Below, piece after piece: positions 1-64,000 of a stretch of 64,000 nucleotides of DNA; within the stretch, counting starts at the first letter, position 1; every line of letters starts with the position of its first letter. A program made the translations under genes and the position numbers. This DNA comes from an uncultured Eubacterium sp. (GTDB lineage: Bacteria; Bacillota; Clostridia; Lachnospirales; Lachnospiraceae). The stretch lies in contig CAMUML010000006.1 of NCBI GenBank assembly GCA_947089855.1, positions 39,915 through 103,914 of the forward strand, read 5' to 3'. Under the pieces are notes generated by a model. It had not been told where the DNA came from and searched no databases. It saw only the letters and a program-made list of their open reading frames with translations.

Positions 1-13
1 ATAAAAAATGTCA

Positions 14-42
14 TTGATTACTGTGGCGGGTAATGGTATAAT
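14..42 (+). promoter_or_regulatory. Promoter of the chemoreceptor gene
   Basis: A -35 TTGATT (14-19), a 17-base spacer and a perfect -10 TATAAT (37-42). The TG at 34-35 also makes it an extended -10. This is a sigma-A type promoter about 45 bases upstream of the chemoreceptor start. Confidence 0.7.
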
Positions 43-94
43 TGCCACATTGCACAGATATTAATAATAAAACTTATCGTTAAGGGGAACCATT

Positions 95-1969
95 ATGAAG
101 AAAATATTTACTAGAAGCCTTTGCCTGTGTATGGCTATTGCATTGATTATCAATATTGCAGTAGTGGTATGTATCCAGATATTTGTTTCACAGCGGAATA
201 AGAATGCAGACAGTTATGAAAGCCTGGCATCTGTAAAAGAACGGATTGCACAAAATGCAGAAAATATCGCAGAATTAACGGAGACGGTGGGGGAGAATAA
301 CCTGGCGAAAACGAGGGCTTTTGCGGATATGCTGGCGTCAGACAGCAGTATTTTGGAGGATAATGAAAAGTTAAAAGAGATTGAAGAGCGGCTTATGGTC
401 AATGAGCTGCATGTGATAGATGAAAAAGGGATCATTATACAGAGCAATATTAGCGATTACATAGGGTTTGATATGAACAGCGGGGAGCAATCGGCTGCTT
501 TTATGCCGATCGTCGACGATCCGTCTTTGGAAATTGTACAGGAGCCGCAGGTAAATGCATCCAAAGGCATTGTAATGCAGTATATCGGGGTTGCCAGAAA
601 AGATGCGCCAGGGCTTGTGCAGGTCGGCATCCGTCCGGAAGTACTGGAAAATATGCTTGCAGGGACGCAGATCGATGTTGTATTAAAAGGGATAGAATTT
701 GGGGAAGACGGATATATTTATGCAGTAGATACTGCAACTGGCGAGGTTTTGGCGCACCCGGACGAAAAAATGGTTGGGGTTTCGGCACAGGAAGCCGGCA
801 TACCGCTGAAAACCGGGAAAGGTGCTGCAAACATAAACGGTGTCAGCGGGCGGTATGTTGCCGAGGAATGTGAGGGCATGTATATCGGCACCTTCCTGCC
901 ATCGTCAGAATATTACCTGTCCCAAGCTGGGCAGACGGTTATAATGGTTTTAAGTATCTGCCTGGTCTTTCTTGTGCTTTTATATGTGATTAATAGAATG
1001 CTTGACCAGAAAATTGTCCGTGGTATACAAAATATTATGGAGTCGGTAAAGAAAATATCCGAAGGCGATTTTGGGATTACAGTAGACGAGCAGGGGACGC
1101 CGGAATTTTCTATGTTGAGCAGCAGCGTCAATAAAATGGTAGAATCCATATGCCAAAATATTAAGGAAAATGAAGCGTTGATCGTCAGGCAGAAAGAAGA
1201 TATGGCGAATAACCTGAACCTGATAAAAAATATCAAGACGGTCTGCTCCAATCTTGACGGTGTGTCGCAGGAAACATTGACGACGGCCGACGCCATTCAA
1301 AACGGTACCAACGAGCAGGAGCAGGCGGTTAAAAATCTGGGCCAGGTTATGGATAACCTTGTGCACGAGCTGAATATGAGCGCTGGTGTATCCCAAAATG
1401 CAGCAGCGGCAGCATTGGCAGCGGCACAAAAAATTGAAGCGACCGGGATGCAGATGGAAACACTGGAGGCAGCGATTGAGAGGATCAGCGATATGTCAGC
1501 TGAAATCGAAGAGATTATCGGGGAAATCAATTCCATTGCCCAGCAGACCAATATGCTTTCTTTAAACGCTTCCATCGAAGCCGCCAGGGTAGGCGAATCC
1601 GGCAAGGGGTTTGCCGTGGTAGCTACGCAGGTAGGCGACCTTGCAGCGCGCAGCGCCCAGGCTGCTAGGCAGACAAGCGAGCTGATTATGAATTCTATCC
1701 ATGCAGTAGAGGAAGGCCGCCTGATAACGAAAAAAACGGCGGAGGAATTTGCGTCTGTAGTTGCAGAAATGGAAGAAACAAGCAGCAGTGTAAAACAAAT
1801 TACAAGTATGGTAAAACAAAATGTAGATACCGTAACCAAGGCTGTTGAAGGGTTGGATGCTATTACTAATGTTGTGGAAAAGAACGTCCAGATTTCTCAA
1901 AACAGCAAAGCGGTTTCAGAACATATGGCGGATGAGGCAGGCAAGCTCCTGGAATTAGTGGAAAATTGA
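95..1969 (+). CDS. Methyl-accepting chemotaxis protein
   Basis: Membrane chemoreceptor that senses an external ligand and controls CheA. Order of parts: transmembrane helix at about 9-31, extracellular sensor of the Cache type at about 40-275 (it includes a [10 protein letters not shown] stretch typical of Cache folds), second transmembrane helix at about 282-303, HAMP at about 305-358, then a long coiled-coil signalling domain. The hairpin tip near residues 475-515 reads [18 protein letters not shown] followed by GKGFAVVA, close to the family consensus. The start is supported by AAGGGGAA just upstream. No other chemotaxis gene is in the window, so the ligand and partners are unknown. A terminator follows, so it is probably monocistronic. 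Confidence 0.95.
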
Positions 1970-1987
1970 TATTGGAGGTTGTGTGGG

Positions 1988-2034
1988 AAAAACGGATTCA
2001 GAAAACAGGGTAGATTGTTTCTGGATCCGTTTTT
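1988..2034 (+). terminator. Rho-independent terminator after the chemoreceptor
   Basis: A 17-base stem (1988-2004 with 2018-2034, one mismatch) ends in five T. It begins 19 bases after the chemoreceptor stop codon. Confidence 0.85.
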
Positions 2035-2084
2035 CTGGAATGGGAAGCCCGAAGCATTCTGGTATAGGAGTAAGCAGCCGTCAT

Positions 2085-2228
2085 GTTACTATTCACGGGC
2101 CAGGAATGCGCATAAACTACGCATTCCGTGAGGACATGATTCAGGAGTGAGGGGCGGTTTTGCGAAGCAAACTTCCAATATCGCCCCGAATGGTTACTAT
2201 GAACGGCCCCCAGGCCGTGAATAGTAAC
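2085..2228 (-). mobile_element. 144-bp palindromic MITE-like element, family 1, copy 1
   Basis: The ends are the inverted repeat GTTACTATTCACGG. The inside can fold into hairpins, including a palindrome around TTTTGCGAAGCAAA. A second 144-bp copy at 18181-18324 lies in the opposite orientation and is nearly identical. The flanks GCCGTCAT (2077-2084) and GCCGCCAT (2229-2236) look like an 8-bp target duplication with one change. No ORF is inside, so it must be moved in trans. Confidence 0.8.
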
Positions 2229-2267
2229 GCCGCCATTACCCGGCGGCCGCACTGCCGCAAAAAAATA

Positions 2268-2296
2268 TTGACAAAACATTAAAGTTTGATGAAAAT
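2268..2296 (+). promoter_or_regulatory. Probable promoter of the beta-helix protein gene
   Basis: A perfect -35 TTGACA (2268-2273) is followed at 17 bases by GAAAAT (2291-2296), a weak -10. It is the best candidate between the repeat element and the gene. Confidence 0.45.
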
Positions 2297-2352
2297 AGTT
2301 ATTGGGTTCAATTTCCAATAGTAGAAAATTCAGAAGGGTAGAGGAGGAAATC

Positions 2353-3465
2353 ATGGCAAAAATAAAGAATTTGATGAGCGTTATATGTTTTATGGCAGCA
2401 CTGGTATTTTGGGGAACGCTGCATGTCCAGGCAGCTGTCATAGAGCCTACCGGGGATAAAGAGGGCAAACAGGATTTGCGCAATATTTGGAGCGCGTTGG
2501 AAGAGGATGGGGAGGTGCGTTTAAAAAGCGGGGAGACGTATTATATCGTAAAGCCGATTGTGCTTCATAGCAATCAAACCATTATCGCAAACGGCGCAAC
2601 GATTGTCTGCCTGCAAGGCGCTTTCCGCAGCGATGCCCCTACAAAGGTTAATTATGGTTCCATAAAAAATGTTACAGTAGATGGCGGGACGTGGAAACAT
2701 GCCAGTAAAGAAGGGCTGCGTGGTTCTATGGTGATGTTTTGCCACGGGCAGAAGATCACCATAAAAAATCTGGATGTTTCCTGCCATTATACCGGACATG
2801 CCATTGAATTAATTGCGGTCAAAGATGTGGTGGTTGACAACTGCAAAGTGAAGGCGTTAGGGGGCGGCACTACCGATTGGGATTGCCATGAGGAACAGAT
2901 CCAGATTGATATTGCAGCGCCGGAAACAGCGCCTAAGGTAGCAGCAGCTGGGCAGCAGTTTGTAAAGGGCCAGACTTGTGAAAATATTACGGTAAAAAAT
3001 TGTACAGTTACGGGATCGCGGGGGATCTGCGCCAATTTTACAAAAACAAATAATGGAAAATTTTTAAATAAGTTCCATAAAAATATTGTAATTAAAAATA
3101 ACCGGATCGAAGGGTATACAGCTGAGGCACTTTCGCTGTTTAATGTGATTGGGGCGGTTGTCGAAGGCAACCAGATCGTTACCCGCCGCAGCGCGATGGA
3201 TGCTTATTCAGTCGGACTGCATATTGCAATGTTTGGCAAGGCGCCGGCTGCAATGAAAAAGGCTGTTGTACAGGTTAAAAATAACGTGGTAAAAGGCGGA
3301 AGGCAGGGGCTGCTTGTCTACTCCCATGCTTCGACGAAGTTTGGAAAGGTAGTCGCACAGAAAAATAAATTTTATGCGAAAAACGGTAAGGAGGAAGCGT
3401 GCCATGCAGATACGGGTTCTGCCAGCGAGGTTATTCTTTCTGGGAATTCCAAGCATACATGGTAA
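2353..3465 (+). CDS. Secreted right-handed parallel beta-helix protein
   Basis: A 370-residue protein with a signal peptide (residues 1 to about 29, ending VQA). The rest shows short repeated strands such as NVTVDGG, NLDVS, NCTVTG, NNRIEGY and GNQIV. These are rungs of a pectate-lyase or NosD-like beta-solenoid, usually used to bind or cut polysaccharide. I see no clear catalytic motif, so it could be a lyase, hydrolase or adhesin. The start at 2353 is chosen over the longer frame from 2302 because AGAGGAGG stands just before it and the signal peptide begins there. The next gene starts 33 bases on and is a pyruvyl transferase, so the pair may act on surface glycans. Confidence 0.8.
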   Translation: MAKIKNLMSVICFMAALVFWGTLHVQAAVIEPTGDKEGKQDLRNIWSALEEDGEVRLKSGETYYIVKPIVLHSNQTIIANGATIVCLQGAFRSDAPTKVNYGSIKNVTVDGGTWKHASKEGLRGSMVMFCHGQKITIKNLDVSCHYTGHAIELIAVKDVVVDNCKVKALGGGTTDWDCHEEQIQIDIAAPETAPKVAAAGQQFVKGQTCENITVKNCTVTGSRGICANFTKTNNGKFLNKFHKNIVIKNNRIEGYTAEALSLFNVIGAVVEGNQIVTRRSAMDAYSVGLHIAMFGKAPAAMKKAVVQVKNNVVKGGRQGLLVYSHASTKFGKVVAQKNKFYAKNGKEEACHADTGSASEVILSGNSKHTW

Positions 3466-3498
3466 TGGGGTTAAAAATGCTTCGGGGCAGGAGGTTAC

Positions 3499-4551
3499 AT
3501 GAAACCAGAAAAAGAAATTCTAGTGTTTAGCAGGATGCATATTACAAATTATGGGGATCCAATCATTGGGGACTGCTGCAAATATTTGATCGAGAAAACG
3601 GCGAAAGAAGCCGGTAAAGAGGTTAGGGTAACACTGGCGGACGTTTATGAAGAAGATACGGAAGTTTTAAAAAGATGCCTGCAGGGGAAAGATGCAGTTG
3701 TATTCCCCGGCGGAGGGCTGAATTCGATTAAATTTAACCGCAGGCTGTTGGAGATATTTGAACTGATAGAACAGCAGGATGGCTTGGAAGTGTTTTTTAA
3801 TGCAGTTGGGATTGACCGCATGAATCCGAAACCCAAAAATGCTACGTTGCTTACTAGGATGTTCAAAAAAAAGCAGGTACTCCAGGTTACAACCAGAGGG
3901 GATTACCAGCAGCTGCTTAAGTATATCAAAAAGCCAAAACGGTATGAGCCAAAGCTGGTCTTTGACCCTGCTATCTGGGCAGATGAAGCCTACCATATCA
4001 GAAAAAAGCCAGGTGCGAAAAAGATTGGCATCGGCGTTATCCGTCCGGAAATTTATGAGGCGAACGGAAATGAAGTTTCCATCGAGGATGTGTTTGCGAT
4101 GTATATCCATATTATCCAGGAACTGGAACGCCGGGGGTTTACGTGGGAGCTTTTTACAAACGGCATGGCAAAGGATGCTTCTTTTGGGAAGGAGATCTTA
4201 GCCCGCCTTGGGTTGCCAAAGTGGCGCTATATGAAACGTAATGTAAAAAGCGGCCGCGGCCTGGTAAAACGCATTGCAGGTTACCAGGGGGTCATCGCAT
4301 CCAGGCTCCATGCAAATATTCTGGCGACTTCATTGCGTATCCCGTCCGTTGGGCTGGTATGGAATGATAAAATGAACTTGTTTGCGCAGGCGATTGGACA
4401 GCAGGAGCGTTATATCAACGGGGAAAAATTGCAGGATGCACCTTACATTGTACATCAGCTGGAACAGGCCCTTCAGGATGGGTATGAAGAGCAGGCCATT
4501 TTGAAACTGAAAGAAGTGACTGTAGGTACAATTAAAAATATTTTTTTATAA
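3499..4551 (+). CDS. Polysaccharide pyruvyl transferase family protein
   Basis: A 350-residue cytoplasmic protein of the polysaccharide pyruvyl transferase fold, which in known members (CsaB, WcaK, GumL) moves pyruvate from phosphoenolpyruvate onto a sugar of a cell-wall or exported glycan. Visible marks are the N-terminal NYGDPIIGDCC, the mid-region VFPGGGLN, and the late VIASRLHANILATSLRIP with its conserved Arg and His. The ribosome site GGCAGGAGG precedes the ATG. It probably shares a transcript with the beta-helix gene before it. Without a glycan gene cluster around it the acceptor sugar cannot be named. Confidence 0.85.
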   Translation: MKPEKEILVFSRMHITNYGDPIIGDCCKYLIEKTAKEAGKEVRVTLADVYEEDTEVLKRCLQGKDAVVFPGGGLNSIKFNRRLLEIFELIEQQDGLEVFFNAVGIDRMNPKPKNATLLTRMFKKKQVLQVTTRGDYQQLLKYIKKPKRYEPKLVFDPAIWADEAYHIRKKPGAKKIGIGVIRPEIYEANGNEVSIEDVFAMYIHIIQELERRGFTWELFTNGMAKDASFGKEILARLGLPKWRYMKRNVKSGRGLVKRIAGYQGVIASRLHANILATSLRIPSVGLVWNDKMNLFAQAIGQQERYINGEKLQDAPYIVHQLEQALQDGYEEQAILKLKEVTVGTIKNIFL

Positions 4552-4598
4552 AAATCATATAAATTATGGAATTAGTACTGGAATAAATAATAAATGAA

Positions 4599-4607
4599 TG
4601 GTATAAT
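4599..4607 (+). promoter_or_regulatory. Extended -10 promoter upstream of the small membrane protein
   Basis: TGGTATAAT (4599-4607) is a perfect extended -10. No good -35 is seen. The same TGGTATAAT occurs in front of the chemoreceptor. Confidence 0.55.
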
Positions 4608-4649
4608 CAGGACATCAGATGACGGAAAGTCAGTAGGTGGGGTGATTAT

Positions 4650-5063
4650 ATGATGATAAAAAAACAACGGATCAAACAACAGGGGCACTGGAGGGCAGCC
4701 GCAGCAAACCATACGGTGGCTCCCGCCGCAAGGCCAAAACTCAGTGAAGAAGAAATACGCAGGAAAAAGCTTATAGGTGCTATTGAGGACTTGCACAGCC
4801 GCAGGGTATCCGAAATCATACAGAAGATAAATAAAATTATGTGGGCTGTGATGTGGAGCGTCATAAGCGCCCGGTGTATTTTATCCGGTACGTTTCAGTT
4901 CTGGCTGCCATTTGCGATTATGGCTGCGCTTGGGTTTTATGTGCTGCTGTTCCTTTCGGCAGGTTCGATTGGGGACATCCAGGCTGAACTAAAGGCATTG
5001 CGCAAAGAACTGGAAGAAGAAGAAAAAGAAAATAAGGCCCATGATACGGTTAAAAATGCCTAG
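4650..5063 (+). CDS. Small membrane protein with a basic N-terminus and a coiled-coil tail
   Basis: A 137-residue protein I do not recognise. Residues 1 to about 45 are basic and rich in Q, A and P. Two hydrophobic segments lie at about 65-85 and 90-108. The C-terminal 25 residues are a charged helix rich in Glu and Lys, likely a coiled coil. A GTGGGGTGA ribosome site precedes the ATG. It could be a small scaffold or envelope protein. It is the first gene of a same-strand run continuing with the sugar kinase 92 bases later. Confidence 0.6.
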   Translation: MMIKKQRIKQQGHWRAAAANHTVAPAARPKLSEEEIRRKKLIGAIEDLHSRRVSEIIQKINKIMWAVMWSVISARCILSGTFQFWLPFAIMAALGFYVLLFLSAGSIGDIQAELKALRKELEEEEKENKAHDTVKNA

Positions 5064-5155
5064 GATGCATCTGGAAACGCAGGCTTGCAGACGTACCGGT
5101 AGGTGGGCAGGAAGGCGGCAGGAAGCAGTGCCGTATGGCAAGAAAGGAAGGGCAT

Positions 5156-6661
5156 ATGGGGTGTTTGCTTGGGATTGATTTAGGTACATCCAGTATCAAA
5201 GCGATGCTTTTGGATCCAGAAAACGGCGTGCTGGGTACACAGGCGCAGGCGTACCGCGTGGAAGTCTTAAAGGAAGGGTATGCACAGCAGCATCCACAGC
5301 AGTGGTGGGACGGCGCATGCAAGGTACTGGCGGCACTTAGGCGCCAGTTCCCAGCGGCGTTTGCAGATATTCAGGCTGTCGGGCTGTCGGGGCAGATGCA
5401 TGGCCTGGTGATGCTGGATGCCAACGGCGCAGTGCTGCACCCGGCAATTATCTGGCTGGATTCGCGTTCCAAAGAGGAATGCCGGATGATCCAGGAAAAA
5501 GTTGCGCAAAATGGCTGGGAAGGTGTGCTGCAAAACCAGGTATTCCCAGGGTTTGCCTTTCCTTCCCTGCTTTGGATAAAAGAGCATAAGCCCGCTGTTT
5601 ACCAAAACATCGGGTACATTATGCAGCCGAAAGATTATCTTAGGTACTGCCTAGTTGGGGCAGTAGGGGCGGAAGTAACCGATGCGTCGGCGACATTGCT
5701 GTTTGATATAAAAAATAGGCAGTGGGCATTTCCGGTTATGGAAGCGTTTGGGGTTGACAGCCGTATTGTCCCAGATTGCCATGAATCGATGGAAGTGGCT
5801 GGGGTGGTTACCAGGCAGGCAGCCGCGCAGACTGGTTTAAAATGCGGGATCCCGGTGGTCTATGGGGCAGGCGACCAGCAGTGCCAAAGCGTCGGCAACG
5901 GCGTAGTGGCGCCAGGGCAGGCGGTCTGTAATATTGGGACAGGCGGGCAGGTTTCTGTATGTTCCAGTCAGAACCGGTTTGATGCGCAGCTGCGTACACA
6001 TACGTTTTGCCATTGTTTTGGACAGGCTTATACGGTTTTTGGGGCAGTGCTTTGTGCGGGCATGGCGTTTGACTGGCTGAAAAATAATATCCTACAGGCG
6101 GACAGTTTTGCAGATTTAAGTAAAAAAGCAGGGGGTATCCCGCCAGGCAGCGGCGGTGTATTGTTTTTGCCCTATCTGGCAGGGGAGCGCACACCGCATA
6201 TGGATGCGGATGCATCGGGCTTATTTTATGGGCTGAAGCTTGCGCATGGCAGGGACCATATGGCACGGGCAGTTATGGAAGGTGTGGTTTTTGCATTGAA
6301 GGATTCTTTGAATTTAGTAGAGTCCATTACAAACGATGGGGATGGCGGCGGGATGGCAAACCTGGTGATAGCATCTGGCGGCGCATGTGCCAGCCCAGTA
6401 TGGATGCAGATGCAGGCAGATATTTTTAACCGGGAGGTACGCCCCTGCAATAGTAAAGAACAGGCATGTATGGGGGCATGTATACTGGCAGGCGTGGGGA
6501 CCGGGATGTTTGGCAGTATCGGGCAGGCATGCCGCCAGCTGGTTACATATGGGGAAACTGTTTATACGCCGGACCGCCGGGTAGCGGCTTCCTATGAGGG
6601 GCAGTACCAGAAATTCCGTGCGTTGTATACCTGTGTGAAAGGGCTGTATGGGCCGGAATAG
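5156..6661 (+). CDS. xylB: FGGY-family carbohydrate kinase, probably xylulokinase
   Basis: A 501-residue cytoplasmic kinase that phosphorylates a ketose with ATP; xylulokinase is the best family fit. The N-terminal actin-like lobe starts with GIDLGTSSIKAMLLD and contains GLSGQMHGLV, a strong xylulokinase mark. The C-terminal lobe holds GAGDQQCQSVGNGV and ASGGACASPVWMQMQADI. I start it at 5156 because AAGGAAG stands five bases before it; the longer frame from 5135 has no such site. No xylose isomerase or sugar transporter is adjacent. The next genes are an FNT channel and purine nucleoside phosphorylase, so a role with pentoses from nucleosides is possible but not shown. Confidence 0.85.
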   Translation: MGCLLGIDLGTSSIKAMLLDPENGVLGTQAQAYRVEVLKEGYAQQHPQQWWDGACKVLAALRRQFPAAFADIQAVGLSGQMHGLVMLDANGAVLHPAIIWLDSRSKEECRMIQEKVAQNGWEGVLQNQVFPGFAFPSLLWIKEHKPAVYQNIGYIMQPKDYLRYCLVGAVGAEVTDASATLLFDIKNRQWAFPVMEAFGVDSRIVPDCHESMEVAGVVTRQAAAQTGLKCGIPVVYGAGDQQCQSVGNGVVAPGQAVCNIGTGGQVSVCSSQNRFDAQLRTHTFCHCFGQAYTVFGAVLCAGMAFDWLKNNILQADSFADLSKKAGGIPPGSGGVLFLPYLAGERTPHMDADASGLFYGLKLAHGRDHMARAVMEGVVFALKDSLNLVESITNDGDGGGMANLVIASGGACASPVWMQMQADIFNREVRPCNSKEQACMGACILAGVGTGMFGSIGQACRQLVTYGETVYTPDRRVAASYEGQYQKFRALYTCVKGLYGPE

Positions 6662-6717
6662 CCTACTGGCAAATTTTATTGCCCGCAAGTATATATTTGG
6701 GAAGAAAGGCGGTATCT

Positions 6718-7344
6718 ATGGAGCAATTGCAGATCAGGAGCAGGCTGCGGGTATTCGCATTGGCTGTTTTGGCAGGTGTAGCAATTGGCATAGGCGGAGT
6801 TTTATATTTATCGGTGGAAGATAAGGTAGTGGGGGCGCTGCTGTTTACCGTCGGGCTGTATACCGTCTGTGTACATGGGCTAAATTTATATACTGGAAAA
6901 GTCGGTTACCTAGTAAATAAACATGCCTCGGAATGGGCCGATTATTTGATAGAGCTGCTGGTCATCTGGACAGGCAACCTGGCCGGTACATACCTTGTGG
7001 CGTATGCCGTGCTGGAGACAAGGATCTGCGGCATTTCGCATACGGCGGAAGTTTTATGCGAAGCAAAAACAGAGGACAGTATTGCCAGTTTGTTCCTGCT
7101 TGCCATATTCTGTGGCCTTTTGATGTATGCTGCGGTGGAGGGCTACCAGGCGGCCAAACATCCTGCCATCTTGTTTATGGGTGTTGCGGCCTTTATCTTA
7201 TGCGGGTTTGAACATTGTATTGCAGATATGTTTTATTTTTCCCTTGCGGGCGCATGGTCTATGCATACGTTGCTATGTATTTTGGCCATTACAGCAGGGA
7301 ATTCTTTGGGAGGCATGTTGATACCGCTGTGTAAAAAGATATAA
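6718..7344 (+). CDS. Formate/nitrite transporter (FNT) family protein
   Basis: A 208-residue integral membrane protein with six hydrophobic segments, matching the FNT channel fold that passes formate, nitrite or related small anions. It has GGVLYLSVED near the first helix, WTGNLAGT in the third, and GFEHCIADMF with the conserved His in the pore region. It is shorter than most FNT proteins (about 260-280 residues). The start at 6718 follows GAAAGGCGG. It lies 56 bases after the kinase and 26 before the phosphorylase, so probably the same transcript. The substrate cannot be assigned from sequence alone. Confidence 0.8.
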   Translation: MEQLQIRSRLRVFALAVLAGVAIGIGGVLYLSVEDKVVGALLFTVGLYTVCVHGLNLYTGKVGYLVNKHASEWADYLIELLVIWTGNLAGTYLVAYAVLETRICGISHTAEVLCEAKTEDSIASLFLLAIFCGLLMYAAVEGYQAAKHPAILFMGVAAFILCGFEHCIADMFYFSLAGAWSMHTLLCILAITAGNSLGGMLIPLCKKI

Positions 7345-7370
7345 ATCTATTAGAAAAACGGGAGAGGTGG

Positions 7371-8198
7371 ATGGCAATGTATAAAAAGTTAATGGATTGC
7401 CTGGAGGGCATTCAAAAAAAGGTTTGTTTCCAGCCGCAGATCGGCTTGGTACTTGGATCTGGCCTTGGCGGCTTTGCGGAAAAGATACAGGTTGAGCAGG
7501 CCATTGCTTTTGAGCAGATAGCAGGTTTTCCGGTTTCAACCGTAGAAGGGCATAAAGGCCGGTTTGTATTTGGATATGCTGCTGGGGTTCCTGTGGTCGT
7601 GATGCAGGGGCGGGTACATTATTATGAAGGGTATCAAATGTCGGATGTTGTTTTGCCGGTGCGGCTGATGGGGCTGCTTGGGGCAAAAACGCTGATTTTA
7701 ACAAATGCGGCGGGCGGTATCAATGAAACGTTCCAGCCAGGTGATTTTATGATGTTGACAGACCATATTGCTACTGGGGTACCAAGCCCGCTGATAGGGC
7801 CGAATATCGCAAAGCTGGGGGAACGGTTTCCAGATATGGGCGAGGTATACAGCAGGCGGCTGCAGGAGATAGTCCGTACAAGTGCACGCAGCTGCGGCAT
7901 TGATCTAAAAGAAGGGGTATATGCACAATTTACAGGCCCTAATTATGAAACGCCTGCAGAAATCAGGATGGCGCGTGTTTGGGGTGCGGATGCAGTTGGG
8001 ATGAGTACGGCATGCGAGGCAGTGGCTGCACGCCATATGGGGCTGGAAGTGTGTGCCATCTCCTGCATTACAAACTTGGCAGCTGGGCTGTCCAAGCAGC
8101 AGCTTGACCATAAGGAAGTACAGGAAACAGCTGACCGTGTGGCAGCATCTTTTGAACGGCTGGTTACCGAAATTATTAAGAATGCGGGAAAGGCGTAG
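7371..8198 (+). CDS. Purine nucleoside phosphorylase
   Basis: A 275-residue enzyme that splits purine nucleosides with phosphate into base and (deoxy)ribose-1-phosphate, for salvage. It belongs to the trimeric PNP class: LVLGSGLGGFA (phosphate loop), VEGHKGRFVFG, VMQGRVHYYEGY, TNAAGGIN and FTGPNYETPAEIRM are all present, as is GMSTACEAVAA. The length is normal. GGGAGAGGTGG precedes the ATG; a second Met two codons on is an equally possible start. The last 23 bases overlap, tail to tail, the end of the niaR gene on the other strand. Confidence 0.93.
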   Translation: MAMYKKLMDCLEGIQKKVCFQPQIGLVLGSGLGGFAEKIQVEQAIAFEQIAGFPVSTVEGHKGRFVFGYAAGVPVVVMQGRVHYYEGYQMSDVVLPVRLMGLLGAKTLILTNAAGGINETFQPGDFMMLTDHIATGVPSPLIGPNIAKLGERFPDMGEVYSRRLQEIVRTSARSCGIDLKEGVYAQFTGPNYETPAEIRMARVWGADAVGMSTACEAVAARHMGLEVCAISCITNLAAGLSKQQLDHKEVQETADRVAASFERLVTEIIKNAGKA

Positions 8199-8751
8199 GG
8201 GCAGGCCCGTTGGCATGGTTCCAAAAATCAACGGGTTCATAGTCTTGCAGCGGAGCGAGCATCCCCTTTTTTTGCAGGGCTTCCTGTACGGCATCCAGTG
8301 TCTGGCCGTCATCAGCCAGGACGGTATGGTAATGGTAGCCCCCGGTTACATTTTTCAGAAGGCTGGAACGGCCGGATTGGATGTCTGATATAAATCTGCG
8401 TATGTCGATGCGCGAACGGATATTCATATCTGCACGGACAACGCCGTATACTTTATGGTAAATAAACACATCTTCTACCCGGCCGCCCAGGTCTACAATT
8501 GAAGTCAATTCCTCTTCGGCCTCTTCATCGGAATGAAATACTTTAAAAATCCGTTTGCAGCCAGCCTGGGGCAGCAGATACCCTCGGCTAGCCGAAAAGA
8601 TTTCCGTCCCATTGGCACGCAGCAGCGCAATATCCTGCACGATCACCTGGCGGCTGACTTGAAGCTCTTTTGCCAGGGTAGTGCCGGATATGGGATGTTT
8701 GCTTTGTGTTAGTATTTGAAGCAGCCGGTTTCTGCGTTCCTCTCCTTGCAT
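8176..8751 (-). CDS. niaR: NiaR-type transcriptional repressor of NAD synthesis
   Basis: A 191-residue DNA-binding repressor. Residues 5-60 form a winged helix (ISGTTLAKELQVSRQVIVQDIALLR). Residues from about 80 on form a 3H domain with conserved histidines (VFIYHKVYG, GGYHYHTVLAD), which in known NiaR/YrxA proteins binds nicotinate with a metal ion. It follows nadB and nadC on the same strand, the expected arrangement, and probably controls that operon and the divergent nadA. The gene end overlaps the purine nucleoside phosphorylase gene on the opposite strand. Confidence 0.88.
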   Translation of the reverse strand: MQGEERRNRLLQILTQSKHPISGTTLAKELQVSRQVIVQDIALLRANGTEIFSASRGYLLPQAGCKRIFKVFHSDEEAEEELTSIVDLGGRVEDVFIYHKVYGVVRADMNIRSRIDIRRFISDIQSGRSSLLKNVTGGYHYHTVLADDGQTLDAVQEALQKKGMLAPLQDYEPVDFWNHANGPAPTPFPHS

Positions 8752-8865
8752 TTGCTGTCTGTCCTTTCCATTGCGGCCTCTTTTGGCTGCCTGCCCATTG
8801 CGGTTCTATTGCTTTTTACCTTGCCTTTTCTTCTTCGGCCTTTTTTATTGCCAGCCGGGTATGGC

Positions 8866-9729
8866 CTATTCTTTGATGGCATGCAGGTTTTTTAACGACA
8901 GGTCCAGGATCGGGGCGGAGTGGGTCAAAGCGCCGCTGGAAATATAATCTACGCCCAGGCCGGCCAGGCCTGCAATATTTTCTTTGGTCACATTGCCGGA
9001 TATTTCCACTTCAGCCCTGCCTGCGATATAGCCGATTGCTTCTTTCAGCTGGTCCTGGCCCATATTGTCAAGCATAATAATATCAGCCCCTGCTGCAACG
9101 GCTTCTTTTACCATATCCAGGGTTTCTACTTCTACTTCAATACGGCGCACGAAAGGTGCATATTCTTTTGCCATCTGGACAGCTTTTGCAACACTGCCGG
9201 CAGCCCCAATATGGTTATCTTTTAACAGGACGCCGTCGGAGAGGTTGTAGCGGTGGTTATTTCCGCCTCCAGTACGTACCGCGTATTTTTCAAAAATGCG
9301 GTTATTTGGAGTAGTCTTGCGGGTATCCAGCAGCTTGATCTTTGTGCCGGTTAACAGCTGTGCAACACTATGCGTATAGGTTGCAATACCGCTCATGCGC
9401 TGTAAATAGTTTAAAGCAGTCCGTTCCCCGTTTAACAGGATGCGGATGTCGCCTTTTAGTTTGGCTACGTACTGGCCAGGATGAACAGCATCGCCATCCG
9501 ATACCAGGCATTCTATGGTAGTGGTATCGTCTAAAAGTTGAAAAACACGTGCAAAAATCTGCAGGCCGCAGATAATGCCGTCCTGCTTGCAGATTAGATC
9601 GGCTTCGCCCAGGCATGGGTGCGGCATAACACTGTTTGTAGATACGTCTTCACTGGAAATATCTTCTTTTAATGCGCTTAAGATCAATGGATCGGCATTT
9701 AATTTTAAAGTTGTTGGGTCAAACATCAT
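8866..9729 (-). CDS. nadC: Nicotinate-nucleotide diphosphorylase (carboxylating)
   Basis: A 287-residue enzyme that converts quinolinate and PRPP into nicotinate mononucleotide, the third de novo step of NAD synthesis. Family marks are NGERTALNYLQRMSGIAT, LDTRKTTPNNR, EKYAVRTGGGNNHRYNLSDGVLLKDNH, VEVETLDMVKEA and IMLDNM. Length is typical. GAAAGGAAAT lies before a double ATG (9729 and 9726); either could be used. It sits 46 bases after nadB on the same strand. Confidence 0.97.
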   Translation of the reverse strand: MMFDPTTLKLNADPLILSALKEDISSEDVSTNSVMPHPCLGEADLICKQDGIICGLQIFARVFQLLDDTTTIECLVSDGDAVHPGQYVAKLKGDIRILLNGERTALNYLQRMSGIATYTHSVAQLLTGTKIKLLDTRKTTPNNRIFEKYAVRTGGGNNHRYNLSDGVLLKDNHIGAAGSVAKAVQMAKEYAPFVRRIEVEVETLDMVKEAVAAGADIIMLDNMGQDQLKEAIGYIAGRAEVEISGNVTKENIAGLAGLGVDYISSGALTHSAPILDLSLKNLHAIKE

Positions 9730-9775
9730 TCATTATTTCCTTTCACACATATGTAAATTATTTTTCGGTATTTTA

Positions 9776-11062
9776 TCATCTGCCCTGGCTGGCTTCTGCA
9801 ATTTTGTTCAAGGTCAATGTGCGGTATTCCTGGACAAGTGCATCGTTGTCCTGGTAGGCGGAAAAATCTACCGGTACCGGAAGTTCTGCGGCAGGTATCG
9901 GGAACCGGCCCGCCATATCCTTGGCGGCCCGCTTTGCAAAAACAAGGCTTTCCAAAAGGGAGTTGCTGGCAAGGCGGTTTTTTCCGTGGACACCGTTGCA
10001 GGCAGTTTCCCCTATGGCATACAGCCGTTCCATAGAAGTAAGGCTGTTATAGCCTACTTGGATGCCACCCATAAAATAGTGCTGTGCAGGGACGACCGGG
10101 ATACATTCTTTTGTTACGTCATAGCCCATTTTTGCGCAGTGCGCAACGATATTTGGAAAATGGTGCTTGAGTTCTTGTGCAGGGATTGGCCGCAGGTCTT
10201 CCCATACAAAGGCAGTCTGGTCTTTTTCCATCTGAGCTAAGATTGCCTCGGTTAGCTGGTCGCGCGGAAGCAGCTCATTGACAAAACGCCGCATATGTTT
10301 GTCATAGAGCTTTGCACCTTCCCCACGCACAGATTCGGAAATCAAAAACCGGCGGTCTTCTTTGTGCGGGGAATAAAAGGTAGTAGGATGGATTTGGATG
10401 TAATCCATATTTTTTAGCGCAACCCCATGCCTGCATGCAATCGCAATCGCATCGCCGGTCAAGTGGCGGAAATTAGTGGAATGCTTGTATAATCCGCCAA
10501 TGCCCCCAGTCGCCAGGACCGTAACTGCTGCTGCAACTGCCTGGAGGCTTCCGTCTTGGCCACGGATGACTGCACCAAAGCAAGTATTGCCTTGGCTGAC
10601 CAGGTCAAGCAGGGCTGTATGCTCTAACAGCGTGACATTTTCCCGTGCCTGTACCTGTGACAGCAGGCGGCTTGTGATCTCGCGGCCGGTAATATCCTTA
10701 TGGAACAAGATCCGGTTCCTGGAATGTGCCCCTTCCCTGGTAAATGCCAGGGATCCGTCCGGTTCGCGCTGGAAATCTACCCCATAGCCTAACAAGTCCT
10801 GGATAATCTCTGCGGATGAACGGATCATAATGTCCACAGACGTCCGGTCGTTTTCATAATGCCCAGCCTGCATGGTATCTTCAAAATAGCTGGCATAGTC
10901 GGATTCATCTTTTAACATACAGATGCCGCCCTGTGCAAGAAAAGAGTCGCTGCTTTCAAGGTCGGACTTTGTAATGACCGTTATCTGCAATTCGCGCGGC
11001 AGCTGCAGTGCGCAATATAGGCCGCTGCATCCACTTCCGACGATTAAAATATCTGTTTTCAT
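9776..11062 (-). CDS. nadB: L-aspartate oxidase
   Basis: A 428-residue FAD enzyme that oxidises L-aspartate to iminoaspartate, the first step of NAD synthesis. The N-terminus TDILIVGSGCSGLYCALQLP is the FAD-binding GxGxxG loop. FLAQGGICM, HPTTFY, ESVRGEGAKLYD and GIQVGYNSLTSMERLYAIGETACNGVHGKNRLASNSLLE are typical (the last is a family signature split here by convention). The frame is open upstream to 11341, but I start at 11062, where the FAD fold begins; the ribosome site there is weak. It lacks most of the C-terminal domain of the 540-residue E. coli enzyme, as short clostridial forms do. Confidence 0.93.
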   Translation of the reverse strand: MKTDILIVGSGCSGLYCALQLPRELQITVITKSDLESSDSFLAQGGICMLKDESDYASYFEDTMQAGHYENDRTSVDIMIRSSAEIIQDLLGYGVDFQREPDGSLAFTREGAHSRNRILFHKDITGREITSRLLSQVQARENVTLLEHTALLDLVSQGNTCFGAVIRGQDGSLQAVAAAVTVLATGGIGGLYKHSTNFRHLTGDAIAIACRHGVALKNMDYIQIHPTTFYSPHKEDRRFLISESVRGEGAKLYDKHMRRFVNELLPRDQLTEAILAQMEKDQTAFVWEDLRPIPAQELKHHFPNIVAHCAKMGYDVTKECIPVVPAQHYFMGGIQVGYNSLTSMERLYAIGETACNGVHGKNRLASNSLLESLVFAKRAAKDMAGRFPIPAAELPVPVDFSAYQDNDALVQEYRTLTLNKIAEASQGR

Positions 11063-11140
11063 AAGTTTTCGTCTTTCATTTATTTGGTTCCAGGCTGCTT
11101 TTGGAAGCTGTGGTGGATTTGGCGTGGAACCATGAAGCAT

Positions 11141-11177
11141 ATTATAGCATATGTATGTGCAGGTGACAAGACATATG
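11141..11177 (-). promoter_or_regulatory. nadB promoter with overlapping palindromic operator candidate
   Basis: On the minus strand: -35 TTGTCA (11169-11164), 17-base spacer, perfect -10 TATAAT (11146-11141). An inverted repeat CATATGT (11148-11154) and ACATATG (11171-11177) brackets the -35, so a protein bound there would block the polymerase. NiaR is the obvious candidate; the match to a known NiaR site is not claimed. Confidence 0.7.
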
Positions 11178-11203
11178 TGGGGGCTGTTTGCAGGGGAGGC
11201 TGA

Positions 11204-11265
11204 CGGAATGCGCAGTTTATGCGCATTCCTGGCCCGTGAATAGTAACGTCCGAAAGTTACTATTC
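11204..11265 (+). repeat. Partial family-1 palindromic element (copy 3, two abutting ends)
   Basis: Positions 11204-11247 match the right end of the 144-bp element, including the GGAATGCGCA/TGCGCATTCC hairpin and the terminal CCGTGAATAGTAAC. After exactly 8 bases (GTCCGAAA) comes GTTACTATTC (11256-11265), the start of another copy. So two truncated ends abut across an 8-base spacer, the size of the target duplication seen at the other copies. Confidence 0.75.
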
Positions 11266-11355
11266 TGCTTTTGGAACAAAATATAGTATTGAGACACAAA
11301 TAGACTGCAACATAAAAGTATACTATGTTTTCCTCAATCATTTTTAACGTTACTT

Positions 11356-11384
11356 TTGACGTCCCTCCAATATTCTGTTATAAT
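11356..11384 (+). promoter_or_regulatory. nadA promoter
   Basis: -35 TTGACG (11356-11361), 17-base spacer, perfect -10 TATAAT (11379-11384), 63 bases before the nadA start. It is divergent from the nadB promoter, about 190 bases away, with the partial repeat between them. Confidence 0.8.
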
Positions 11385-11447
11385 AAAAAAATCTATGGAC
11401 AGGCAGCAATCAAACAAGTGAAACAGCCTAATAATAAGGGAGAAAAC

Positions 11448-12371
11448 ATGTTTACAACAAAAGCACTACAGGAAGAGATAATCAGATTAAAAAAAGAAAA
11501 CGACATCTGTATCCTAGCCCATGCATACCAAAGCCAGGATATATGGGAAGTAGCCGATTATGTGGGGGATTCCTATGGCTTAAGCCTGGAAGCTGCGAAG
11601 GCAGGGCAAACGTCTGTATTGATGTGCGGAGTGCGTTTTATGGCGGAAACGGTCAAGATCCTTTCGCCGGATAAAAAAGTCCTGCTTTCCCATCCGCAGG
11701 CGGGCTGCCCGATGGCGGAGCAGATGGACGTGGAAACGGTCAACCAGCTAAAGGAGTCGTATCCAGGCTATACAGTGGCGGCTTATATCAATACAACAGC
11801 AGAATTAAAAACGGCCTGTGATGTCTGTGTGACTTCTTCGTCTGCTGTGAAAATAATCCGTGGCCTGGAAAATAAGGATATTTTATTTATACCGGACTGC
11901 AACCTGGGCGCATGGACGGCTAGCCAGGTACCGGAAAAAAATATTAAGCTGGTGGAAGGCGGGTGCCCGGTCCATGCGGGTATCCAGCCGGAAACGGTGG
12001 AATCTATGCGTAGGCTGTATCCAGAGGCGGAATTGCTAGTCCATCCGGAATGTCTGCCGCAGGTGGCAAGTCAGGCAGACTACGTCGGAAGTACGACAGG
12101 CATAATGGATTATGCAAAAAACAGCGGCGCGCGTGCCTTTCTTATAGGTACGGAAAACAGTATTGTGCAGCATTTGCAGTTTGCCTGTCCGGACAAGCAG
12201 TTTTATGCCCTGTCGAAAGACTGCACTTGCAATAATATGCGGCTGACTACTTTAATGGACGTTTACCATTGCGTGAAAGGGGACGGCGGGGAAGAGGTCA
12301 GGCTGCCAGCGGATGTGATGGAAAAGGCAAGGCGCTGTATCGATGCGATGTTGCAGATGGAACGCGGTTAA
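11448..12371 (+). CDS. nadA: Quinolinate synthase
   Basis: A 307-residue [4Fe-4S] enzyme that condenses iminoaspartate (from NadB) with dihydroxyacetone phosphate to quinolinate. The three expected cluster cysteines are visible in VLMCGVRFM, EGGCPVHAG and KDCTCNNMR. Start 11448 is set by AAGGGAG upstream and by homology (FTTKALQEEIIRLKKEN); the longer frame from 11325 runs through the promoter. It is divergent from nadB-nadC-niaR. Only 24 bases separate it from the STM4015-like gene, with no terminator, so nadA probably leads that operon. Confidence 0.95.
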   Translation: MFTTKALQEEIIRLKKENDICILAHAYQSQDIWEVADYVGDSYGLSLEAAKAGQTSVLMCGVRFMAETVKILSPDKKVLLSHPQAGCPMAEQMDVETVNQLKESYPGYTVAAYINTTAELKTACDVCVTSSSAVKIIRGLENKDILFIPDCNLGAWTASQVPEKNIKLVEGGCPVHAGIQPETVESMRRLYPEAELLVHPECLPQVASQADYVGSTTGIMDYAKNSGARAFLIGTENSIVQHLQFACPDKQFYALSKDCTCNNMRLTTLMDVYHCVKGDGGEEVRLPADVMEKARRCIDAMLQMERG

Positions 12372-12395
12372 AAGTATTTTAAGGGAGGAAATCAA

Positions 12396-13262
12396 ATGGG
12401 CGAAGGGACGAAGGCCAAAAAATATGCATATGGCTATAGCGAGTATACGGAACAGGGCAAAGGCCCGGAAACAATGGTAGCGGATATGTTGGTAGACCCG
12501 GAATTTGGGTCGCTTGCAGAGGTTTCCGTCGGGGACTGGGGTGCTTGGGAGAATAGCTGCCAGCCGATTATCGATGGGATTGTAAAAGAAGCGGAAAAGT
12601 TTGCGCATATCCGCCATTTATTTATTGGGGATATGGGGTTTGAGGAATGCGAAGTGTCATGGATTATACAGGGGGATTACAGTAAACTGTGGGCTGCACT
12701 GCCAAATTTAAAAGAATTGACGATTAAAGGGAGTACCGATCTGGAGCTGGGCAAAGTCTGCCATGAAAATTTGGAATCGTTGACCATTATCTGCGGCGGC
12801 CTGCCGGAAGATGTGGCCGCATCCATCCGGGATGCGAAGCTTCCGAACCTCAAAAAGCTGCTGCTTTATATTGGGGTGGAAGATTATGGATTTGATGGGG
12901 ATGCGGATACGGTAAAAGAGCTGCTGGAAAAAGCGGATTTCCCGAAACTGGAATATTTAGGTATTGTGGATAGCGAAATCCAAGATGAGCTGGCCGAAGT
13001 GGTGCTGGCAAGCAAATTTATGGGGCAGATCCATACGCTGGACCTGTCTATGGGTACATTGACGGATAAGGGTGGTGCACTTGTTTTGGAGCAGGTTGTA
13101 AAGTGGCCGAACATTAAGAGGCTGGACCTTAGCTACCATTATATGTCAGAAGAAATGGCAAGCAAATTTGAGGAACTGCCGATTGAAGTGGATGTATCGG
13201 ATGCAAATGAGCCGGACCTGTATGACGGCGAAGTCTATATGAATGCCATGTTGACGGAATAG
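12396..13262 (+). CDS. STM4015-family LRR-like protein
   Basis: A 288-residue protein of unknown function, matching the family named after Salmonella STM4015. From about residue 70 it shows repeats of the form LPNLKELTIKG, LESLTIICGG, LPNLKKLLLYIG, FPKLEYLGIVDS, IHTLDLSMG and IKRLDLSYHY, a leucine-rich-repeat solenoid for protein binding. The N-terminus has YSEYTEQGKGPETMVADMLVD. GGGAGGAAAT precedes the ATG. It opens a tight five-gene run in which all members are typical companions of each other. Confidence 0.8.
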   Translation: MGEGTKAKKYAYGYSEYTEQGKGPETMVADMLVDPEFGSLAEVSVGDWGAWENSCQPIIDGIVKEAEKFAHIRHLFIGDMGFEECEVSWIIQGDYSKLWAALPNLKELTIKGSTDLELGKVCHENLESLTIICGGLPEDVAASIRDAKLPNLKKLLLYIGVEDYGFDGDADTVKELLEKADFPKLEYLGIVDSEIQDELAEVVLASKFMGQIHTLDLSMGTLTDKGGALVLEQVVKWPNIKRLDLSYHYMSEEMASKFEELPIEVDVSDANEPDLYDGEVYMNAMLTE

Positions 13263-13280
13263 GGATGGAAGGGACAAGCA

Positions 13281-14342
13281 ATGGAAGCGTTCAGCGGCGC
13301 TAGGCGGGTAATGCTTTTGGGAAATCCAGGTACAAAAAGGACCGTTTATTTTATGCAGGCAGCAAAGGAGGTAGGGCTGCCTGTCTGTTTTGCTGCCTGG
13401 AATGAGTTTGGCCAATGGAAACGCCGTATGTCGACGGACACGGGCTGGGTTGTGAAAATAGACCCACCGCTATGGGAAAGCTGCCGGCTGGATGAGCTGG
13501 GTGCCCTTGCGGATGGCTATCAAAAACAGCTTGCAGAATTGTCTGGCATAGCGCAGGGCGGCCGTATCGGGTTTTTAAACCAGCCGGCAGCAATTGCCAA
13601 GTTATTGGATAAATATGTGTGTAAGGAGGAATTGCTTAAGGCGGGGCTTCCGGTGACAGAACCGCTGTATTTATTGGAGGGTGGCCGGCAGGCCTGCAAT
13701 GCAGATGTGCTTTTCGAATGGATGCGCCAGCGTAGGGTGTTCCAGATATTTCTTAAGCCGGTTTATGGTTCTGGGGCTGCCGGGGTATCGGCATTCCGCT
13801 GGCAGCCGCTATCGGGGCGGATGGTTCTGTATACTTGCGCGGTGGAACATCCGCATAGCGGTTTGGTGAATACGAAACGGCTGCGGCGGTTTGCAGAGCC
13901 GAAAACAGTAGCCCGTATGCTGGACCGCATTTTGGGGCTGGGCTGTATTTTGGAGCGGTGGCATGCGAAGGCAGAATATCAGGGGATGCCGTATGACTTA
14001 CGGGCAGTGGTGCAGGACGGGTACGTGGATTTTATGCTGGCACGGCTGTCCAAGGGGCCGATCACAAACCTGCATTTAAATAACCATCCATTAGACATAA
14101 AAGAGCTAAATCTCCCGGCGGACGTATTAGAAAATATTACAAATATCTGTATCAAAGCGGCGGGGTGTTTTTCAGGGCTTCAAAGCGTAGGGATCGACCT
14201 TTTGCTGGAAAAGGGGAGCCAAAAGCCTTTGGTGGTTGAGATGAATGCCCAGGGCGACCTGATCTATCAGGATATATTTCAGGAAAACCGTATTTACCGG
14301 CATCAGGCGGCGATGATGAAAAGCTGCGTTGGCCAGGTTTGA
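13281..14342 (+). CDS. STM4014-family protein, ATP-grasp-like
   Basis: A 353-residue protein assigned to the STM4014 family from content and position. The layout looks like ATP-grasp: an N-terminal lobe (RRVMLLGNPGTKRTVYFMQA), a central part beginning with KYVCKEELLKAGLPVTEP, a glycine-rich stretch IFLKPVYGSGAAGVSAFRW, YDLRAVVQDGYVDFMLARLSKGPITNLHLNN (parts of a metal and ATP site) and the late GIDLLLE and VVEMNAQGDL. Such enzymes join a carboxylate to an amine or thiol. The substrate is unknown. It starts 18 bases after the LRR gene and ends 15 before the hydrolase gene. Confidence 0.78.
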   Translation: MEAFSGARRVMLLGNPGTKRTVYFMQAAKEVGLPVCFAAWNEFGQWKRRMSTDTGWVVKIDPPLWESCRLDELGALADGYQKQLAELSGIAQGGRIGFLNQPAAIAKLLDKYVCKEELLKAGLPVTEPLYLLEGGRQACNADVLFEWMRQRRVFQIFLKPVYGSGAAGVSAFRWQPLSGRMVLYTCAVEHPHSGLVNTKRLRRFAEPKTVARMLDRILGLGCILERWHAKAEYQGMPYDLRAVVQDGYVDFMLARLSKGPITNLHLNNHPLDIKELNLPADVLENITNICIKAAGCFSGLQSVGIDLLLEKGSQKPLVVEMNAQGDLIYQDIFQENRIYRHQAAMMKSCVGQV

Positions 14343-14357
14343 AAGGAAGAGGGGCAT

Positions 14358-15197
14358 ATGGAAGCAGATCAAGATAACAAGCCGGCCACGTTGCAAAAAG
14401 TGGATATGGGCAAGGTGGTAGGCAGCATGGATATTTTGTTCCTCTGCCTGGATGCCCTGCGGTATGATGCGGCAGCAGGCGAGGAAGCGTCTGGGGCTAC
14501 GCCAGTGCTTAACCGCTATGGTGCATGGCAAAAATGCCAGGCACCAGGCAATTTTACCTATCCTTCCCATCATGCCATGTTTGCAGGGTTTTTGCCGTGC
14601 CGCTATGGGATCAAGAAACTGGCGGACCGGGAGCTGTTATTTTACCCGTCGGCGATTGGGCTGCGCAGGAAAGTGCCGGATGGATCCTATGCGTTTAACG
14701 GCAGTACGATTATGGAAGGGCTGGCGCGGGACGGGTATCTGACCTGGTGCGTAGGCGGTGTTTCTTTTTTTGATAACCGGTCTGATATGGGCAAGGTGTT
14801 TCCTGGGTATTTCCAAAGAAGCGACTGGAACCCTTCGTTTGGGTGCAGGGTAAAAGACAGTACCAAAAACCAGGTAGATTTTATCCTGGACCAGATGGGC
14901 GGCATACCGCCTGAAAAAAAGGTGTTCCTTTATTTAAATGTGGATGCAGTGCATTATCCCAATTATTTTTATTTGGAAGGCGCTGCACACGACAGCCTGT
15001 CCAGCCATGCGGCGGCCCTGCGGTATGTGGACGGCCAGCTTGGGCGGCTTTTGGATGGCTGGAAGGGGCGGCGTAAACGTGCATTTGTGATCTGCTGCTC
15101 GGATCACGGAACTTGCTATGGGGAAGATGGCTGCTATCTGCATGGGATCAACCATCCAATGGTGGATACCGTGCCGTATAAGCATTTCTTCCTTTAA
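14358..15197 (+). CDS. STM4013-family hydrolase of the alkaline phosphatase/sulfatase fold
   Basis: A 279-residue cytoplasmic protein (no signal peptide). Metal-site marks of the sulfatase/alkaline phosphatase fold are visible: LFLCLDALRYDA near the N-terminus, FTYPSHHAMFAGFLP where the nucleophile loop is expected, and CCSDHGTCYGEDG near residue 245. It therefore probably cleaves or transfers a phosphate or sulfate ester group. Family function is unknown. Its stop codon overlaps an ATG of the next frame by one base, and the whole run reads as an operon. Confidence 0.8.
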   Translation: MEADQDNKPATLQKVDMGKVVGSMDILFLCLDALRYDAAAGEEASGATPVLNRYGAWQKCQAPGNFTYPSHHAMFAGFLPCRYGIKKLADRELLFYPSAIGLRRKVPDGSYAFNGSTIMEGLARDGYLTWCVGGVSFFDNRSDMGKVFPGYFQRSDWNPSFGCRVKDSTKNQVDFILDQMGGIPPEKKVFLYLNVDAVHYPNYFYLEGAAHDSLSSHAAALRYVDGQLGRLLDGWKGRRKRAFVICCSDHGTCYGEDGCYLHGINHPMVDTVPYKHFFL

Positions 15198-15259
15198 TGC
15201 AGGAATGTGGTGGCTTTGGAGCGTTAATCAAAATTTTAGGAAAAGGAAGCGAAACAGCA

Positions 15260-16669
15260 ATGAACCCATACACACAATATATGTATAGCTATCCCCATAA
15301 AACAGCCTACCGCCCCCTGCCTGCTATTCCGTTGGCAACGTATGCCCCGTTTTTGGCAGGCACTGGGCACAGCCTGTATCTGCACCTTCCATTTTGCCAG
15401 GCAAAATGCGGTTACTGCAATTTATTTTCTGTTACCGCCCAGGGCAAAACGGCGATAGGCCGTTATCTGGATGCTTTGGAACGCCAATGCCGGCAATATG
15501 CTAAAGTTTTGGAACCGGTGCAAACCGTATTCAGTGAATTTGCGGTAGGAGGGGGTACGCCGCTCTACCTGCCGGTGGACCAGCTGGTACGGGCGTTTTC
15601 CATAGTGCAAACGTATTTTGCATTTGCACCGGGTCTGGAATTTGCCGTGGAGACGGCGCCAAACCAGACCAGTGCAGAAAAGCTGGAGGTGTTAAAACAG
15701 GCAGGCGTTACCAGGGTAAGCATGGGCATCCAGAGTTTTTCGGACCAGGAGCTGAATGTGCTTGGGCGGGTACACCGTGCGGACGAGGCACGGGAAGCGC
15801 TTGGGCTTTTAAAAGCGTATGGGTTTGCCTGCATCAATGTGGATTTTATTTATGGAATTGCAGGCCAGACAGCAGAAAGCCTATTGGATTCCCTAAAAGA
15901 AGCGTTGGAGTATGGGCCGGACGAGATTTTTTTATATCCATTGTATGTAAGCCATGGTTCAGGTATGCAGCTGCAGGGGGCAGCGGTGGATGCGCAGGCA
16001 GCAGCCAGCCAGTACCAAAGCGCCAGCCGCTTTTTACGGGGGCAGGGCTATCGGCAGGATTCCATGCGCCGGTTTGTACGGGGGCAGGGGGTACGGGCAT
16101 TTTCTGAATGCGGATTTGGCAGTTCCCTTGGCCTGGGCTGCGGTGCGCGCAGTTATCTTGGCAACCTGCATTTTTGCAGCCCATATGCCGTAGAACAGGA
16201 AGAATGCCTGGAACAGATCGCATCCTATGGGCGGACCAGGGATTTCACGAAGATTATGCATGGGTTCCTGTTATCCGAAGAGGAAGAAAAGCGCCGTTAC
16301 TTGATCCGGCATCTATTCATTTCCCCAGGTATCAGCCTGCAGCGATACAAAGCACAGTTCCAAAGCAGCGTAATGGAAGATTTCCCAGTCCTGCGCCAGT
16401 GGATGGAAGCTGGCTATGTTTGCCGGGAGCGCAGGATGGCAGCAGCACCGGGCGAAGCAGCGGCAGAGCAGCCGGTGCCGGCAGTGGAACGGGGGAAACA
16501 GGCGGGATGCCCGGAGGAGTGGCTTGTGATGTCCGCGGAAGGGTTGGCGCTTTCGGACTATTTAGGCCCGCAGCTGATTTCCGGGCAAGTGCAAAAAGCG
16601 ATGGAAGAATGGGAGGTGCAGCATGGGCAGGCACACGATGGTTTACCGGGGCAGCCTGAAAAGCTGTAA
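15260..16669 (+). CDS. STM4012-family radical SAM protein (HemW-like)
   Basis: A 469-residue radical SAM enzyme. The cluster motif CxxxCxxC is at about 46-53 (CQAKCGYC). FAVGGGTPLYL, SMGIQSFSDQELNVLGR and NVDFIYGIAGQTAESLLDSL are shared with HemW/coproporphyrinogen dehydrogenase relatives. I choose 15260 because AAGGAAGC stands nine bases before it and MNPYTQYMYSYP looks like the true N-terminus; a frame from 15197 would add 21 odd residues. The region at about 395-430 (between two conserved blocks) is low-complexity Ala/Pro/Glu. The 3' end overlaps the next gene by 47 bases. Confidence 0.83.
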   Translation: MNPYTQYMYSYPHKTAYRPLPAIPLATYAPFLAGTGHSLYLHLPFCQAKCGYCNLFSVTAQGKTAIGRYLDALERQCRQYAKVLEPVQTVFSEFAVGGGTPLYLPVDQLVRAFSIVQTYFAFAPGLEFAVETAPNQTSAEKLEVLKQAGVTRVSMGIQSFSDQELNVLGRVHRADEAREALGLLKAYGFACINVDFIYGIAGQTAESLLDSLKEALEYGPDEIFLYPLYVSHGSGMQLQGAAVDAQAAASQYQSASRFLRGQGYRQDSMRRFVRGQGVRAFSECGFGSSLGLGCGARSYLGNLHFCSPYAVEQEECLEQIASYGRTRDFTKIMHGFLLSEEEEKRRYLIRHLFISPGISLQRYKAQFQSSVMEDFPVLRQWMEAGYVCRERRMAAAPGEAAAEQPVPAVERGKQAGCPEEWLVMSAEGLALSDYLGPQLISGQVQKAMEEWEVQHGQAHDGLPGQPEKL

Positions 16670-18140
16670 CTACGCCTGTTCTTATTGCCCTTTTTCCAAA
16701 CGCCGCATGTCGGCGCAGGAACTGGATGCGGATAGGGGGCATTGGATGCAGTTTATCCGGTCGTTTGTCAAGCAAAAACGGCAGTATGCCAAAAACTGGG
16801 GGATCCGCGCGCTGCTTGTCGCGCCTTATGGGGAAGCGCTGGTCCATCCGTGGTACTGGGAGGGGCTGGCACTGGCTAGTTCCCTGGACGGGATGGATGC
16901 GGTAGGTGCGCAGACAAACCTGGGGTTTGCGGTAAAGCAAATGGCTGGCAGGTTTGCGGATGCAGGCGGGGTGTTTGAAAAGCTAAAACTCGTCGCGGCG
17001 TTTCATCCGCAAATGGCTACGGTCCAGGAATTTTCACAACGAGTCCGCCAGCTTCAGGAACTGGGGGTTACCGTAAGTGCAGGGGCAGTCGGGGCCCCTG
17101 AAAATATAGGGCTGGTCCGCCAGCTTCAAAAAGCGCTTCCTGAAGGGGTACATCTTTGGATCAATAAAATGGACGGGCTGCGGCGTGCCTATACTGAGGA
17201 TGAAAAAAAAGCCTTTGCGGAAATTGACCCGTATGTGTTCCGGGAATGGATGCCGCCAGCCGCGGATGTTTCAAAGTGCCAGGGGCGGATTTTTGTAGAA
17301 GCAGACGGGCGGCTGCGTACCTGCCCGCTAGGCCCCGTGCTGGGGCAGGGCTGGCAGGATATTTGCAGGGAATCGCAAAACCGCAGGCCGCCAGGCGTTC
17401 CGCAGCCGGTATGCCGCCGCAGCGTTTGCACGTGCCATCTGGCATATAGTGGGCGGGATGATTTTATGAACCAGGTGCTGTTTGGACCTTACCCGCTCTT
17501 CCGCATCCCCAGGAAACCGCGGGCTGCTTTTTTTGATATTGCAGGGACGCTTGTTCCAAAGCCAGGTTCTGGAAAAGCTGGAAAGGTACCGGTTCCAGTG
17601 CTGGAAGGGCTAAACGTACTGTCCTTAGAAAAAACGGCCTTGTTTTTTGCAACGACAATGCCATATCCGACGGCTATGGCTTGCTGTGCCAGTGTCCGTA
17701 AGATGTTCCGTGGCGGGGTTTTTGCAGCAGGGGCGCATCTTGTTTTCAATTACCCGGATGGAAGCAGGAAAGAACACTATTATTACTTAGATGAAAGCTG
17801 CCGGCAGTATCTGGAAGGGGTAAAGGGCGTTTACCGGTTCCGCATCCTTGACTACCAACACGGTGGGCGCAGTTATAAGCTGACGTTGCTGCGTACTAGC
17901 AAAAGGCCGTGGAGCCTGCAGGAAGCCCATACCGTATTTCAGTCTTTGCCAGTATCTTGCCAGGGGCATCTGCGTTATTTTGTGGAAGGGAACTGTATGC
18001 AGATCGTAGCCGCACAGGCAGATAAAGCGGCTGGGGTAAAAATGCTGTGCAGCTGGCTTGGGGTACCGCTTGCCGAGGCTGTTGCCGCTGGGGATTCGGC
18101 AGAAGATGCGGGGATGCTGGCGTTATGCGGCGTTTCATAG
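16623..18140 (+). CDS. STM4011-family radical SAM protein fused to an HAD-like domain
   Basis: A 505-residue two-part protein. Residues 1 to about 275 are a small radical SAM domain: CNYACSYC (Cys 15, 19, 22) binds the cluster, and cysteines at about 220-280 (SKCQGRIF, RTCPLGP, CRRSVCTCHLA) may hold a second one. From about 295 a haloacid-dehalogenase domain follows: AAFFDIAGTL (motif I, catalytic Asp) and AAGDSAEDAGML (motif IV, near 490). The chain stops about a dozen residues after motif IV, so the usual last HAD segment is missing. GGGAGGTG precedes the ATG. It is the last gene of the cassette. Confidence 0.8.
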   Translation: MGRHTMVYRGSLKSCNYACSYCPFSKRRMSAQELDADRGHWMQFIRSFVKQKRQYAKNWGIRALLVAPYGEALVHPWYWEGLALASSLDGMDAVGAQTNLGFAVKQMAGRFADAGGVFEKLKLVAAFHPQMATVQEFSQRVRQLQELGVTVSAGAVGAPENIGLVRQLQKALPEGVHLWINKMDGLRRAYTEDEKKAFAEIDPYVFREWMPPAADVSKCQGRIFVEADGRLRTCPLGPVLGQGWQDICRESQNRRPPGVPQPVCRRSVCTCHLAYSGRDDFMNQVLFGPYPLFRIPRKPRAAFFDIAGTLVPKPGSGKAGKVPVPVLEGLNVLSLEKTALFFATTMPYPTAMACCASVRKMFRGGVFAAGAHLVFNYPDGSRKEHYYYLDESCRQYLEGVKGVYRFRILDYQHGGRSYKLTLLRTSKRPWSLQEAHTVFQSLPVSCQGHLRYFVEGNCMQIVAAQADKAAGVKMLCSWLGVPLAEAVAAGDSAEDAGMLALCGVS

Positions 18141-18172
18141 TATAAGGAATGGCTGGATACGTAACCGTCCTT

Positions 18173-18332
18173 CATTTCATGTTACTATTCACGGCCTGGG
18201 GGCCGTTCTTAGTAACCATTCGGGGCGATATTGGAAGTTTGCTTCGCAAAACCGCCCCTCACTCCTGCATCATGTTCTCACGGAATGCGCAGTTTATGCG
18301 CATTCCTGGCCCGTGAATAGTAACCATTTCAT
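18173..18332 (+). mobile_element. 144-bp palindromic MITE-like element, family 1, copy 2, with 8-bp target duplication
   Basis: The element itself is 18181-18324, nearly identical to the reverse complement of 2085-2228. It is flanked by a perfect 8-bp direct repeat CATTTCAT (18173-18180 and 18325-18332), the sign of a real transposition event. No ORF is inside. It inserted 40 bases after the STM4011-like gene and immediately next to the regulatory repeats of the STAS gene. Confidence 0.9.
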
Positions 18333-18356
18333 GCAGATTTTTGGCATCTTATGCAG
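18325..18356 (+). promoter_or_regulatory. Regulator box A: 12-bp direct repeats, 20-bp period
   Basis: CATTTCATGCAG (18325-18336) and CATCTTATGCAG (18345-18356). The same pair with the same period occurs upstream of the NRPS gene and of the ABC transporter. Two direct half-sites in two helical turns is the layout used by LytTR-type response regulators; one is encoded at 22240-22983. It lies just upstream of the -35 of the STAS promoter. Confidence 0.7.
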
Positions 18357-18362
18357 GAAGTG

Positions 18363-18392
18363 TTGACAAACAATAGGATATTTTTGCATAAT
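18363..18392 (+). promoter_or_regulatory. STAS gene promoter
   Basis: Perfect -35 TTGACA (18363-18368), 18-base spacer, -10 CATAAT (18387-18392). The leader to the gene is about 100 bases. Confidence 0.65.
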
Positions 18393-18499
18393 AAAAGCAA
18401 AATATTGCATTGGCGGTAATGCATGATATGCGGTGATAAGGGACGGACTGGCATTCATATTGAGCGGATCCCGTAAAAAACTCAGGAGGTTGAAGGTTT

Positions 18500-18802
18500 A
18501 TGAATATTACAAAAACAAAAACAGGCAGCAGCCTAACGATAGCATTGGAAGGAAGGCTGGATACGACGACTGCGCCGGAGTTGGAAAAACTTCTGTCCGG
18601 GGAGATTGGCGGTGTAGAAGAGCTGGTAATCGATATGTCTGCACTGGACTATTTATCATCGGCAGGGCTGCGTGTACTGCTTGGTGCGCAAAAAACCATG
18701 AATAAACAAGGCAGTATGAAAGTTGTCCATGTCAATGAGACTATTATGGAGATATTTGAAGTAACCGGTTTTTCAGAAATACTAACGATTGAGGCAGAAT
18801 AA
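18500..18802 (+). CDS. STAS-domain protein (anti-sigma factor antagonist type)
   Basis: A 100-residue single STAS domain like SpoIIAA/RsbV. In partner-switching circuits such proteins, when unphosphorylated, bind a RsbW-type kinase and free its target; a SpoIIE/RsbU phosphatase resets them. Marks are GRLDTTTAPELE and DMSALDYLSSAGLRVLL, with the serines at the usual phosphorylation site. GGAGG precedes the ATG. Its possible partners, a SpoIIE-type phosphatase (35579) and a RsbW-like ATPase (37189), are encoded 17 kb away under the same kind of regulator box. Confidence 0.9.
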   Translation: MNITKTKTGSSLTIALEGRLDTTTAPELEKLLSGEIGGVEELVIDMSALDYLSSAGLRVLLGAQKTMNKQGSMKVVHVNETIMEIFEVTGFSEILTIEAE

Positions 18803-18976
18803 GTTGAAAAGCTGTGGAAACCAAGCGGTTATGCTTGATGGTTTACGGGTGGCGGGAATTTGTAAGGGGTTTGGACGGCATTTAGGGACTGTCTCGAAAT
18901 AACTTACTTTGCGGTAGTTCCTTAGCTGTGGGTAGAAACTCATGGCTAAGGGCGGCTATTGCTGTCGCCATATTCG

Positions 18977-19010
18977 GGCAACCACGTATGGGCGGTTGTC
19001 TTTTCTTTGT
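18977..19010 (+). terminator. Probable terminator in the gap after the STAS gene
   Basis: Stem GGCAACC (18977-18983) with GGTTGTC (18994-19000, one G-U pair), then TTTTCTTT. The rest of the 360-base gap (18803-19162) holds a weak hairpin at 18818-18843 and no gene that I can support. Confidence 0.5.
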
Positions 19011-19162
19011 ATCTATGATATAGCGTGTCTTGAATTTGTTAGCAAAAGTCTTTTTTCTGTCAGCTAGTCTTTGTATTATGAAATTTTATAGTAAGATAAA
19101 CATATACTGATTTATATGATAAAATATCTTTCATACATCCAGTGTAAAATCAACAATGAAAA

Positions 19163-19498
19163 ATGAGCTGCAAACGGAATAGAGTTATTTTCATTGATGA
19201 GATTGATAGAAGTTTTCATACGAAATTAACAAAAAGGTATTTGAAATTATTTTATGAATTAACACAAAATAATACATGCCAAATAATTGCAACTACCCAT
19301 GATTCTAATTTACTGGATTTGGATTTGGTACGGCAAGACGAAATTTGGTTTGTAGAACGACAGGATAATCAAAGTTCATGTATTTTTTCTTTGAATAAGC
19401 TCAAAGAAAGATATGATAAACGTATTGATAAAGAATATTTATCAGGACGATATGGTGCAATTCCAGTATTTGATAATGAACTTTTGGAGGATATATAA
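19163..19498 (+). pseudogene. C-terminal fragment of an AAA (RloA-like) ATPase
   Basis: Only the end of a P-loop ATPase of the AAA_21/RloA kind remains. The Walker B motif is present (VIFIDEIDRSFH) and so is the switch histidine (IIATTHDSNLLDLDL), but there is no Walker A part. The first residues (MSCKRN) probably come from a chance start at the break point. The stop overlaps the start of the RloB-like frame by one base (TAATG), the normal coupled arrangement of these pairs. In intact form such ATPase/RloB pairs are linked to restriction-modification or phage defence. Local DNA is AT-richer than the neighbours. Confidence 0.75.
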
Positions 19499-19627
19499 TG
19501 GTTAACCGGTATAGATTGGCATCAACTATATATGATCGGGAAAAAGAAGAAGACAAGGTTGCACTAGAAAAAGTTATTTTTTTGTCCGTAGAAGGAAATA
19601 TTTCAGAAAAAGAGTATTGTGTAAAAA
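19498..19627 (+). pseudogene. N-terminal fragment of a RloB-like protein
   Basis: The frame starts at the ATPase stop and codes for about 43 residues that fit the start of RloB proteins: basic N-terminus, then KVIFLSVEGNISEKEYC, the EGxxxE(x)xY motif of this Toprim-like family. Similarity stops near 19627, exactly where an opposite-strand fragment begins, so another insertion cut it. The remaining frame to 19800 is not related. Confidence 0.65.
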
Positions 19628-19935
19628 TCATTTTTCATCTTTCTTTACTGCATACGTTTCAAAGAAATATTCCAAGAATCTGTTTTTGTCAATCCTCACC
19701 AGCCGTCCATATTTATATACGGCTCCGGCTTCCTCGGCAATCTGCCGCACCTTTCCTTTCATTGTCCGCCAGCAGTATGCCCCAAGTATTATTTTTGTAA
19801 AGCCTTATTAACGGCTCTTTCTCCGGCACGTCCGTCGGACAAACAACTTTTGACATTTTCTTTACAGGCTTGCCGTCCAAAACATTCCTCATACGCTCGA
19901 AACGGTCTGCAAATTCCTCAATAAAGTTTTAACGC
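19628..19935 (-). pseudogene. Excisionase-like (DUF6462-type) fragment of a mobile element
   Basis: On the minus strand 19762-19628 codes for 44 residues, with AEEAGAVYKYGRLVRIDKN and EYFFETY, like the end of the small DNA-binding proteins found next to integrases of clostridial conjugative elements. Upstream of it (19935 to about 19763) another frame is open for about 60 residues (FADRFERMRNVLDGKPVKK) that I cannot place. No integrase is nearby. I read the stretch as remains of an integrated element that broke the RloB-like gene. Confidence 0.5.
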
Positions 19936-19969
19936 CCTGTCCTTTTTATTATAATTTTACACTTATTTT

Positions 19970-20000
19970 TATAATACGTATTAACATTATACGTATTATA
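19970..20000. promoter_or_regulatory. hicAB operator palindrome
   Basis: A perfect inverted repeat: TATAATACGTAT (19970-19981), 7 bases, ATACGTATTATA (19989-20000), 33 bases before hicA. A -10-like TATAAT follows at 20007-20012. HicB antitoxins autoregulate through such palindromes. Confidence 0.75.
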
Positions 20001-20032
20001 TGCTATTATAATAATGCAAGGAGGAAAACAAA

Positions 20033-20221
20033 ATGCCAATGAAACCAAGGGAGATGGAAAAGCTAATCCTTGCAGACGGGTGGATGTTTAAAAACCAAGA
20101 AGGTTCTCATAAAAATTACATACATCCGACTAAACCGGGAAAAGTCACAATACCGTTTCACACAAAAGACCTTCCCAAAGGTACAGAAAATTCCATCAAA
20201 AAACAGGCGGGGCTTAAATAG
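20033..20221 (+). CDS. hicA: HicA-type mRNA interferase toxin
   Basis: A 62-residue toxin with the dsRBD-like HicA fold: KPREMEKLILADGWMFKNQEGSHKNYIHP with the catalytic His in GSH, followed by IPFHTKDLPKGTENSIKKQAGL. In known systems it cleaves mRNA when HicB is degraded. AAGGAGG is well placed. Length is normal and the catalytic residue is kept, so it looks functional. HicB follows 42 bases later. Confidence 0.92.
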   Translation: MPMKPREMEKLILADGWMFKNQEGSHKNYIHPTKPGKVTIPFHTKDLPKGTENSIKKQAGLK

Positions 20222-20263
20222 CCCCACTGCCTGCCCCTTTAATAATAATAGGAGGTGTGTTAA

Positions 20264-20692
20264 ATGTTATCAATGTATCCAGCCTGTTTCTTTCATGAGG
20301 AAAACGGCTATTCTGTAGTGTTCCCTGATCTTAACTGGTTATCTACATGCGGAGATACCTTTGAAGAATCCATGGAAATGGCTGTTGAATGTTTAGCGGG
20401 CTATCTTCATACTTGCCAAATGGATGGAGATAATATACCAAAACCGTCAAAATTAACAGATATTGACCCGCAAGCTGTCGCAAAAGAACTTGACCCAGAT
20501 GCGCCTATGTGCGAATGTCTTGTCAACATGGTTTCTGTAGATGTGGCTTCATATGCAAAGGAACATTTTGAGAAATCAGTCAAAAAAACACTTACAATCC
20601 CGGCATGGCTTAATAACGCCGCTTTGGAAAAAGGTATCAACTTTTCACAAGTTTTACAGGACGCATTAAAAGCACAGTTGCACTTAGGATAG
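20264..20692 (+). CDS. hicB: HicB-type antitoxin
   Basis: A 142-residue antitoxin. Residues 1-70 are the degenerate RNase-H-like HicB fold that covers HicA (YPACFFHEENGYSVVFPDLNWLSTCGDTFEES). The C-terminal part (TIPAWLNNAALEKGINFSQVLQDALK) is a ribbon-helix-helix DNA-binding domain for autorepression at the palindrome upstream of hicA. AGGAGGTG precedes the ATG. A terminator follows. Confidence 0.93.
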   Translation: MLSMYPACFFHEENGYSVVFPDLNWLSTCGDTFEESMEMAVECLAGYLHTCQMDGDNIPKPSKLTDIDPQAVAKELDPDAPMCECLVNMVSVDVASYAKEHFEKSVKKTLTIPAWLNNAALEKGINFSQVLQDALKAQLHLG

Positions 20693-20741
20693 GCTTTCCC
20701 TGTTGAAGCAATGGAAGTGATTCAAATAGTCATGCTCTGAT

Positions 20742-20780
20742 AACCGCTGTGGTTCATTTGGTCTACAGCGGTTTTTCTTT
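20742..20780 (+). terminator. Terminator after hicAB
   Basis: Stem AACCGCTGT (20742-20750) with ACAGCGGTT (20765-20773), then TTTCTTT. It ends 24 bases before the convergent histidine kinase gene. Confidence 0.85.
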
Positions 20781-20803
20781 CCAAAAAGTGCCGCCCTAGC
20801 CGC

Positions 20804-22171
20804 CTATTTTCCGCCTGTACCGCTTTCCATGATATTTTCCCCGTCTTTTGGTCTGTGTCCGTTTCTGTACTCCATCTTCCGGTTCATCATAATAGAAGCA
20901 AAAAGCATCCCGTCCCGCCATTCAAACCGGGCATCCCCGTGATACCGCTTTGCGGCTGCACGCACGGATTCTATGCCCAATCCAGATTTATGTTGGTTCT
21001 TAAAATCATCCGGTCCATGTTCAAACGGCGGCTTTGCGCAAGTATAGTCTACCGTTAACATTAATGTACTGTCGCCAAGCTGTTTCGCGTTTACCTGGAC
21101 CAACCGGCGGTTTTCCAATGATAAGCAGGCATCCAGGGCGGTTTCCAGCAAGTTCCCAAGGATTGCACACAAATCCGGTTCCGGGATGATACAGGGTTCC
21201 TTAATCGGAAACGTAATATCCATTTTAATCTGCTGGCGGCTTGCTTTTTGGGCATAATAGGCTAAGATTGCGTTTACCGCAGGGTTGCTGCAAAACTGGC
21301 AGTATGGGGATTGCGGCATAGATTCCGTATATTTTTGGATATAGGCGCTCAATGCGTCATAATCGCCGTTTTGGGAATAGCTTTGCAGGGCTTTCCAATG
21401 GTAACGCATATCGTGGCGGGCACGCCTGGTTTCTTCGACCTGTGCCTGGATAAATGCATATTGTTCTGATTGTGCCTGCAGCAGAAATTCCATGCTGCGG
21501 CTGCGTTCTTCGGCAATGGCCTGGTTTTGCATCTGCCGGATGGAACGGATCAGGAAATGGTATATAAGCAGTATGCATATCATGAGCAGGGTACGTGCCA
21601 GAAGCGAAAGGAAACTGCCGTTTTCCAGCGGAAAAGTAAAAAGGAAAACGGTCAGGGTGTTGAAAAAGGGCAGAAGCCACAGAGTTTTCCAAAAGCCTGG
21701 GGCATCTGTTTGAAATACAAGCTGGGCAGTACTGTTGATATAATGTACCATAATAGGCATAGTAGCAAAAAAAAGGAGCAGGACACCGGTACCGGCCTCC
21801 CAGCCACATGGGGGCAGGTGCAGGAGAGAAACCGCCACGAAGGAAACGGCGCCTCTTACAAACATAACATAAGCGGCCGTAAAAATATAAAGGAATGCAA
21901 TTTTGCCTGGTTCCATCTTTACAAGGCAAAAAAATAGGGTGCCGAACAGGGGCACGAAGATAAGCTGTGCATATCTGGCAGAAGCGCTTGCATAGTAGAG
22001 CAGAAAATAGATGTATGTAAAAACCAGTTGTTCTGCCAATAGGGTGAAAAGTGTTGCTTTTTTAGAAAAACGCAGATAATCCCAAAAAGGGATATAGGCG
22101 AATAGGTGGAATGGGAGTGTACTGGCTACCATATAAAAAACAAATGCTGTTTGGCTGGATGGTACTTGCAT
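20804..22171 (-). CDS. GHKL sensor histidine kinase (AgrC-like)
   Basis: A 455-residue membrane kinase, partner of the LytTR regulator encoded just upstream. About seven hydrophobic segments fill residues 1-205. A helical part with the likely phospho-acceptor His follows (RRARHDMRYH), then the ATPase domain with ILGNLLETALDAC (N box) and KSGLGIESVRAAAKRYHG (G boxes). This is the layout of AgrC/ComD-type receptors, often for peptide signals; no agrB or agrD gene is in the window. I start at 22171; the frame is open to 22423, but that would run deep into the regulator gene and has no ribosome site. Confidence 0.85.
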   Translation of the reverse strand: MQVPSSQTAFVFYMVASTLPFHLFAYIPFWDYLRFSKKATLFTLLAEQLVFTYIYFLLYYASASARYAQLIFVPLFGTLFFCLVKMEPGKIAFLYIFTAAYVMFVRGAVSFVAVSLLHLPPCGWEAGTGVLLLFFATMPIMVHYINSTAQLVFQTDAPGFWKTLWLLPFFNTLTVFLFTFPLENGSFLSLLARTLLMICILLIYHFLIRSIRQMQNQAIAEERSRSMEFLLQAQSEQYAFIQAQVEETRRARHDMRYHWKALQSYSQNGDYDALSAYIQKYTESMPQSPYCQFCSNPAVNAILAYYAQKASRQQIKMDITFPIKEPCIIPEPDLCAILGNLLETALDACLSLENRRLVQVNAKQLGDSTLMLTVDYTCAKPPFEHGPDDFKNQHKSGLGIESVRAAAKRYHGDARFEWRDGMLFASIMMNRKMEYRNGHRPKDGENIMESGTGGK

Positions 22172-22239
22172 GGCTGTTCCGTTACGCTTAAAAAGCTGCC
22201 TTTCCTTATTTATTGGTACTTGTGTGTACGGGACGCTTG

Positions 22240-22983
22240 TTAATCTGCATAGGCGGCCTGCCCACGGATATTCTGGTAGGAATAGTCGAGGAATTTTTCC
22301 CTTACGTCCCGGTATTTTAACCGGCTGATTGGCAGCAGGCTGCCGTCTTTGAGTTTCAAACAATTTTCTTGAATTTTTTCTACAAATTCCAGGTTGACGA
22401 GGATGCCTTTCATACAATCGCAAAAATACGGGTATGAAAGCAGCATGCCGGCAAATTCATTTTGGCGCATACGGACGTACTGTTCTTCGCCATTTTTTAA
22501 ATGGACGCAGATCTGCCGGTTTATGTATTCGGTCCATGTGACCTGGTGCAGCAGCAGCTTTTGATCCCCATATTTTCCGGGAACCGTAAAAAACTGGCCT
22601 TGTTCTATAAATTCCGCACCGCAGCGGGCAAGGGCCTGTGATAATTTTTGATAGTTATATGGTTTGAGCAGATACCAGGAGGAATCTACATCGTAACTGT
22701 CGATCGCATATTCCTTGGTAGACGTAATAAAGACCAGGCGGCATTCACTGTCTGCTTTCCGGATGCGGCGGGCCGTTTCCATGCCGTCGATCCCGTCCAT
22801 AAAGATGTCCAAGAAAATAATGTCATAGCTTCCTTTTGAAAAATGGCTTAAAAGCCCTTCGCCGCTTTCGTATATGTCAGGCAGTGGGACTAGCGGGATA
22901 TTGTGCTCGTCTGCCCATCTGGATATGTCAGTGGCCAGGCAGCGGCTGTCAGCGGCCTGGTCTTCTGCAATAGCTATCCGCAT
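22240..22983 (-). CDS. LytTR-family response regulator
   Basis: A 247-residue regulator. The receiver domain (1 to about 120) has the phosphorylated Asp in YDIIFLDIFMDG. The C-terminal LytTR DNA-binding domain (about 140-240) includes YINRQICVHLKNGEEQ, FCDCMKGILVNLEFVEKI and LKDGSLLPISRLKYRDVREKFLDY. LytTR proteins bind two direct repeats about two turns apart. The 20-bp-period repeats at 18325, 23156 and 40916 fit, and one of these lies between this gene and the NRPS, so I infer it controls the cluster and perhaps itself. TAGGAG precedes the ATG. Confidence 0.92.
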   Translation of the reverse strand: MRIAIAEDQAADSRCLATDISRWADEHNIPLVPLPDIYESGEGLLSHFSKGSYDIIFLDIFMDGIDGMETARRIRKADSECRLVFITSTKEYAIDSYDVDSSWYLLKPYNYQKLSQALARCGAEFIEQGQFFTVPGKYGDQKLLLHQVTWTEYINRQICVHLKNGEEQYVRMRQNEFAGMLLSYPYFCDCMKGILVNLEFVEKIQENCLKLKDGSLLPISRLKYRDVREKFLDYSYQNIRGQAAYAD

Positions 22984-23127
22984 AGTGATGCATCTCCTAA
23001 TGCCAGGGCCTGCCAGGATCCAGGATACCGTTCAGTTGTCCTGCCAGGGCCTGTGTGTATTCTTTATTATAGTTTACTAGAGGCCAGAATATGAATAAAA
23101 GGGAGGTTCCCCTTTCAACTATTGAGT

Positions 23128-23136
23128 ATTATAGCA
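23128..23136 (-). promoter_or_regulatory. Extended -10 promoter of the two-component operon
   Basis: On the minus strand TGCTATAAT (23136-23128), a perfect extended -10. It faces away from the NRPS promoter, with regulator box B between the two. Confidence 0.55.
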
Positions 23137-23155
23137 TATTTTCGGATGATTGGTA

Positions 23156-23187
23156 CATCTTATTTCATTTTTTTGCATCTTGTGCAA
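23156..23187 (+). promoter_or_regulatory. Regulator box B: 12-bp direct repeats, 20-bp period
   Basis: CATCTTATTTCA (23156-23167) and CATCTTGTGCAA (23176-23187). Exactly 28 bases separate it from the NRPS -10, the same distance as in box C for the ABC transporter. It lies between the divergent regulator and NRPS genes. Confidence 0.75.
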
Positions 23188-23212
23188 ATGCGGCTATCCT
23201 GGAATCTGGATG

Positions 23213-23221
23213 TGCTATACT
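23213..23221 (+). promoter_or_regulatory. NRPS operon promoter, extended -10
   Basis: TGCTATACT (23213-23221). No -35 match is seen, which fits a promoter that needs an activator at box B. Transcription would start near 23228, giving a leader of about 285 bases. Confidence 0.65.
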
Positions 23222-23231
23222 AAAATATCAG

Positions 23232-23447
23232 CTATATATCTGGCATTATACTCACGAGCGGTAAAATTTTCCATATATATTTCGGTTTTGACGCTCGTGA
23301 GTCGGTGTTGTTGGTAAATTTTACGGCTCGCCAGTATAACTAATTGTCAGATATATAGTCCCTCCGGGGGATGTGCACCCGCACGAAAATGTAGATGCCG
23401 CAAAGCGGCCGTGCCCGGCGCAGATGGCGATAATTAATCACCATCTA
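23232..23447 (+). promoter_or_regulatory. Structured leader of the NRPS operon
   Basis: The leader begins with an imperfect palindrome, arms 23232-23272 and 23313-23358 (outer CTATATATCTG/CAGATATATAG, inner CGAGCnGTAAAATTT/AAATTTTACnGCTCG). Part of the left arm, CTCACGAGC (23251-23259), can instead pair perfectly with GCTCGTGAG (23293-23301), so two folds exclude each other. Further on are GCCGCAAAGCGGC (23397-23409) and AGATGG/CCATCT (23422-23445). I recognise no known riboswitch class. Confidence 0.5.
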
Positions 23448-23514
23448 TATAGTTGAATTCCGAAGATAAAAGCATCAGCAAAGCTGAAAATAAAAGGCCA
23501 AAGGAGGTATCTTA

Positions 23515-26500
23515 ATGGAGAAGCGGCAGGCAGTAGAATATTTTAGGGGATGGATACAAAATACGGAGGCGGAAAGTATGCCGTATCCGGACTGGGATAG
23601 CGGATCTATGCAGGAGGCAGCGCAGCCTTATAAAACCATACATAAGCGTATCGGGCAAAAACAACCGGCGGATGCGGTATCCAGCGGGGCAACCGGCGGT
23701 AGGCAGGAGCTGCTGCTTTGGCTGGCGTCATTGCTGCTGTTAGCAAAATATGCAGGCGCATCCGAAACGCTGGCAGCAGTAGTTGCCGATGGCAGGAAGT
23801 TCCCGCTGTATTTGAGTTTTCAAAATGGGGAGGATGTGCCGGCCTGCCTGGAAGCGCTGAAAAAGCAGCTGGACGGTGCAAAGGATGCCGGGGCGTTTTC
23901 CTATGAGGAAATCTGCGCAGAACTGGAACTGCCGCAATTAGCAGTGGTTACGCAGGAGCCGGAGGTTTTGGAGGCTTTGGCGGCGGAAGGGGGAAAGCTT
24001 TGCATCTGCCCGGTATCCGGCGCGGAAGGTATTACAGTATCGGTCCGGTACCACTGTGCAAGCTACCGGGAAGCAACGATGCGGCAAATGCTGGATTCTT
24101 TTGCCGTGCTGCTTGGCCAGGTGCAACAAAACCAGGCGACGGGGGCAAGTGTCCGCGGCTTTTCGATGATGAATGAAGCAATGGAAAAGGTGCTGGACGC
24201 CTGGAACCAGACGTCGGTGCCTTATGATTGTACGGTTTCGGTTGTGGACCTGTTTGACCAGGCAGTTTCCCAATATGGAGGGAAGACAGCCGTTGTTTAT
24301 CAGGATAAAAAGCTTACCTATGGGCAGTTAGGGGAAATAGCTGGCCGGATCGCAGCTTACATCCATGCGCTTGGGATTGGGCGCGGGGATGTAGTATCGA
24401 TTTTGATCCCAAGGTGCGAGTATATGCCGCTTACGGCAATCGGCGTTTTAAAGGCCGGCGCGGCTTACCAGCCTTTGGATGCAGGCTATCCGCCGCAAAG
24501 GCTCCAGTTTATGATCGAAGATGCGGATGCTAAGTTATTGATTGCGGATGGATCCTTGCTGGAATTGGTGCCGGAGTATCAAGGGAAGGTTTTGCTTTTG
24601 CAGGATATTTTGGATCTGCCGGCAGTACAGGATCCTGGCCAGGCAGCCTCCTATGCACCAAAAAGCGGAGACTTGATGATCCTTTTGTATACATCGGGTT
24701 CTACCGGGGTTCCAAAGGGCGTGATGCTGGAGCACGGGAATGTGGCAGCGTTTATCCAATGGTACCGGCGGTTTTATAAAATGGATGAAACGAGCAGGGC
24801 TGCAGCCTATGCTTCGTTTGGGTTTGATGCGAATATGATGGATATGTACCCAGTGCTGGCATGCGGTGGGCAGCTGCATATTATTGCGGAAGAGATGCGG
24901 CTGGACCTATTGGCAGTACGGGAGTATTTTGTGCATAACCAGATTACACACAGTTTTATGACAACGCAGGTGGGGCGCCAGTATGCACAGATGTTTCCAG
25001 ACTGTACGAACCCGCACTATTTGTCGGTAGGAGGGGAGACGCTTGTCCCGGTCGACCCGCCGGGCGGATATGCGTTTTATAATGTCTATGGCCCGACGGA
25101 ATGTACGATACTGACGACGGTGTTCCGGGTAGAGGGGCAGTATGCAAATATCCCGATTGGAAAGCCGCTTGACAACCTTAAGCTTTATATTATAGACCAA
25201 GACCAAAACCGCCTTCCAGCCGGGGTACCTGGTGAGCTTTGCATTGCAGGGCCACAGGTAGCCAGGGGCTATTTAAACCGTAAGGAGCAGACCAGCCAGG
25301 CGTTTATCCGCAATCCGTTTTCCAACGAACCGGGGTACGGGCGGATGTACCGGACGGGGGATATGGTACGGTTTTTGCCGGATGGGTCGGTTGCATTTGT
25401 GGGCAGGCAGGATTCCCAGGTAAAGGTCAGGGGTTTCCGGATCGAACTTTCGGAAGTAGAAGAGGTAGTGCGCCAGTATGAAGGGGTGCTGGATGCCGCC
25501 GTAACTGCGTATGAGCAGGAAGGGGGCGGAAAATATATTGCGGCTTATGTGGTTTCCAATCAAACGGTGGATGTGGAAAAACTGAATGATTTTATCCGCC
25601 AGAAAAAGCCGCCGTATATGGTCCCTGCGGTAACGATGCAGATTGATAAAATCCCGTTAAACCAAAACCAGAAGGTAGATAAGCGTGCGCTGCCAAAACC
25701 GGAGCGCAGGGGGGCGGAACTGGTAAAACCAAAAACACCCATGCAGCAGCAGCTTTATGAATGCTTAAAAGGGATACTTGGGTATGGGGACTTTGGGGTA
25801 ACGACAAGCTTTGAAGAAGCCGGGCTGACGTCCATTTCATCGATCCGGTTTTTGGTGGAGCTTACCGGGAAGTTCCAGGCGCCTGTTTCCATCAGCGACC
25901 TGAAAGAACATGCGTCAGTCGAAAAGCTGGAGCAGTACCTGCTTACAGCCCCAAAAGAAGAAGTGCGGGAACAAAGGGGCCGTTATCCGCTGACGCAGAC
26001 CCAGCTTGGCATTTATGTGGAATGCAAAAAGAATTCGCAGGCGGTTTATTATAACCTGCCATGTGCCTTTATGCTGCAGCCGGATACCAGCCAGGAAGCA
26101 TTGGCAAAAGCAGTGCAGACAGCCATACAGGCCCATCCTTCGATGCAGTGTACGGTCCAGGCGGATGGGGACGGGGATGTTTTTATGGTCCCTTGGGGGC
26201 AATCCGGCAATGGGGATGCAGGGCAGGCAGAAGGCAGGCATACGGAAGGGATGGAAAGTATCAATAGAACCGTAGGATACGAAGGCATAACGTGCATCCA
26301 AGGAAGCGAAGCACAGTGGCCGTCCTATTTTGCAAAGTTTGCAAAACCGTTTGACCTGGCAAAAGGCCCGCTGTACCGTGTGGCATTTTACCAGACGCAG
26401 GAACACCTTTACTTAGTGATCGATTTTCACCATATTATTAGCGACGGAAGCTCGATCGCGGCTTTTATCCAGGAACTTGACCGTATTTTAAAGGGAAAAG

Positions 26501-29500
26501 AGCCAATCGGCGAAGATTTTACCCAATTTGACCTGGCCGTAAAGGAAGAAAAAGAGCGGGCCAGCGAAAAATACCGGGAAGCGGAAGCGTATTACCGTTC
26601 GCTGCTCGGGCAGGCGGCGGTAGGGCAGCTGCCGGAAAAAGATGCCGTGATGGAACCTGGGCAGGCAGCCCAGGAATCCTGCGGATTTTATGAGGCGGCA
26701 AGCAGCATTCCAAAAGGGCAGGTAGAAGCATTTTGCCATAAACATAAGGTTACGGAAAATATTTTCTTCCTTTCGGTCATGGGGTATGTGCTTGGGCAGT
26801 ACCTGCATAGCGACGAAGCGGTGTTTACGACGGTTTATAATGGAAGGAACGACAGCCGGTGTTTCCATACGTTTGGGATGCTGGTAAAGACGCTGCCGGT
26901 ATATGCGCAGGTAAGCCCTAAGACGCAAGTTTGCGCATATGTAGGCGGGATACAAAAACAGCTGATGGAATCGGTGCGCCACGATATTTATTCGTTTGCC
27001 GAGATTAGCCATACCTACCAGGTGAAGCCGGATATTATGTTTGTCTACCAGGGGGATGATTTTACGGAATTTGAACTCGGCGGGCAAAAGACGGTGTTAA
27101 AAGAAGCCGTCAGCGACCGTGCGAAAGCGGCGTTGTCCATTAATATATTTGTGGAAAACGGCAGGTACCGGTTTACGTTTGAGTACCGCAGCGACTGGTA
27201 TACAGAGCGTTGGGTGAAACGGTTTTACGGGATTTTTGCGCAGGCATCGGTAAGTTTCCTTTCTGCTGCAGCTTTGGGCGATGTTACGGTTTTGACGCAG
27301 GAAGAGCGCAAGCGGCTGGAACAATTTAACGATACGGATCATCCGGTTCCGGTTATGAGCGTAAACCGCCTGTTTGAAGCATGGGCGGCAAAAGACCCGC
27401 AGCGCAAGGCCGTGGTTGCAGGCGGGAAAACGCTGACTTACGGCCAGCTCAACCGCCTGGCAAACCGCTTGGCGCACGGGCTGCTGCAAAGGGGTGTGAA
27501 ACCGGATACGCTGGTTGGCTGCCTCTTAGACAGGGACCAGACGGTGTATATCACTAGGCAGGGCATTCTAAAGGCCGGGGCAGGGTTCCTGCCGCTGGTG
27601 CCGGCTTATCCGGATGAGCGGATTGACTATTGCCTGCAGGATGCGGCCTGTGCATTTTTGATTACAACCGAACAGATCAAAAGCCAGCGCAAGGCGCTGT
27701 GGCAGGGCAAAACCTATCAGGTGCTGACCGTGGAAGAGCTGCTTAAGACACCGCAGGAAACCAACCCGGACCTTTCGATCGCGCCGGAACATTTGGCTTA
27801 TTGCCTGTATACGTCCGGTTCTACCGGAAAACCAAAAGGTGTGCTTGTCGAACACCGCAATTTATGCAATTTTGTAAATGCCAACCCGAAAAATATCGAA
27901 ATCACAAACTATACCGATCATGGAACGGTATCCTTGGCGCTTGCAGCGATTACGTTTGACGTCTCAGTAATGGAAGAATTTATACCGCTTTGCAATGGTA
28001 TGGCAATCTGCATGGCCAATGAGGAGGAAATCCATAACCCGCTGGCGCTTGCGCGGCTGATCTTGGAGCAGGAAGTGGATATTATGAAATGTACGCCTTC
28101 TTATATGATGCAGCTGGTTGAACTCCCGCAGATGAAGCGCGCCCTGCAGCGGATCCGTGCGTTTGACATTGGCGCCGAAGCTTTCCCTGGTTCCTTATAT
28201 GATAAAATGCGCAAAGTAAACCCAGATGCCGCGATTGTCAACAGCTATGGGCCGACGGAATGTACGGTAAGCTGTACAACCAAACGGATGGAAAGCGGCA
28301 AAGATGTGACCATTGGAGGGCCATTGGCCAATATGAAACTCTATGTAGCCAGCCCGCGCGGGCATATCCTGCCGGTGGGTATCAGCGGGGAACTGATTAT
28401 CTGCGGGGCCGGGGTCGGGCGCGGCTACCAGAACTTGCCGGATAAAACGAAGGAGGTGTTCTTTACCTTTGAAGGGATGAAGGCTTACCATAGCGGGGAT
28501 TTGGTAAAATGGAACGACAACGGGGAAATCGTGTTCTTAGGGCGGCTGGATAACCAGGTAAAACTAAGGGGGCTTCGGATTGAACTGGATGAGGTAGAAA
28601 ATGCAATCAATTCCTTCCCGGATATAAAAATGAGCAAAGCAGTGGTAAAAGGCAATGGCAGCGGGGAATTTTTGGCTGCGTACTTTACGGCATCTTCGGC
28701 CATTGATACCGAAAAGCTGGCAGCATATTTAAGGACGGTACTGGCGCATTATATGGTGCCGGGGGCATGGATGCAGCTGGAGGAAATGCCGCTTACCAGC
28801 CATGGGAAGATCGATAAAAAACGCCTGCCGCCACTGGAGTACCACGCGCAGGAACGGGCCTATGTAAAGCCTGCGAATGCAAGGGAAGATGAGTTTTGCC
28901 AGCTATTTAAAGAAATCCTGCAGCTGGGGCAGGTTGGGAGTACCGATAATTTTTTTGAAGCAGGGGGGACTTCGTTAAGCGCGGCAAAGATCGCGGTGTA
29001 CTGCGAGACAAAAGGGTACCAGATTGCCTACAAAGATATTTTTGACCATCCGACCCCGGCGCAGCTTGCGGGCCTTGTGGATGGGGAGCAGGAAAGCAGG
29101 CAGCCGTTGGAAAGCATCGTGGGGTATGATTATAGCAGGCTGCAAAGCGTACTTGCGAAAAATACACAGGATTCCGTATCCAGCCTGGGAAGGCAGCAAA
29201 GGCAGCCGCTTGGAAATATTTTGCTGACCGGGGCGACCGGTTTTTTGGGCATCCATATCCTGTTTGCCTTTTTAAAGCAGGAAACGGGGCAGGTCTATTG
29301 CCTGATGCGCAAAGGGCGGCATTCATCGTGTGAAAAACGGTTGAAAAACCTGCTGATGTATTATTTTGATTCTACCTTTGACGAAGCGTTTGGCAGCCGT
29401 ATCCATTGCGTTGAGGGGGATATTACCGACAGCGGCCTGCGTGGGCAGCTGGAAGGGCTGGATGTTGCGGCGGTAATCCATAGCGCAGCCTGTGTAAAGC

Positions 29501-30306
29501 ATTTTGTGCAGGATGGGCTGTTAGACCGGATTAATGTGGAAGGCACCAAAAATATACTGGATATATGCGTAAAAGCCGACTGGCGGATGGTACATATTTC
29601 TACCACGTCCGTCGCTGGGGAAGGGAATGCGGATACGGTTAGCAGCACAAAGCATATGCAGGAAAACGAACTGTATTTCGGGCAGATCATAGAAAATGAC
29701 TATATCCGTACAAAATTTTTGGCAGAGCGGGAAGTGCTGTCGGCAGCGGCGGCCGGGGCCAATGTTAAAGTGGTCCGGGTCGGCAACCTGATGAGCCGCA
29801 AATCCGATGGGGAATTTCAGATTAATTTTTTGACCAATGGGTTTATGCGGACACTCAAAGCGTATAAAAAGATAGGGAAATTCCCGATTGGGCAGATGCA
29901 TACGGCGGTGGAGTTTTCACCGATCGACAGCACAGCAGAAGCAATCCTTGCGCTGGCATCCTGCACACAGCCTTTTACGGTGTTCCATGCGTTTAATGGC
30001 CATAAAGTGTATATGGCGGATGTGGTTTATGCCATGCGCGCTTATGGGTTTTCGATGGAAGTGGTATCCGATGGGGAATTTGAAGCGGCGTTAAAAGCGC
30101 TGGAACAGGATGCTTCGCACAGTGAGACGGTGCTTGGGCTGATTGCATATGCATCGGGCGGCGGTGCCCCGCGCTATGAGCTTTTGGCTGACAATGATTT
30201 TACAGTGGAACTGCTGTATCGGCTGGACTATAAATGGCCGATTATAGACGATGCCTATCTGGAACATGTGATCAAAGCACTGGATACGTTGGGGTTCTTT
30301 GATTAA
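23515..30306 (+). CDS. Nonribosomal peptide synthetase, two modules with terminal reductase
   Basis: A 2263-residue cytoplasmic assembly line. Domains: a partial condensation-like region (1 to about 230, no HHxxxDG); adenylation 1 (about 235-740, LYTSGSTG near 390, GYGRMYRTGD, NQKVDK); carrier 1 (Ser in EEAGLTSIS near 770); condensation (about 825-1260, HHIISDGSS near 972); adenylation 2 (about 1275-1790, LYTSGSTG near 1431); carrier 2 (EAGGTSLSA near 1815); thioester reductase (about 1890-2263, LLTGATGFLG near 1901, catalytic YIRTK near 2062). It should join two amino acids and release a dipeptide aldehyde with NAD(P)H. With a free amine this would close to a dihydropyrazinone or pyrazinone, as for related gut clostridial NRPSs. 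No phosphopantetheinyl transferase gene is in the window. AAAGGAGG precedes the ATG. Confidence 0.95.
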   Translation: MEKRQAVEYFRGWIQNTEAESMPYPDWDSGSMQEAAQPYKTIHKRIGQKQPADAVSSGATGGRQELLLWLASLLLLAKYAGASETLAAVVADGRKFPLYLSFQNGEDVPACLEALKKQLDGAKDAGAFSYEEICAELELPQLAVVTQEPEVLEALAAEGGKLCICPVSGAEGITVSVRYHCASYREATMRQMLDSFAVLLGQVQQNQATGASVRGFSMMNEAMEKVLDAWNQTSVPYDCTVSVVDLFDQAVSQYGGKTAVVYQDKKLTYGQLGEIAGRIAAYIHALGIGRGDVVSILIPRCEYMPLTAIGVLKAGAAYQPLDAGYPPQRLQFMIEDADAKLLIADGSLLELVPEYQGKVLLLQDILDLPAVQDPGQAASYAPKSGDLMILLYTSGSTGVPKGVMLEHGNVAAFIQWYRRFYKMDETSRAAAYASFGFDANMMDMYPVLACGGQLHIIAEEMRLDLLAVREYFVHNQITHSFMTTQVGRQYAQMFPDCTNPHYLSVGGETLVPVDPPGGYAFYNVYGPTECTILTTVFRVEGQYANIPIGKPLDNLKLYIIDQDQNRLPAGVPGELCIAGPQVARGYLNRKEQTSQAFIRNPFSNEPGYGRMYRTGDMVRFLPDGSVAFVGRQDSQVKVRGFRIELSEVEEVVRQYEGVLDAAVTAYEQEGGGKYIAAYVVSNQTVDVEKLNDFIRQKKPPYMVPAVTMQIDKIPLNQNQKVDKRALPKPERRGAELVKPKTPMQQQLYECLKGILGYGDFGVTTSFEEAGLTSISSIRFLVELTGKFQAPVSISDLKEHASVEKLEQYLLTAPKEEVREQRGRYPLTQTQLGIYVECKKNSQAVYYNLPCAFMLQPDTSQEALAKAVQTAIQAHPSMQCTVQADGDGDVFMVPWGQSGNGDAGQAEGRHTEGMESINRTVGYEGITCIQGSEAQWPSYFAKFAKPFDLAKGPLYRVAFYQTQEHLYLVIDFHHIISDGSSIAAFIQELDRILKGKEPIGEDFTQFDLAVKEEKERASEKYREAEAYYRSLLGQAAVGQLPEKDAVMEPGQAAQESCGFYEAASSIPKGQVEAFCHKHKVTENIFFLSVMGYVLGQYLHSDEAVFTTVYNGRNDSRCFHTFGMLVKTLPVYAQVSPKTQVCAYVGGIQKQLMESVRHDIYSFAEISHTYQVKPDIMFVYQGDDFTEFELGGQKTVLKEAVSDRAKAALSINIFVENGRYRFTFEYRSDWYTERWVKRFYGIFAQASVSFLSAAALGDVTVLTQEERKRLEQFNDTDHPVPVMSVNRLFEAWAAKDPQRKAVVAGGKTLTYGQLNRLANRLAHGLLQRGVKPDTLVGCLLDRDQTVYITRQGILKAGAGFLPLVPAYPDERIDYCLQDAACAFLITTEQIKSQRKALWQGKTYQVLTVEELLKTPQETNPDLSIAPEHLAYCLYTSGSTGKPKGVLVEHRNLCNFVNANPKNIEITNYTDHGTVSLALAAITFDVSVMEEFIPLCNGMAICMANEEEIHNPLALARLILEQEVDIMKCTPSYMMQLVELPQMKRALQRIRAFDIGAEAFPGSLYDKMRKVNPDAAIVNSYGPTECTVSCTTKRMESGKDVTIGGPLANMKLYVASPRGHILPVGISGELIICGAGVGRGYQNLPDKTKEVFFTFEGMKAYHSGDLVKWNDNGEIVFLGRLDNQVKLRGLRIELDEVENAINSFPDIKMSKAVVKGNGSGEFLAAYFTASSAIDTEKLAAYLRTVLAHYMVPGAWMQLEEMPLTSHGKIDKKRLPPLEYHAQERAYVKPANAREDEFCQLFKEILQLGQVGSTDNFFEAGGTSLSAAKIAVYCETKGYQIAYKDIFDHPTPAQLAGLVDGEQESRQPLESIVGYDYSRLQSVLAKNTQDSVSSLGRQQRQPLGNILLTGATGFLGIHILFAFLKQETGQVYCLMRKGRHSSCEKRLKNLLMYYFDSTFDEAFGSRIHCVEGDITDSGLRGQLEGLDVAAVIHSAACVKHFVQDGLLDRINVEGTKNILDICVKADWRMVHISTTSVAGEGNADTVSSTKHMQENELYFGQIIENDYIRTKFLAEREVLSAAAAGANVKVVRVGNLMSRKSDGEFQINFLTNGFMRTLKAYKKIGKFPIGQMHTAVEFSPIDSTAEAILALASCTQPFTVFHAFNGHKVYMADVVYAMRAYGFSMEVVSDGEFEAALKALEQDASHSETVLGLIAYASGGGAPRYELLADNDFTVELLYRLDYKWPIIDDAYLEHVIKALDTLGFFD

Positions 30307-30339
30307 TGGTTTTGGCATGGAAATGGAAAAGGGCTGGAT

Positions 30340-32112
30340 ATGAAGCAAAAAAAAGAAAATGGCTTGGCAAATACAAGGAATGAGAAGCTGATCCGGGCAA
30401 AATTTTTCCAATACCTGCTGCCAGGCATTATGATGACGGCGGCACTGCAGATTGGGAATATCGTCGATACGATGATGGTCGGCAACCTGCTGGGGCCAAA
30501 TGCCATGTCGGCGGTAAAGATCGGCATGGCGGTGGACAATATTATGGAAATACCAGGATATGTGCTTGGCGTGGGCGGCAGCGTAGCGGCAGGCATCTGC
30601 CTGGGGAAAAGGGACAGGGATAAGGCAAACCGCATTTTTTCCGGTACGCTTGCCATTAGTATTTTGTGCGGGGCGGTATTTTCTTTGTTATCGGTATTTT
30701 CGCCGGTATTGGCGGGCCTTTTAACGGGCGGAGGCGCGTTGGAAGGGGATGTCAGGGGGTTTGTATTTGTGACGCTGTTATGCGCCCCGGTCATTAGCGT
30801 GGCGCTGCAGTTTATGAGCTATCTGGCAGTCGATAACCATCCGTCTTTAGCATCTACTTATGTAATAGTGTCAAATGTATTAAACCTTGGCATGGATTAT
30901 GTGCTGCTGCGCTTTACGCCGCTTGGCACGGCTGGGGCGGCATTGTCTACCGCGTTTGGCTATGGTGCGGCTATGGTGCTGTTTGCCGCTTATTTCAAAT
31001 CACCAAAACGGATGCTGGCGTTTGTGTTTCCGTTTGCAAACATAAAAGATACTATGAAGACAGCCGTTGGCGCGGGGCTGCCGACACTTTTTTATATGGT
31101 GTTTTTAACCGTGAAAGACCTTGGCCTTAATTCCCTGATCCTGCGGGTGGTCGGGAGCGATGCTATGGCGGTGTATACGGTCTGCGCCAATGTGGTGCTT
31201 ACGGTAGAGCTGTTTGCAGGCGGGATTGTCGGGACCGTTTCTACGATCGGAAGCGTGCTTTATGGGCAGAAAGATTATTTTGCACTCAAAAGCCTGGTCA
31301 AACAAGTCCTGCTGCTTAGTTTTGCCGTAGTGTTTGTACTGATGGGATGCCTGTGGCTGCAGCCTGCCGCTGTGGTCGGCCTATTTGGCGTGCACGAACA
31401 GGGGCTGGTCGCTATGGCTGTGGAAGCGTTGCGTATTTTTGTATTTTCCCTGCCGTTTTACCAATGGAACAAATTCTGTACGGTGTATTACCAAAGTACG
31501 GAAAAAACAGGGCTGTCCGGTTTTATTACATCACTGCAGAATGGAGCGGCAGTGCTGCCGCTGGCCTATGCATTTGTATTTTATGCAAAGGCCACAGATC
31601 GAAACGGTATTTTGGCATTAATGCTGTCTTTTGTGGCCAGTGAAGCAGCGACGGTGTTGTTTGCGGCCTGCTACCGCAAGGTCTTGTATCGGAAGCGGAA
31701 TTTCCTCCTGCTGGAAGGACAGGAGCTGCCAGGCAGGGAATTTTCGGTGGAATGCGATATTTCCAAGGTTGCGGCTATTACAAAAGAAATTATCCGCTTT
31801 GGGCAGGAGCAGTCGGTGCCAAAGGCAAAAGCGAACCTGATCGCCGTGGCGGCCGAAGAGATGCTGGTCAATAGTATCAAGTACGGCGGGAAACGGGTAG
31901 ATACGATTGATGTGGCAGTACGTGCAGATGGCGGGCATTTTATTTTGCTGCTGATGGACAACGGGATACCATTTGACCCGACCGACTATGATTCGGACTG
32001 CAGCGGCTACGAGATCCATGGTATCGAAATGGTAAAGCGTATTTCGCAGAAAGTGCAGTATATGCGGGTACTGGACTTAAATTATACCGTGGTCGAAGTC
32101 CAATATCCATAG
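30340..32112 (+). CDS. MATE-family transporter with C-terminal RsbW-like ATPase domain
   Basis: A 590-residue fusion. Residues 1 to about 455 are a twelve-helix MATE exporter (PGIMMTAALQIGNIVDTMMVG at the start, split here as a family mark), normally driven by Na+ or H+. Residues from about 470 form a GHKL ATP-binding domain of the anti-sigma kinase kind: AAEEMLVNSIKYGG (N box with Glu and Asn), LMDNGIPFDP (G1 box with Asp) and HGIEMVKRI. The ATP site looks complete. The gene is 33 bases after the NRPS gene and may export its product under control of the extra domain. Known MATE proteins lack such a domain. Confidence 0.85.
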   Translation: MKQKKENGLANTRNEKLIRAKFFQYLLPGIMMTAALQIGNIVDTMMVGNLLGPNAMSAVKIGMAVDNIMEIPGYVLGVGGSVAAGICLGKRDRDKANRIFSGTLAISILCGAVFSLLSVFSPVLAGLLTGGGALEGDVRGFVFVTLLCAPVISVALQFMSYLAVDNHPSLASTYVIVSNVLNLGMDYVLLRFTPLGTAGAALSTAFGYGAAMVLFAAYFKSPKRMLAFVFPFANIKDTMKTAVGAGLPTLFYMVFLTVKDLGLNSLILRVVGSDAMAVYTVCANVVLTVELFAGGIVGTVSTIGSVLYGQKDYFALKSLVKQVLLLSFAVVFVLMGCLWLQPAAVVGLFGVHEQGLVAMAVEALRIFVFSLPFYQWNKFCTVYYQSTEKTGLSGFITSLQNGAAVLPLAYAFVFYAKATDRNGILALMLSFVASEAATVLFAACYRKVLYRKRNFLLLEGQELPGREFSVECDISKVAAITKEIIRFGQEQSVPKAKANLIAVAAEEMLVNSIKYGGKRVDTIDVAVRADGGHFILLLMDNGIPFDPTDYDSDCSGYEIHGIEMVKRISQKVQYMRVLDLNYTVVEVQYP

Positions 32113-32130
32113 TACTAGGAGGAAACGACA

Positions 32131-33867
32131 TTGGAAACAAGCGGGCCTTTGGAGCAGAATGGGCAATTTTTAAAAAAAGCATATGGAAGGGCGCTGATCC
32201 CATGTATCCTGTCTATTTTAAGCGGAAATATCAATATCCTTGTGGATGGGATTTTAGTTGGGCAAAAACTGGGGACCAATGCGCTGGCGGCGATCAATTT
32301 TAGCCTTCCGGTATATCTGGCGCTATGCATTGTAGGGTCCTTTATCGTATCAGGGACAGCCATTTGCGCATCGGAAGCGATTGGGGACAACCGGCGCGGG
32401 GAAGCGCAGTCGTTATACCATATGTCTGTTTTTTGGTGCACGGCGGTGTCGGCAGCAATTATGGCGGCCGGGTATTTTTTGGCCGGGCCGCTGTCTAGTT
32501 CCCTGTGTACGGACCAGACAGTTGCCGCTTTGGCCCAGGAATATATCGCTGTTACGGTGGCAGGGGCGCTGCCGAAGATCCTAATCTATATCCCATTCTG
32601 GTTTTTGCGCCTGGACGGGAGGAATGGGCAGGTTACCGTAATGATGGTTGTTATGGGCGCTGGCAATGTCTTGCTGGATATACTGTTTTTATTTGTGTTC
32701 GATATGGGGGTATTTGGGGCCGGGCTTGCCAGTGTCGTGGCGACGGCGGCAGCCTGTGCACTTGGTTTTTGGCGCCTGTGCGATCAAAAAAGCAGTTTCC
32801 GTTTTGGGTTTGCTGTTTTTTGTAAAAATATCCCGGTGGTGCAGATTGCAAAGGCAGGGTCGCCTTCGGCGGTAAACAACCTGTTTCAAACGCTGCGGGT
32901 CATGGCGGTCAATGCGCTGTTGATGCAGTATGGCGGCAGCGGGATGGTAGCGGCATTTACTGCGGTAAACTGTATCTGTGCATTTGAAGAAAGCGTGATC
33001 TGCGGGGTGCCGCAGGCGGCTTCTGCCATGCTGGGCATCTATAGCGGGGAACATGACAATGGCAGTGCCAGGCTGCTTTTGATGCAGGAAATAAAAAGCG
33101 GGGTGCCCTATTGCGTGCTGTTTTGTGCTGTGGTATTGGCTGGCAGCGGCTGGATTGCCAGGGCGTATGGCCTGCCAGAGCCTTTGCTGCCTGCGTTTGC
33201 CTGTATGGCAGCTGGTATGGTCCCGGCGCTTTTTAATTGTATCCTGTCGGGATATTACAACGTATCGGGGCATATTTTATGGGCAAATGTGATTATTTTC
33301 CTGCGTGTGTACTTGATGAGCGCGTTGTCTTTGCGCCTGCTGTTTTATTTTGGGGGAAATCCGTGGCTGTTTTTGGCATTCGGCGAGATATTAACCGTAG
33401 CGGTATGGTTTGTGGCGACCGGGGTTTCCCACTGGATTTACCCGCAGCAGTCCCGGTATTTTTTGATGGACGATACGCTTGAAAGGACAGGCAGGGTCAT
33501 TAATTTTTCAGTAAAAGGGGACGCAGTCGATATTTGCAGTGCCAGCAGCAAGATCACAGGGTTTTGCGAGGAAAATGGCATGGTGCCAAAACAGGTTATG
33601 CGCATCAGCCTTGCAATGGAAGAGATTATGACGCTGATCACAATGCACAATGAAGGCGGGAACGTAGCTTTTGACCTGCGTGTGTATGCCCTGCAGGATG
33701 TGATCGGCATCCGGATCCGTTACAGCGGAAAAGATTTTAACCCGCTTTGCTATACGGATGAAGAAGGCCAGGACTTGTATATGGGCATCCGCATGATCGA
33801 AGATATGGTAGAAGAAACGATGTACCAGCGGACATTTGGAATGAACACGCTTCAGATTTTATTATAG
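32131..33867 (+). CDS. Second MATE-family transporter with degenerate RsbW-like domain
   Basis: A 578-residue paralogue of the gene before it: MATE exporter in residues 1 to about 445, then a GHKL-like domain (about 460-578). In that domain the N box has Glu (SLAMEEIMTLITMHNE) but no Asn, and the G1 box reads IRYSGKDFNP, with Tyr where the ATP-binding Asp should be. So it probably keeps the fold for protein binding without ATP turnover. The start is TTG at 32131, set by AGGAGG nine bases upstream; no better ATG is near. Paired transporters may work as a heterodimer or have different cargo. Confidence 0.82.
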   Translation: METSGPLEQNGQFLKKAYGRALIPCILSILSGNINILVDGILVGQKLGTNALAAINFSLPVYLALCIVGSFIVSGTAICASEAIGDNRRGEAQSLYHMSVFWCTAVSAAIMAAGYFLAGPLSSSLCTDQTVAALAQEYIAVTVAGALPKILIYIPFWFLRLDGRNGQVTVMMVVMGAGNVLLDILFLFVFDMGVFGAGLASVVATAAACALGFWRLCDQKSSFRFGFAVFCKNIPVVQIAKAGSPSAVNNLFQTLRVMAVNALLMQYGGSGMVAAFTAVNCICAFEESVICGVPQAASAMLGIYSGEHDNGSARLLLMQEIKSGVPYCVLFCAVVLAGSGWIARAYGLPEPLLPAFACMAAGMVPALFNCILSGYYNVSGHILWANVIIFLRVYLMSALSLRLLFYFGGNPWLFLAFGEILTVAVWFVATGVSHWIYPQQSRYFLMDDTLERTGRVINFSVKGDAVDICSASSKITGFCEENGMVPKQVMRISLAMEEIMTLITMHNEGGNVAFDLRVYALQDVIGIRIRYSGKDFNPLCYTDEEGQDLYMGIRMIEDMVEETMYQRTFGMNTLQILL

Positions 33868-33876
33868 GGGTAGGCA

Positions 33877-35532
33877 ATGAAGATAGATTGTAAAACACTG
33901 GGGCGGGAGGCGCTAACGCGGCTGCGCCGGACAGCAGGCCAGCCCAAAGAAGTGCAGGAGGCGCTGTTAAAAAAACTGCTGCAAAAAAACCAGGATACCG
34001 CCTACGGAAAAAAATATGGGTTTGCGTCGGTCGATTCGCGAAAAACCTATCAAAAAGCGGTCCCGGTTTCCTGCTATGAGGATTATGAGCCATATATCCT
34101 GCGTATGACGCAAGGCAAGGAGCAGGAACTGACAATGGACCCCGCGGCCTATTTTTGCATCAGTTCCGGTACCACCGGGGAGCCGAAATACCTGCCTTTG
34201 ACAGAAGCCGATTTAAACTTATATTATATTTATGCCTGCGGCACCGTGTTTGGCGTGGCAGGGGAATATTACAAAGATACGCAAAATATTTATGGAAAGG
34301 TATTCCAGCTTGGGGAATTTGCAAAAACCTGCATGCAAGACGGCAGGCTGCAGGGCATCCGTTCCGCTTCCCTTTACCAGTGGCTTGACCGGGACGGGCA
34401 GTTTGATACCTCTGGCTACTGTGTGCCAAAAGAAGTGCTGTTTCCGTCCAAGCTGGAGGACTTGTTATATGTGAAAGTGCGTTTTGCGCTGGCGCAACAG
34501 GATTTGTGCGCGATCCATGGCGTGTTTATCAACCGGGTCGTCGCCGTTATGGATTATATTTACCAGAATTGGGAAATGCTGCTTTCAGACATGGCATCGG
34601 GGACGGTATCGAAAGGCGCAGGGCTGGGCCGGCACTGGGCCTCTTATATAGAAGAAAAGCTGCCGCCGGACACGGAGCGGGCAAAGGCCCTGCAAAGTTT
34701 TTCATACGGGGATTTGCGCCAGGGTATGATGCGGAAATTGTGGCCGCAGCTTAAGTATGTGCAGGCGATTGGCGGGGAAGCATTTTCCTATTATATGAAA
34801 CGGTACGAAGAATATGCGGCAGGCACCCCGCTGCACCATTTTGTATATGGCGCTTCCGAAGGGATATTTGGCGTAGCAGGGCAGATGGATGCCCCGGATG
34901 CCTATATCCTGTTCCCGGAAGCAGGATTTTTTGAATTCCTGCCGCTGGATGGCGCTGCAACGCCGCGGCCGCTCTTTTTATGGGAGCTGGAACAGGGGCG
35001 GCGCTATGAGCTGCTGTTTACCAACCATTCGGGCCTGTACCGGTACCGGATGGGGGATGTGGTAGAAACGACCGGCTGGTATGGAAAACTTCCGCTTGTG
35101 CGGTTTTGCTACCGGAAAAACCTGGTCGTCAATATCGCAGGGGAAAAGAGCAATTTAGAGCAGCTCGAAGGGGCCGTCCGCCGGTTTGCCAAACAGGCCG
35201 GTGTGCTGGTGAACGGGTATTGCGTACAGGAAGATGTAGGCGGTGCATTGCCAAGGTATCTGTTTTATATGGAAGTTTCCGGACATATGCCAAGCCGCGC
35301 GCAGGAAATTTTGGAGGAATGCCTTTGTGCGGTCAACTTTGAATACCAAGGGTGCCGGAATATGAATGAGATCGGGCCTTTGTGCATCAAAATGCTGCGC
35401 ACAGGGAGTTTTGCACGGTATGAAAAACACCTGGAGGCACAAGGCGTTCCATTGGGGCAAAATAAGCTGCTGCGGATTTTAGATACCGATGAAAAAAAGA
35501 GGTTTTTTGGCGGAAACTGGGCGGATGGATAA
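33877..35532 (+). CDS. GH3-family acyl-adenylate-forming enzyme
   Basis: A 551-residue protein of the GH3 family, best known from plants, where it joins amino acids to acyl acids such as jasmonate or auxin through an acyl-AMP. The ATP-binding loop reads YFCISSGTTGEPKYLP (near residue 90-105), and FVYGASEGIFGV and YRYRMGDVVETTGWY fit the later motifs. It starts 9 bases after the MATE gene. In this operon it could modify the NRPS product or supply an acyl or aminoacyl part. The substrate cannot be read from the sequence. Confidence 0.85.
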   Translation: MKIDCKTLGREALTRLRRTAGQPKEVQEALLKKLLQKNQDTAYGKKYGFASVDSRKTYQKAVPVSCYEDYEPYILRMTQGKEQELTMDPAAYFCISSGTTGEPKYLPLTEADLNLYYIYACGTVFGVAGEYYKDTQNIYGKVFQLGEFAKTCMQDGRLQGIRSASLYQWLDRDGQFDTSGYCVPKEVLFPSKLEDLLYVKVRFALAQQDLCAIHGVFINRVVAVMDYIYQNWEMLLSDMASGTVSKGAGLGRHWASYIEEKLPPDTERAKALQSFSYGDLRQGMMRKLWPQLKYVQAIGGEAFSYYMKRYEEYAAGTPLHHFVYGASEGIFGVAGQMDAPDAYILFPEAGFFEFLPLDGAATPRPLFLWELEQGRRYELLFTNHSGLYRYRMGDVVETTGWYGKLPLVRFCYRKNLVVNIAGEKSNLEQLEGAVRRFAKQAGVLVNGYCVQEDVGGALPRYLFYMEVSGHMPSRAQEILEECLCAVNFEYQGCRNMNEIGPLCIKMLRTGSFARYEKHLEAQGVPLGQNKLLRILDTDEKKRFFGGNWADG

Positions 35533-35578
35533 CTGGAAGTTCGGGATTGGCCGACAATAGGAAAGGCAGGATTCGTAT

Positions 35579-37192
35579 ATGAAAGAAAAAATGGCCGGGA
35601 TTACGGGCAGGCTGCTGGCCGGGATTGTCCTGTTTGGGTTATTGCTTGGGATTGCAGCCAGTACGGTTGGGTATCGGGAGTTTACCTCTGTACTTGAAAA
35701 GCAGTATAATGATACTGCCTATGAAATTGCAGATACGGCATGCGGCTATCTGAATCCGGACAAATTTGAAGATTATGTTGCGGGCGGGCAGCCAGATGAG
35801 GAATACAACCGTATCTTAGGGCAGCTGGACGCGCTGGTGGACGCATCGGATGTGACGTTTATTTATGTAGCACAAGTAGATACCACCGATTTTATGTCAC
35901 TTACGTATATCTATGATTCCCTAAACCCTGACAGCGGCTTTAGCCGTTATCCGCTTGGCTATACGGCCAGGGATGTGGCAGAGGAATTTGTGGAGGATGT
36001 CAGAAATATTGTGACGAAAGGGGAACGGGCGAAAAAATACTTGTATGCGTATTCCAAAGAGTCCGGCGCCCATACGACGGCAGCAGTCCCTGTATACGAT
36101 TCCAAAGGGGAGATCGTAGCCATCCTCTGCGTGGAAAAGACAATGACGCGCCTGGAAAATGCCAGGAACACCTATGTGGTACATGTATTGGCAGGTACCC
36201 TGCTGGCAATTGTTTTATTTTTCTTATTATATAGTACCTATTTGAAAAAAGAAGTGATCGCACCGATTTTGGCGGTTACCAATGAGGCAAAGCGGTTTGC
36301 GGATACGAATACCCCTTCGGATGCGCTGCTTTCGCTGAAACGGAAGGACGAGATCGGTATTTTGGCCAAGGCAGTCAGCAAGATGGAAGCCGACATTCAA
36401 GAATATATTGAAAACCTGACAGCCGTTACCGCAGAAAAAGAGCGTATTGGCGCAGAACTTTCGATTGCCACACAGATACAGGCCCATATGCTGCCAAGTA
36501 TTTTCCCGGCATTTCCAGACCGGGAGGAGTTTGAGATCTATGCCACTATGAACCCGGCAAAAGAAGTGGGCGGGGACTTTTACGATTTCTTTATGGTGGA
36601 TAAAACACATTTGGCCATCGTAATGGCGGACGTGTCCGGCAAAGGGGTTCCTGCCGCGTTATTTATGGTAATTGGGAAAACGCTGATCAAGGACCATACG
36701 CTGCCGGAAGCAGACCTTGGAACGGTATTTACGCAGGTTAATAACCTGTTGTGCGAATCAAACAGCGAAGGGCTGTTTATCACAGCATTTGAAGGGGTTT
36801 TGGATTTAGAGTCAGGGGAGTTCCAATTTGTCAATGCAGGGCATGAAATGCCGTTTATCTGCAAAAAAGGGCAGGCGTTTGAGCCGTATAAAGTACGCCC
36901 CGGCTTTGTGCTGGCCGGTATGGAGGAAATGCGCTACCGCAGCGGGAGCCTTGCCTTAGAACCAGGGGATAAGATTTTCCTATATACGGACGGCGTTACG
37001 GAGGCGACCCGTGCGGACAATACACTCTTTGGTATGGAGCGGCTAACCGATGTCCTGGGACGCAGCAGTACGATGTGCCCGGAAGAGATTTTGCCAGCGG
37101 TAAAACAGGAGATCGATGCGTTTGTAAAAGATGCACCACAGTTTGACGATATTACAATGTTGTGTATGGAATATAGAGGAGGAAGCATATGA
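35579..37192 (+). CDS. Membrane SpoIIE/RsbU-type serine phosphatase with sensor domain
   Basis: A 537-residue sensor phosphatase. TM helix at about 10-30, an extracellular sensor (about 31-200, with VTFIYVAQVDTTDFMSLTYI), TM helix at about 200-222, HAMP to about 280, then a PP2C-like SpoIIE domain (about 300-535). Metal-site motifs are intact: AKEVGGDFYDFF, VMADVSGKGVPAALFM, NAGHEMPF, LYTDGVTEAT and FDDITMLCM. Its usual job is to dephosphorylate a STAS protein; the one at 18500 is the candidate. The stop overlaps the next start (ATGA), so it is coupled to the RsbW-like gene. Confidence 0.92.
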   Translation: MKEKMAGITGRLLAGIVLFGLLLGIAASTVGYREFTSVLEKQYNDTAYEIADTACGYLNPDKFEDYVAGGQPDEEYNRILGQLDALVDASDVTFIYVAQVDTTDFMSLTYIYDSLNPDSGFSRYPLGYTARDVAEEFVEDVRNIVTKGERAKKYLYAYSKESGAHTTAAVPVYDSKGEIVAILCVEKTMTRLENARNTYVVHVLAGTLLAIVLFFLLYSTYLKKEVIAPILAVTNEAKRFADTNTPSDALLSLKRKDEIGILAKAVSKMEADIQEYIENLTAVTAEKERIGAELSIATQIQAHMLPSIFPAFPDREEFEIYATMNPAKEVGGDFYDFFMVDKTHLAIVMADVSGKGVPAALFMVIGKTLIKDHTLPEADLGTVFTQVNNLLCESNSEGLFITAFEGVLDLESGEFQFVNAGHEMPFICKKGQAFEPYKVRPGFVLAGMEEMRYRSGSLALEPGDKIFLYTDGVTEATRADNTLFGMERLTDVLGRSSTMCPEEILPAVKQEIDAFVKDAPQFDDITMLCMEYRGGSI

Positions 37193-37605
37193 AAGAACTG
37201 ACTATCAACGCCGCTGTGGAAAATATCCGGGAAGTTACTGCATTTGTGGATGGGCAATTGGAAGAACTTGGCTGCCCAATGAAAGCACAGATGCAGATTG
37301 ACATAGCGATTGACGAATTGTTTGGGAATATCGCACATTACGCCTATCATCCAGGGGACGGCCCTGCGACCGTGCGCGTGGAAGTGTGCCAGGATCCGCT
37401 GTCGGTATGTATCACTTTTATTGACCAGGGTATGCCGTATGACCCGCTTGCCAAGGCTGACCCGGATGTAACGCTGGCAGCGCAGGAACGGGAAATCGGC
37501 GGGCTGGGGATTTATATGGTAAAAAAGAGTATGGATGAGATTACTTATGAATATAAGGATGGCAGGAATATATTAAAAATTAAAAAAGAGATAGGTACAA
37601 GGTGA
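37189..37605 (+). CDS. RsbW-like ATP-binding protein (anti-sigma kinase type)
   Basis: A 138-residue stand-alone GHKL domain: IAIDELFGNIAHYAY (N box), FIDQGMPYDPL (G1) and GGLGIYMVKKSMDE (G2), all intact. Such proteins phosphorylate a STAS antagonist and bind a sigma factor or other target. It is the last gene of the NRPS operon and overlaps the phosphatase gene by 4 bases. No dedicated sigma factor of the SigB kind is near. The same domain is fused to three transporters of this locus, so the target may be a transporter. Confidence 0.9.
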   Translation: MKELTINAAVENIREVTAFVDGQLEELGCPMKAQMQIDIAIDELFGNIAHYAYHPGDGPATVRVEVCQDPLSVCITFIDQGMPYDPLAKADPDVTLAAQEREIGGLGIYMVKKSMDEITYEYKDGRNILKIKKEIGTR

Positions 37606-37771
37606 ACCACTACAATAAAGGAGCGTTGGCGGCATTATGCTATGGCAGGTTGCTAATAACGGAATAACATATTCATTGTGGAGAAGAAAGCGTATGGTAC
37701 GAAGCCAATGTGGTTTGGGCAAAGGATGTAAGCTGTAAATATGGTAAAACAGAATGGCAGGATTCTTTATG

Positions 37772-37815
37772 AAACACAAAACGTCAGGAAACCTGACATT
37801 CTGTGTTTGCTTTTG
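37772..37815 (+). terminator. Terminator of the NRPS operon
   Basis: Two-part stem: AAACACA (37772-37778) with TGTGTTT (37802-37808), inside it GTCAGG with CCTGAC, then GCTTTTG. The 312-base gap 37606-37917 holds nothing else I can support; a 33-codon frame at 37637 is too weak to call. Confidence 0.75.
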
Positions 37816-37917
37816 TAATTATAAATGCTTATCGGTATCTCTTGCACTATACAGCAAACGCCGTACGTCCATATTTTATCAAAATATGATCGTATCTGCA
37901 ATGCTTATTTATGATTC

Positions 37918-39018
37918 TTAATTTCCGGCCTCAATTTCTAAAAGCACAGTATTTAGCCCGTCCGGCCCAAGACAGCCAAGGTATGACATTGTTTTTGCGG
38001 CATGCCTGACCAATGCCAGCGCAGGCTGGTTGCTGCTGCCGGCAGGGTCAAAAGCATTGCCGTTATACTGCACCTGCATCTGTGCCAGGGCGGTATCTTC
38101 CGAATATTCAATTTTAATATACATCCGCATTTCTTCCGGCAGAATTGGCAAAAGGATCTGCACACACAGTTCTTCAAACGCTGCCTGTAGGCAGTAAATG
38201 GCTTTCTGCGGGATCAGGTGTTTTCGGCCAAATTCCTCAAGCTGGCTGTTGATGCCGATAAAGTCAAATTCCCTGGTGTCAATCGTTGCGGAAAATACTT
38301 TCAGGCGGCGGATAAACTGCCGGGTGCGTTCCCTCCTGGGGTGTTCAAAGATTTGTTCCGGTGTCCCGTCTTCATAAATCTCGCCTTGGTCCATATAAAA
38401 AATACGGGTGGAAACATCCCTGGCAAATTTCATTTCATGGGTGACAATCAGCATTGTGAGCCCTTTTCCCGCAAGCGTGCGGATAACAGACAAAACTTCC
38501 CCGACCATCGTAGGGTCTAAAGCACTGGTCGGCTCATCAAACAGGATAATTTCAGGGTCCATAGACAAAGTCCTTGCGATTGCCACACGCTGCTTTTGCC
38601 CGCCGGAAAGTTCATCAGGGTAAGCGTTTGCTTTATCCGCCAGGCCAACCATACGCAGCAGCCCGATGCCTTTTTCATAAGCCTCCTGGCGCGGGCGGTG
38701 CAGCAGGTCGACTGGCCCGGCCATAATATTTTCTATAATTGTCTTATGCGAAAATAAATAAAAGCTTTGGAATACCATCCCCATTTTCCGCCTGACCAGA
38801 TGAATCTTGCAGTTTTTATCCGTAATGGTTTCGCCGTCAATGGTGATCTTCCCGCTGGTCGGCACTTCCAGCAGGTTGATGCAGCGCAATAGCGTGGATT
38901 TCCCAGTACCGGAAGGGCCGATAATCGATATGACTTCCCCGTTTTTGATTTCCGTATCAATATCTTTTAAAGGCGTTACCGATGCATATTCTTTCCGTAA
39001 ATGTTCAATGCGGATCAA
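37918..39018 (-). CDS. Amino-acid ABC transporter ATPase with C-terminal RsbW-like domain
   Basis: A 366-residue fusion. Residues 1 to about 245 are a normal polar amino-acid ABC ATPase (GlnQ type): GPSGTGKSTLLRCINLLE (Walker A), LSGGQKQRVAIARTL (signature) and IILFDEPTSALDP (Walker B). Residues from about 255 to 366 are a GHKL-like domain: LQAAFEELCVQ in place of the N box, and VQYNGNAFDPAG, where Tyr replaces the ATP-binding Asp of G1. This matches the loss seen in the second MATE protein. The start overlaps the stop of the preceding permease gene by 4 bases. Confidence 0.88.
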   Translation of the reverse strand: MIRIEHLRKEYASVTPLKDIDTEIKNGEVISIIGPSGTGKSTLLRCINLLEVPTSGKITIDGETITDKNCKIHLVRRKMGMVFQSFYLFSHKTIIENIMAGPVDLLHRPRQEAYEKGIGLLRMVGLADKANAYPDELSGGQKQRVAIARTLSMDPEIILFDEPTSALDPTMVGEVLSVIRTLAGKGLTMLIVTHEMKFARDVSTRIFYMDQGEIYEDGTPEQIFEHPRRERTRQFIRRLKVFSATIDTREFDFIGINSQLEEFGRKHLIPQKAIYCLQAAFEELCVQILLPILPEEMRMYIKIEYSEDTALAQMQVQYNGNAFDPAGSSNQPALALVRHAAKTMSYLGCLGPDGLNTVLLEIEAGN

Positions 39019-40703
39019 TGTGTTTCCACCCCCTTTACTTTCCGTGCCCTACGTTTCGGGTCTATCTGGCGTTCGATCATTGTCAGTGCAGTTGTCATCA
39101 GGTTTGCTACGGTAAAGTAGATGACAGCAGTAGCAATTAAAGGGAAAAATGCGTCCATTGTATGGGAACGGATAATATCGGACGCTTTTGTCAAGTCCTG
39201 TACCGCGATGTATCCCACAACCGAAGTCATTTTTACCATAGAGATAAATTCCCCTTTTAAAACAGGCAGAAAACGCACCGCTGCCTGTGGGAAGACAATT
39301 TTCCAAAACGTCTGGTATTTGGTATACCCCATTGCAAACGCAGCTTCCGACTGCCCTTTATCGACCGATTCGATCCCGTTGCGCATCATTTCGGAAGTAT
39401 AGGCGGCAAAATTGACTGAAAATCCGATCACCGATACGGCAATGCCGGATATATCGGAGGATGCAAAGATAATATAAAACAAGATCATCAAAAATACGAC
39501 GATCGGCATCCCCTGGACTACCCGGATAAATACCGAAGCGCCCCAACGGGCAGGTTTATTTTTCATGCGTCTTAGCATACAAAGGCCAAACCCCAAAACC
39601 AGCCCAAAAATACCTGATAAAACAGAAATTAAAATAGTAACGCCAAGCCCGTCTAAAATCATCTTCCAGCGGTTTTCTTCTAAAAAGGTGCTGGCAAAGC
39701 TTTCCTTTAAGCCTTCCCAAAAGCTGGCCTGCACGCTTGCCGCACCCGTATCCCGCACAAGCAGGACGACGGCGCTTTTATAATAAGGTTCAGAAAAATC
39801 GACATTCTTTTTCTTTTCCTCCGTAATATCCATGCATCCGCTGGCAATATCCGCCTTGCCGCTTTGAATGGCAGGGACCAGCGCGTCAAAATCACAGATC
39901 GTCATTTCCACTTTCAGGTCCAGCTCCCTTGCGGCCATAAGCACCAGATCCAGGTCATAGCCAGCGCTTTCCCCGCCTTTGCCGATATAGCACATCGGGT
40001 TGTAGGTGGCATCGTGGTAATACCGTACGGTGCCGTTTGCACCCTCCCAATCCTGCTGGATCAGCACTTTGCCTTCCTCTTCCCCATCCAGCCACTTATC
40101 CTCCAATGCTTTTAACGTGCCGTCTTCCCAAAACTGGCGGATAACCTGGTTAAAAGGTTCTAGCAGCGGGCTGTTTTTTGGAAATACAATGCCATATTCC
40201 GCCTGTGCGACCGTTTGCGGCATTATGCAGATACCGCTGTTTGCATGGATGGCCAGGCGCGCCACCGGTTCGTCAAGGCAGACCGCATCCACCCGTCCTG
40301 CTTTTAGCGCGACAATGGTATCGGTTGCCGTAGGGTAATAGACAAACTCATTTTCATGCGTTAGGGCGTCTTTTAAAACCGTATCAAACCCTGTGACCAT
40401 CCCAATTTTTTTCCCAGACATCTCATCCAGGCTGCTATATTCTGCCTGCGGCGGGTTGGCGCTGTCGGTTTCCGGCTGTTGGGCAGCGGCGTTGCCAGTT
40501 TCCGGCTGTTGGGCAGCGGCGTTGCCAGTTTCCAGCTGTTGGGCAGTGGCGATGCCGGTTTTGTCCGGCTGGCTGCCGCAGCCTGACGCAAATAGGGCGG
40601 ATAGTGCCAGTATGAACGCCAGCATGGGCAGTATGTATAAGAAACGTGTTTGCCGGTTGCCGTTTTGCACAACCTGTTTGCTTCGCATATCTTCCCTATG
40701 CAT
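39015..40703 (-). CDS. ABC transporter substrate-binding protein fused to permease, amino-acid type
   Basis: A 562-residue lipoprotein-permease fusion. The signal ends in the lipobox ASGC (Cys near 42). A 10-residue unit (ETGNAAAQQP) is repeated three times as a linker. Then come the two lobes of a family-3 solute-binding protein, but in the order C-lobe-like (SGKKIGMVTGFDT to EDKWLDG, about 92-212) before N-lobe-like (NGTVRYYHDATYNP to VLLVRD, about 222-325). The last part (about 340-555) is a HisM/GlnP permease with ESVDKGQSEAAFAMGYTK. Import of a polar amino acid is likely. GGAGGAGGTGG precedes the start. Transcription comes from the box C promoter. Confidence 0.88.
   Translation of the reverse strand: MHREDMRSKQVVQNGNRQTRFLYILPMLAFILALSALFASGCGSQPDKTGIATAQQLETGNAAAQQPETGNAAAQQPETDSANPPQAEYSSLDEMSGKKIGMVTGFDTVLKDALTHENEFVYYPTATDTIVALKAGRVDAVCLDEPVARLAIHANSGICIMPQTVAQAEYGIVFPKNSPLLEPFNQVIRQFWEDGTLKALEDKWLDGEEEGKVLIQQDWEGANGTVRYYHDATYNPMCYIGKGGESAGYDLDLVLMAARELDLKVEMTICDFDALVPAIQSGKADIASGCMDITEEKKKNVDFSEPYYKSAVVLLVRDTGAASVQASFWEGLKESFASTFLEENRWKMILDGLGVTILISVLSGIFGLVLGFGLCMLRRMKNKPARWGASVFIRVVQGMPIVVFLMILFYIIFASSDISGIAVSVIGFSVNFAAYTSEMMRNGIESVDKGQSEAAFAMGYTKYQTFWKIVFPQAAVRFLPVLKGEFISMVKMTSVVGYIAVQDLTKASDIIRSHTMDAFFPLIATAVIYFTVANLMTTALTMIERQIDPKRRARKVKGVETH
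40471..40560 (-). repeat. Three tandem 30-bp units within the binding-protein gene
   Basis: Units 40471-40500 and 40501-40530 are identical; the third (40531-40560) has three changes. They code for a 10-residue linker repeated in frame between the lipid anchor and the binding domain. Confidence 0.9.
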
Positions 40704-40756
40704 GTATTTCCACCTCCTCCGGGTATTTTTGAATCTTGGGTTTTGCTGCTTTTGTT

Positions 40757-40856
40757 ATACTGCAAGCCGCCAGAATTTACAGTAATGTAACTAAAAAAGT
40801 GATTGGCTGGCGGCCTGCAGTCGGGCTATACTGTAAATTTAACTGGTGTGCAGTAT
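40757..40856 (-). repeat. 100-bp palindromic element, family 2, copy 1
   Basis: The ends are ATACTGCA (40757-40764) and TGCAGTAT (40849-40856). Inside, ACTGCAAGCCGCCAG (40759-40773) pairs with 40807-40821 with one mismatch. A 104-bp relative at 52221-52324 is in the opposite orientation. It lies in the leader of the binding-protein/permease transcript. Confidence 0.75.
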
Positions 40857-40881
40857 AAATATCCAGACCAAACATAAATTC

Positions 40882-40887
40882 AGTATA
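40882..40887 (-). promoter_or_regulatory. -10 of the ABC transporter promoter
   Basis: TATACT on the minus strand, 28 bases after regulator box C, the same spacing and the same -10 sequence as at the NRPS promoter. No -35 match is visible. Confidence 0.6.
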
Positions 40888-40915
40888 GTAAATTCTTCCC
40901 ATTTTACAATTTCGT

Positions 40916-40947
40916 TTACATCAGATGCAAAAAATCAACATAAGATG
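40916..40947 (-). promoter_or_regulatory. Regulator box C: 12-bp direct repeats, 20-bp period
   Basis: On the minus strand CATCTTATGTTG (40947-40936) and CATCTGATGTAA (40927-40916). It points to the ABC transporter. A -10-like TATGAT (40968-40973) on the plus strand leads to the alkylsulfatase-like gene, so the box may serve both directions. Confidence 0.75.
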
Positions 40948-41166
40948 CAATTTTTATGGTCCGTCCATATGATAAAATTAGAATCTGATAGCAAGTGCCT
41001 CCGAATGTGAAAACGATTGTTCCACAATATCTGCCAAGGAGTATCGATGCGCTGCTGCCGGTTGGCCCTATTGTAAAGAAAAGGGAATGGAAGGAAGCGG
41101 CTGGAAAAAGGACAAACAAAATAGCAAGGGCCATCAAAAACAGGCCGCCAAAATGGGAGGGGTTAT

Positions 41167-43272
41167 ATGCAGGAAAACAAGAAAAAAGGCAAAAACAAAA
41201 AACACCGTACGATTGCGGGCGCCTTTGCGCTGCTGCTTGGCGTAGCGGCAATTGGCAGTGCCAGCATCCGCGGCATAGGCGTAAAAGCGGATACAAAAGA
41301 TGCCGCCGCAGAAAGCATTGGGGCGCAAACGGCTTCCCCTGCGCTGAATGCAGACAGCAAAGACGCGTCCTGGTTTACCGCGCAGGCAAACGCCAGTGTT
41401 TACCAGCTGCTGGATTTTACAGATGAGCAGGAAAAAAAGTTTGCTGAAAAAGGGCTGCTGGATAAGCCAAAGAGCCTATCCATTGCCCGGGATGGCGGGG
41501 GTGTCGCATGGAACCTGGACGCATACCGCTTTTTGGAGCAGGAAAAAGCGCCGGACAGCGCCAATCCAAGCCTTTGGCGCAATGCACAGCTAAATTCTTT
41601 GTATGGGCTTTTTGAAGTGGTGGACGGTATTTATCAGGTGCGGGGCTATGATGTAGCAAATATTACGTTTGTACGCAGTGACCATGGCTGGATTATATTT
41701 GACTGTACCACAAGCATAGAGACGGCCAGGGCGGCATTGGAGCTTTTTGAAAAGAACTTTGGCAAGGCACATATTGCAGCGGTGGTGGTCAGCCATGCGC
41801 ACATTGACCATTATGGCGGTATTGGCGGGCTGATAGCGGAAAAAGATTTGGCGGATGCTTCGTTGTCCTTAAAAAAGCAGATCGCATCCGGGAAAACGCT
41901 TGTAATTGTACCGGAAGGGTATGAAAAAGCGGTTATGGAAGAAAATGTGTTTGCTGGAAACGCGATGAAGCGCAGGTCCAATTACCAATATGGCTCTTTT
42001 TTGCAAAAAGGGGAAAAGGGGAGCCTTTCGGTTGGCATCGGGCTTACGCCGTCCAGCGGTACAACTTCTTACATAACGCCGACCTATGAAGTAAAAAAAG
42101 ACGTGTTAGAGATGACGGTAGACGGCGTAGAGATGGTATTCCAGCTAACGCCGGATACCGAGTCCCCAGCTGAGATGAATACCTACCTGCCGCAATACAA
42201 AGCGCTTTGGATGGCGGAAAACTGTACGGGTACGATGCATAACCTGTATACGCTGCGCGGCGCACAGATCCGTGATGCCAATACTTGGGCGCGGTATATT
42301 ATGGAGGCACAGGCGTTGTTTGGGGATAAAACAAATGTGGTCTTCCAGTCGCATAATTGGCCGCATTGGGGCAAGCAGACGGTGAAAGAATACTTGACGA
42401 ATACCGCATCTGTCTATAAGTATATATTTTCACAGACGTTGCAGTATTTGAATGAAGGGTATACGGAAACGGAGATCGCATCGATGGTTTCCTTGCCGGC
42501 CGGGCTGGAGAAAGTCTGGTATACACGCCAATATTATGGGACGTTAAAGCACAATGTAAAAGCTGTGTATCAAAAATATATGGGCTGGTACGACGGCAAT
42601 CCGGTACATCTGGATGAACTGGAACCTTCTGATTATGCGAAAAAGCTGGTGGAATATTTGAAGGATACGGAACAAGTATTAAAAATGGCCAGGGAGGATT
42701 TTGAAAAAGGGGAGTACCAGTGGGTAGCCCAGATTACCAATACGCTTGTCTATGCACAGCCGGATAACCAGGAAGCACGGTATCTTTGTGCGGATGCGCT
42801 GGAACAGCTTGGATACCAGGCGGAATCCGGTGCATGGCGCAACGCCTACCTTACGGCTGCCAGTGAATTGCGCCACGGAAAGGAAGGGTACCCGCAGGCA
42901 GCGTCCCACGCCACAGGCGGGACAGCGCTTGGAATGGATACAGAGACTATGCTGGATTATCTGGGTATCTGCATGGATGCAAAAAAGATGGAAAACCAAA
43001 ATCTGACCATCCATTTAAAGGTCACCGATGAAAAAGAAAAATATACGCTGGCCATCAACCACGGTGTTTTGCTGTATACCAAAGGCGAATGGAGCGGCAA
43101 GGCGGATGCGGTTATCAAAACTGCGCGCGCAGGGATACTTGGGATCGCAACCAACAACCAGCAGTTGATGGACAAAGCGGTCCAGTCAATCAGCGGGAAA
43201 GAAGATATTTTGGCTGTTTTGACAGGAAGCCTGGCAGAATTCCCGCCATATTTTTCGATTATCGAACCGTAG
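41167..43272 (+). CDS. Secreted alkylsulfatase-like metallo-beta-lactamase-fold protein
   Basis: A 701-residue protein of the SdsA1/BDS1 alkylsulfatase type. Signal peptide in residues 1 to about 40 (basic start, then FALLLGVAAIG). The zinc motif HxHxDH is intact (VSHAHIDHYGG, near residue 215), as are the further ligand regions AENCTGTMHNLYTLRG and SHNWPHWGKQ. A dimerisation part and a sterol-carrier-like C-terminal domain (from about 575) complete the usual layout. It should cleave alkyl sulfate esters outside the cell. GGGAGGGG precedes the ATG. Another secreted esterase follows. Confidence 0.87.
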   Translation: MQENKKKGKNKKHRTIAGAFALLLGVAAIGSASIRGIGVKADTKDAAAESIGAQTASPALNADSKDASWFTAQANASVYQLLDFTDEQEKKFAEKGLLDKPKSLSIARDGGGVAWNLDAYRFLEQEKAPDSANPSLWRNAQLNSLYGLFEVVDGIYQVRGYDVANITFVRSDHGWIIFDCTTSIETARAALELFEKNFGKAHIAAVVVSHAHIDHYGGIGGLIAEKDLADASLSLKKQIASGKTLVIVPEGYEKAVMEENVFAGNAMKRRSNYQYGSFLQKGEKGSLSVGIGLTPSSGTTSYITPTYEVKKDVLEMTVDGVEMVFQLTPDTESPAEMNTYLPQYKALWMAENCTGTMHNLYTLRGAQIRDANTWARYIMEAQALFGDKTNVVFQSHNWPHWGKQTVKEYLTNTASVYKYIFSQTLQYLNEGYTETEIASMVSLPAGLEKVWYTRQYYGTLKHNVKAVYQKYMGWYDGNPVHLDELEPSDYAKKLVEYLKDTEQVLKMAREDFEKGEYQWVAQITNTLVYAQPDNQEARYLCADALEQLGYQAESGAWRNAYLTAASELRHGKEGYPQAASHATGGTALGMDTETMLDYLGICMDAKKMENQNLTIHLKVTDEKEKYTLAINHGVLLYTKGEWSGKADAVIKTARAGILGIATNNQQLMDKAVQSISGKEDILAVLTGSLAEFPPYFSIIEP

Positions 43273-43376
43273 GGGATACCGGGGCCATTCTTAGGCGCTT
43301 ATAAAAAGCAATCTTGCGCAAAACGGAATGGCCAAAAGGAAAAATCATATGATGGAGGAAAGAAAAGGGGCAAAAA

Positions 43377-45323
43377 ATGGCAAAAAAAAGAATACAACGG
43401 TTCAAAGCGCTATTAACGGGTGCGGCAGTATTCCTTTCGGCTGTAATTTTACCGGCTGCCAGTACCCATGCGGCGGACAGTGCAGAGAAGGTTTATGAGA
43501 TTAGCATCGTATCGACCAATGATATGCATGCCAGGGCGGCAGCCTCCGAATCTTCGTATGGATTTGGGAAAATCAAGGCAATCGCAGATAAAGAACGCAG
43601 TACTTCGGATCTGGCATTACTGTTGGATGCAGGCGACTTTTACCACGGGCAGGCGTTCGCAACGCTGACGGAAGGGGAGAGCATTGCAAAATTAGCGGCT
43701 GCGGCCGGCTACGATGCGGTTTGCGTTGGAAACCATGACTGGAGTTATGGAAAAGAACGCCTGAATACGCTGGCGGAATTGACAGCGAAAGACAATCAAA
43801 GCGGCGGGTTTGCGCTGCTTGGCGGCAATGTAAAAGACAGCGGCGGGAACCGGTTTTTTGCGCAGGAATTTTTGATCAAAGAAATTCCGGCAACCCAGGG
43901 TGCGCCGGTGAAAGTAGGCGTTTTTGGCGTAATAGACCCGTTGCTTTATACAAAAACAACACCGGCAAATGTAGAGGGGCTTGTGTTTGAAGATATGGCA
44001 GGATATGCCAGGCAGGCAGTCTCGGCATTAGAGGCACAGGGCTGTGGGGTCATTATTGGTATGGCACACTGCAATGGGCCGGTAAAACTGGCGCAGTCGG
44101 TTTCTGGGGTAGACTTGTGGATCGCAGGGCATGAACATATCAGCCTCGAAGAGCAGGTTACCGATGCGGCTGGCCAGCCGGTTTATGTGCTGGAAGCCGG
44201 TTATTATGGCGGGCAGGTCAACGTTACGAAGCTGCGGCTTACGTTGGAAAAGGGGCTTGCCGTTACGACGGCTTCTTATAAAAAAGAAGATCTGGAAAAA
44301 GTTGCTCCGGATGCTTCCGTCGATGCATTATACCAGTCCCTTTCGGATGCGCAGGCGGGGATCCTCCAAGAAAAAATAGGGGAGGTACCCGTAAAACTGG
44401 AAGCATCCTGGGAGGCAGTCCGGATTGGGGAAACGGCAATGGGGCGGCTGGTTACGAGCGCTTATTTAAAGGAAAGCGGTGCAGATGCCGCATTGGAAAA
44501 TGCCGGGGGCATACGTACCGGCAGGGATATTGAAGCGGGGGATGTGACGAAAAGGGATGCGGTGGATACGTTCCCTTTCGGCAATTACCTGGTAGCCAAA
44601 GAGCTGACGGGCGCCCAGTTAAAAGAACTGTTTGAAACCAGCATAGAGATCGGCCTGCAAAACCAGGCGGCCAATCAAGCGGGCGATTATGACGGATGGC
44701 CACAGAATTCCGGCAGCTATCTGCAGGCCGGAGGCGTACAGGTGCGTTATGACCCGGATAAGAAAATGGGCAGCCGCATTGTGGGGCTAGAAATCGGGCA
44801 GAAACCGGTAGAAAATAACAAGTCCTATACGGTTGTAACCAATAACTACCTGGCAGAAAGCGAAGATTATCCAATGCTTGCTTCTGCAAAGGAAAAGTAC
44901 CAGTATACCGCATGTGACGAGATCTTTATCCGGTATCTGCAGCAGGAAGCGCAGGAAACAATAAAATCGCAGCTGCAGACGGCACGTATGGTTGTAGAAA
45001 AAGCAGACGTCCAACAACAGCCGGCATCCCGTCCGGCAGGAACCGTTTTGACTAAGCTGGCAGCCAAAAGCAAAGGGTTCCAGGCGGTATGGAAAAAAAC
45101 GGCTTCCGTTACAGGGTACCAGATCCAATATGCTGCCGACAAGAACTTTAGTACCAGTACAAAAAAAATTACAGTCAAAAATAAAGCAACGGTAAAAAAG
45201 GCCGTAAAAGGGCTGAAAGGGAATAAAAATTATTATGTCAGGATCCGTACTTATAAAAAATCGGGCGGCAGCAACAGCTATTCGAAATGGTCTGCGGTAA
45301 AGAAGGTTAAAACACTGAAATAA
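43377..45323 (+). CDS. Secreted 5'-nucleotidase/2',3'-cyclic phosphodiesterase family protein
   Basis: A 648-residue protein. Signal peptide ending THA near residue 32. Metallophosphatase domain (about 40-290): STNDMHAR, LLDAGDFYHG, VGNHDWSYG, MAHCNG and GHEHI carry the metal ligands. The C-terminal 5'-nucleotidase domain (about 335-520) has ALENAGGIRTG and YLQAGGVQVRYD. Residues from about 550 form a fibronectin-III-like domain rich in Lys, common on surface proteins of Lachnospiraceae. It releases nucleoside and phosphate outside the cell. GGAGGAAAG lies upstream of the start. Confidence 0.9.
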   Translation: MAKKRIQRFKALLTGAAVFLSAVILPAASTHAADSAEKVYEISIVSTNDMHARAAASESSYGFGKIKAIADKERSTSDLALLLDAGDFYHGQAFATLTEGESIAKLAAAAGYDAVCVGNHDWSYGKERLNTLAELTAKDNQSGGFALLGGNVKDSGGNRFFAQEFLIKEIPATQGAPVKVGVFGVIDPLLYTKTTPANVEGLVFEDMAGYARQAVSALEAQGCGVIIGMAHCNGPVKLAQSVSGVDLWIAGHEHISLEEQVTDAAGQPVYVLEAGYYGGQVNVTKLRLTLEKGLAVTTASYKKEDLEKVAPDASVDALYQSLSDAQAGILQEKIGEVPVKLEASWEAVRIGETAMGRLVTSAYLKESGADAALENAGGIRTGRDIEAGDVTKRDAVDTFPFGNYLVAKELTGAQLKELFETSIEIGLQNQAANQAGDYDGWPQNSGSYLQAGGVQVRYDPDKKMGSRIVGLEIGQKPVENNKSYTVVTNNYLAESEDYPMLASAKEKYQYTACDEIFIRYLQQEAQETIKSQLQTARMVVEKADVQQQPASRPAGTVLTKLAAKSKGFQAVWKKTASVTGYQIQYAADKNFSTSTKKITVKNKATVKKAVKGLKGNKNYYVRIRTYKKSGGSNSYSKWSAVKKVKTLK

Positions 45324-45386
45324 TAAATGTGTTTTATACGGGGAGCAGGCAAGCTAAAATCCTTAGCAAGAAAGGAAGAGGAAAAT

Positions 45387-45692
45387 ATGGAACAATCAAA
45401 CGAATTACAGGCTAGGCAGTTAAAAGGCGCAATGGACCACGCAAAGAAAGGGGTTCTAAAAAGAGGGGAACTATTGGATGAAGAACTGGATCCGGTAGCT
45501 GGCGGCGCGGTATTAAACAGTGTGTTTTATATTGCAAAATGTACGCTTTGCGGCTGGCAGTCCCCGCCATATGACGGGCAGGGGGAATGCGATGCAGGCG
45601 GCGTGATCTTTAAACATATCCAGGAACACCCGGACTGCAGTGGGAATTTTGAAGTATACCAGTTTGACAGCAGGAATGTTATTTTAAGCTAA
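45387..45692 (+). CDS. Small protein with Gly-Gly leader and zinc-finger-like core
   Basis: A 101-residue protein. Residues up to about 39 form a helical leader ending ELLDEELDPVAGG, the double-glycine site read by C39 peptidases; the exporter is encoded two genes on. The remaining part contains CTLCGW and, 20 or more residues later, HIQEHPDC, a CxxC...HxxxH arrangement that could hold zinc. It is unlike the four Nif11-type precursors further on. It could be a bacteriocin, signal or carrier. I choose 45387 because GGAAGAGG precedes it; the frame from 45327 lacks a ribosome site. Confidence 0.7.
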   Translation: MEQSNELQARQLKGAMDHAKKGVLKRGELLDEELDPVAGGAVLNSVFYIAKCTLCGWQSPPYDGQGECDAGGVIFKHIQEHPDCSGNFEVYQFDSRNVILS

Positions 45693-45771
45693 TTGCCCAT
45701 CTTGCGAAAATGGCAACGTAAATATAACAGTGCAATGGCTTGTTTGCAATGTTACAGGGAAGCAGAAAATG

Positions 45772-45803
45772 GCGGGGTATCGGGCAAAGCTGCCATACCC
45801 CGC
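45772..45803 (+). promoter_or_regulatory. Strong hairpin between peptide gene and export genes
   Basis: GCGGGGTAT (45772-45780) pairs perfectly with ATACCCCGC (45795-45803), with an inner GGCA/TGCC stem. No T-run follows, so it is not a standard terminator. It could stabilise the upstream peptide mRNA or lower expression of the exporter genes. Confidence 0.55.
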
Positions 45804-45823
45804 AGAAAGTGACGGTGGTTATT

Positions 45824-46297
45824 ATGGAAAATCAGCTTTTCCGTGATAAGAGCATCCAACGGGTGTCTTCGCCGGAGCAGCTAAACGATTATATCCGTGT
45901 ATCGAACCCAGGCGTTTGGATCTGTATGGCGGCAGTTTTGGTGCTTTTGGCTGGTGTTTGTGTATGGGGGGTTTTCGGGCAGCTGGATACAACGGTAAGT
46001 ACCGCAGTGGTTGTAAAAGACGGCACAATGTCGTGTTTGGTGAAAGAAGCGGATATAGCCCGTATCCGCAGTGGAATGACGGTAACGGCAGGCGGGCAGG
46101 AGTGTACCATTGCTGCTGTTTCCGAGGGGCCGGCGGCGGTTCCGGAAGATGCGGATACCTACCTTTTGCATGTCGGCGGGCTGCTGCCAGGGGAGTGGGT
46201 GTATGAGGCAACGGCCCAGTCTACGCTGGAAGACGGTATTTATGCTGGCAGTATTTTAGTGGAACGGGTATCCCCGCTTTCTTTTATAGTAAATTAA
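45824..46297 (+). CDS. Short HlyD-like secretion accessory protein of the NHLP system
   Basis: A 157-residue membrane-anchored protein with one transmembrane helix (about 30-55) and a short beta-rich outer part. The N-terminus (FRDKSIQRVSSPEQLNDYIRVSNPGVWICMAAVLVLLAG, given as family mark in part) is typical of the accessory protein of NHLP leader-peptide exporters. It is much shorter than full adaptor proteins and has no long coiled coil. It starts at 45824 and stands 33 bases before the exporter gene. Confidence 0.75.
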   Translation: MENQLFRDKSIQRVSSPEQLNDYIRVSNPGVWICMAAVLVLLAGVCVWGVFGQLDTTVSTAVVVKDGTMSCLVKEADIARIRSGMTVTAGGQECTIAAVSEGPAAVPEDADTYLLHVGGLLPGEWVYEATAQSTLEDGIYAGSILVERVSPLSFIVN

Positions 46298-46330
46298 AAG
46301 CCAAAAACAATGCCGGAGACGAGGTGTACA

Positions 46331-48511
46331 ATGGGAAAACAGCAATGCAGGCAGCCATTGACCAAAGGCTGTGCAAAAGTTCCGGTAGTCATGCAGATGG
46401 AAGCCCTGGAGTGCGGCGCGGCATCGCTTACCATGATACTGGCTTATTATGGGAAATGGATTCCTTTGGAGCAGGTGCGTGCGGACTGCGGCGTATCCAG
46501 GGATGGTTCCAAGGCCAAAAATGTGCTGCGCGCAGCCAGAAGCTATGGGCTGATGGCCAAAGGCTACCGTTATGAAGTGGAAGATTTAAAACAGCATGGG
46601 AAATACCCATGTATTATCCACTGGAATTTTAACCATTTTGTGGTTTTAGATGGGTTTAAAAACGGAAAAGCGGTATTAAATGACCCGGCAAAAGGGAATT
46701 ATGCCGTTTCAATGGAAACGTTCGACCAGTCTTTTACCGGAATCTGCCTGATGTTTGAGCCGACCGGGCAATTTGAGCCTGGCGGGAAGCCAAAGAGCGT
46801 TTTGGCGTTTGCAAAAAAAAGGCTGGAAGGGGCAGGGGGCGCAATTGCGTTCGTGGTACTGGCAACTCTGATCACTTCCTTGTTTGGCATTATTACGCCG
46901 GCATTTTCCAGGGTCTTTTTAGACCGGCTTTTGACTAGGCAAAATCCGGAATGGTTTTATCCGTTTTTGCTGATGCTGGCCGGGATGACGGTGGTCCAGA
47001 TCCTGGTGGCTTGGCTGCAGGCGGTCTATTCGCTGCGTATGAATGGAAAGATGGCAGCCGTAGGCAATGCTTCTTATATGTGGAAAGTGCTGCGGATGCC
47101 TATGGAATTTTTCTCCCAGCGGATGGCAGGGGATATTCAGCAGCGCCAGACGGCCAATGCTTTGATCGCAAACAGCCTGGTGAATACCTTTGCACCGCTG
47201 GCGCTGCATACGGTTATGATGGTGTTCTATCTGTCAGTCATGCTGCGTTACAGCCCTGTGCTGACTGCAGTCGGGCTCGGTTCCATTATTATCAATTATC
47301 TGATTTCCAATATTATATCCCAAAAACGTATCAACCTGACAAGGATCCAGATGCGGGATGCCGGAAACTTGACTGGGACGACGGTTGCAGGCATTGAAAT
47401 GATTGAAACCATTAAAGCAAGCGGAGCAGAAAACGGATTTTTTGAAAAATGGGCAGGCTACCAGGCCAGCGTCAATACGCAGGAAGTGCGGTTTAGCAAA
47501 TTAAACCAGTATTTGGGGATGCTGCCGCAGGTGGTATCTTCCTTAACCAGTACGGTTATTTTAGCGATGAGTGTGTGGCTGACGATGGAGGGGCAGTTTA
47601 CGGTAGGTATGGTTATGGCCTTCCAAGGGTTTTTAAATTCCTTTGCGGCGCCGGCAATGATGCTGATTTCCGCCGGGCAGACGCTGCAGGAAATGCGCAC
47701 GCAGATGGAGCGCGTGGAAGATGTTATGGAATATCCTACGGACGTAAATTGTGAAGGGCAGGCATTTGATGAAAACAAAGAGTATGGCAAACTGTCTGGA
47801 TCCCTGACGATGAAGGACGTCTCATTTGGCTATTCCCGCCTGGAAGAACCTTTGATCGAGCATTTTAACCTGGAATTAAAGCCAGGCAGCCGGGTAGCGT
47901 TTTGCGGGGCGTCCGGCTGTGGGAAGTCTACCTTGTCAAAGCTGATCAGCGGGCTTTACCAGCCGTGGGGCGGAGAGATCTTATTTGACGGCAAGCCGCG
48001 GGCGGAAATTGACCGCAGTGTGTTTACCGGTTCGCTGGCTGTCGTAGACCAGGATATTATTTTATTTGAAGATACGATTGCCAATAATATTAAAATGTGG
48101 GATACCTCGATCGAAGATTTTGAAATGATCATGGCGGCCCGGGATGCACAGCTGCATGAAGATATTATGCAGCGCGACGGCGGCTACCAGTATAAGATCA
48201 CAGAAGGAGGAAAAGATTTTTCCGGCGGGCAGCGCCAGCGTATGGAAATCGCCCGCGTACTGGCACAAGACCCAACCATTATCATTCTGGATGAGGCGAC
48301 TTCGGCCTTGGATGCAAAAACGGAATATGAAGTGGTAAAGTCGATCAAAGACCGGGGGATTACCTGTATTATTGTGGCGCACCGCCTGTCTACGATCCGG
48401 GACTGTGATGAGATTATTGTAATGGACCACGGAAAAGTGGTTGAGCGCGGTACACACGAAGAATTGTATGCAATGGGCGGTGCCTATACACAGCTAGTCT
48501 CGAATGAATAG
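46331..48511 (+). CDS. C39-peptidase ABC exporter (NHLP family, subunit 1)
   Basis: A 726-residue peptidase-containing ABC transporter. The C39 domain (about 10-140) has the catalytic Cys in ALECGAASLTMILAYYG and His in WNFNHFVVLDG. Six transmembrane helices follow (about 165-440), then the ATPase with GASGCGKSTLSKL, FSGGQRQRMEIARVL and IIILDEATSALDA. It should cut leaders after Gly-Gly and export the core; the substrates are the ELDxVAGG peptides of this locus. Start 46331 is set by GAGGTG upstream; an ATG at 46310 has none. Confidence 0.92.
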   Translation: MGKQQCRQPLTKGCAKVPVVMQMEALECGAASLTMILAYYGKWIPLEQVRADCGVSRDGSKAKNVLRAARSYGLMAKGYRYEVEDLKQHGKYPCIIHWNFNHFVVLDGFKNGKAVLNDPAKGNYAVSMETFDQSFTGICLMFEPTGQFEPGGKPKSVLAFAKKRLEGAGGAIAFVVLATLITSLFGIITPAFSRVFLDRLLTRQNPEWFYPFLLMLAGMTVVQILVAWLQAVYSLRMNGKMAAVGNASYMWKVLRMPMEFFSQRMAGDIQQRQTANALIANSLVNTFAPLALHTVMMVFYLSVMLRYSPVLTAVGLGSIIINYLISNIISQKRINLTRIQMRDAGNLTGTTVAGIEMIETIKASGAENGFFEKWAGYQASVNTQEVRFSKLNQYLGMLPQVVSSLTSTVILAMSVWLTMEGQFTVGMVMAFQGFLNSFAAPAMMLISAGQTLQEMRTQMERVEDVMEYPTDVNCEGQAFDENKEYGKLSGSLTMKDVSFGYSRLEEPLIEHFNLELKPGSRVAFCGASGCGKSTLSKLISGLYQPWGGEILFDGKPRAEIDRSVFTGSLAVVDQDIILFEDTIANNIKMWDTSIEDFEMIMAARDAQLHEDIMQRDGGYQYKITEGGKDFSGGQRQRMEIARVLAQDPTIIILDEATSALDAKTEYEVVKSIKDRGITCIIVAHRLSTIRDCDEIIVMDHGKVVERGTHEELYAMGGAYTQLVSNE

Positions 48512-48535
48512 CAGGCATGCAGGAAGGAGCCAAAA

Positions 48536-50713
48536 ATGGGTTGGTTTGACGAACAGATCCGCCAGCGCAAGCAGCGGGATGAAGACGTGTTTTCCGATGC
48601 CTTTTTAGGTATTGCAGATGCAGTGCTTGGCACAAAGACTGCAGGAAAAGACAGCCGCCTGGTTGCCAAAAATGAGATAGACGAGATTTTAAAATATTAC
48701 CACGCGGCCTCCAGGGAACTGCCGGAGACGGTTAGAAGCCAGGAAGACCAGCTGGAGTACCTGCTGCGCCCCTATGGCATTATGCACCGGAATGTCCATC
48801 TGGAGAAAGGCTGGCGCAAAGATGCGATCGGCGCTATGCTGGCCACACGTAAGGAAGACGGGGCAGTGGCCGCATTAATCCCAGGCAAGCTGTCCGGATA
48901 CAGCTACCGTGACGCTGCGGCGGGAAAATGGGTGCGGGTAGGCAAGGACACCGAAACGCTGTTTGAAACGGAAGCAGTCGCTTTTTACCGGCCGTTCCCA
49001 TTGCGCAGCCTTTCCGCAGCGGACTTGTTCCGGTATATGGCGGGGGCCCTTTGCGCGGCCGATTTTATTTTATTTGGGCTGGCAGCATTGGCGGTTACCC
49101 TGGTCGGGATGCTTACACCGGCGGTGAATAAGCGTATTTTTTCCGATGTAGTGGAAAATGGGAATATACGGCTGCTCTTGGCGTCAGTGGTATTTTTGAT
49201 CTGCATCAATATAAGTTCCATTTTGTTTTTATCGGTGAAACAATTGCTGTTAGCAAGGATCCGGACAAAACTCGCGCTGTCAGTGCAGGCAGCGTCTATG
49301 ATGCGGATCCTTTCGCTGCCCGCCGCTTTTTTTAAAAATTACAGCTCCGGCGAGCTGTCAGCCCGGGTGCAGCATATCCAAACCCTTTGCGACATGCTGG
49401 TATCCGGGGTCTTATCGACGGGCTTGACGGCATTATTTTCGATTGTGTATATTACACAGATTTTTGCCTATACCCCTGCGCTGGTAGCCCCTGCGCTGGC
49501 AGTGGTCGCCGTTACCCTGGCCGTTGCTATATTGTCGGCATTTTTGCAGGTGAAAGTGGGAAAAAGGCGGATGGAACTGGAAGCCAAGGAAAGCGGGTTA
49601 AGTTATGCATTGATTACAGGGGTGCAAAAAATCCGGCTTTCCGGTGCGGAAATGCGGGCGTTTGCCCGCTGGGGCAGTTTGTATGCAAAGGGCGCCCAGC
49701 TTCTTTATAACCCGCCGTTGTTTTTAAAACTGAATACAGTTATCAATACAGCGGTTTCCCTGGTCGGTACGGTTGTAATTTATTATATGGCAGTGCAAAG
49801 CCAGGTGGCGGTATCGGATTACTATGCATTTAACACGGCTTACGGCATGGTGTCGGGGGCATTTTTATCGCTTGCCACCCTTGCGTCGACGTTTGCACAG
49901 ATAAAGCCGGTTTTGGAAATGGCCCAGCCGCTTTTGGCCGCCGAACCGGAAATATCCGAAGGGAAATCTGTAGTTTCGCGCCTTTCCGGAGGCATAGAAC
50001 TGAACAATGTTTCATTCCGCTATCATGAAAATATGCCGCTGGTAGTGGATAACTTGTCATTAAAGATCCGGCCTGGCCAGTATGTTGCGGTGGTAGGGGC
50101 TACCGGCTGCGGAAAATCTACATTGATGCGGCTTATGCTAGGCTTTGAGTCCCCACAGAAAGGGGCAGTCTATTACGACGGCAAAGACCTTGCCAAAATT
50201 GACCTCAAATCCCTGCGGCAAAAAATCGGGGTAGTCATGCAAAATGGAAAGCTGTTTTCCGGGGATTTGTTTTCCAATATTGTAATATCCGCCCCGTGGC
50301 TTACGATGGACGAAGCATGGCAGGCTGCCGAAATGGCAGGCATTGCAGATGATATACGCAGAATGCCGATGGGGATGCATACGGTGGTTTCCGAAGGGTC
50401 AGGCGGTGTGTCCGGCGGGCAGAAGCAGCGGCTTATGATCGCACGCGCAATTGCGCCAAAGCCGCAGATCTTAATGTTTGACGAAGCAACGTCGGCGCTT
50501 GACAATTTGACGCAAAAAATTGTCTGTGAATCTTTGGACCGGTTAAAATGCACCCGTATCGTGATCGCCCACCGGCTGTCTACGATCCGCCAGTGCGACC
50601 GCATTATTGTGCTGGACGGCGGCAGGATTGTAGAGGACGGCACTTATGATTCGCTAATCGCGCAAAACGGGAGGTTTGCAGAGCTGGTGGCGAGGCAGCG
50701 GCTGGACGTATAA
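48536..50713 (+). CDS. NHLP-family ABC exporter, subunit 2
   Basis: A 725-residue ABC transporter without the Cys peptidase. The first 165 residues are a degenerate, family-specific N-domain (MGWFDEQIRQRKQRDEDVF). Transmembrane helices at about 175-430, ATPase with VGATGCGKSTLMRLMLG, VSGGQKQRLMIARAI and ILMFDEATSALDN. It pairs with the peptidase-bearing exporter 25 bases upstream, as in other NHLP loci, to form a heterodimer. AAGGAGC precedes the ATG. Confidence 0.9.
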   Translation: MGWFDEQIRQRKQRDEDVFSDAFLGIADAVLGTKTAGKDSRLVAKNEIDEILKYYHAASRELPETVRSQEDQLEYLLRPYGIMHRNVHLEKGWRKDAIGAMLATRKEDGAVAALIPGKLSGYSYRDAAAGKWVRVGKDTETLFETEAVAFYRPFPLRSLSAADLFRYMAGALCAADFILFGLAALAVTLVGMLTPAVNKRIFSDVVENGNIRLLLASVVFLICINISSILFLSVKQLLLARIRTKLALSVQAASMMRILSLPAAFFKNYSSGELSARVQHIQTLCDMLVSGVLSTGLTALFSIVYITQIFAYTPALVAPALAVVAVTLAVAILSAFLQVKVGKRRMELEAKESGLSYALITGVQKIRLSGAEMRAFARWGSLYAKGAQLLYNPPLFLKLNTVINTAVSLVGTVVIYYMAVQSQVAVSDYYAFNTAYGMVSGAFLSLATLASTFAQIKPVLEMAQPLLAAEPEISEGKSVVSRLSGGIELNNVSFRYHENMPLVVDNLSLKIRPGQYVAVVGATGCGKSTLMRLMLGFESPQKGAVYYDGKDLAKIDLKSLRQKIGVVMQNGKLFSGDLFSNIVISAPWLTMDEAWQAAEMAGIADDIRRMPMGMHTVVSEGSGGVSGGQKQRLMIARAIAPKPQILMFDEATSALDNLTQKIVCESLDRLKCTRIVIAHRLSTIRQCDRIIVLDGGRIVEDGTYDSLIAQNGRFAELVARQRLDV

Positions 50714-50810
50714 AGGCGGCTGCAAAAAATAAGGCGGTTTTTCCCAAATTATGAGCCCTTTGGTAAATAGGGCCGTATAAATAAGTAAAAAGGAAGGAGG
50801 GAGTTATCGT

Positions 50811-52238
50811 ATGGGTTATTATCGCATGAAAGGCAGCTTTGTGCTGCGCGGCTGGGAAAAACTTCCATGGGCGCTCGTGCAGCGGCCGCAAAACCAGGTT
50901 TCCTTTTTATCAAAAGAAGCATTTGACGCGTTAAGCCTATGTAATGGCAAATGCGACTGCTCGATGAAGTTCATCCCGCAGCAAATACGCAGCTTGATTG
51001 CGCAGGCGCAAAAAGAAGGGATCGTTGAGCCGTGTGCCTATGGTGAAGGGCTTGACCCGGACCAGGAATACCACCAATATCCAAACCGTTTTATTAAAGT
51101 AGCGCACTGGTCAGTGACCGGGAAGTGCAATTATAAGTGCAGGCATTGCTATATGTCTGCGCCAGATGCAAAACTGGGCGAGCTGCCGCATGAAACGGTG
51201 ATGGATATTGTGGAACAGATCGCAGCGTGCGGTATCCAGCGGGTCAGCATTACTGGCGGGGAGCCGCTGATCCGGGCAGACTGGTGGGAGCTTATAGACG
51301 CACTGGTGCGGCACAAAATATGGGTGACAACGATTTATACCAATGGGGCGCTGGTCAATGAGGCGCTGCTGGACGGTTTGAAAGAACGCGGCCTTCGCCC
51401 GGAATTTAATATGAGCTATGACGGGGACGAAGGCTGGCATGACTGGCTCCGGGGGATTCCAGGGGCAAAAGAGGCTGTGTTAAATGCGTTTGACCTCTGC
51501 TATGAAAAAGGGTTTCCGACCGGTGCGGAAATGTGCCTGCACAAAGGCAACCTCCATCTTCTGCGCCAGAGCATCCAGACACTTGCGGCACACCACTGCA
51601 CTAGCCTTAAGACAAACCCGGTATCCGATACCGAGCTTTGGACGGAGCATGGCGAAGGCTATGCGCTGGATATGGAAGACCTGTTTGCGGCGTACCTTCA
51701 TTATGTACCACAGTACTTTGAAGACGGCGCGCCGCTTGGCCTGATGCTTGGGGGGTTTTTCCATTGCAGGAAAGGGACGAAAGACTGGTCTATCCCGCTG
51801 GAAAAATACGACGGCAGTGACCGCTGCCTGCGCCAGACCGTCTGCGGCCATGCAAGGCAGGTATTGTATATCTCACCGGAAAGCCGGATGCTGCCGTGCC
51901 TGTCGCTGTCTGCGTTTGACATACAAAAGGGCTATCCGAAGATTACGGACATTGGGCTTCGCCAGGGCCTGACCGATTCCGTTTATCTGAGCCTGATCGA
52001 TACCCGTATTGAAGATTACTTAAGCCATACCAAAGAATGCGCAGGCTGTGCCTATGCAAAAATTTGTGCCGGAGGCTGCCGTGCCAGCGCATTGATGGAT
52101 ACGCCGGACGACATCCTAGCCCCTGACCGGGCCGCATGCCTGCTGTTCCGCGGCGGCTGGGCGGATAAACTGAAAGCATGTATGGCGCAGATTGGGCAGG
52201 CGCCAGGGCAGGGGCCATCTATACTGCACAACAGTTAA
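50811..52238 (+). CDS. Radical SAM/SPASM peptide maturase (Nif11-type)
   Basis: A 475-residue peptide-modifying enzyme. Residues 1-95 look like a PqqD-like leader-binding domain (RRE). The radical SAM motif CNYKCRHC is near 106-113 and ITGGEPLIR follows. The SPASM part has extra cluster cysteines: CGHARQVLYI, RMLPCLS, ECAGCAYAKICAGGC and a final Cys near 455. Such enzymes install thioether or carbon-carbon links on precursor peptides. Its substrates are most likely the four CxC precursors that follow. AAGGAGGGAG precedes the ATG. Confidence 0.92.
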   Translation: MGYYRMKGSFVLRGWEKLPWALVQRPQNQVSFLSKEAFDALSLCNGKCDCSMKFIPQQIRSLIAQAQKEGIVEPCAYGEGLDPDQEYHQYPNRFIKVAHWSVTGKCNYKCRHCYMSAPDAKLGELPHETVMDIVEQIAACGIQRVSITGGEPLIRADWWELIDALVRHKIWVTTIYTNGALVNEALLDGLKERGLRPEFNMSYDGDEGWHDWLRGIPGAKEAVLNAFDLCYEKGFPTGAEMCLHKGNLHLLRQSIQTLAAHHCTSLKTNPVSDTELWTEHGEGYALDMEDLFAAYLHYVPQYFEDGAPLGLMLGGFFHCRKGTKDWSIPLEKYDGSDRCLRQTVCGHARQVLYISPESRMLPCLSLSAFDIQKGYPKITDIGLRQGLTDSVYLSLIDTRIEDYLSHTKECAGCAYAKICAGGCRASALMDTPDDILAPDRAACLLFRGGWADKLKACMAQIGQAPGQGPSILHNS

Positions 52239-52324
52239 ATTATATTGCACAACAGTTAAATTTACAGTATATCCTGACTGCAGACCGCCAGCCAGGCACT
52301 ATGCATTCTGGCTGCTTGCAGTAT
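52221..52324 (+). repeat. 104-bp palindromic element, family 2, copy 2
   Basis: Ends ATACTGCA (52221-52228) and TGCAGTAT (52317-52324), related over most of its length to 40757-40856 in opposite orientation. Here a 21-bp part is duplicated, giving two ACAGTTAAA (52231-52239 and 52252-52260), 12 bases apart. It spans the end of the radical SAM gene and the gap before the first precursor. Confidence 0.75.
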
Positions 52325-52351
52325 CATAAAGGCAAGGAGGACATTTTAATA

Positions 52352-52705
52352 ATGAAGGAATTTTTAGAATTAGTTGAAAAGGATGAGAAGTTAAAACAAA
52401 AGGTAGCAGAAATGGACGCAAATGTTGACACAAAGGTGTCGGATTATATCGCCTTAGCAGCGGAATATGGCATTGCAATAACAGAAGCCGATTTCAAGCA
52501 GGCGCAGCCAAACGAGCTGTCAGAGGATGAGCTGGACGCAGTTGCGGGAGGCAAGTTTTGCGGCTGTGTATATGGCGGCGGCGGAACCGGGGAAGACAGC
52601 ACGCAGACCAAAACCTGTGCCTGCATCCTGGGCGGCGGTGGACAGATGCAAGATAATTCCACCCGCTGCTGGTGCGCGCTTTACGGGGAAGGGTACGATG
52701 AATGA
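52352..52705 (+). CDS. CxC precursor peptide 1 (Nif11-like leader)
   Basis: A 117-residue RiPP precursor. The Nif11-like leader begins MKEFLELVEKDEKLKQKV, contains YIALAAEYGI, and ends ELSEDELDAVAGG. The core has three CxC pairs (CGC, CAC, CWC) in the spacing CxC-X16-CxC-X14-CxC, with GGGGTGED and TKTCAC between. The start follows AAGGAGG; the long frame from 52178 lies within the previous gene. It is the first of four tandem paralogues. Confidence 0.88.
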   Translation: MKEFLELVEKDEKLKQKVAEMDANVDTKVSDYIALAAEYGIAITEADFKQAQPNELSEDELDAVAGGKFCGCVYGGGGTGEDSTQTKTCACILGGGGQMQDNSTRCWCALYGEGYDE

Positions 52706-52726
52706 TTAAGGAAGGTAAGTTTTAAA

Positions 52727-53107
52727 ATGAAAAAATTTTTAGAATTACTGGAACAAAATGAAATTTTGAAAAAACAGGTAGCCAGGCTGGACGCAAAAAA
52801 AGACAGCCAGCCGTCGGATTATATCGCGTTGGCAGCGGAATATGGCGTGGAGCTGGCCGAGCAGGATTTTGGGCCGCCGCAGGAGAACGGATTATCGGAA
52901 GATGAGCTGGATGCGGTAGCCGGAGGGAAAACCTGTGTATGCGTGGCTGGCGGCGGCGGAACCGGGGAAGATGTGACAAGCACAAAGACCTGTGCATGTG
53001 TAATGGTTGGAAATGGATCCATGCAGTCTGGCGAGCGGCGCTGTGTATGTGTCGTAGGCGGCGGCGGGGATGACAATGCCTCCGGTTCTGACCATAATGG
53101 ATTTTAA
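52727..53107 (+). CDS. CxC precursor peptide 2 (Nif11-like leader)
   Basis: A 126-residue paralogue: leader MKKFLELLEQNEILKKQV to GLSEDELDAVAGG, core with CVC, CAC and CVC at the same spacing. The tail after the last CxC is longer than in the others (GGGGDDNASGSDHNGF). It starts 21 bases after precursor 1; the ribosome site GGAAGG is weaker. Confidence 0.88.
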   Translation: MKKFLELLEQNEILKKQVARLDAKKDSQPSDYIALAAEYGVELAEQDFGPPQENGLSEDELDAVAGGKTCVCVAGGGGTGEDVTSTKTCACVMVGNGSMQSGERRCVCVVGGGGDDNASGSDHNGF

Positions 53108-53124
53108 AAGGGGTGCTATATAAT

Positions 53125-53487
53125 ATGAAGGAATTTTTAGAATTACTGGAAAAAGATGAAGCGCTAAAACAAAAGGTAGCAAAGCTGGACGCAAATGTTG
53201 ATTCACAAATATCGGATTATATTGCTTTAGCAGCGGAATATGGCGTGAAGCTGACGGAACAGGATTTTGTAGGGCCGTCCCAGGATCAGGAGTTATCGGA
53301 AGCCGAACTGGACGCGGTAGCTGGCGGTAAAAACTGTTTATGTGTGGTCGGTGGAGGCGGAACCGGCGAAGAAAGCACAAAAACGAAGACTTGCGCATGC
53401 GTAATCAGTGGAGTTGGATATACCAACGATAACGGCCAACGTTGCTTTTGTTTGGCAGGGGGCAGTGGCTCCGACGTAGAAATTTAA
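53125..53487 (+). CDS. CxC precursor peptide 3 (Nif11-like leader)
   Basis: A 120-residue paralogue: leader MKEFLELLEKDEALKQKV to ELSEAELDAVAGG, core with CLC, CAC and CFC at the same spacing. The glycine run after the middle CAC is changed (ISGVGYTND). Start 53125 is chosen over 53113 by alignment with the other leaders; AAAGGGG lies upstream. Confidence 0.88.
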   Translation: MKEFLELLEKDEALKQKVAKLDANVDSQISDYIALAAEYGVKLTEQDFVGPSQDQELSEAELDAVAGGKNCLCVVGGGGTGEESTKTKTCACVISGVGYTNDNGQRCFCLAGGSGSDVEI

Positions 53488-53554
53488 GGGCGAAGTGCAG
53501 CAAGGCTGCATGTTAGGCTACAAAAAAATTAAAACATATTAGGAGGAAAAGACG

Positions 53555-53920
53555 ATGAAAGAATTTTTGGAATTGATGGAACACAATGAGGAGCTGAAAA
53601 ACAAGGTTGCACAGATGGATGCGGATAGCCATACACAGGCGTCGGATTATATCGCATTGGCAGCGGAATATGGCGTAAAACTTACCGAGGCGGATTTCCA
53701 GCCGAAAAATGCAGGCGAGCTGTCAGAGGATGAGCTGGACGCGGTAGCCGGCGGGAAAGCCTGCGTATGTGTGGCTGGCGGCGGCGGAACCGGCCAAGAC
53801 ACAACGTACACAAAGACCTGCGCCTGTGTTATGGGCGGCGGCGGACAAATGCAGGATGGATCATGCCGCTGCCATTGTGTCATCGTAGGGGAAGGTGCAG
53901 ATGAGAAGGAACAGTGGTAG
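53555..53920 (+). CDS. CxC precursor peptide 4 (Nif11-like leader)
   Basis: A 121-residue paralogue: leader MKEFLELMEHNEELKNKV to ELSEDELDAVAGG, core with CVC, CAC and CHC. It has one additional Cys, giving CRCHC at the third site. AGGAGG precedes the ATG. Its stop overlaps the GTG start of the next small gene. Confidence 0.88.
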   Translation: MKEFLELMEHNEELKNKVAQMDADSHTQASDYIALAAEYGVKLTEADFQPKNAGELSEDELDAVAGGKACVCVAGGGGTGQDTTYTKTCACVMGGGGQMQDGSCRCHCVIVGEGADEKEQW

Positions 53921-54135
53921 ATTTAAAAACAGTATTTGACTACCAGCGTTTTTGCGGGAACCGCCGGCTGGAACGTTTAATACAAGAAACCGGGGCACGT
54001 TATGGGGAAGAGCTGCCCCCGGGCAGCCCCAAAGAACTGACGGAAGAACAGCTGGATTGGGTGAATGCGGCAGGAAAACCCGATGGATGGCGGGAGGATC
54101 CGCATCATACAAAAGAGGGGGACAGCTATGGCTGA
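53914..54135 (+). CDS. Small leader-like protein of the peptide locus
   Basis: A 73-residue protein with GTG start (AGAAGGA just upstream), overlapping precursor 4 at its start and the sigma gene at its end. It has no CxC core. Its part ELTEEQLDWVNAAG resembles the ELSEDELDAVAGG end of the leaders but without the Gly-Gly site. It may be a leader mimic, immunity peptide or regulator of the sigma factor. I do not recognise a family. Confidence 0.6.
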   Translation: MVDLKTVFDYQRFCGNRRLERLIQETGARYGEELPPGSPKELTEEQLDWVNAAGKPDGWREDPHHTKEGDSYG

Positions 54136-54604
54136 GGCAGAAGAGATCTACAAACAGTATTACGATAAAGTGTACCGCTATGTCCGCAGCAAAGTATCCG
54201 ACCCCCAGGAAACGGAAGATTTGGCGGCCAGCGTGTTCGTCAAAGTCTGCCAGAACCTATCCCGTTTTGATGGGCAGAAAGCCTCAGTTTCTACCTGGGT
54301 TTATACCATTACACGCAACACCGTAATTGACTATTTCCGCAAAACAAAGTTCCAGGCACAGTGGCAGGATGGCATTGCGCAGGAACCAGATCCCGCCGGC
54401 CAATTGCCAGGCGGTGAACTGCTAGAGGAGCTGGCCGCTGCTTTGGAACAGTTAGGGCAGCGGGAGCGGGATCTGGTGATCTTACATTATTATTATAACC
54501 GGACTTTGAAAGAGATTGCGGCGCAAATGCAGATTTCGTACAGCAGTACGAAGCGGCTGCATGAAAAAGCGCTCGCTATGCTGCGTAAGTCCCTGCAGGG
54601 CTAG
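54128..54604 (+). CDS. ECF-type RNA polymerase sigma factor
   Basis: A 158-residue sigma-70 family protein with region 2 (YDKVYRYVRSKVSDPQETEDLAASVFVK, split motif) and region 4 (LGQRERDLVILHYYYNRTLKEIAAQM). No anti-sigma gene follows; the small overlapping protein before it or the LytTR/RsbW parts of the region are possible controllers. I start at 54128 because AGAGGGGG precedes it and region 2 begins there; the frame from 54065 runs inside the previous gene. It may drive the peptide genes. Confidence 0.9.
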   Translation: MAEAEEIYKQYYDKVYRYVRSKVSDPQETEDLAASVFVKVCQNLSRFDGQKASVSTWVYTITRNTVIDYFRKTKFQAQWQDGIAQEPDPAGQLPGGELLEELAAALEQLGQRERDLVILHYYYNRTLKEIAAQMQISYSSTKRLHEKALAMLRKSLQG

Positions 54605-54651
54605 AACCTGCGGGGGCTTGCGCATTTTTTGTTTCTATCATTTAAAAATAA

Positions 54652-54680
54652 TTGCGGATACCAAAAAAAAGAGCTATAAT
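54652..54680 (+). promoter_or_regulatory. Antiporter promoter
   Basis: -35 TTGCGG (54652-54657), 17-base spacer, perfect -10 TATAAT (54675-54680). A weak hairpin with a T-run (about 54586-54632) just upstream may end the sigma-gene transcript. Confidence 0.65.
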
Positions 54681-54711
54681 TTTCTCGAAAAAGAGAATAA
54701 AGGAGAAAGTT

Positions 54712-55893
54712 ATGGAATCATATCTAGTGTTTAAAGACCTGGCCGTCATTTTAATCGCTGCGAAACTGTGCGGGATTGCCGCCAGAAAATGCAAGGCGCC
54801 GCAGGTAGTTGGGGAAATTGTTGCAGGGCTTTTGATTGGCCCAAGTATTTTAGGATGGGTCAGCCAGTCGGATTTTTTGCTGCAAATGGCAGAAATCGGC
54901 GTCATATTGCTGATGTTTTCTGCTGGCCTGGAAACGGATTTAAAAGATTTGATGAAAACAGGCCCAGTCGCCGCGCTAATTGCCTGTGCCGGCGTATTTA
55001 TCCCGCTGGTCTGCGGTGCGCTCCTTTATATGGCATTTTACGGCGCCGCCCCGTGGGGTTCAGAGGAATTTTATAAAGCAGTTTTTGTAGGTACGATCTT
55101 AACGGCGACGTCGGTAAGCATTACCGTAGAGTCGCTAAAGGAAATGGGGAAATTAAAAGGGAAAGTCGGGACGACGATTTTAAGCGCAGCCATTATTGAC
55201 GATGTGATCGGCATTATCGTATTGACATTCGTAATTGGATTTAAAAGCCCGGATTCCAACCCGATGTCTGTAATAGTCAATACCGTCCAGTTTTTTGCAT
55301 TTGCAATTATCATAGGGTTTTTGAGCTACCAAGTATTCAAATTGGTGGATTCCCGGTATCCACATACGAGGCGGATACCGATCGCTGGCCTGGCGTTTTG
55401 CCTTGCAATGGCATACATAGCGGAAAAATATTTTGGCATTGCGGATATTACAGGCGCCTATGTGGCCGGGATCATCCTATGCTCCATCCGGGATTCGCAG
55501 TACATAGCGGAAAAAATGGATATAAACTCCTATATGCTTTTTGGCCCGGTTTTCTTTGCAAGCATTGGCTTAAAGACAAGCGTAGACAGCGTAAGCACAG
55601 GCATCCTTATCTTTTCTGTGGCATTTGTGGCAGTAGGGCTGGTATCCAAAATTATCGGATGCGGGCTGATGGCGCGGCTTTGCAAGTTTAACCGTTTGGA
55701 TTCGCTTAAAATTGGCGTCGGGATGATGACAAGGGGCGAGGTAGCCCTGATCGTTTCGCAAAAAGGGCTTTCGGCAGGCTTGCTGACGCCGGTATATTTT
55801 ACGTCGGTCATCCTGCTGATTATCATATCTTCTATCGCAACGCCGATTATTTTGAAAGTGCTGTATGCAAAGGACGGCAGGGATGCAGGATAA
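54712..55893 (+). CDS. Cation/proton antiporter (CPA2 family)
   Basis: A 393-residue membrane protein with about twelve helices, of the KefB/NapA-type Na+/H+ or K+/H+ exchangers. Marks: APQVVGEIVAGLLIGPSILG, EIGVILLMFSAGLETDL, AAIIDDVIGIIVL with the paired Asp residues of the ion site, and a late GMMTRGEVALIV. It ends after the transporter domain, without the nucleotide-binding RCK part of KefB. AAAGGAGAAAG sets the start at 54712. Confidence 0.92.
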   Translation: MESYLVFKDLAVILIAAKLCGIAARKCKAPQVVGEIVAGLLIGPSILGWVSQSDFLLQMAEIGVILLMFSAGLETDLKDLMKTGPVAALIACAGVFIPLVCGALLYMAFYGAAPWGSEEFYKAVFVGTILTATSVSITVESLKEMGKLKGKVGTTILSAAIIDDVIGIIVLTFVIGFKSPDSNPMSVIVNTVQFFAFAIIIGFLSYQVFKLVDSRYPHTRRIPIAGLAFCLAMAYIAEKYFGIADITGAYVAGIILCSIRDSQYIAEKMDINSYMLFGPVFFASIGLKTSVDSVSTGILIFSVAFVAVGLVSKIIGCGLMARLCKFNRLDSLKIGVGMMTRGEVALIVSQKGLSAGLLTPVYFTSVILLIIISSIATPIILKVLYAKDGRDAG

Positions 55894-55989
55894 GCGTATG
55901 GCTGTTGTATGTTTGGTACGGCGGGCAGGATAAAGGTTTGCCATCAAAAGTATTTTCAAAACCAGGCGTTTCAGAAAGGGGGGGGGTAT

Positions 55990-57033
55990 TTGCAGAAAGT
56001 AAGGCTCGTAGACATTGCACAAAAACTGGGCGTCAGTGCAGTGACCGTACACAATGCACTCAGCGGCAGAAAAGGGGTCAGCGACCAAATGCGCAGCAGG
56101 ATCCTGCAGGCTGCAAAAGAAATGGGGTATGAAGCAGCCCCTGCTTCCAAAAAGGGAAAAGGGGCAGGCAAAACGTGGAAGATCGGGGTAGTCATTGCAG
56201 AAAACTACTTGGCGAAAAATGCGACTTATTATTGGAAAATGTACCAAGAGCTTGCGCTTGCGGCAGCCGAAAAACATTGTTATACAATGGTTGAGACGCT
56301 GTCCAAAGACGCAGAGCTGCATACCCGCAAGCTCCCGGAGGCGTTACGCCAAAACAGTGTGGACAGTATGGTTGTGATCGGGGAAGTTGACCCTGGGTAT
56401 TTAAGGGGCCTGCAGGAACATGCGCGGGTACCGGTCGTATTTTTAGATTTTTATGACGGCCAGATTGCAAAGGACTGTGTAGTAGCCGACAATTTTTACG
56501 GCATGTACCAGATGACGGAGCTTTTGTTTGCACAGGGTATAGAAAAACTGGCGTTTGTCGGTTCCATTGATGCAACCAGCAGCATTATGGACCGTTATTG
56601 CGGATTTATGCGCGCTATGGTATCGCACCATAAAAAACTGCCGGACGAATGGCTGATCGAAGACCGGGATGAACTGGGGCACATCGCATTTGAACTGCCG
56701 CATGTGATGCCGGAAGCATTTGTGTGCAACTGTGACCTGGCTGCAGAAAAACTGATCGGAAAACTGGAAGAAGCCGGATACCGGGTACCGGGGGATATTT
56801 CGGTAACCGGATTTGACAATTTTGCATCTCCGGGTTATACTGGTACTAAGATTACCACATATGAAGTAAATATGAAGGCAATGACAAAGGCAGCCTTAGA
56901 TAAGGCGATAAGGATGATGCGCACGCCTGGATGCAGCAGGTCGCTGACAGTGGTTTCCGGGCAGATACGCTGGAAAAACAGCGTACGGTATGGGCCATCC
57001 ACGGATTCTGGCAGTTATGTTTTGGACCATTAA
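55990..57033 (+). CDS. LacI-family transcriptional regulator
   Basis: A 347-residue repressor. The N-terminal HTH reads VRLVDIAQKLGVSAVTVHNALSGRKGVS, with the expected hinge region. A periplasmic-binding-protein-like sensor domain follows (about 60-345), with SMVVIGEVDPGYL, VVFLDFYDG and ISVTGFDNFASPGYTGTKITTYEV. The start is TTG at 55990, placed five bases after a run of AAGGGGGGGG; the frame from 55909 adds residues that do not fit the family. No sugar operon is adjacent, so the target is unknown. Confidence 0.85.
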   Translation: MQKVRLVDIAQKLGVSAVTVHNALSGRKGVSDQMRSRILQAAKEMGYEAAPASKKGKGAGKTWKIGVVIAENYLAKNATYYWKMYQELALAAAEKHCYTMVETLSKDAELHTRKLPEALRQNSVDSMVVIGEVDPGYLRGLQEHARVPVVFLDFYDGQIAKDCVVADNFYGMYQMTELLFAQGIEKLAFVGSIDATSSIMDRYCGFMRAMVSHHKKLPDEWLIEDRDELGHIAFELPHVMPEAFVCNCDLAAEKLIGKLEEAGYRVPGDISVTGFDNFASPGYTGTKITTYEVNMKAMTKAALDKAIRMMRTPGCSRSLTVVSGQIRWKNSVRYGPSTDSGSYVLDH

Positions 57034-57051
57034 CATTTAAAAAATGCAGTG

Positions 57052-57186
57052 ATGGAGGCAAAGAAAAACAGGGAATGGAGGCATGAGTACATAGGAATGC
57101 CAAATGAAGAAATTTCCGGCAGGCTGCAAAAACAGTTTGGGCTGTCACAAGAAGAGGCGGAGGGATACTTGAAGGCGGAAGTATAG
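57052..57186 (+). CDS. Possible 44-residue small protein
   Basis: An open frame of 44 codons after the LacI-type gene; the second half (ISGRLQKQFGLSQEEAEGYL) would be an amphipathic helix. The ribosome site is poor. It could be a real small protein or chance. Confidence 0.3.
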   Translation: MEAKKNREWRHEYIGMPNEEISGRLQKQFGLSQEEAEGYLKAEV

Positions 57187-57280
57187 CCTTGCCTGCCTTT
57201 ATTGATTTATGGCGGAAATAGCTGTAGAAGAGGTTAACATCCGAAACACGAAGAATATGTATGGAAAGGAAACAAAAAAT

Positions 57281-57694
57281 ATGAAGGTTGCAGTAACATA
57301 TGAAGATGGAAACGTATTTCAGCATTTTGGGCATACGGCCCAGTTTAAGGTCTATGATATATCCGAAGGCAAAGTTACGGATACCAAAGTAGCAGATACC
57401 CAAGGCAGCGGGCATGGTGCGCTCGCGGGGCTGCTTACGCAATGGGGCGTAGATACGCTTATCTGCGGCGGGATCGGCGCAGGCGCGCAGGCGGCGCTGG
57501 CGGAAGCAGGGATAAAGCTTTATGGCGGCGTTTCCGGCAATGCGGATGCAGCGGTTGACGCCCTGCTGGCAGGGAATTTGCAGTTTAACCCGGATGTGCG
57601 CTGCAGCCATCATGGGGAAGGGCACCATCAGGAAGGCGGCCACTGCGGGGAAGCAAAACATGGATGTGCAGGAAATGGGGGCACGTGTTCATAG
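57281..57694 (+). CDS. NifX/NifB-family iron-molybdenum-cluster-binding-like protein
   Basis: A 137-residue protein. The first 105 residues are the dinitrogenase-cofactor-binding fold: VAVTYEDGNVFQHFGHTAQFKVYDI, GHGALAGLL, GVDTLICGGIGAGAQAAL. The tail is rich in His, Cys and Gly (CSHHGEGHHQEGGHCGE), likely a metal-binding extension. There are no nitrogenase genes here; such proteins occur in many anaerobes with unknown roles in metal clusters. GGAAAGGAA fits the start at 57281. Confidence 0.85.
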   Translation: MKVAVTYEDGNVFQHFGHTAQFKVYDISEGKVTDTKVADTQGSGHGALAGLLTQWGVDTLICGGIGAGAQAALAEAGIKLYGGVSGNADAAVDALLAGNLQFNPDVRCSHHGEGHHQEGGHCGEAKHGCAGNGGTCS

Positions 57695-57707
57695 GCAGTT
57701 AAAAAAC

Positions 57708-57736
57708 AATGGGGGCGGAAAACCGCCCCCATTTAT
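57708..57736 (+). terminator. Terminator after the NifX-like gene
   Basis: AATGGGGGCGG (57708-57718) pairs with CCGCCCCCATT (57723-57733), giving a stem of at least 10 G-C rich pairs and a short T-run. Confidence 0.8.
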
Positions 57737-58049
57737 CATCCCGCATTTGGAGTAGCGGGGCACTCTTTTGGAACTGTCGCGTTTAGGGCTGAGATATGAC
57801 CCTTCATAGCTGTCTCTGTCAAAGGTCGAGAGATACCTTTTGTTAAGCCTAAGGCATTAACTGTTATATAGTATAACCAAATATTGGAAAAATAGCAACT
57901 ACTTTTGCGCTATTTTGTAAAAAAATTTTATAAAATGTCATATTAGGTATTTTTTTACGCGTTTTTGTTGCTTCCTGGCGTACAGAAACGCCATTTGGCC
58001 ATAAATGCAGCGTATTTTCAAAAAATTAGAAAAATTTTGTAATAAAGTA

Positions 58050-58078
58050 TTGACATTTTGGTAAATATCTATTATTCT
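58050..58078 (+). promoter_or_regulatory. Promoter of the small ribbon-helix-helix gene
   Basis: Perfect -35 TTGACA (58050-58055), 17-base spacer, -10 TATTCT (58073-58078). The AT-rich stretch upstream (57780-58040) shows no gene. Confidence 0.7.
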
Positions 58079-58109
58079 GTAGTTGTGTCACAGGAAGTGA
58101 GATGATAAT

Positions 58110-58289
58110 ATGGTGTCACGACCAGGAAGACCAAAAGCTGAAAATCCAAAAACAATGGAGGTGAAAGCAAGGATTGATAAGAAGACGAATGAGAAACTTA
58201 TTAATTATTGCGAAAAGCATAATGTAAGCCGGACGGATATTGTTAGAAAAGGAATAAGCTTGGTTTTAGGTGAAACGGAAGTAGAGTAG
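58110..58289 (+). CDS. Small ribbon-helix-helix DNA-binding protein
   Basis: A 59-residue protein. After a basic start (MVSRPGRPKAENPK) comes a CopG/Arc-like fold: strand MEVKARID, helices KKTNEKLINYCEKHN and SRTDIVRKGISLVL. It has its own promoter, a ribosome site (AGGAAGTGAG) and a terminator, so it is probably real. No toxin gene is beside it, so a free regulator, perhaps of the surface-protein gene downstream, is the simplest reading. Confidence 0.75.
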   Translation: MVSRPGRPKAENPKTMEVKARIDKKTNEKLINYCEKHNVSRTDIVRKGISLVLGETEVE

Positions 58290-58327
58290 CCGCCCCAGCG
58301 GGCGTAGAACAGCTGCCTACGTCGGAA

Positions 58328-58378
58328 GGAGCCCTCTGCATGCATTCAGGAAATGCGCAGAAGGGCTTCTTCCATTTT
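58328..58378 (+). terminator. Terminator after the ribbon-helix-helix gene
   Basis: GCCCTCTGC pairs with GCAGAAGGGC with one bulged base, followed by TTCTTCCATTTT. The rest of the gap to 58640 has small hairpins (for example TCACCT/AGGTGA at about 58503-58524) and no gene. Confidence 0.65.
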
Positions 58379-58643
58379 AAAAGCCGTATGTTTCGGCATT
58401 TACAAAAAAAATAAAAAAATTTTTGGACACCCCACTTTTTTCTCCCACCCCCCCGTAACTATATAGTGAATCTGAGAGATACAGTACTCCGGCACCGGAA
58501 GGCTCACCTCATTATTTTAGGTGACGGCAGCAGGATAAGGCATCAGCTTCTTGTCAGCCGAAAATTTGGGTTGGAGTGGGTGTGAGGCAAAAGTGACGAG
58601 TATTGTCCGCTAAACCAGCAGGGTTTTGGTTGAATTTTCAATA

Positions 58644-58672
58644 TGGACAATCAGAATCGGGTATTGTATACT
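58644..58672 (+). promoter_or_regulatory. Promoter of the surface-protein gene
   Basis: -35 TGGACA (58644-58649), 17-base spacer, -10 TATACT (58667-58672), about 60 bases before the start. The -35 lies in an inverted repeat ATTGTCC (58602-58608)/GGACAAT (58645-58651) that could be an operator. Confidence 0.65.
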
Positions 58673-58731
58673 TAGAGCACAACAATGGTCATGGCAATCA
58701 AGCACATGGTCAATCTTAAGGAGGAAAAGAA

Positions 58732-61700
58732 ATGAAAAAGAGTTTCATGACAAGGGTGCTGGCAGTTTCTTTATCTACTGCAATGGCATTCTCAATGTCC
58801 CCGGTTAAGAATCCGGTGACAGCGTCAGCCGCTTCAACCGTTCAGTTGAAGACAACTTTCAAAACACTGAAAGTAAAACAGACCTATCAATTGAAGTTGA
58901 AGAACAACAAGCTCGATTGGAAGATTTCTAAAGTAAAGACCACTGACAAGACAATTTGTACGGTCTATGATAAGAAGGCTTCTAGTGTAATGCTGAAAGG
59001 CAAAAAAGAGGGCCGGGCGACGATTTCAGTTACTGTTACATCAGCAAAACGTAAAAAAGCAAAAAAGACATATACAAAGACTATGAAATGCAGGGCCAAT
59101 GTAAAAGGCAATGCAGATGATAACCAGAATCCATCAACAGCATTTGGCATTTCTTCCGTAACTGCTACATCCAGCACAACGGTAGATGTAACATTTACAC
59201 AGGCAATTGATGCTGCGGACAAGAGCAACTTCGCTGTTACAGGCGCTGCTTCTACAATCACAGTAGAAAACGCACAGCTTTCAGCAGATAAGAAGACCGT
59301 TACATTGACACTGTCCGGTACAGCTTATTCTACAATGTACTCAATTGCTACATCCGGCTTAAAAGTAAATGGCGCTGACGTTGCAAACCAGACAGCTACG
59401 TTTACAACACCGGCTCAGACATCTGAGTATACATTAGAAATGACAAATGACTTAAAGTCCGCTTATCTGAAATCTGATGGTGCTTCCAGCACGGTTGTTA
59501 CCTGCCAGATCAAAGATAAAGATGGCAAGCTGATGGAAAACAGCGATATTGTATTAGAGTTTACTGCTACCCGTGGTAACCTGGGTTCTACCCGTGTTAC
59601 AGCACAGAAAGGTGTAGCTACAAATACATTCCGGTCAGAGTTCTTGTCCAGCGAACAGACAGCAACAATTACGGCTACAGTAGTTGAATCCCGTACAAAT
59701 ACAAAATTGTATGGCTTGACTCAGTCAATGAACATTATTATGACGCCAGATCCAGACAGCTATTCTGCTGGTGCAACAATTATCTCCGCAGAGTCTAACG
59801 TGGCTGACCGTGTAATTGCTTACTTTGACAAAGATGTCGATGTAGCTAGTTTCAAGAAAGCTAATGGAGAAATTGATTGGGATAAAGTAGAGATTGAAGT
59901 TAAGAGCGGTTTGTCCAACGGGCATAAAGATACTGCTGGTACAAGGACTTCAACAAATAAAACTGGAATTGCTGATTTGTTGCCGGTTGAAAACAATTCA
60001 AAAGCGATAGCTATTGTAGTCAAGGATCAGCCATTAATAGATAACTCAAACGTATCTGTTAAATTTAAAAATAAAGCAGGAAGTGTATCAACAGAGAATA
60101 CTGCATTTTTCAAACTTACAGATGCACGTCAGCCAGAAGTGGTTAAAGTAGATAATAAAGGATATAGGACAATTACAGTTGAGTTCTCTGAATCTGTTCT
60201 TCCGAAGAAATTCGTTGAGGATTTAGATGCTAATGGCAATGGATTAGGGACATATTGGTCTCGTTATGGGGCTGATTTCCTTAATAACTATACCATTGAT
60301 GGTGTACCTTTAGATAATACAAAATATGGTACTGCTAGTGGTGATGGTGAGCAGGCTAAAGTATCTATCGGCACATGTGAAAAAGGCACAGATGAACGTT
60401 ATCTTGTAACCATTACATTAGGAAAAGATTCCAATGGTAAACGTGTTTATTTACCAGTTGGTAAACATTCCATTCAGGTGTCTAACGTTGGTGACTGGGC
60501 AGCACAGACAGATTATGCAAGGAATATTGTCGAGACGCAGACACTCGATTTTGAAGTAGAAGAGGATACAACAGTACCTACGATTGAGTCTGTTGAGGTA
60601 CAGTCTCCAGAACAGTATCTGGTAACATTCAATTGCCCGGTTGCTTATGATGATACAGAAAATCCAATCCAGGATTTGAACAATGACGGCAGAAATACAG
60701 TTATCCAGCTGCGGAGACAGGAAAATCGTACAGGTTCCTGGAAAGAAGTAGGCAGGGATGATGTCGGCTCCTTTAACAATCCGATTCGTGTTACTTATAT
60801 TAATGACCAGCAGTGTTTAGTAGAAGTAACGAAAGACTGGACACAGGTTTACAATACGAGAAGATTTAACAAGAACTATTTCAACGATGCTTATCAGATC
60901 CGTGTAGCAAGTGGCGTTCTTGAAAATACGGATAATGGAAAGACAAACAGCTCTGAAGTTGCAATTGCATTAGAAGGCGCTATGCTGACTGATGACAATA
61001 CGAGCGTTCAGATTCTGGATGTAGAAAAGAAAGATTATTCTGGTGATCAAGGTTATGACTGGGGAACTTATTATAGTGCAACAATGAGTGAGCCGGTTAA
61101 GATCAGGAATGAGGAAACAACAGCTAGGGGCAATGCAGAAGGACTTACTCCGTCACAGCAGCAGAGTGATGATAATGGTGTGCCGATTCCAAGTGCATAT
61201 TTTGTAAATAAGAGTACAAATAGAACGGTACAGGCAACTATTTTAGGGTTTGATGTAACAAAAGATGGCGATTGCCATAAACAGATTGCCATCCGCCCAA
61301 GGACTGCTTTAGGTGGCGGCGATTGGACACTTGTTGTTCGTTCAATTTCTGATGATGTTGGTAATACTGCAGCAACATTAACGAAAGATTTTGATGTTAC
61401 AGCTAGTGAAAAACAGTTTAAGGTTGCATGGGCTGTTGTTGCTGAAGATGATAAGAATGGTAATAACAAGGTTGACATTACTGAGGCTACAAAAACAGCA
61501 CAAGGAAGAACAATCTTCATTAAGTTTACAGATGCCATAGCAGTTTCTGGTGACATTGCCAATGTTACAAAGGAATCTAACTATACGATTAATGGTAGAG
61601 CGTTACCACAGGGTACAACAATCCGTGTAGGTATTGAAGGATATGATTCAAAGGCAATTCAGCATGGTGTGAATGCAAGTTCTATTACAATTACACTGCC

Positions 61701-62868
61701 TGCTAATTATTATGTAAATGGGGATAATACAGTTGTAAATATTTCTCCGTCCGTTCAGTCTAGGGCAGGTGCAACACTGCAGGGCGATAATGAAATTAGG
61801 TTGCCGTATCAGTATTTTGACGATGGCAGAAATCAAGATGATGATGCTGTATGGGGTAATCATCCAACTGAACAGAGAAATGCATTTGACAGTGACCGTG
61901 CATATCATGATGCAGTTCAAAGCGCACTTGATAATGAGCAGTACCGTGAGGTAAAACTTGATGCTTCAGTAAATGGCGATTTAAGAATTAGCCGTGCATT
62001 AAGAGAATTTGATTTAGGTGGTAATGATATTAATGGTAACGTAGACATTGTTTTTGACGAAGGTGCTACTTATACTATTAAGGGTACTGGCCACATTAAA
62101 GGTGATGTATCCATTAATACACCGATGGCTGACTGCAATTGGGAATTGAATGGTGGTAAAGTCATTCTTTGGAATGTATTATCTGAGACATTTACAGTTG
62201 CAGCGAATGCTAAAGTTGATGATTTAGTTGTTTATGATACTGATGGTATAGCTATTGATAACAAAGGAACAATTAGCAAAGTTAATTTAGATACTACTGG
62301 CAAAGTAACAATGATGGGTGCAGGAGATTATCCTGTAGTAATTGCTTCAGCAGCAACAGACTTGACGGTAGCTAACGAAACAAGCTTCGGTGCTTTTACA
62401 GTATCCACAAATGTTCGTTCTATAACTGTTAACATTACTGACAAAGATAGGCTTGGTAATGTAAGTGGCGATGGTAAAGTAATCGCTAAGAACGGTAGGA
62501 CAGAAACAACAGTGCAAGATGGAATTGCAAATATTGACAAGAATGCAAGGGATGCAGCTAAGGCTGAAGTAGATAAGTTGATTGATGCTACGATTACAGT
62601 ACCATCTAATGTTACAAGCGGAAGCAGCATAGCTCTTGAAGCTTGTGGGGTAACTGGTTCAGCATTAAAACTGGAAGCAGTATACGTAGAAGGTGCAAAT
62701 GGATCTGGCGCAGATTATCTGAAGACCGACAAAGATTCTTTAAATAATAAGAGTGTTTCATTTACTAAGCCGAAAGAGGGTAGTGTAACAGAATATATCG
62801 TTGTTGTAGTTAAGTACGATAATGGATATACTATCGAGAAGAGGATTGAAGTAAAGATTAACGCTTAA
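58732..62868 (+). CDS. Large S-layer-like surface protein with Ig-like domains
   Basis: A 1378-residue secreted protein. Signal peptide in residues 1 to about 34. Next comes a Lys-rich Big_2-like domain (about 36-125) with GRATISVTV. Then several Ig-like modules of the S-layer type (SSVTATSSTTVDVTF, VDNKGYRTITVEFSES, VEVQSPEQYLVTF). From about 1080 a beta-solenoid-like part with repeats such as NGDLRIS, NGNVDIVF, KGDVSIN. There is no LPxTG and no SLH domain, so anchoring is unknown. Codons are clearly different from its neighbours (many ACA, GCA, GTT), as in very highly expressed genes. AGGAGG precedes the ATG and a strong terminator follows. I infer a main surface-layer protein. Confidence 0.82.
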   Translation: MKKSFMTRVLAVSLSTAMAFSMSPVKNPVTASAASTVQLKTTFKTLKVKQTYQLKLKNNKLDWKISKVKTTDKTICTVYDKKASSVMLKGKKEGRATISVTVTSAKRKKAKKTYTKTMKCRANVKGNADDNQNPSTAFGISSVTATSSTTVDVTFTQAIDAADKSNFAVTGAASTITVENAQLSADKKTVTLTLSGTAYSTMYSIATSGLKVNGADVANQTATFTTPAQTSEYTLEMTNDLKSAYLKSDGASSTVVTCQIKDKDGKLMENSDIVLEFTATRGNLGSTRVTAQKGVATNTFRSEFLSSEQTATITATVVESRTNTKLYGLTQSMNIIMTPDPDSYSAGATIISAESNVADRVIAYFDKDVDVASFKKANGEIDWDKVEIEVKSGLSNGHKDTAGTRTSTNKTGIADLLPVENNSKAIAIVVKDQPLIDNSNVSVKFKNKAGSVSTENTAFFKLTDARQPEVVKVDNKGYRTITVEFSESVLPKKFVEDLDANGNGLGTYWSRYGADFLNNYTIDGVPLDNTKYGTASGDGEQAKVSIGTCEKGTDERYLVTITLGKDSNGKRVYLPVGKHSIQVSNVGDWAAQTDYARNIVETQTLDFEVEEDTTVPTIESVEVQSPEQYLVTFNCPVAYDDTENPIQDLNNDGRNTVIQLRRQENRTGSWKEVGRDDVGSFNNPIRVTYINDQQCLVEVTKDWTQVYNTRRFNKNYFNDAYQIRVASGVLENTDNGKTNSSEVAIALEGAMLTDDNTSVQILDVEKKDYSGDQGYDWGTYYSATMSEPVKIRNEETTARGNAEGLTPSQQQSDDNGVPIPSAYFVNKSTNRTVQATILGFDVTKDGDCHKQIAIRPRTALGGGDWTLVVRSISDDVGNTAATLTKDFDVTASEKQFKVAWAVVAEDDKNGNNKVDITEATKTAQGRTIFIKFTDAIAVSGDIANVTKESNYTINGRALPQGTTIRVGIEGYDSKAIQHGVNASSITITLPANYYVNGDNTVVNISPSVQSRAGATLQGDNEIRLPYQYFDDGRNQDDDAVWGNHPTEQRNAFDSDRAYHDAVQSALDNEQYREVKLDASVNGDLRISRALREFDLGGNDINGNVDIVFDEGATYTIKGTGHIKGDVSINTPMADCNWELNGGKVILWNVLSETFTVAANAKVDDLVVYDTDGIAIDNKGTISKVNLDTTGKVTMMGAGDYPVVIASAATDLTVANETSFGAFTVSTNVRSITVNITDKDRLGNVSGDGKVIAKNGRTETTVQDGIANIDKNARDAAKAEVDKLIDATITVPSNVTSGSSIALEACGVTGSALKLEAVYVEGANGSGADYLKTDKDSLNNKSVSFTKPKEGSVTEYIVVVVKYDNGYTIEKRIEVKINA

Positions 62869-62923
62869 TGCATAAGATTCTTTTGTTAGTAGTTTAGTAT
62901 GTATAGTAAGCAAGCATAAGTTT

Positions 62924-62960
62924 AACAGGGTGCTGGCCCTTGGGCCAGCACCCTGTTTTT
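62924..62960 (+). terminator. Strong terminator after the surface-protein gene
   Basis: AACAGGGTGCTGGCCC pairs perfectly with the GGGCCAGCACCCTGTT after a short loop, then TTT. The stretch 62961-63155 has no gene. Confidence 0.95.
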
Positions 62961-63156
62961 AAATGTAAGGAAGTTCTATATAAGCTAAATAGAGATTGTA
63001 AGCGGTAAATAGGTAAACGGTAAAGGGATGCTTTAGCTTTCTACAGCTTTTGCATCCTAATTTTATTTATAGGCAATATTTTGTTCGTAAACGGTAAATA
63101 GTGAACACCGTGCAAAATAAGGCAATCTTGATTATAATGGCTTTGGGAATAAATTA

Positions 63157-63325
63157 TGATTGTGAACTACCAATTGTCTAAAGCCAATGGGCTTCCTGCT
63201 TCATCGGTCTACGCTTCGCTTCGGTCGGTACTGAACATGTGCCACTGGCACATAGTACCCTCGCGCTCTACTATCTCCACAGGCGTAAATTCGGGCTGCA
63301 CCGTCCCTATTTGTATTTTATTATC
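63157..63325 (-). mobile_element. Right end of an IS200/IS605-type element
   Basis: Downstream of tnpB. It has the subterminal hairpin AAGCC AAT GGGCTT (about 63180-63193) typical of these ends, and then a copy of the palindromic repeat with ATGTGCCA C TGGCACAT (63237-63253). The guide (omega) RNA of a TnpB element would be read from this zone. The exact end is not determined. Confidence 0.5.
63222..63265. repeat. Palindromic repeat, family 3, copy 1
   Basis: GGTACT, four bases, then ATGTGCCA C TGGCACAT, then AGTACC: a two-part hairpin. Copies 2 and 3 inside tnpB keep the fold with changed bases on both sides (GTGTGCCA/TGGCACAC, TGCT/AGCA). Confidence 0.7.
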
Positions 63326-64000
63326 CTATGCTGTTTGCCGTAATCCTTCTGTTAATATATTTCTTGCAGCATTGGTATCCCTGTCATGGTGCGTGCCACA
63401 TACAGGGCATACCCATCCCCTTACTGCTAAATCTTTTGTACCGGCATTTTGATACCCACATTCAGAGCATATCTGGCTGCTGGCATAAAAAGTATCTGTT
63501 TTGATATATTTCCTCCCATTCCACGCCGCCTTATATTCTAACAGTCTTGTTATTTCATGCCACGGCACATCTGATATTGATTTTGCTAAATGATGGTTCT
63601 TTACCATATTTTTTATCTGTAAGTTTTCCGGAACTACTACTTGGTTTTCGCTGATAATCTTATGGGAAACTTTATGCACATAATCTTTTCTGTTATTTGT
63701 AATTTTCTCGTGGCACCGTGCGGTTTCCTTTTTCTGTTTATAATAATTCCTGCTTCTTTTTTCTTTATGTGCAAGCTGCCTTTGCAGTTTAGCCAGCTTT
63801 GTTTCATGCTTCTTTATTATTTTTGGATTTTCGTATTTTTCTCCATCTGATGTAATGCATAAATCTTTGATCCCCAAATCCAGGCTGAAACAGCCTCCGC
63901 ACTGCTCCGGTCGGTGCTTAACGTGTGCCACTGGCACACAGCAGTCTCCGCACTGCTCCGGTCGGTGCTTAACGTGTGCCACTGGCACACAGCAGTCTCC
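63326..64000 (-). CDS. tnpB: TnpB (IS200/IS605 OrfB), 5' part beyond the window
   Basis: RNA-guided nuclease of an IS200/IS605 element, partial. The RuvC-like parts are present: [15 protein letters not shown] (first Asp), [12 protein letters not shown] (Glu) and [10 protein letters not shown] (last Asp). The zinc finger is CSECGYQN with CPVCGTHH. Just before the first RuvC part stands a 17-residue unit ([17 protein letters not shown]) repeated twice in frame, coded by the 51-bp tandem repeat. The frame remains open to the window edge, so the true start lies outside. Whether the protein with the insert works is unclear. Confidence 0.88.
63900..64000. repeat. Palindromic repeat, family 3, copies 2 and 3 in tandem (51-bp period)
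   Basis: The unit starting ACTGCTCCGGTCGGTGC (63901) returns at 63952, period 51. Each unit has the palindrome GTGTGCCA C TGGCACAC. They are inside the tnpB frame and keep it open. More units may follow beyond the window. Confidence 0.85.

Follow-up and report, generated by a model that had tools for sequence, protein, structure and literature searches.

Sigma factors are the most familiar targets of partner switching, the reference cases being the RsbU/RsbV/RsbW and SpoIIE/SpoIIAA/SpoIIAB switches of Bacillus. RsbW-type domains typically bind STAS proteins, and the PDB entries 1th8 and 6m36 contain both partners. Transporters fused to a GHKL ATPase are also known, namely the CbrA-type proteins, which are histidine kinases. 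The locus described here, part of a stretch of 64,000 nucleotides analysed as a whole and hereafter called the window, shares with the Bacillus switches a PPM phosphatase, a STAS protein and a GHKL serine kinase, but differs from them in that the kinase-like domain is fused to transporters, no sigma target was seen encoded beside it and sigma genes are not enriched nearby. From the CbrA type, its fusions differ by the absence of a histidine phospho-acceptor domain: the domain search returned only MatE and HATPase_c_2 for the two MATE exporters, and only ABC/AAA-type families for the ABC ATPase.

In the SiaABCD partner switch of Pseudomonas aeruginosa, a PP2C phosphatase and a kinase balance a STAS-like protein, and the output is not a sigma factor but a diguanylate cyclase (PMC7647112). 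Our locus would resemble it in lacking a sigma output, but the candidate outputs are transporters bearing a kinase-like domain. No diguanylate cyclase domain was found in the 10 window proteins scanned, and the phosphatase, whose best NCBIfam match is SiaA, falls outside that equivalog (77 bits, cut-off 700). In the MlaB-MlaF pair, a STAS protein binds an ABC ATPase and is needed for its stability, complex assembly and function; MlaB contacts the nucleotide-binding domain itself, and the abstract mentions no RsbW-like domain, kinase or phosphatase (PMC7367683). The window STAS protein lies outside the MlaB equivalog (19.3 bits, cut-off 90). In SLC26/SulP transporters, the STAS domain is physically part of the transporter (PMC8256260), whereas the window transporters carry the opposite partner, an RsbW-like (HATPase_c_2) domain that we call HAT. 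Targeted searches of open-access full texts returned no description of HAT-tagged transporters.

Layout of the locus and its free switch

Genes were called as the longest open frames and annotated with profiles built in this analysis. On the forward strand, an NRPS of 2263 aa with the organization C(partial)-A-C-A-reductase (23515..30306) is followed by two MATE exporters, MATE1-HAT (30340..32112) and MATE2-HAT (32131..33867, with a TTG start codon preceded by AGGAGG), a GH3-family protein found by domain search (33877..35532), a membrane phosphatase (35579..37192) and a free RsbW-like serine kinase (37189..37605). The GH3 protein, presumably an acyl-acid amide synthetase, sits inside the NRPS-MATE-MATE operon and was absent from the preliminary description. 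On the reverse strand lie an amino-acid-type ABC ATPase with a degenerate HAT at its C-terminus (37918..39018) and the partner of this tagged ATPase (39015..40703), in which substrate-binding domains and an ABC permease are joined in one protein. The MATEs would export the NRPS product.

As judged from domain content, the cluster holds a complete free partner switch, i.e., RsbW kinase, SpoIIE-type phosphatase and STAS protein. The first two were recovered by domain search where they had been described. The phosphatase combines a sensor region, a weak HAMP match and a SpoIIE (PPM) domain (PF07228, 152 bits), and the kinase has N, G1 and G2 motifs (DELFGN, DQG, GGLG); since the latter scores 39.4 bits against a cut-off of 145 for the curated NCBIfam RsbW, it should be seen as a relative and not as the SigB equivalog. 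The STAS gene had also been placed around the transporters: it is present, but it lies outside 30340..39018, at 18500..18802 on the forward strand, and precedes the NRPS gene by some 5 kb. Its product of 100 aa has a phosphorylatable SSAGLR motif, with S54 invariant in the 23/23 STAS proteins aligned, matches TIGR00377 above cut-off and, among the matches listed, is the genome's sole member of its STAS family at E<=1e-15. No sigma gene was seen in 30340-39018, the nearest listed being an ECF gene 17 kb off (54065-54604), and the switch for sporulation, together with its sigma factor, constitutes a separate locus (L058).

The common control box of the preliminary description was found at three perfect sites. 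This 29-nt direct repeat (period 20; 0 mismatches to CATYTYATKN5TTTTKGCATCTKRTG) precedes the STAS gene (18325..18353, forward), the NRPS-MATE-MATE-GH3-SpoIIE-RsbW operon (23156..23184, forward) and the ABC operon (40919..40947, reverse). Elsewhere in the 4.08-Mb genome there is one further box-like site, with 2 mismatches (C19:53492, in L184), flanked by genes without a match to the switch profiles, and a control scan with the reversed pattern gave 0 sites; as the pattern was derived from the three sites, only the absence of others is informative. The STAS gene, the NRPS operon and the ABC operon would be co-regulated through the box. On the reverse strand, the domain search identified a LytTR response regulator (22240..22983), a candidate reader of the box, and a membrane sensor kinase with a GHKL domain (HATPase_c_5; 20804..22423) that we take, by eye, to be AgrC-like. 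Genes of the LytTR/AgrC type are also present in L044, L048, L051, L140 and L188. The idea that such a conserved pair always belongs to the system was considered and rejected, since regulator genes are not enriched near MATE-HATs: within 9 kb they accompany 3/31 switch-linked MATE-HATs, 2/43 other MATE-HATs and 5/49 control MATEs.

RsbW-like domains on transporters

Pfam and profile evidence bears out the claim that an RsbW-like domain forms the C-terminal end of two MATE exporters and of one ABC ATPase. MATE1 matches MatE and HATPase_c_2 (32.2 bits, Pfam cut-off 27.4), and MATE2 matches MatE together with HATPase_c_2 under the Pfam cut-off (E 0.001); a crude hydropathy count of the MATEs gives 9 and 13 segments. 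PF13581 is matched by 15/18 fused MATEs at E 0.01, and the HAT profile, run against the PDB, matches SpoIIAB structures at E 0.003. The tail of the ABC ATPase is assigned to the family through profile-profile comparison only: nine ABC tails align with 10 free RsbW proteins at an hhalign probability of 96%, against 0.1% for the control, the ABC-tail profile with an unrelated STAS profile. Scanned whole, this protein shows no HATPase match at E 0.01; the tail by itself gives a weak one (E 0.087), and a PDB sequence search with the ABC-tail profile found neither RsbW nor SpoIIAB.

HAT is also present on other folds. It stands at the N-terminus of the 17 SDF symporters examined (hhalign with RsbW 97%, control 0.2%), 6 of whose 17 genes lie directly downstream of SpoIIE-RsbW. 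Eleven ABC proteins carry it, including that of the window and some one-chain ABC importers, and in L140 consecutive genes encode a STAS protein, SpoIIE-RsbW, HAT-SDF and an ABC importer made as a single chain that includes HAT. Near six other, separate ABC-HAT genes, STAS occurs within 5 kb in 1/6 and SpoIIE in 0/6. Altogether, three of the HAT-bearing transporter folds have STAS or SpoIIE-RsbW in the same run of genes. HAT was further found on an AMP-ligase and, in another protein context, flanked by MATE and HD-CE.

From the domains and their arrangement, the following circuit can be proposed. The membrane phosphatase would sense a signal and, through its SpoIIE domain, dephosphorylate STAS, which the free RsbW kinase would rephosphorylate using ATP. 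Unphosphorylated STAS would dock on the HAT domains, which would face the cytoplasm in both exporters and in the importer, thereby gating these transporters, while the common box would raise STAS in step with the two operons, NRPS/export and ABC. HAT domains without ATP motifs (MATE2, ABC, SDF) would do no more than read STAS; with its motifs intact, MATE1 may both read and phosphorylate it. The binding of STAS to HAT, the phosphorylation, the gating and its sign, and the direction of signalling are inferred.

Motif inspection agrees with the preliminary description that MATE1 retains the N box and the G1 Asp (also EE), and that Tyr replaces the G1 Asp in MATE2 and in the ABC ATPase tail; beyond this, the N-box Asn is also gone, being Leu in MATE2 and Gln in the ABC tail. 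The G1 Asp is retained in 0/11 of the ABC set and is absent from the SDF set (17 sequences by eye, 3 rows in the motif table). These states bear on the opposite direction of signalling, in which the transporters would be sensors: through HAT, which would phosphorylate or sequester STAS, the STAS/RsbW pool would be informed of transport or of substrate load, with the real output elsewhere, in gene expression or biosynthetic enzymes. Such a role has a precedent in transporter-kinase fusions like CbrA and suits the MATE1-type domains, as MATE-HATs retain the N-box Asn in 52/84 and the G1 Asp in 66/84 cases, but it does not suit the losses in MATE2, ABC and SDF. Moreover, the motif-lost label changes 9 times on the tree (at least 4 changes being forced), and motif-lost MATE-HATs are oftener near SpoIIE (within 5 kb, 16/25 versus 7/49 motif-kept), which suits readers more than senders. 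RsbW follows the same trend (9/25 versus 4/49), and STAS differs weakly (11/25 versus 10/49, p 0.055). This comparison covers 74 of the 82 MATE-HATs in the motif list, leaving aside the window and L139-L158; the list itself includes the window and L151-L163, with L159 dropped as a copy of L045. Within it, 30/82 form a motif-kept subclass with Cys for the G1 Gly, and a switch gene lies within 5 kb of 5/30 of these. Considering also that sigma factors are not enriched nearby, we regard transporters acting as sensors as unlikely. The earlier suggestion that domains with Tyr at G1 would bind partners without ATP turnover fits both the repeated motif change and the nearby SpoIIE.

Co-location and co-occurrence across genomes

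A lack of recurrent co-occurrence of the fused transporters with switch genes had been named beforehand among the observations that would refute the idea; the co-occurrence was found. Of the MATE-HATs, 24/67 (16/29 genera) have a gene for STAS, SpoIIE or RsbW at a distance of up to 5 kb, versus 1/49 unfused MATEs. The 67 were drawn from 74 loci (L044-L057, L059-L118; window excluded) and L139-L158, chosen mainly for odd frame sizes, were kept out of the co-location counts; L080 is not counted as having RsbW, its matching gene being a HAT-SDF. The controls come from 40 loci, in one set (n=23) limited to MATE-HAT genomes and another (n=26) that also includes a few of them. Fifteen seed MATE-HATs were picked by their likeness to MATE1 of the window and the others by a profile built partly from switch loci, which favours the finding of such loci; with the seed loci removed, a switch gene is within 5 kb of 14/52 MATE-HATs (11/22 genera). 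At 9 kb, with the window included and 20 controls, the count is 29/69 versus 0/20.

At the genome level, strong transporter-sized HAT matches occur, among the matches listed, in 43/392 genomes of the order, taken to include the source genome. The STAS family is present in 42/42 of the other genomes with such a match versus 74/349 without, and by genus in 25/25 versus 26/148, again among the matches listed and in genomes that are related to one another. The 74 genomes with the STAS family and no strong HAT-transporter match indicate that this family also serves other partners; indeed, STAS-APH and STAS-APH-RsbW fusions are among its other contexts. The unfused MATE of L182 likewise lies within a STAS-SpoIIE-RsbW cluster. 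Two loci (L160 and L162, the latter with its NRPS called in pieces) have the gene order NRPS, MATE1-HAT, a 193-aa gene, STAS, MATE2-HAT, GH3, SpoIIE, RsbW, and L161 keeps it with no RsbW called. A scan of genome contigs with MATE2 alone gave 5 loci, all in Lachnospiraceae, and the 13-row alignment for the scan of genome contigs had no conserved stretch.

It could be argued that HAT is an add-on for dimerisation, stability or nucleotide sensing that never meets STAS, the co-location reflecting common membership of biosynthetic clusters. The 43/67 MATE-HATs that have no switch gene in the surrounding 5 kb would agree with this, as would the domain on the AMP-ligase and next to HD-CE. Against it stand the STAS family in every one of the 42 genomes with a strong match among those listed, the several transporter folds carrying HAT, three of them in runs with STAS or SpoIIE-RsbW, and the usual pairing of RsbW-type domains with STAS, so that we consider an add-on improbable.

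Slightly less probable still, in our opinion, is a partner switch of the ordinary kind, acting on a sigma factor or on the NRPS/GH3 enzymes and lying by chance beside transporters with decayed kinase domains. The full RsbW-STAS-SpoIIE set and the ECF gene 17 kb away would be in keeping with it, and within 5 kb of MATE-HATs NRPS condensation domains (14/67) and GH3 (13/67) nearly match STAS (15/67) and SpoIIE (19/67). Nevertheless, sigma genes are not enriched within 5 kb (1/67 MATE-HATs versus 2/49 unfused MATEs), the sporulation switch and its sigma factor are at their own locus, and the fusion of transporters to HAT is left unexplained. Finally, chance or artefact was rejected because many genera have the fusions in long open frames, and a known anti-phage defence was rejected because PADLOC matched the ABC ATPase only with generic ATPase-type hits and had no match for the 6 other window proteins scanned (one weak match was to the HD-CE protein of L101).

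A proposed transport output for partner switching

The presence of HAT on unrelated pump families of gut bacteria allied to Lachnospiraceae, with switch genes tending to adjoin, suggests that a phosphorylation switch opens or shuts the pumps directly. The earlier reading, in which partner switching acts on transport, is partly supported. On balance, we lean towards a partner switch that has membrane transporters, and not a sigma factor, as its outputs. More tentatively, one STAS phospho-switch may address many Clostridia transporters (MATE, ABC, SDF) through HAT as a plug-in docking domain that passed from kinase to pseudokinase receptor several times, a generalization that we find possible but short of an even chance.

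If true, partner switching would directly gate both export and uptake at the post-translational level in many gut Clostridia, with unrelated pumps being opened or shut at once together with the biosynthetic operon. This would offer a handle on the timing of NRPS-product release by gut bacteria and, in turn, the role of the SpoIIE/STAS/RsbW sets without an adjoining sigma factor would become testable in these genomes.

Gene layout and a shared control box

In this window of a 4.08 Mb genome, an NRPS gene (23515-30306, forward strand; partial C, A, C, A and reductase domains) scores best in NCBIfam against AusA, with 1037 bits where the cut-off is 2500. Behind it, on the same strand and separated by short gaps, come MATE1 (30340-32112), MATE2 (32131-33867), GH3, a SpoIIE phosphatase in which HAMP matches weakly, and a free RsbW; the last two genes overlap. 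The opposite strand has an ABC operon in which the gene for a substrate-binding/permease fusion overlaps that for an ABC ATPase (37918-39018) by a few bases. Both MATEs and the ATPase carry an RsbW-like domain (here HAT). Since the termini of MATE proteins and the ATPases of ABC transporters are found in the cytoplasm, all three HAT domains should lie on that side of the membrane. A STAS gene starts at 18500, about 5 kb from the MATE-HAT operon, and genes for a sensor kinase of GHKL type and for a LytTR regulator occupy 20804-22983. Among named genomes, the five loci retrieved with MATE2 as query all belong to Lachnospiraceae.

A box, CATYTYATK-N5-TTTTKG-CATCTKRTG, with two CATC-type repeats 20 bases apart, precedes the STAS gene, the NRPS operon and the ABC operon. 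Across the whole genome the pattern matches perfectly at these three places and, with two mismatches, at one more; the reversed pattern, allowed up to three mismatches, matches nowhere. In a congener the box likewise precedes the NRPS (L044) and, with one and two mismatches, occurs near MATE2 (L045); scans of 12 other related loci did not find it. Because the LytTR gene sits between the STAS and NRPS sites, and the box resembles LytTR direct repeats, this regulator is the likely reader of the box. On this reading, the distant STAS gene, the divergent ABC operon and the MATE-HAT operon would constitute one regulon.

Elsewhere in the window, 45327-53920 is, by eye, likely a RiPP cluster, with tandem Cys-rich small proteins bearing leader-like ends (LSEDELDAVAGGK), a pair of ABC exporter genes and a gene resembling those for radical SAM proteins; an ECF-type sigma factor (54065-54604) adjoins it. 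A similar repeat, reading ..IHGLGAV..SNHSGRYWKFASQNRPSLL.., occurs at 1998-2483 and 18058-18366, one copy near other genes and the other before the STAS gene.

The fused domain and its recurrence near switch genes

Pfam HATPase_c_2 matches MATE1 above and MATE2 below the cut-off, and was not found in a whole-protein scan of the ABC ATPase. The ABC tails alone, compared by hhalign, match free RsbW at 96%, against 0.1% for a STAS profile, and a fused-domain profile matched the structures of SpoIIAB (E 0.003) and RsbW (E 0.014); the ABC-tail profile retrieved neither from PDB sequences. In 16 aligned fused domains Glu-Glu, a Tyr and a C-terminal Asn are invariant. Glu-Glu is present in all 84 MATE-HAT domains, the N-box Asn in 52 and the G1 Asp in 66; no member of the ABC-HAT set (n=11) keeps the G1 Asp, and RsbW domains outside transporters retain Asn in 30/30 and Asp in 29/30. 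The motif states bear out the preliminary description, in which MATE1 keeps both residues and the G1 Asp is missing from MATE2 and the ABC ATPase; to this we add that the latter two lack the N-box Asn as well.

MATE-HAT fusions were found in relatives and by the HAT-domain profile. Among the matches listed, which include RsbW proteins, the profile reached 107/392 genomes of the order at E 1e-6, and strong transporter-sized matches (E <=1e-20) occur, among those listed, in 43/392; at E 1e-12, 42/391 genomes of the class matched. The proposed partner switching led one to look for recurrent co-occurrence with STAS, SpoIIE or RsbW, and this was found: across 74 fetched loci, with 40 loci holding unfused MATEs as controls, a switch gene lies within 5 kb of 24/67 MATE-HATs, in 16/29 genera, against 1/49 unfused MATEs (p 5e-6). 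Leaving out seed loci, chosen for likeness to MATE1, 14/52 remain, in 11/22 genera (p 4e-4). NRPS condensation domains (14/67 vs 0/49) and GH3 (13/67 vs 0/49) are likewise enriched, and sigma factors are not (1/67 vs 2/49). Among the matches listed, the STAS family is present in 42/42 strong-match genomes (own omitted) vs 74/349 others and, by genus, in 25/25 vs 26/148. The own genome has, among the matches listed, exactly one STAS of the family at E 1e-15, which shares its stretch with the three HAT-tagged transporters and one RsbW.

Two loci of named relatives (L160 and L162, the NRPS of the latter called in pieces) share the run NRPS, MATE1-HAT, a 193-aa gene (glyoxalase-like in L160), STAS, MATE2-HAT, GH3, SpoIIE and RsbW; L161 has the same run with no RsbW gene called. 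The cultured Lachnospiraceae bacterium 3-1 is among the named relatives with the run. A switch cluster without fusion also exists, an unfused 498-aa MATE (L182:9178-10674) adjoining STAS and SpoIIE, with RsbW nearby.

Motif loss and a putative STAS receptor

In a tree of 123 domains, which are short and leave many forks open, RsbW proteins (96/89) and ABC-HATs (96/99) each form one group, and the motif-lost state among MATE-HATs requires nine changes (losses or regains), at least four of them forced by supported branches. A SpoIIE gene lies within 5 kb of 16/25 motif-lost MATE-HATs vs 7/49 motif-kept ones (p 3e-5), an RsbW gene of 9/25 vs 4/49 (p 0.007) and a STAS gene of 11/25 vs 10/49 (p 0.055), all p values coming from related, hence non-independent, sequences. 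Motif-kept domains with Gly in G1 adjoin an NRPS or GH3 gene in 17/20 cases, and those with Cys lack switch genes in 25/30. A HAT unable to use ATP and accompanied by a separate kinase and phosphatase looks like a receptor for STAS.

Other carriers and the reach of the proposed mechanism

Six loci besides the window have separate ABC ATPase-HAT genes, each adjoining a substrate-binding/permease fusion, with a STAS domain gene within 9 kb in 3/6 and within 5 kb in 1/6. In both L140 and L141, the genes after a fused SpoIIE-RsbW encode an SDF symporter extended by a further N-terminal domain and an ABC protein joining substrate-binding, permease, ATPase and HAT domains in a single chain; directly ahead of the run lies a STAS gene, which L140 itself contains and which for L141 is found in the neighbouring stretch, L188. 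Such one-chain amino-acid importers with HAT tails occur at L140:8153-10885 and in L141-L143, the L143 frame being cut by the contig start. For 17 SDF proteins, these two included, hhalign relates the N-terminal domain to RsbW at 97% (0.2% for the STAS control); 6/17 directly follow a SpoIIE-RsbW gene.

HAT is also found at the end of an AMP-ligase and between MATE and HD-CE domains. Frames of 884-889 aa in which an additional C-terminal part, HD-CE by Pfam in L074, follows MATE-HAT occur at L074:8943-11612 and in L081 and L084; L083 and L101 have separate HD-CE genes after MATE-HAT. STAS, in turn, is fused to APH kinases (348-506 aa; L099, L104, L113, L144, L150), and STAS, APH and RsbW come together in L148 and probably L149, as single proteins of about 525 aa (L148:4747-6327, L149:5957-7534), Pfam confirming the APH part for L148 alone. 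The switch probably serves further outputs too, since sets of STAS and fused SpoIIE-RsbW stand beside other genes in fetched stretches without MATE-HAT (L139, L144, L146, L147, L150, L155), their neighbours being GH3, a PHP-domain protein, AMP-ligase or unknown genes.

In the simplest account, extending the observed anatomy and co-occurrence, phosphatase and kinase would set the phosphorylation state of STAS, which would dock on the HAT domains and gate the transporters. STAS-HAT binding, phosphorylation and the sign of control are parts that we infer, as is the direction of the signal, which could run from STAS to transporter or the reverse. The 43/67 MATE-HATs lacking a switch gene within 5 kb may rely on a STAS encoded farther off, given that the strong-match genomes surveyed have one, or part of the family may work otherwise.

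A partner switch can serve a non-sigma output, as Sia does in Pseudomonas (PMC7647112), and MlaB-MlaF (PMC7367683) is a case of an ABC ATPase bound by a STAS protein; in their abstracts no transporters carrying an RsbW-like partner are described. As our search of the open-access literature returned no description of HAT-tagged transporters, we take the arrangement to be partner switching in an apparently undescribed form. A stronger reading, which we hold tentatively and with somewhat less than even confidence, is that HAT may serve transporters generally as a plug-in docking domain.
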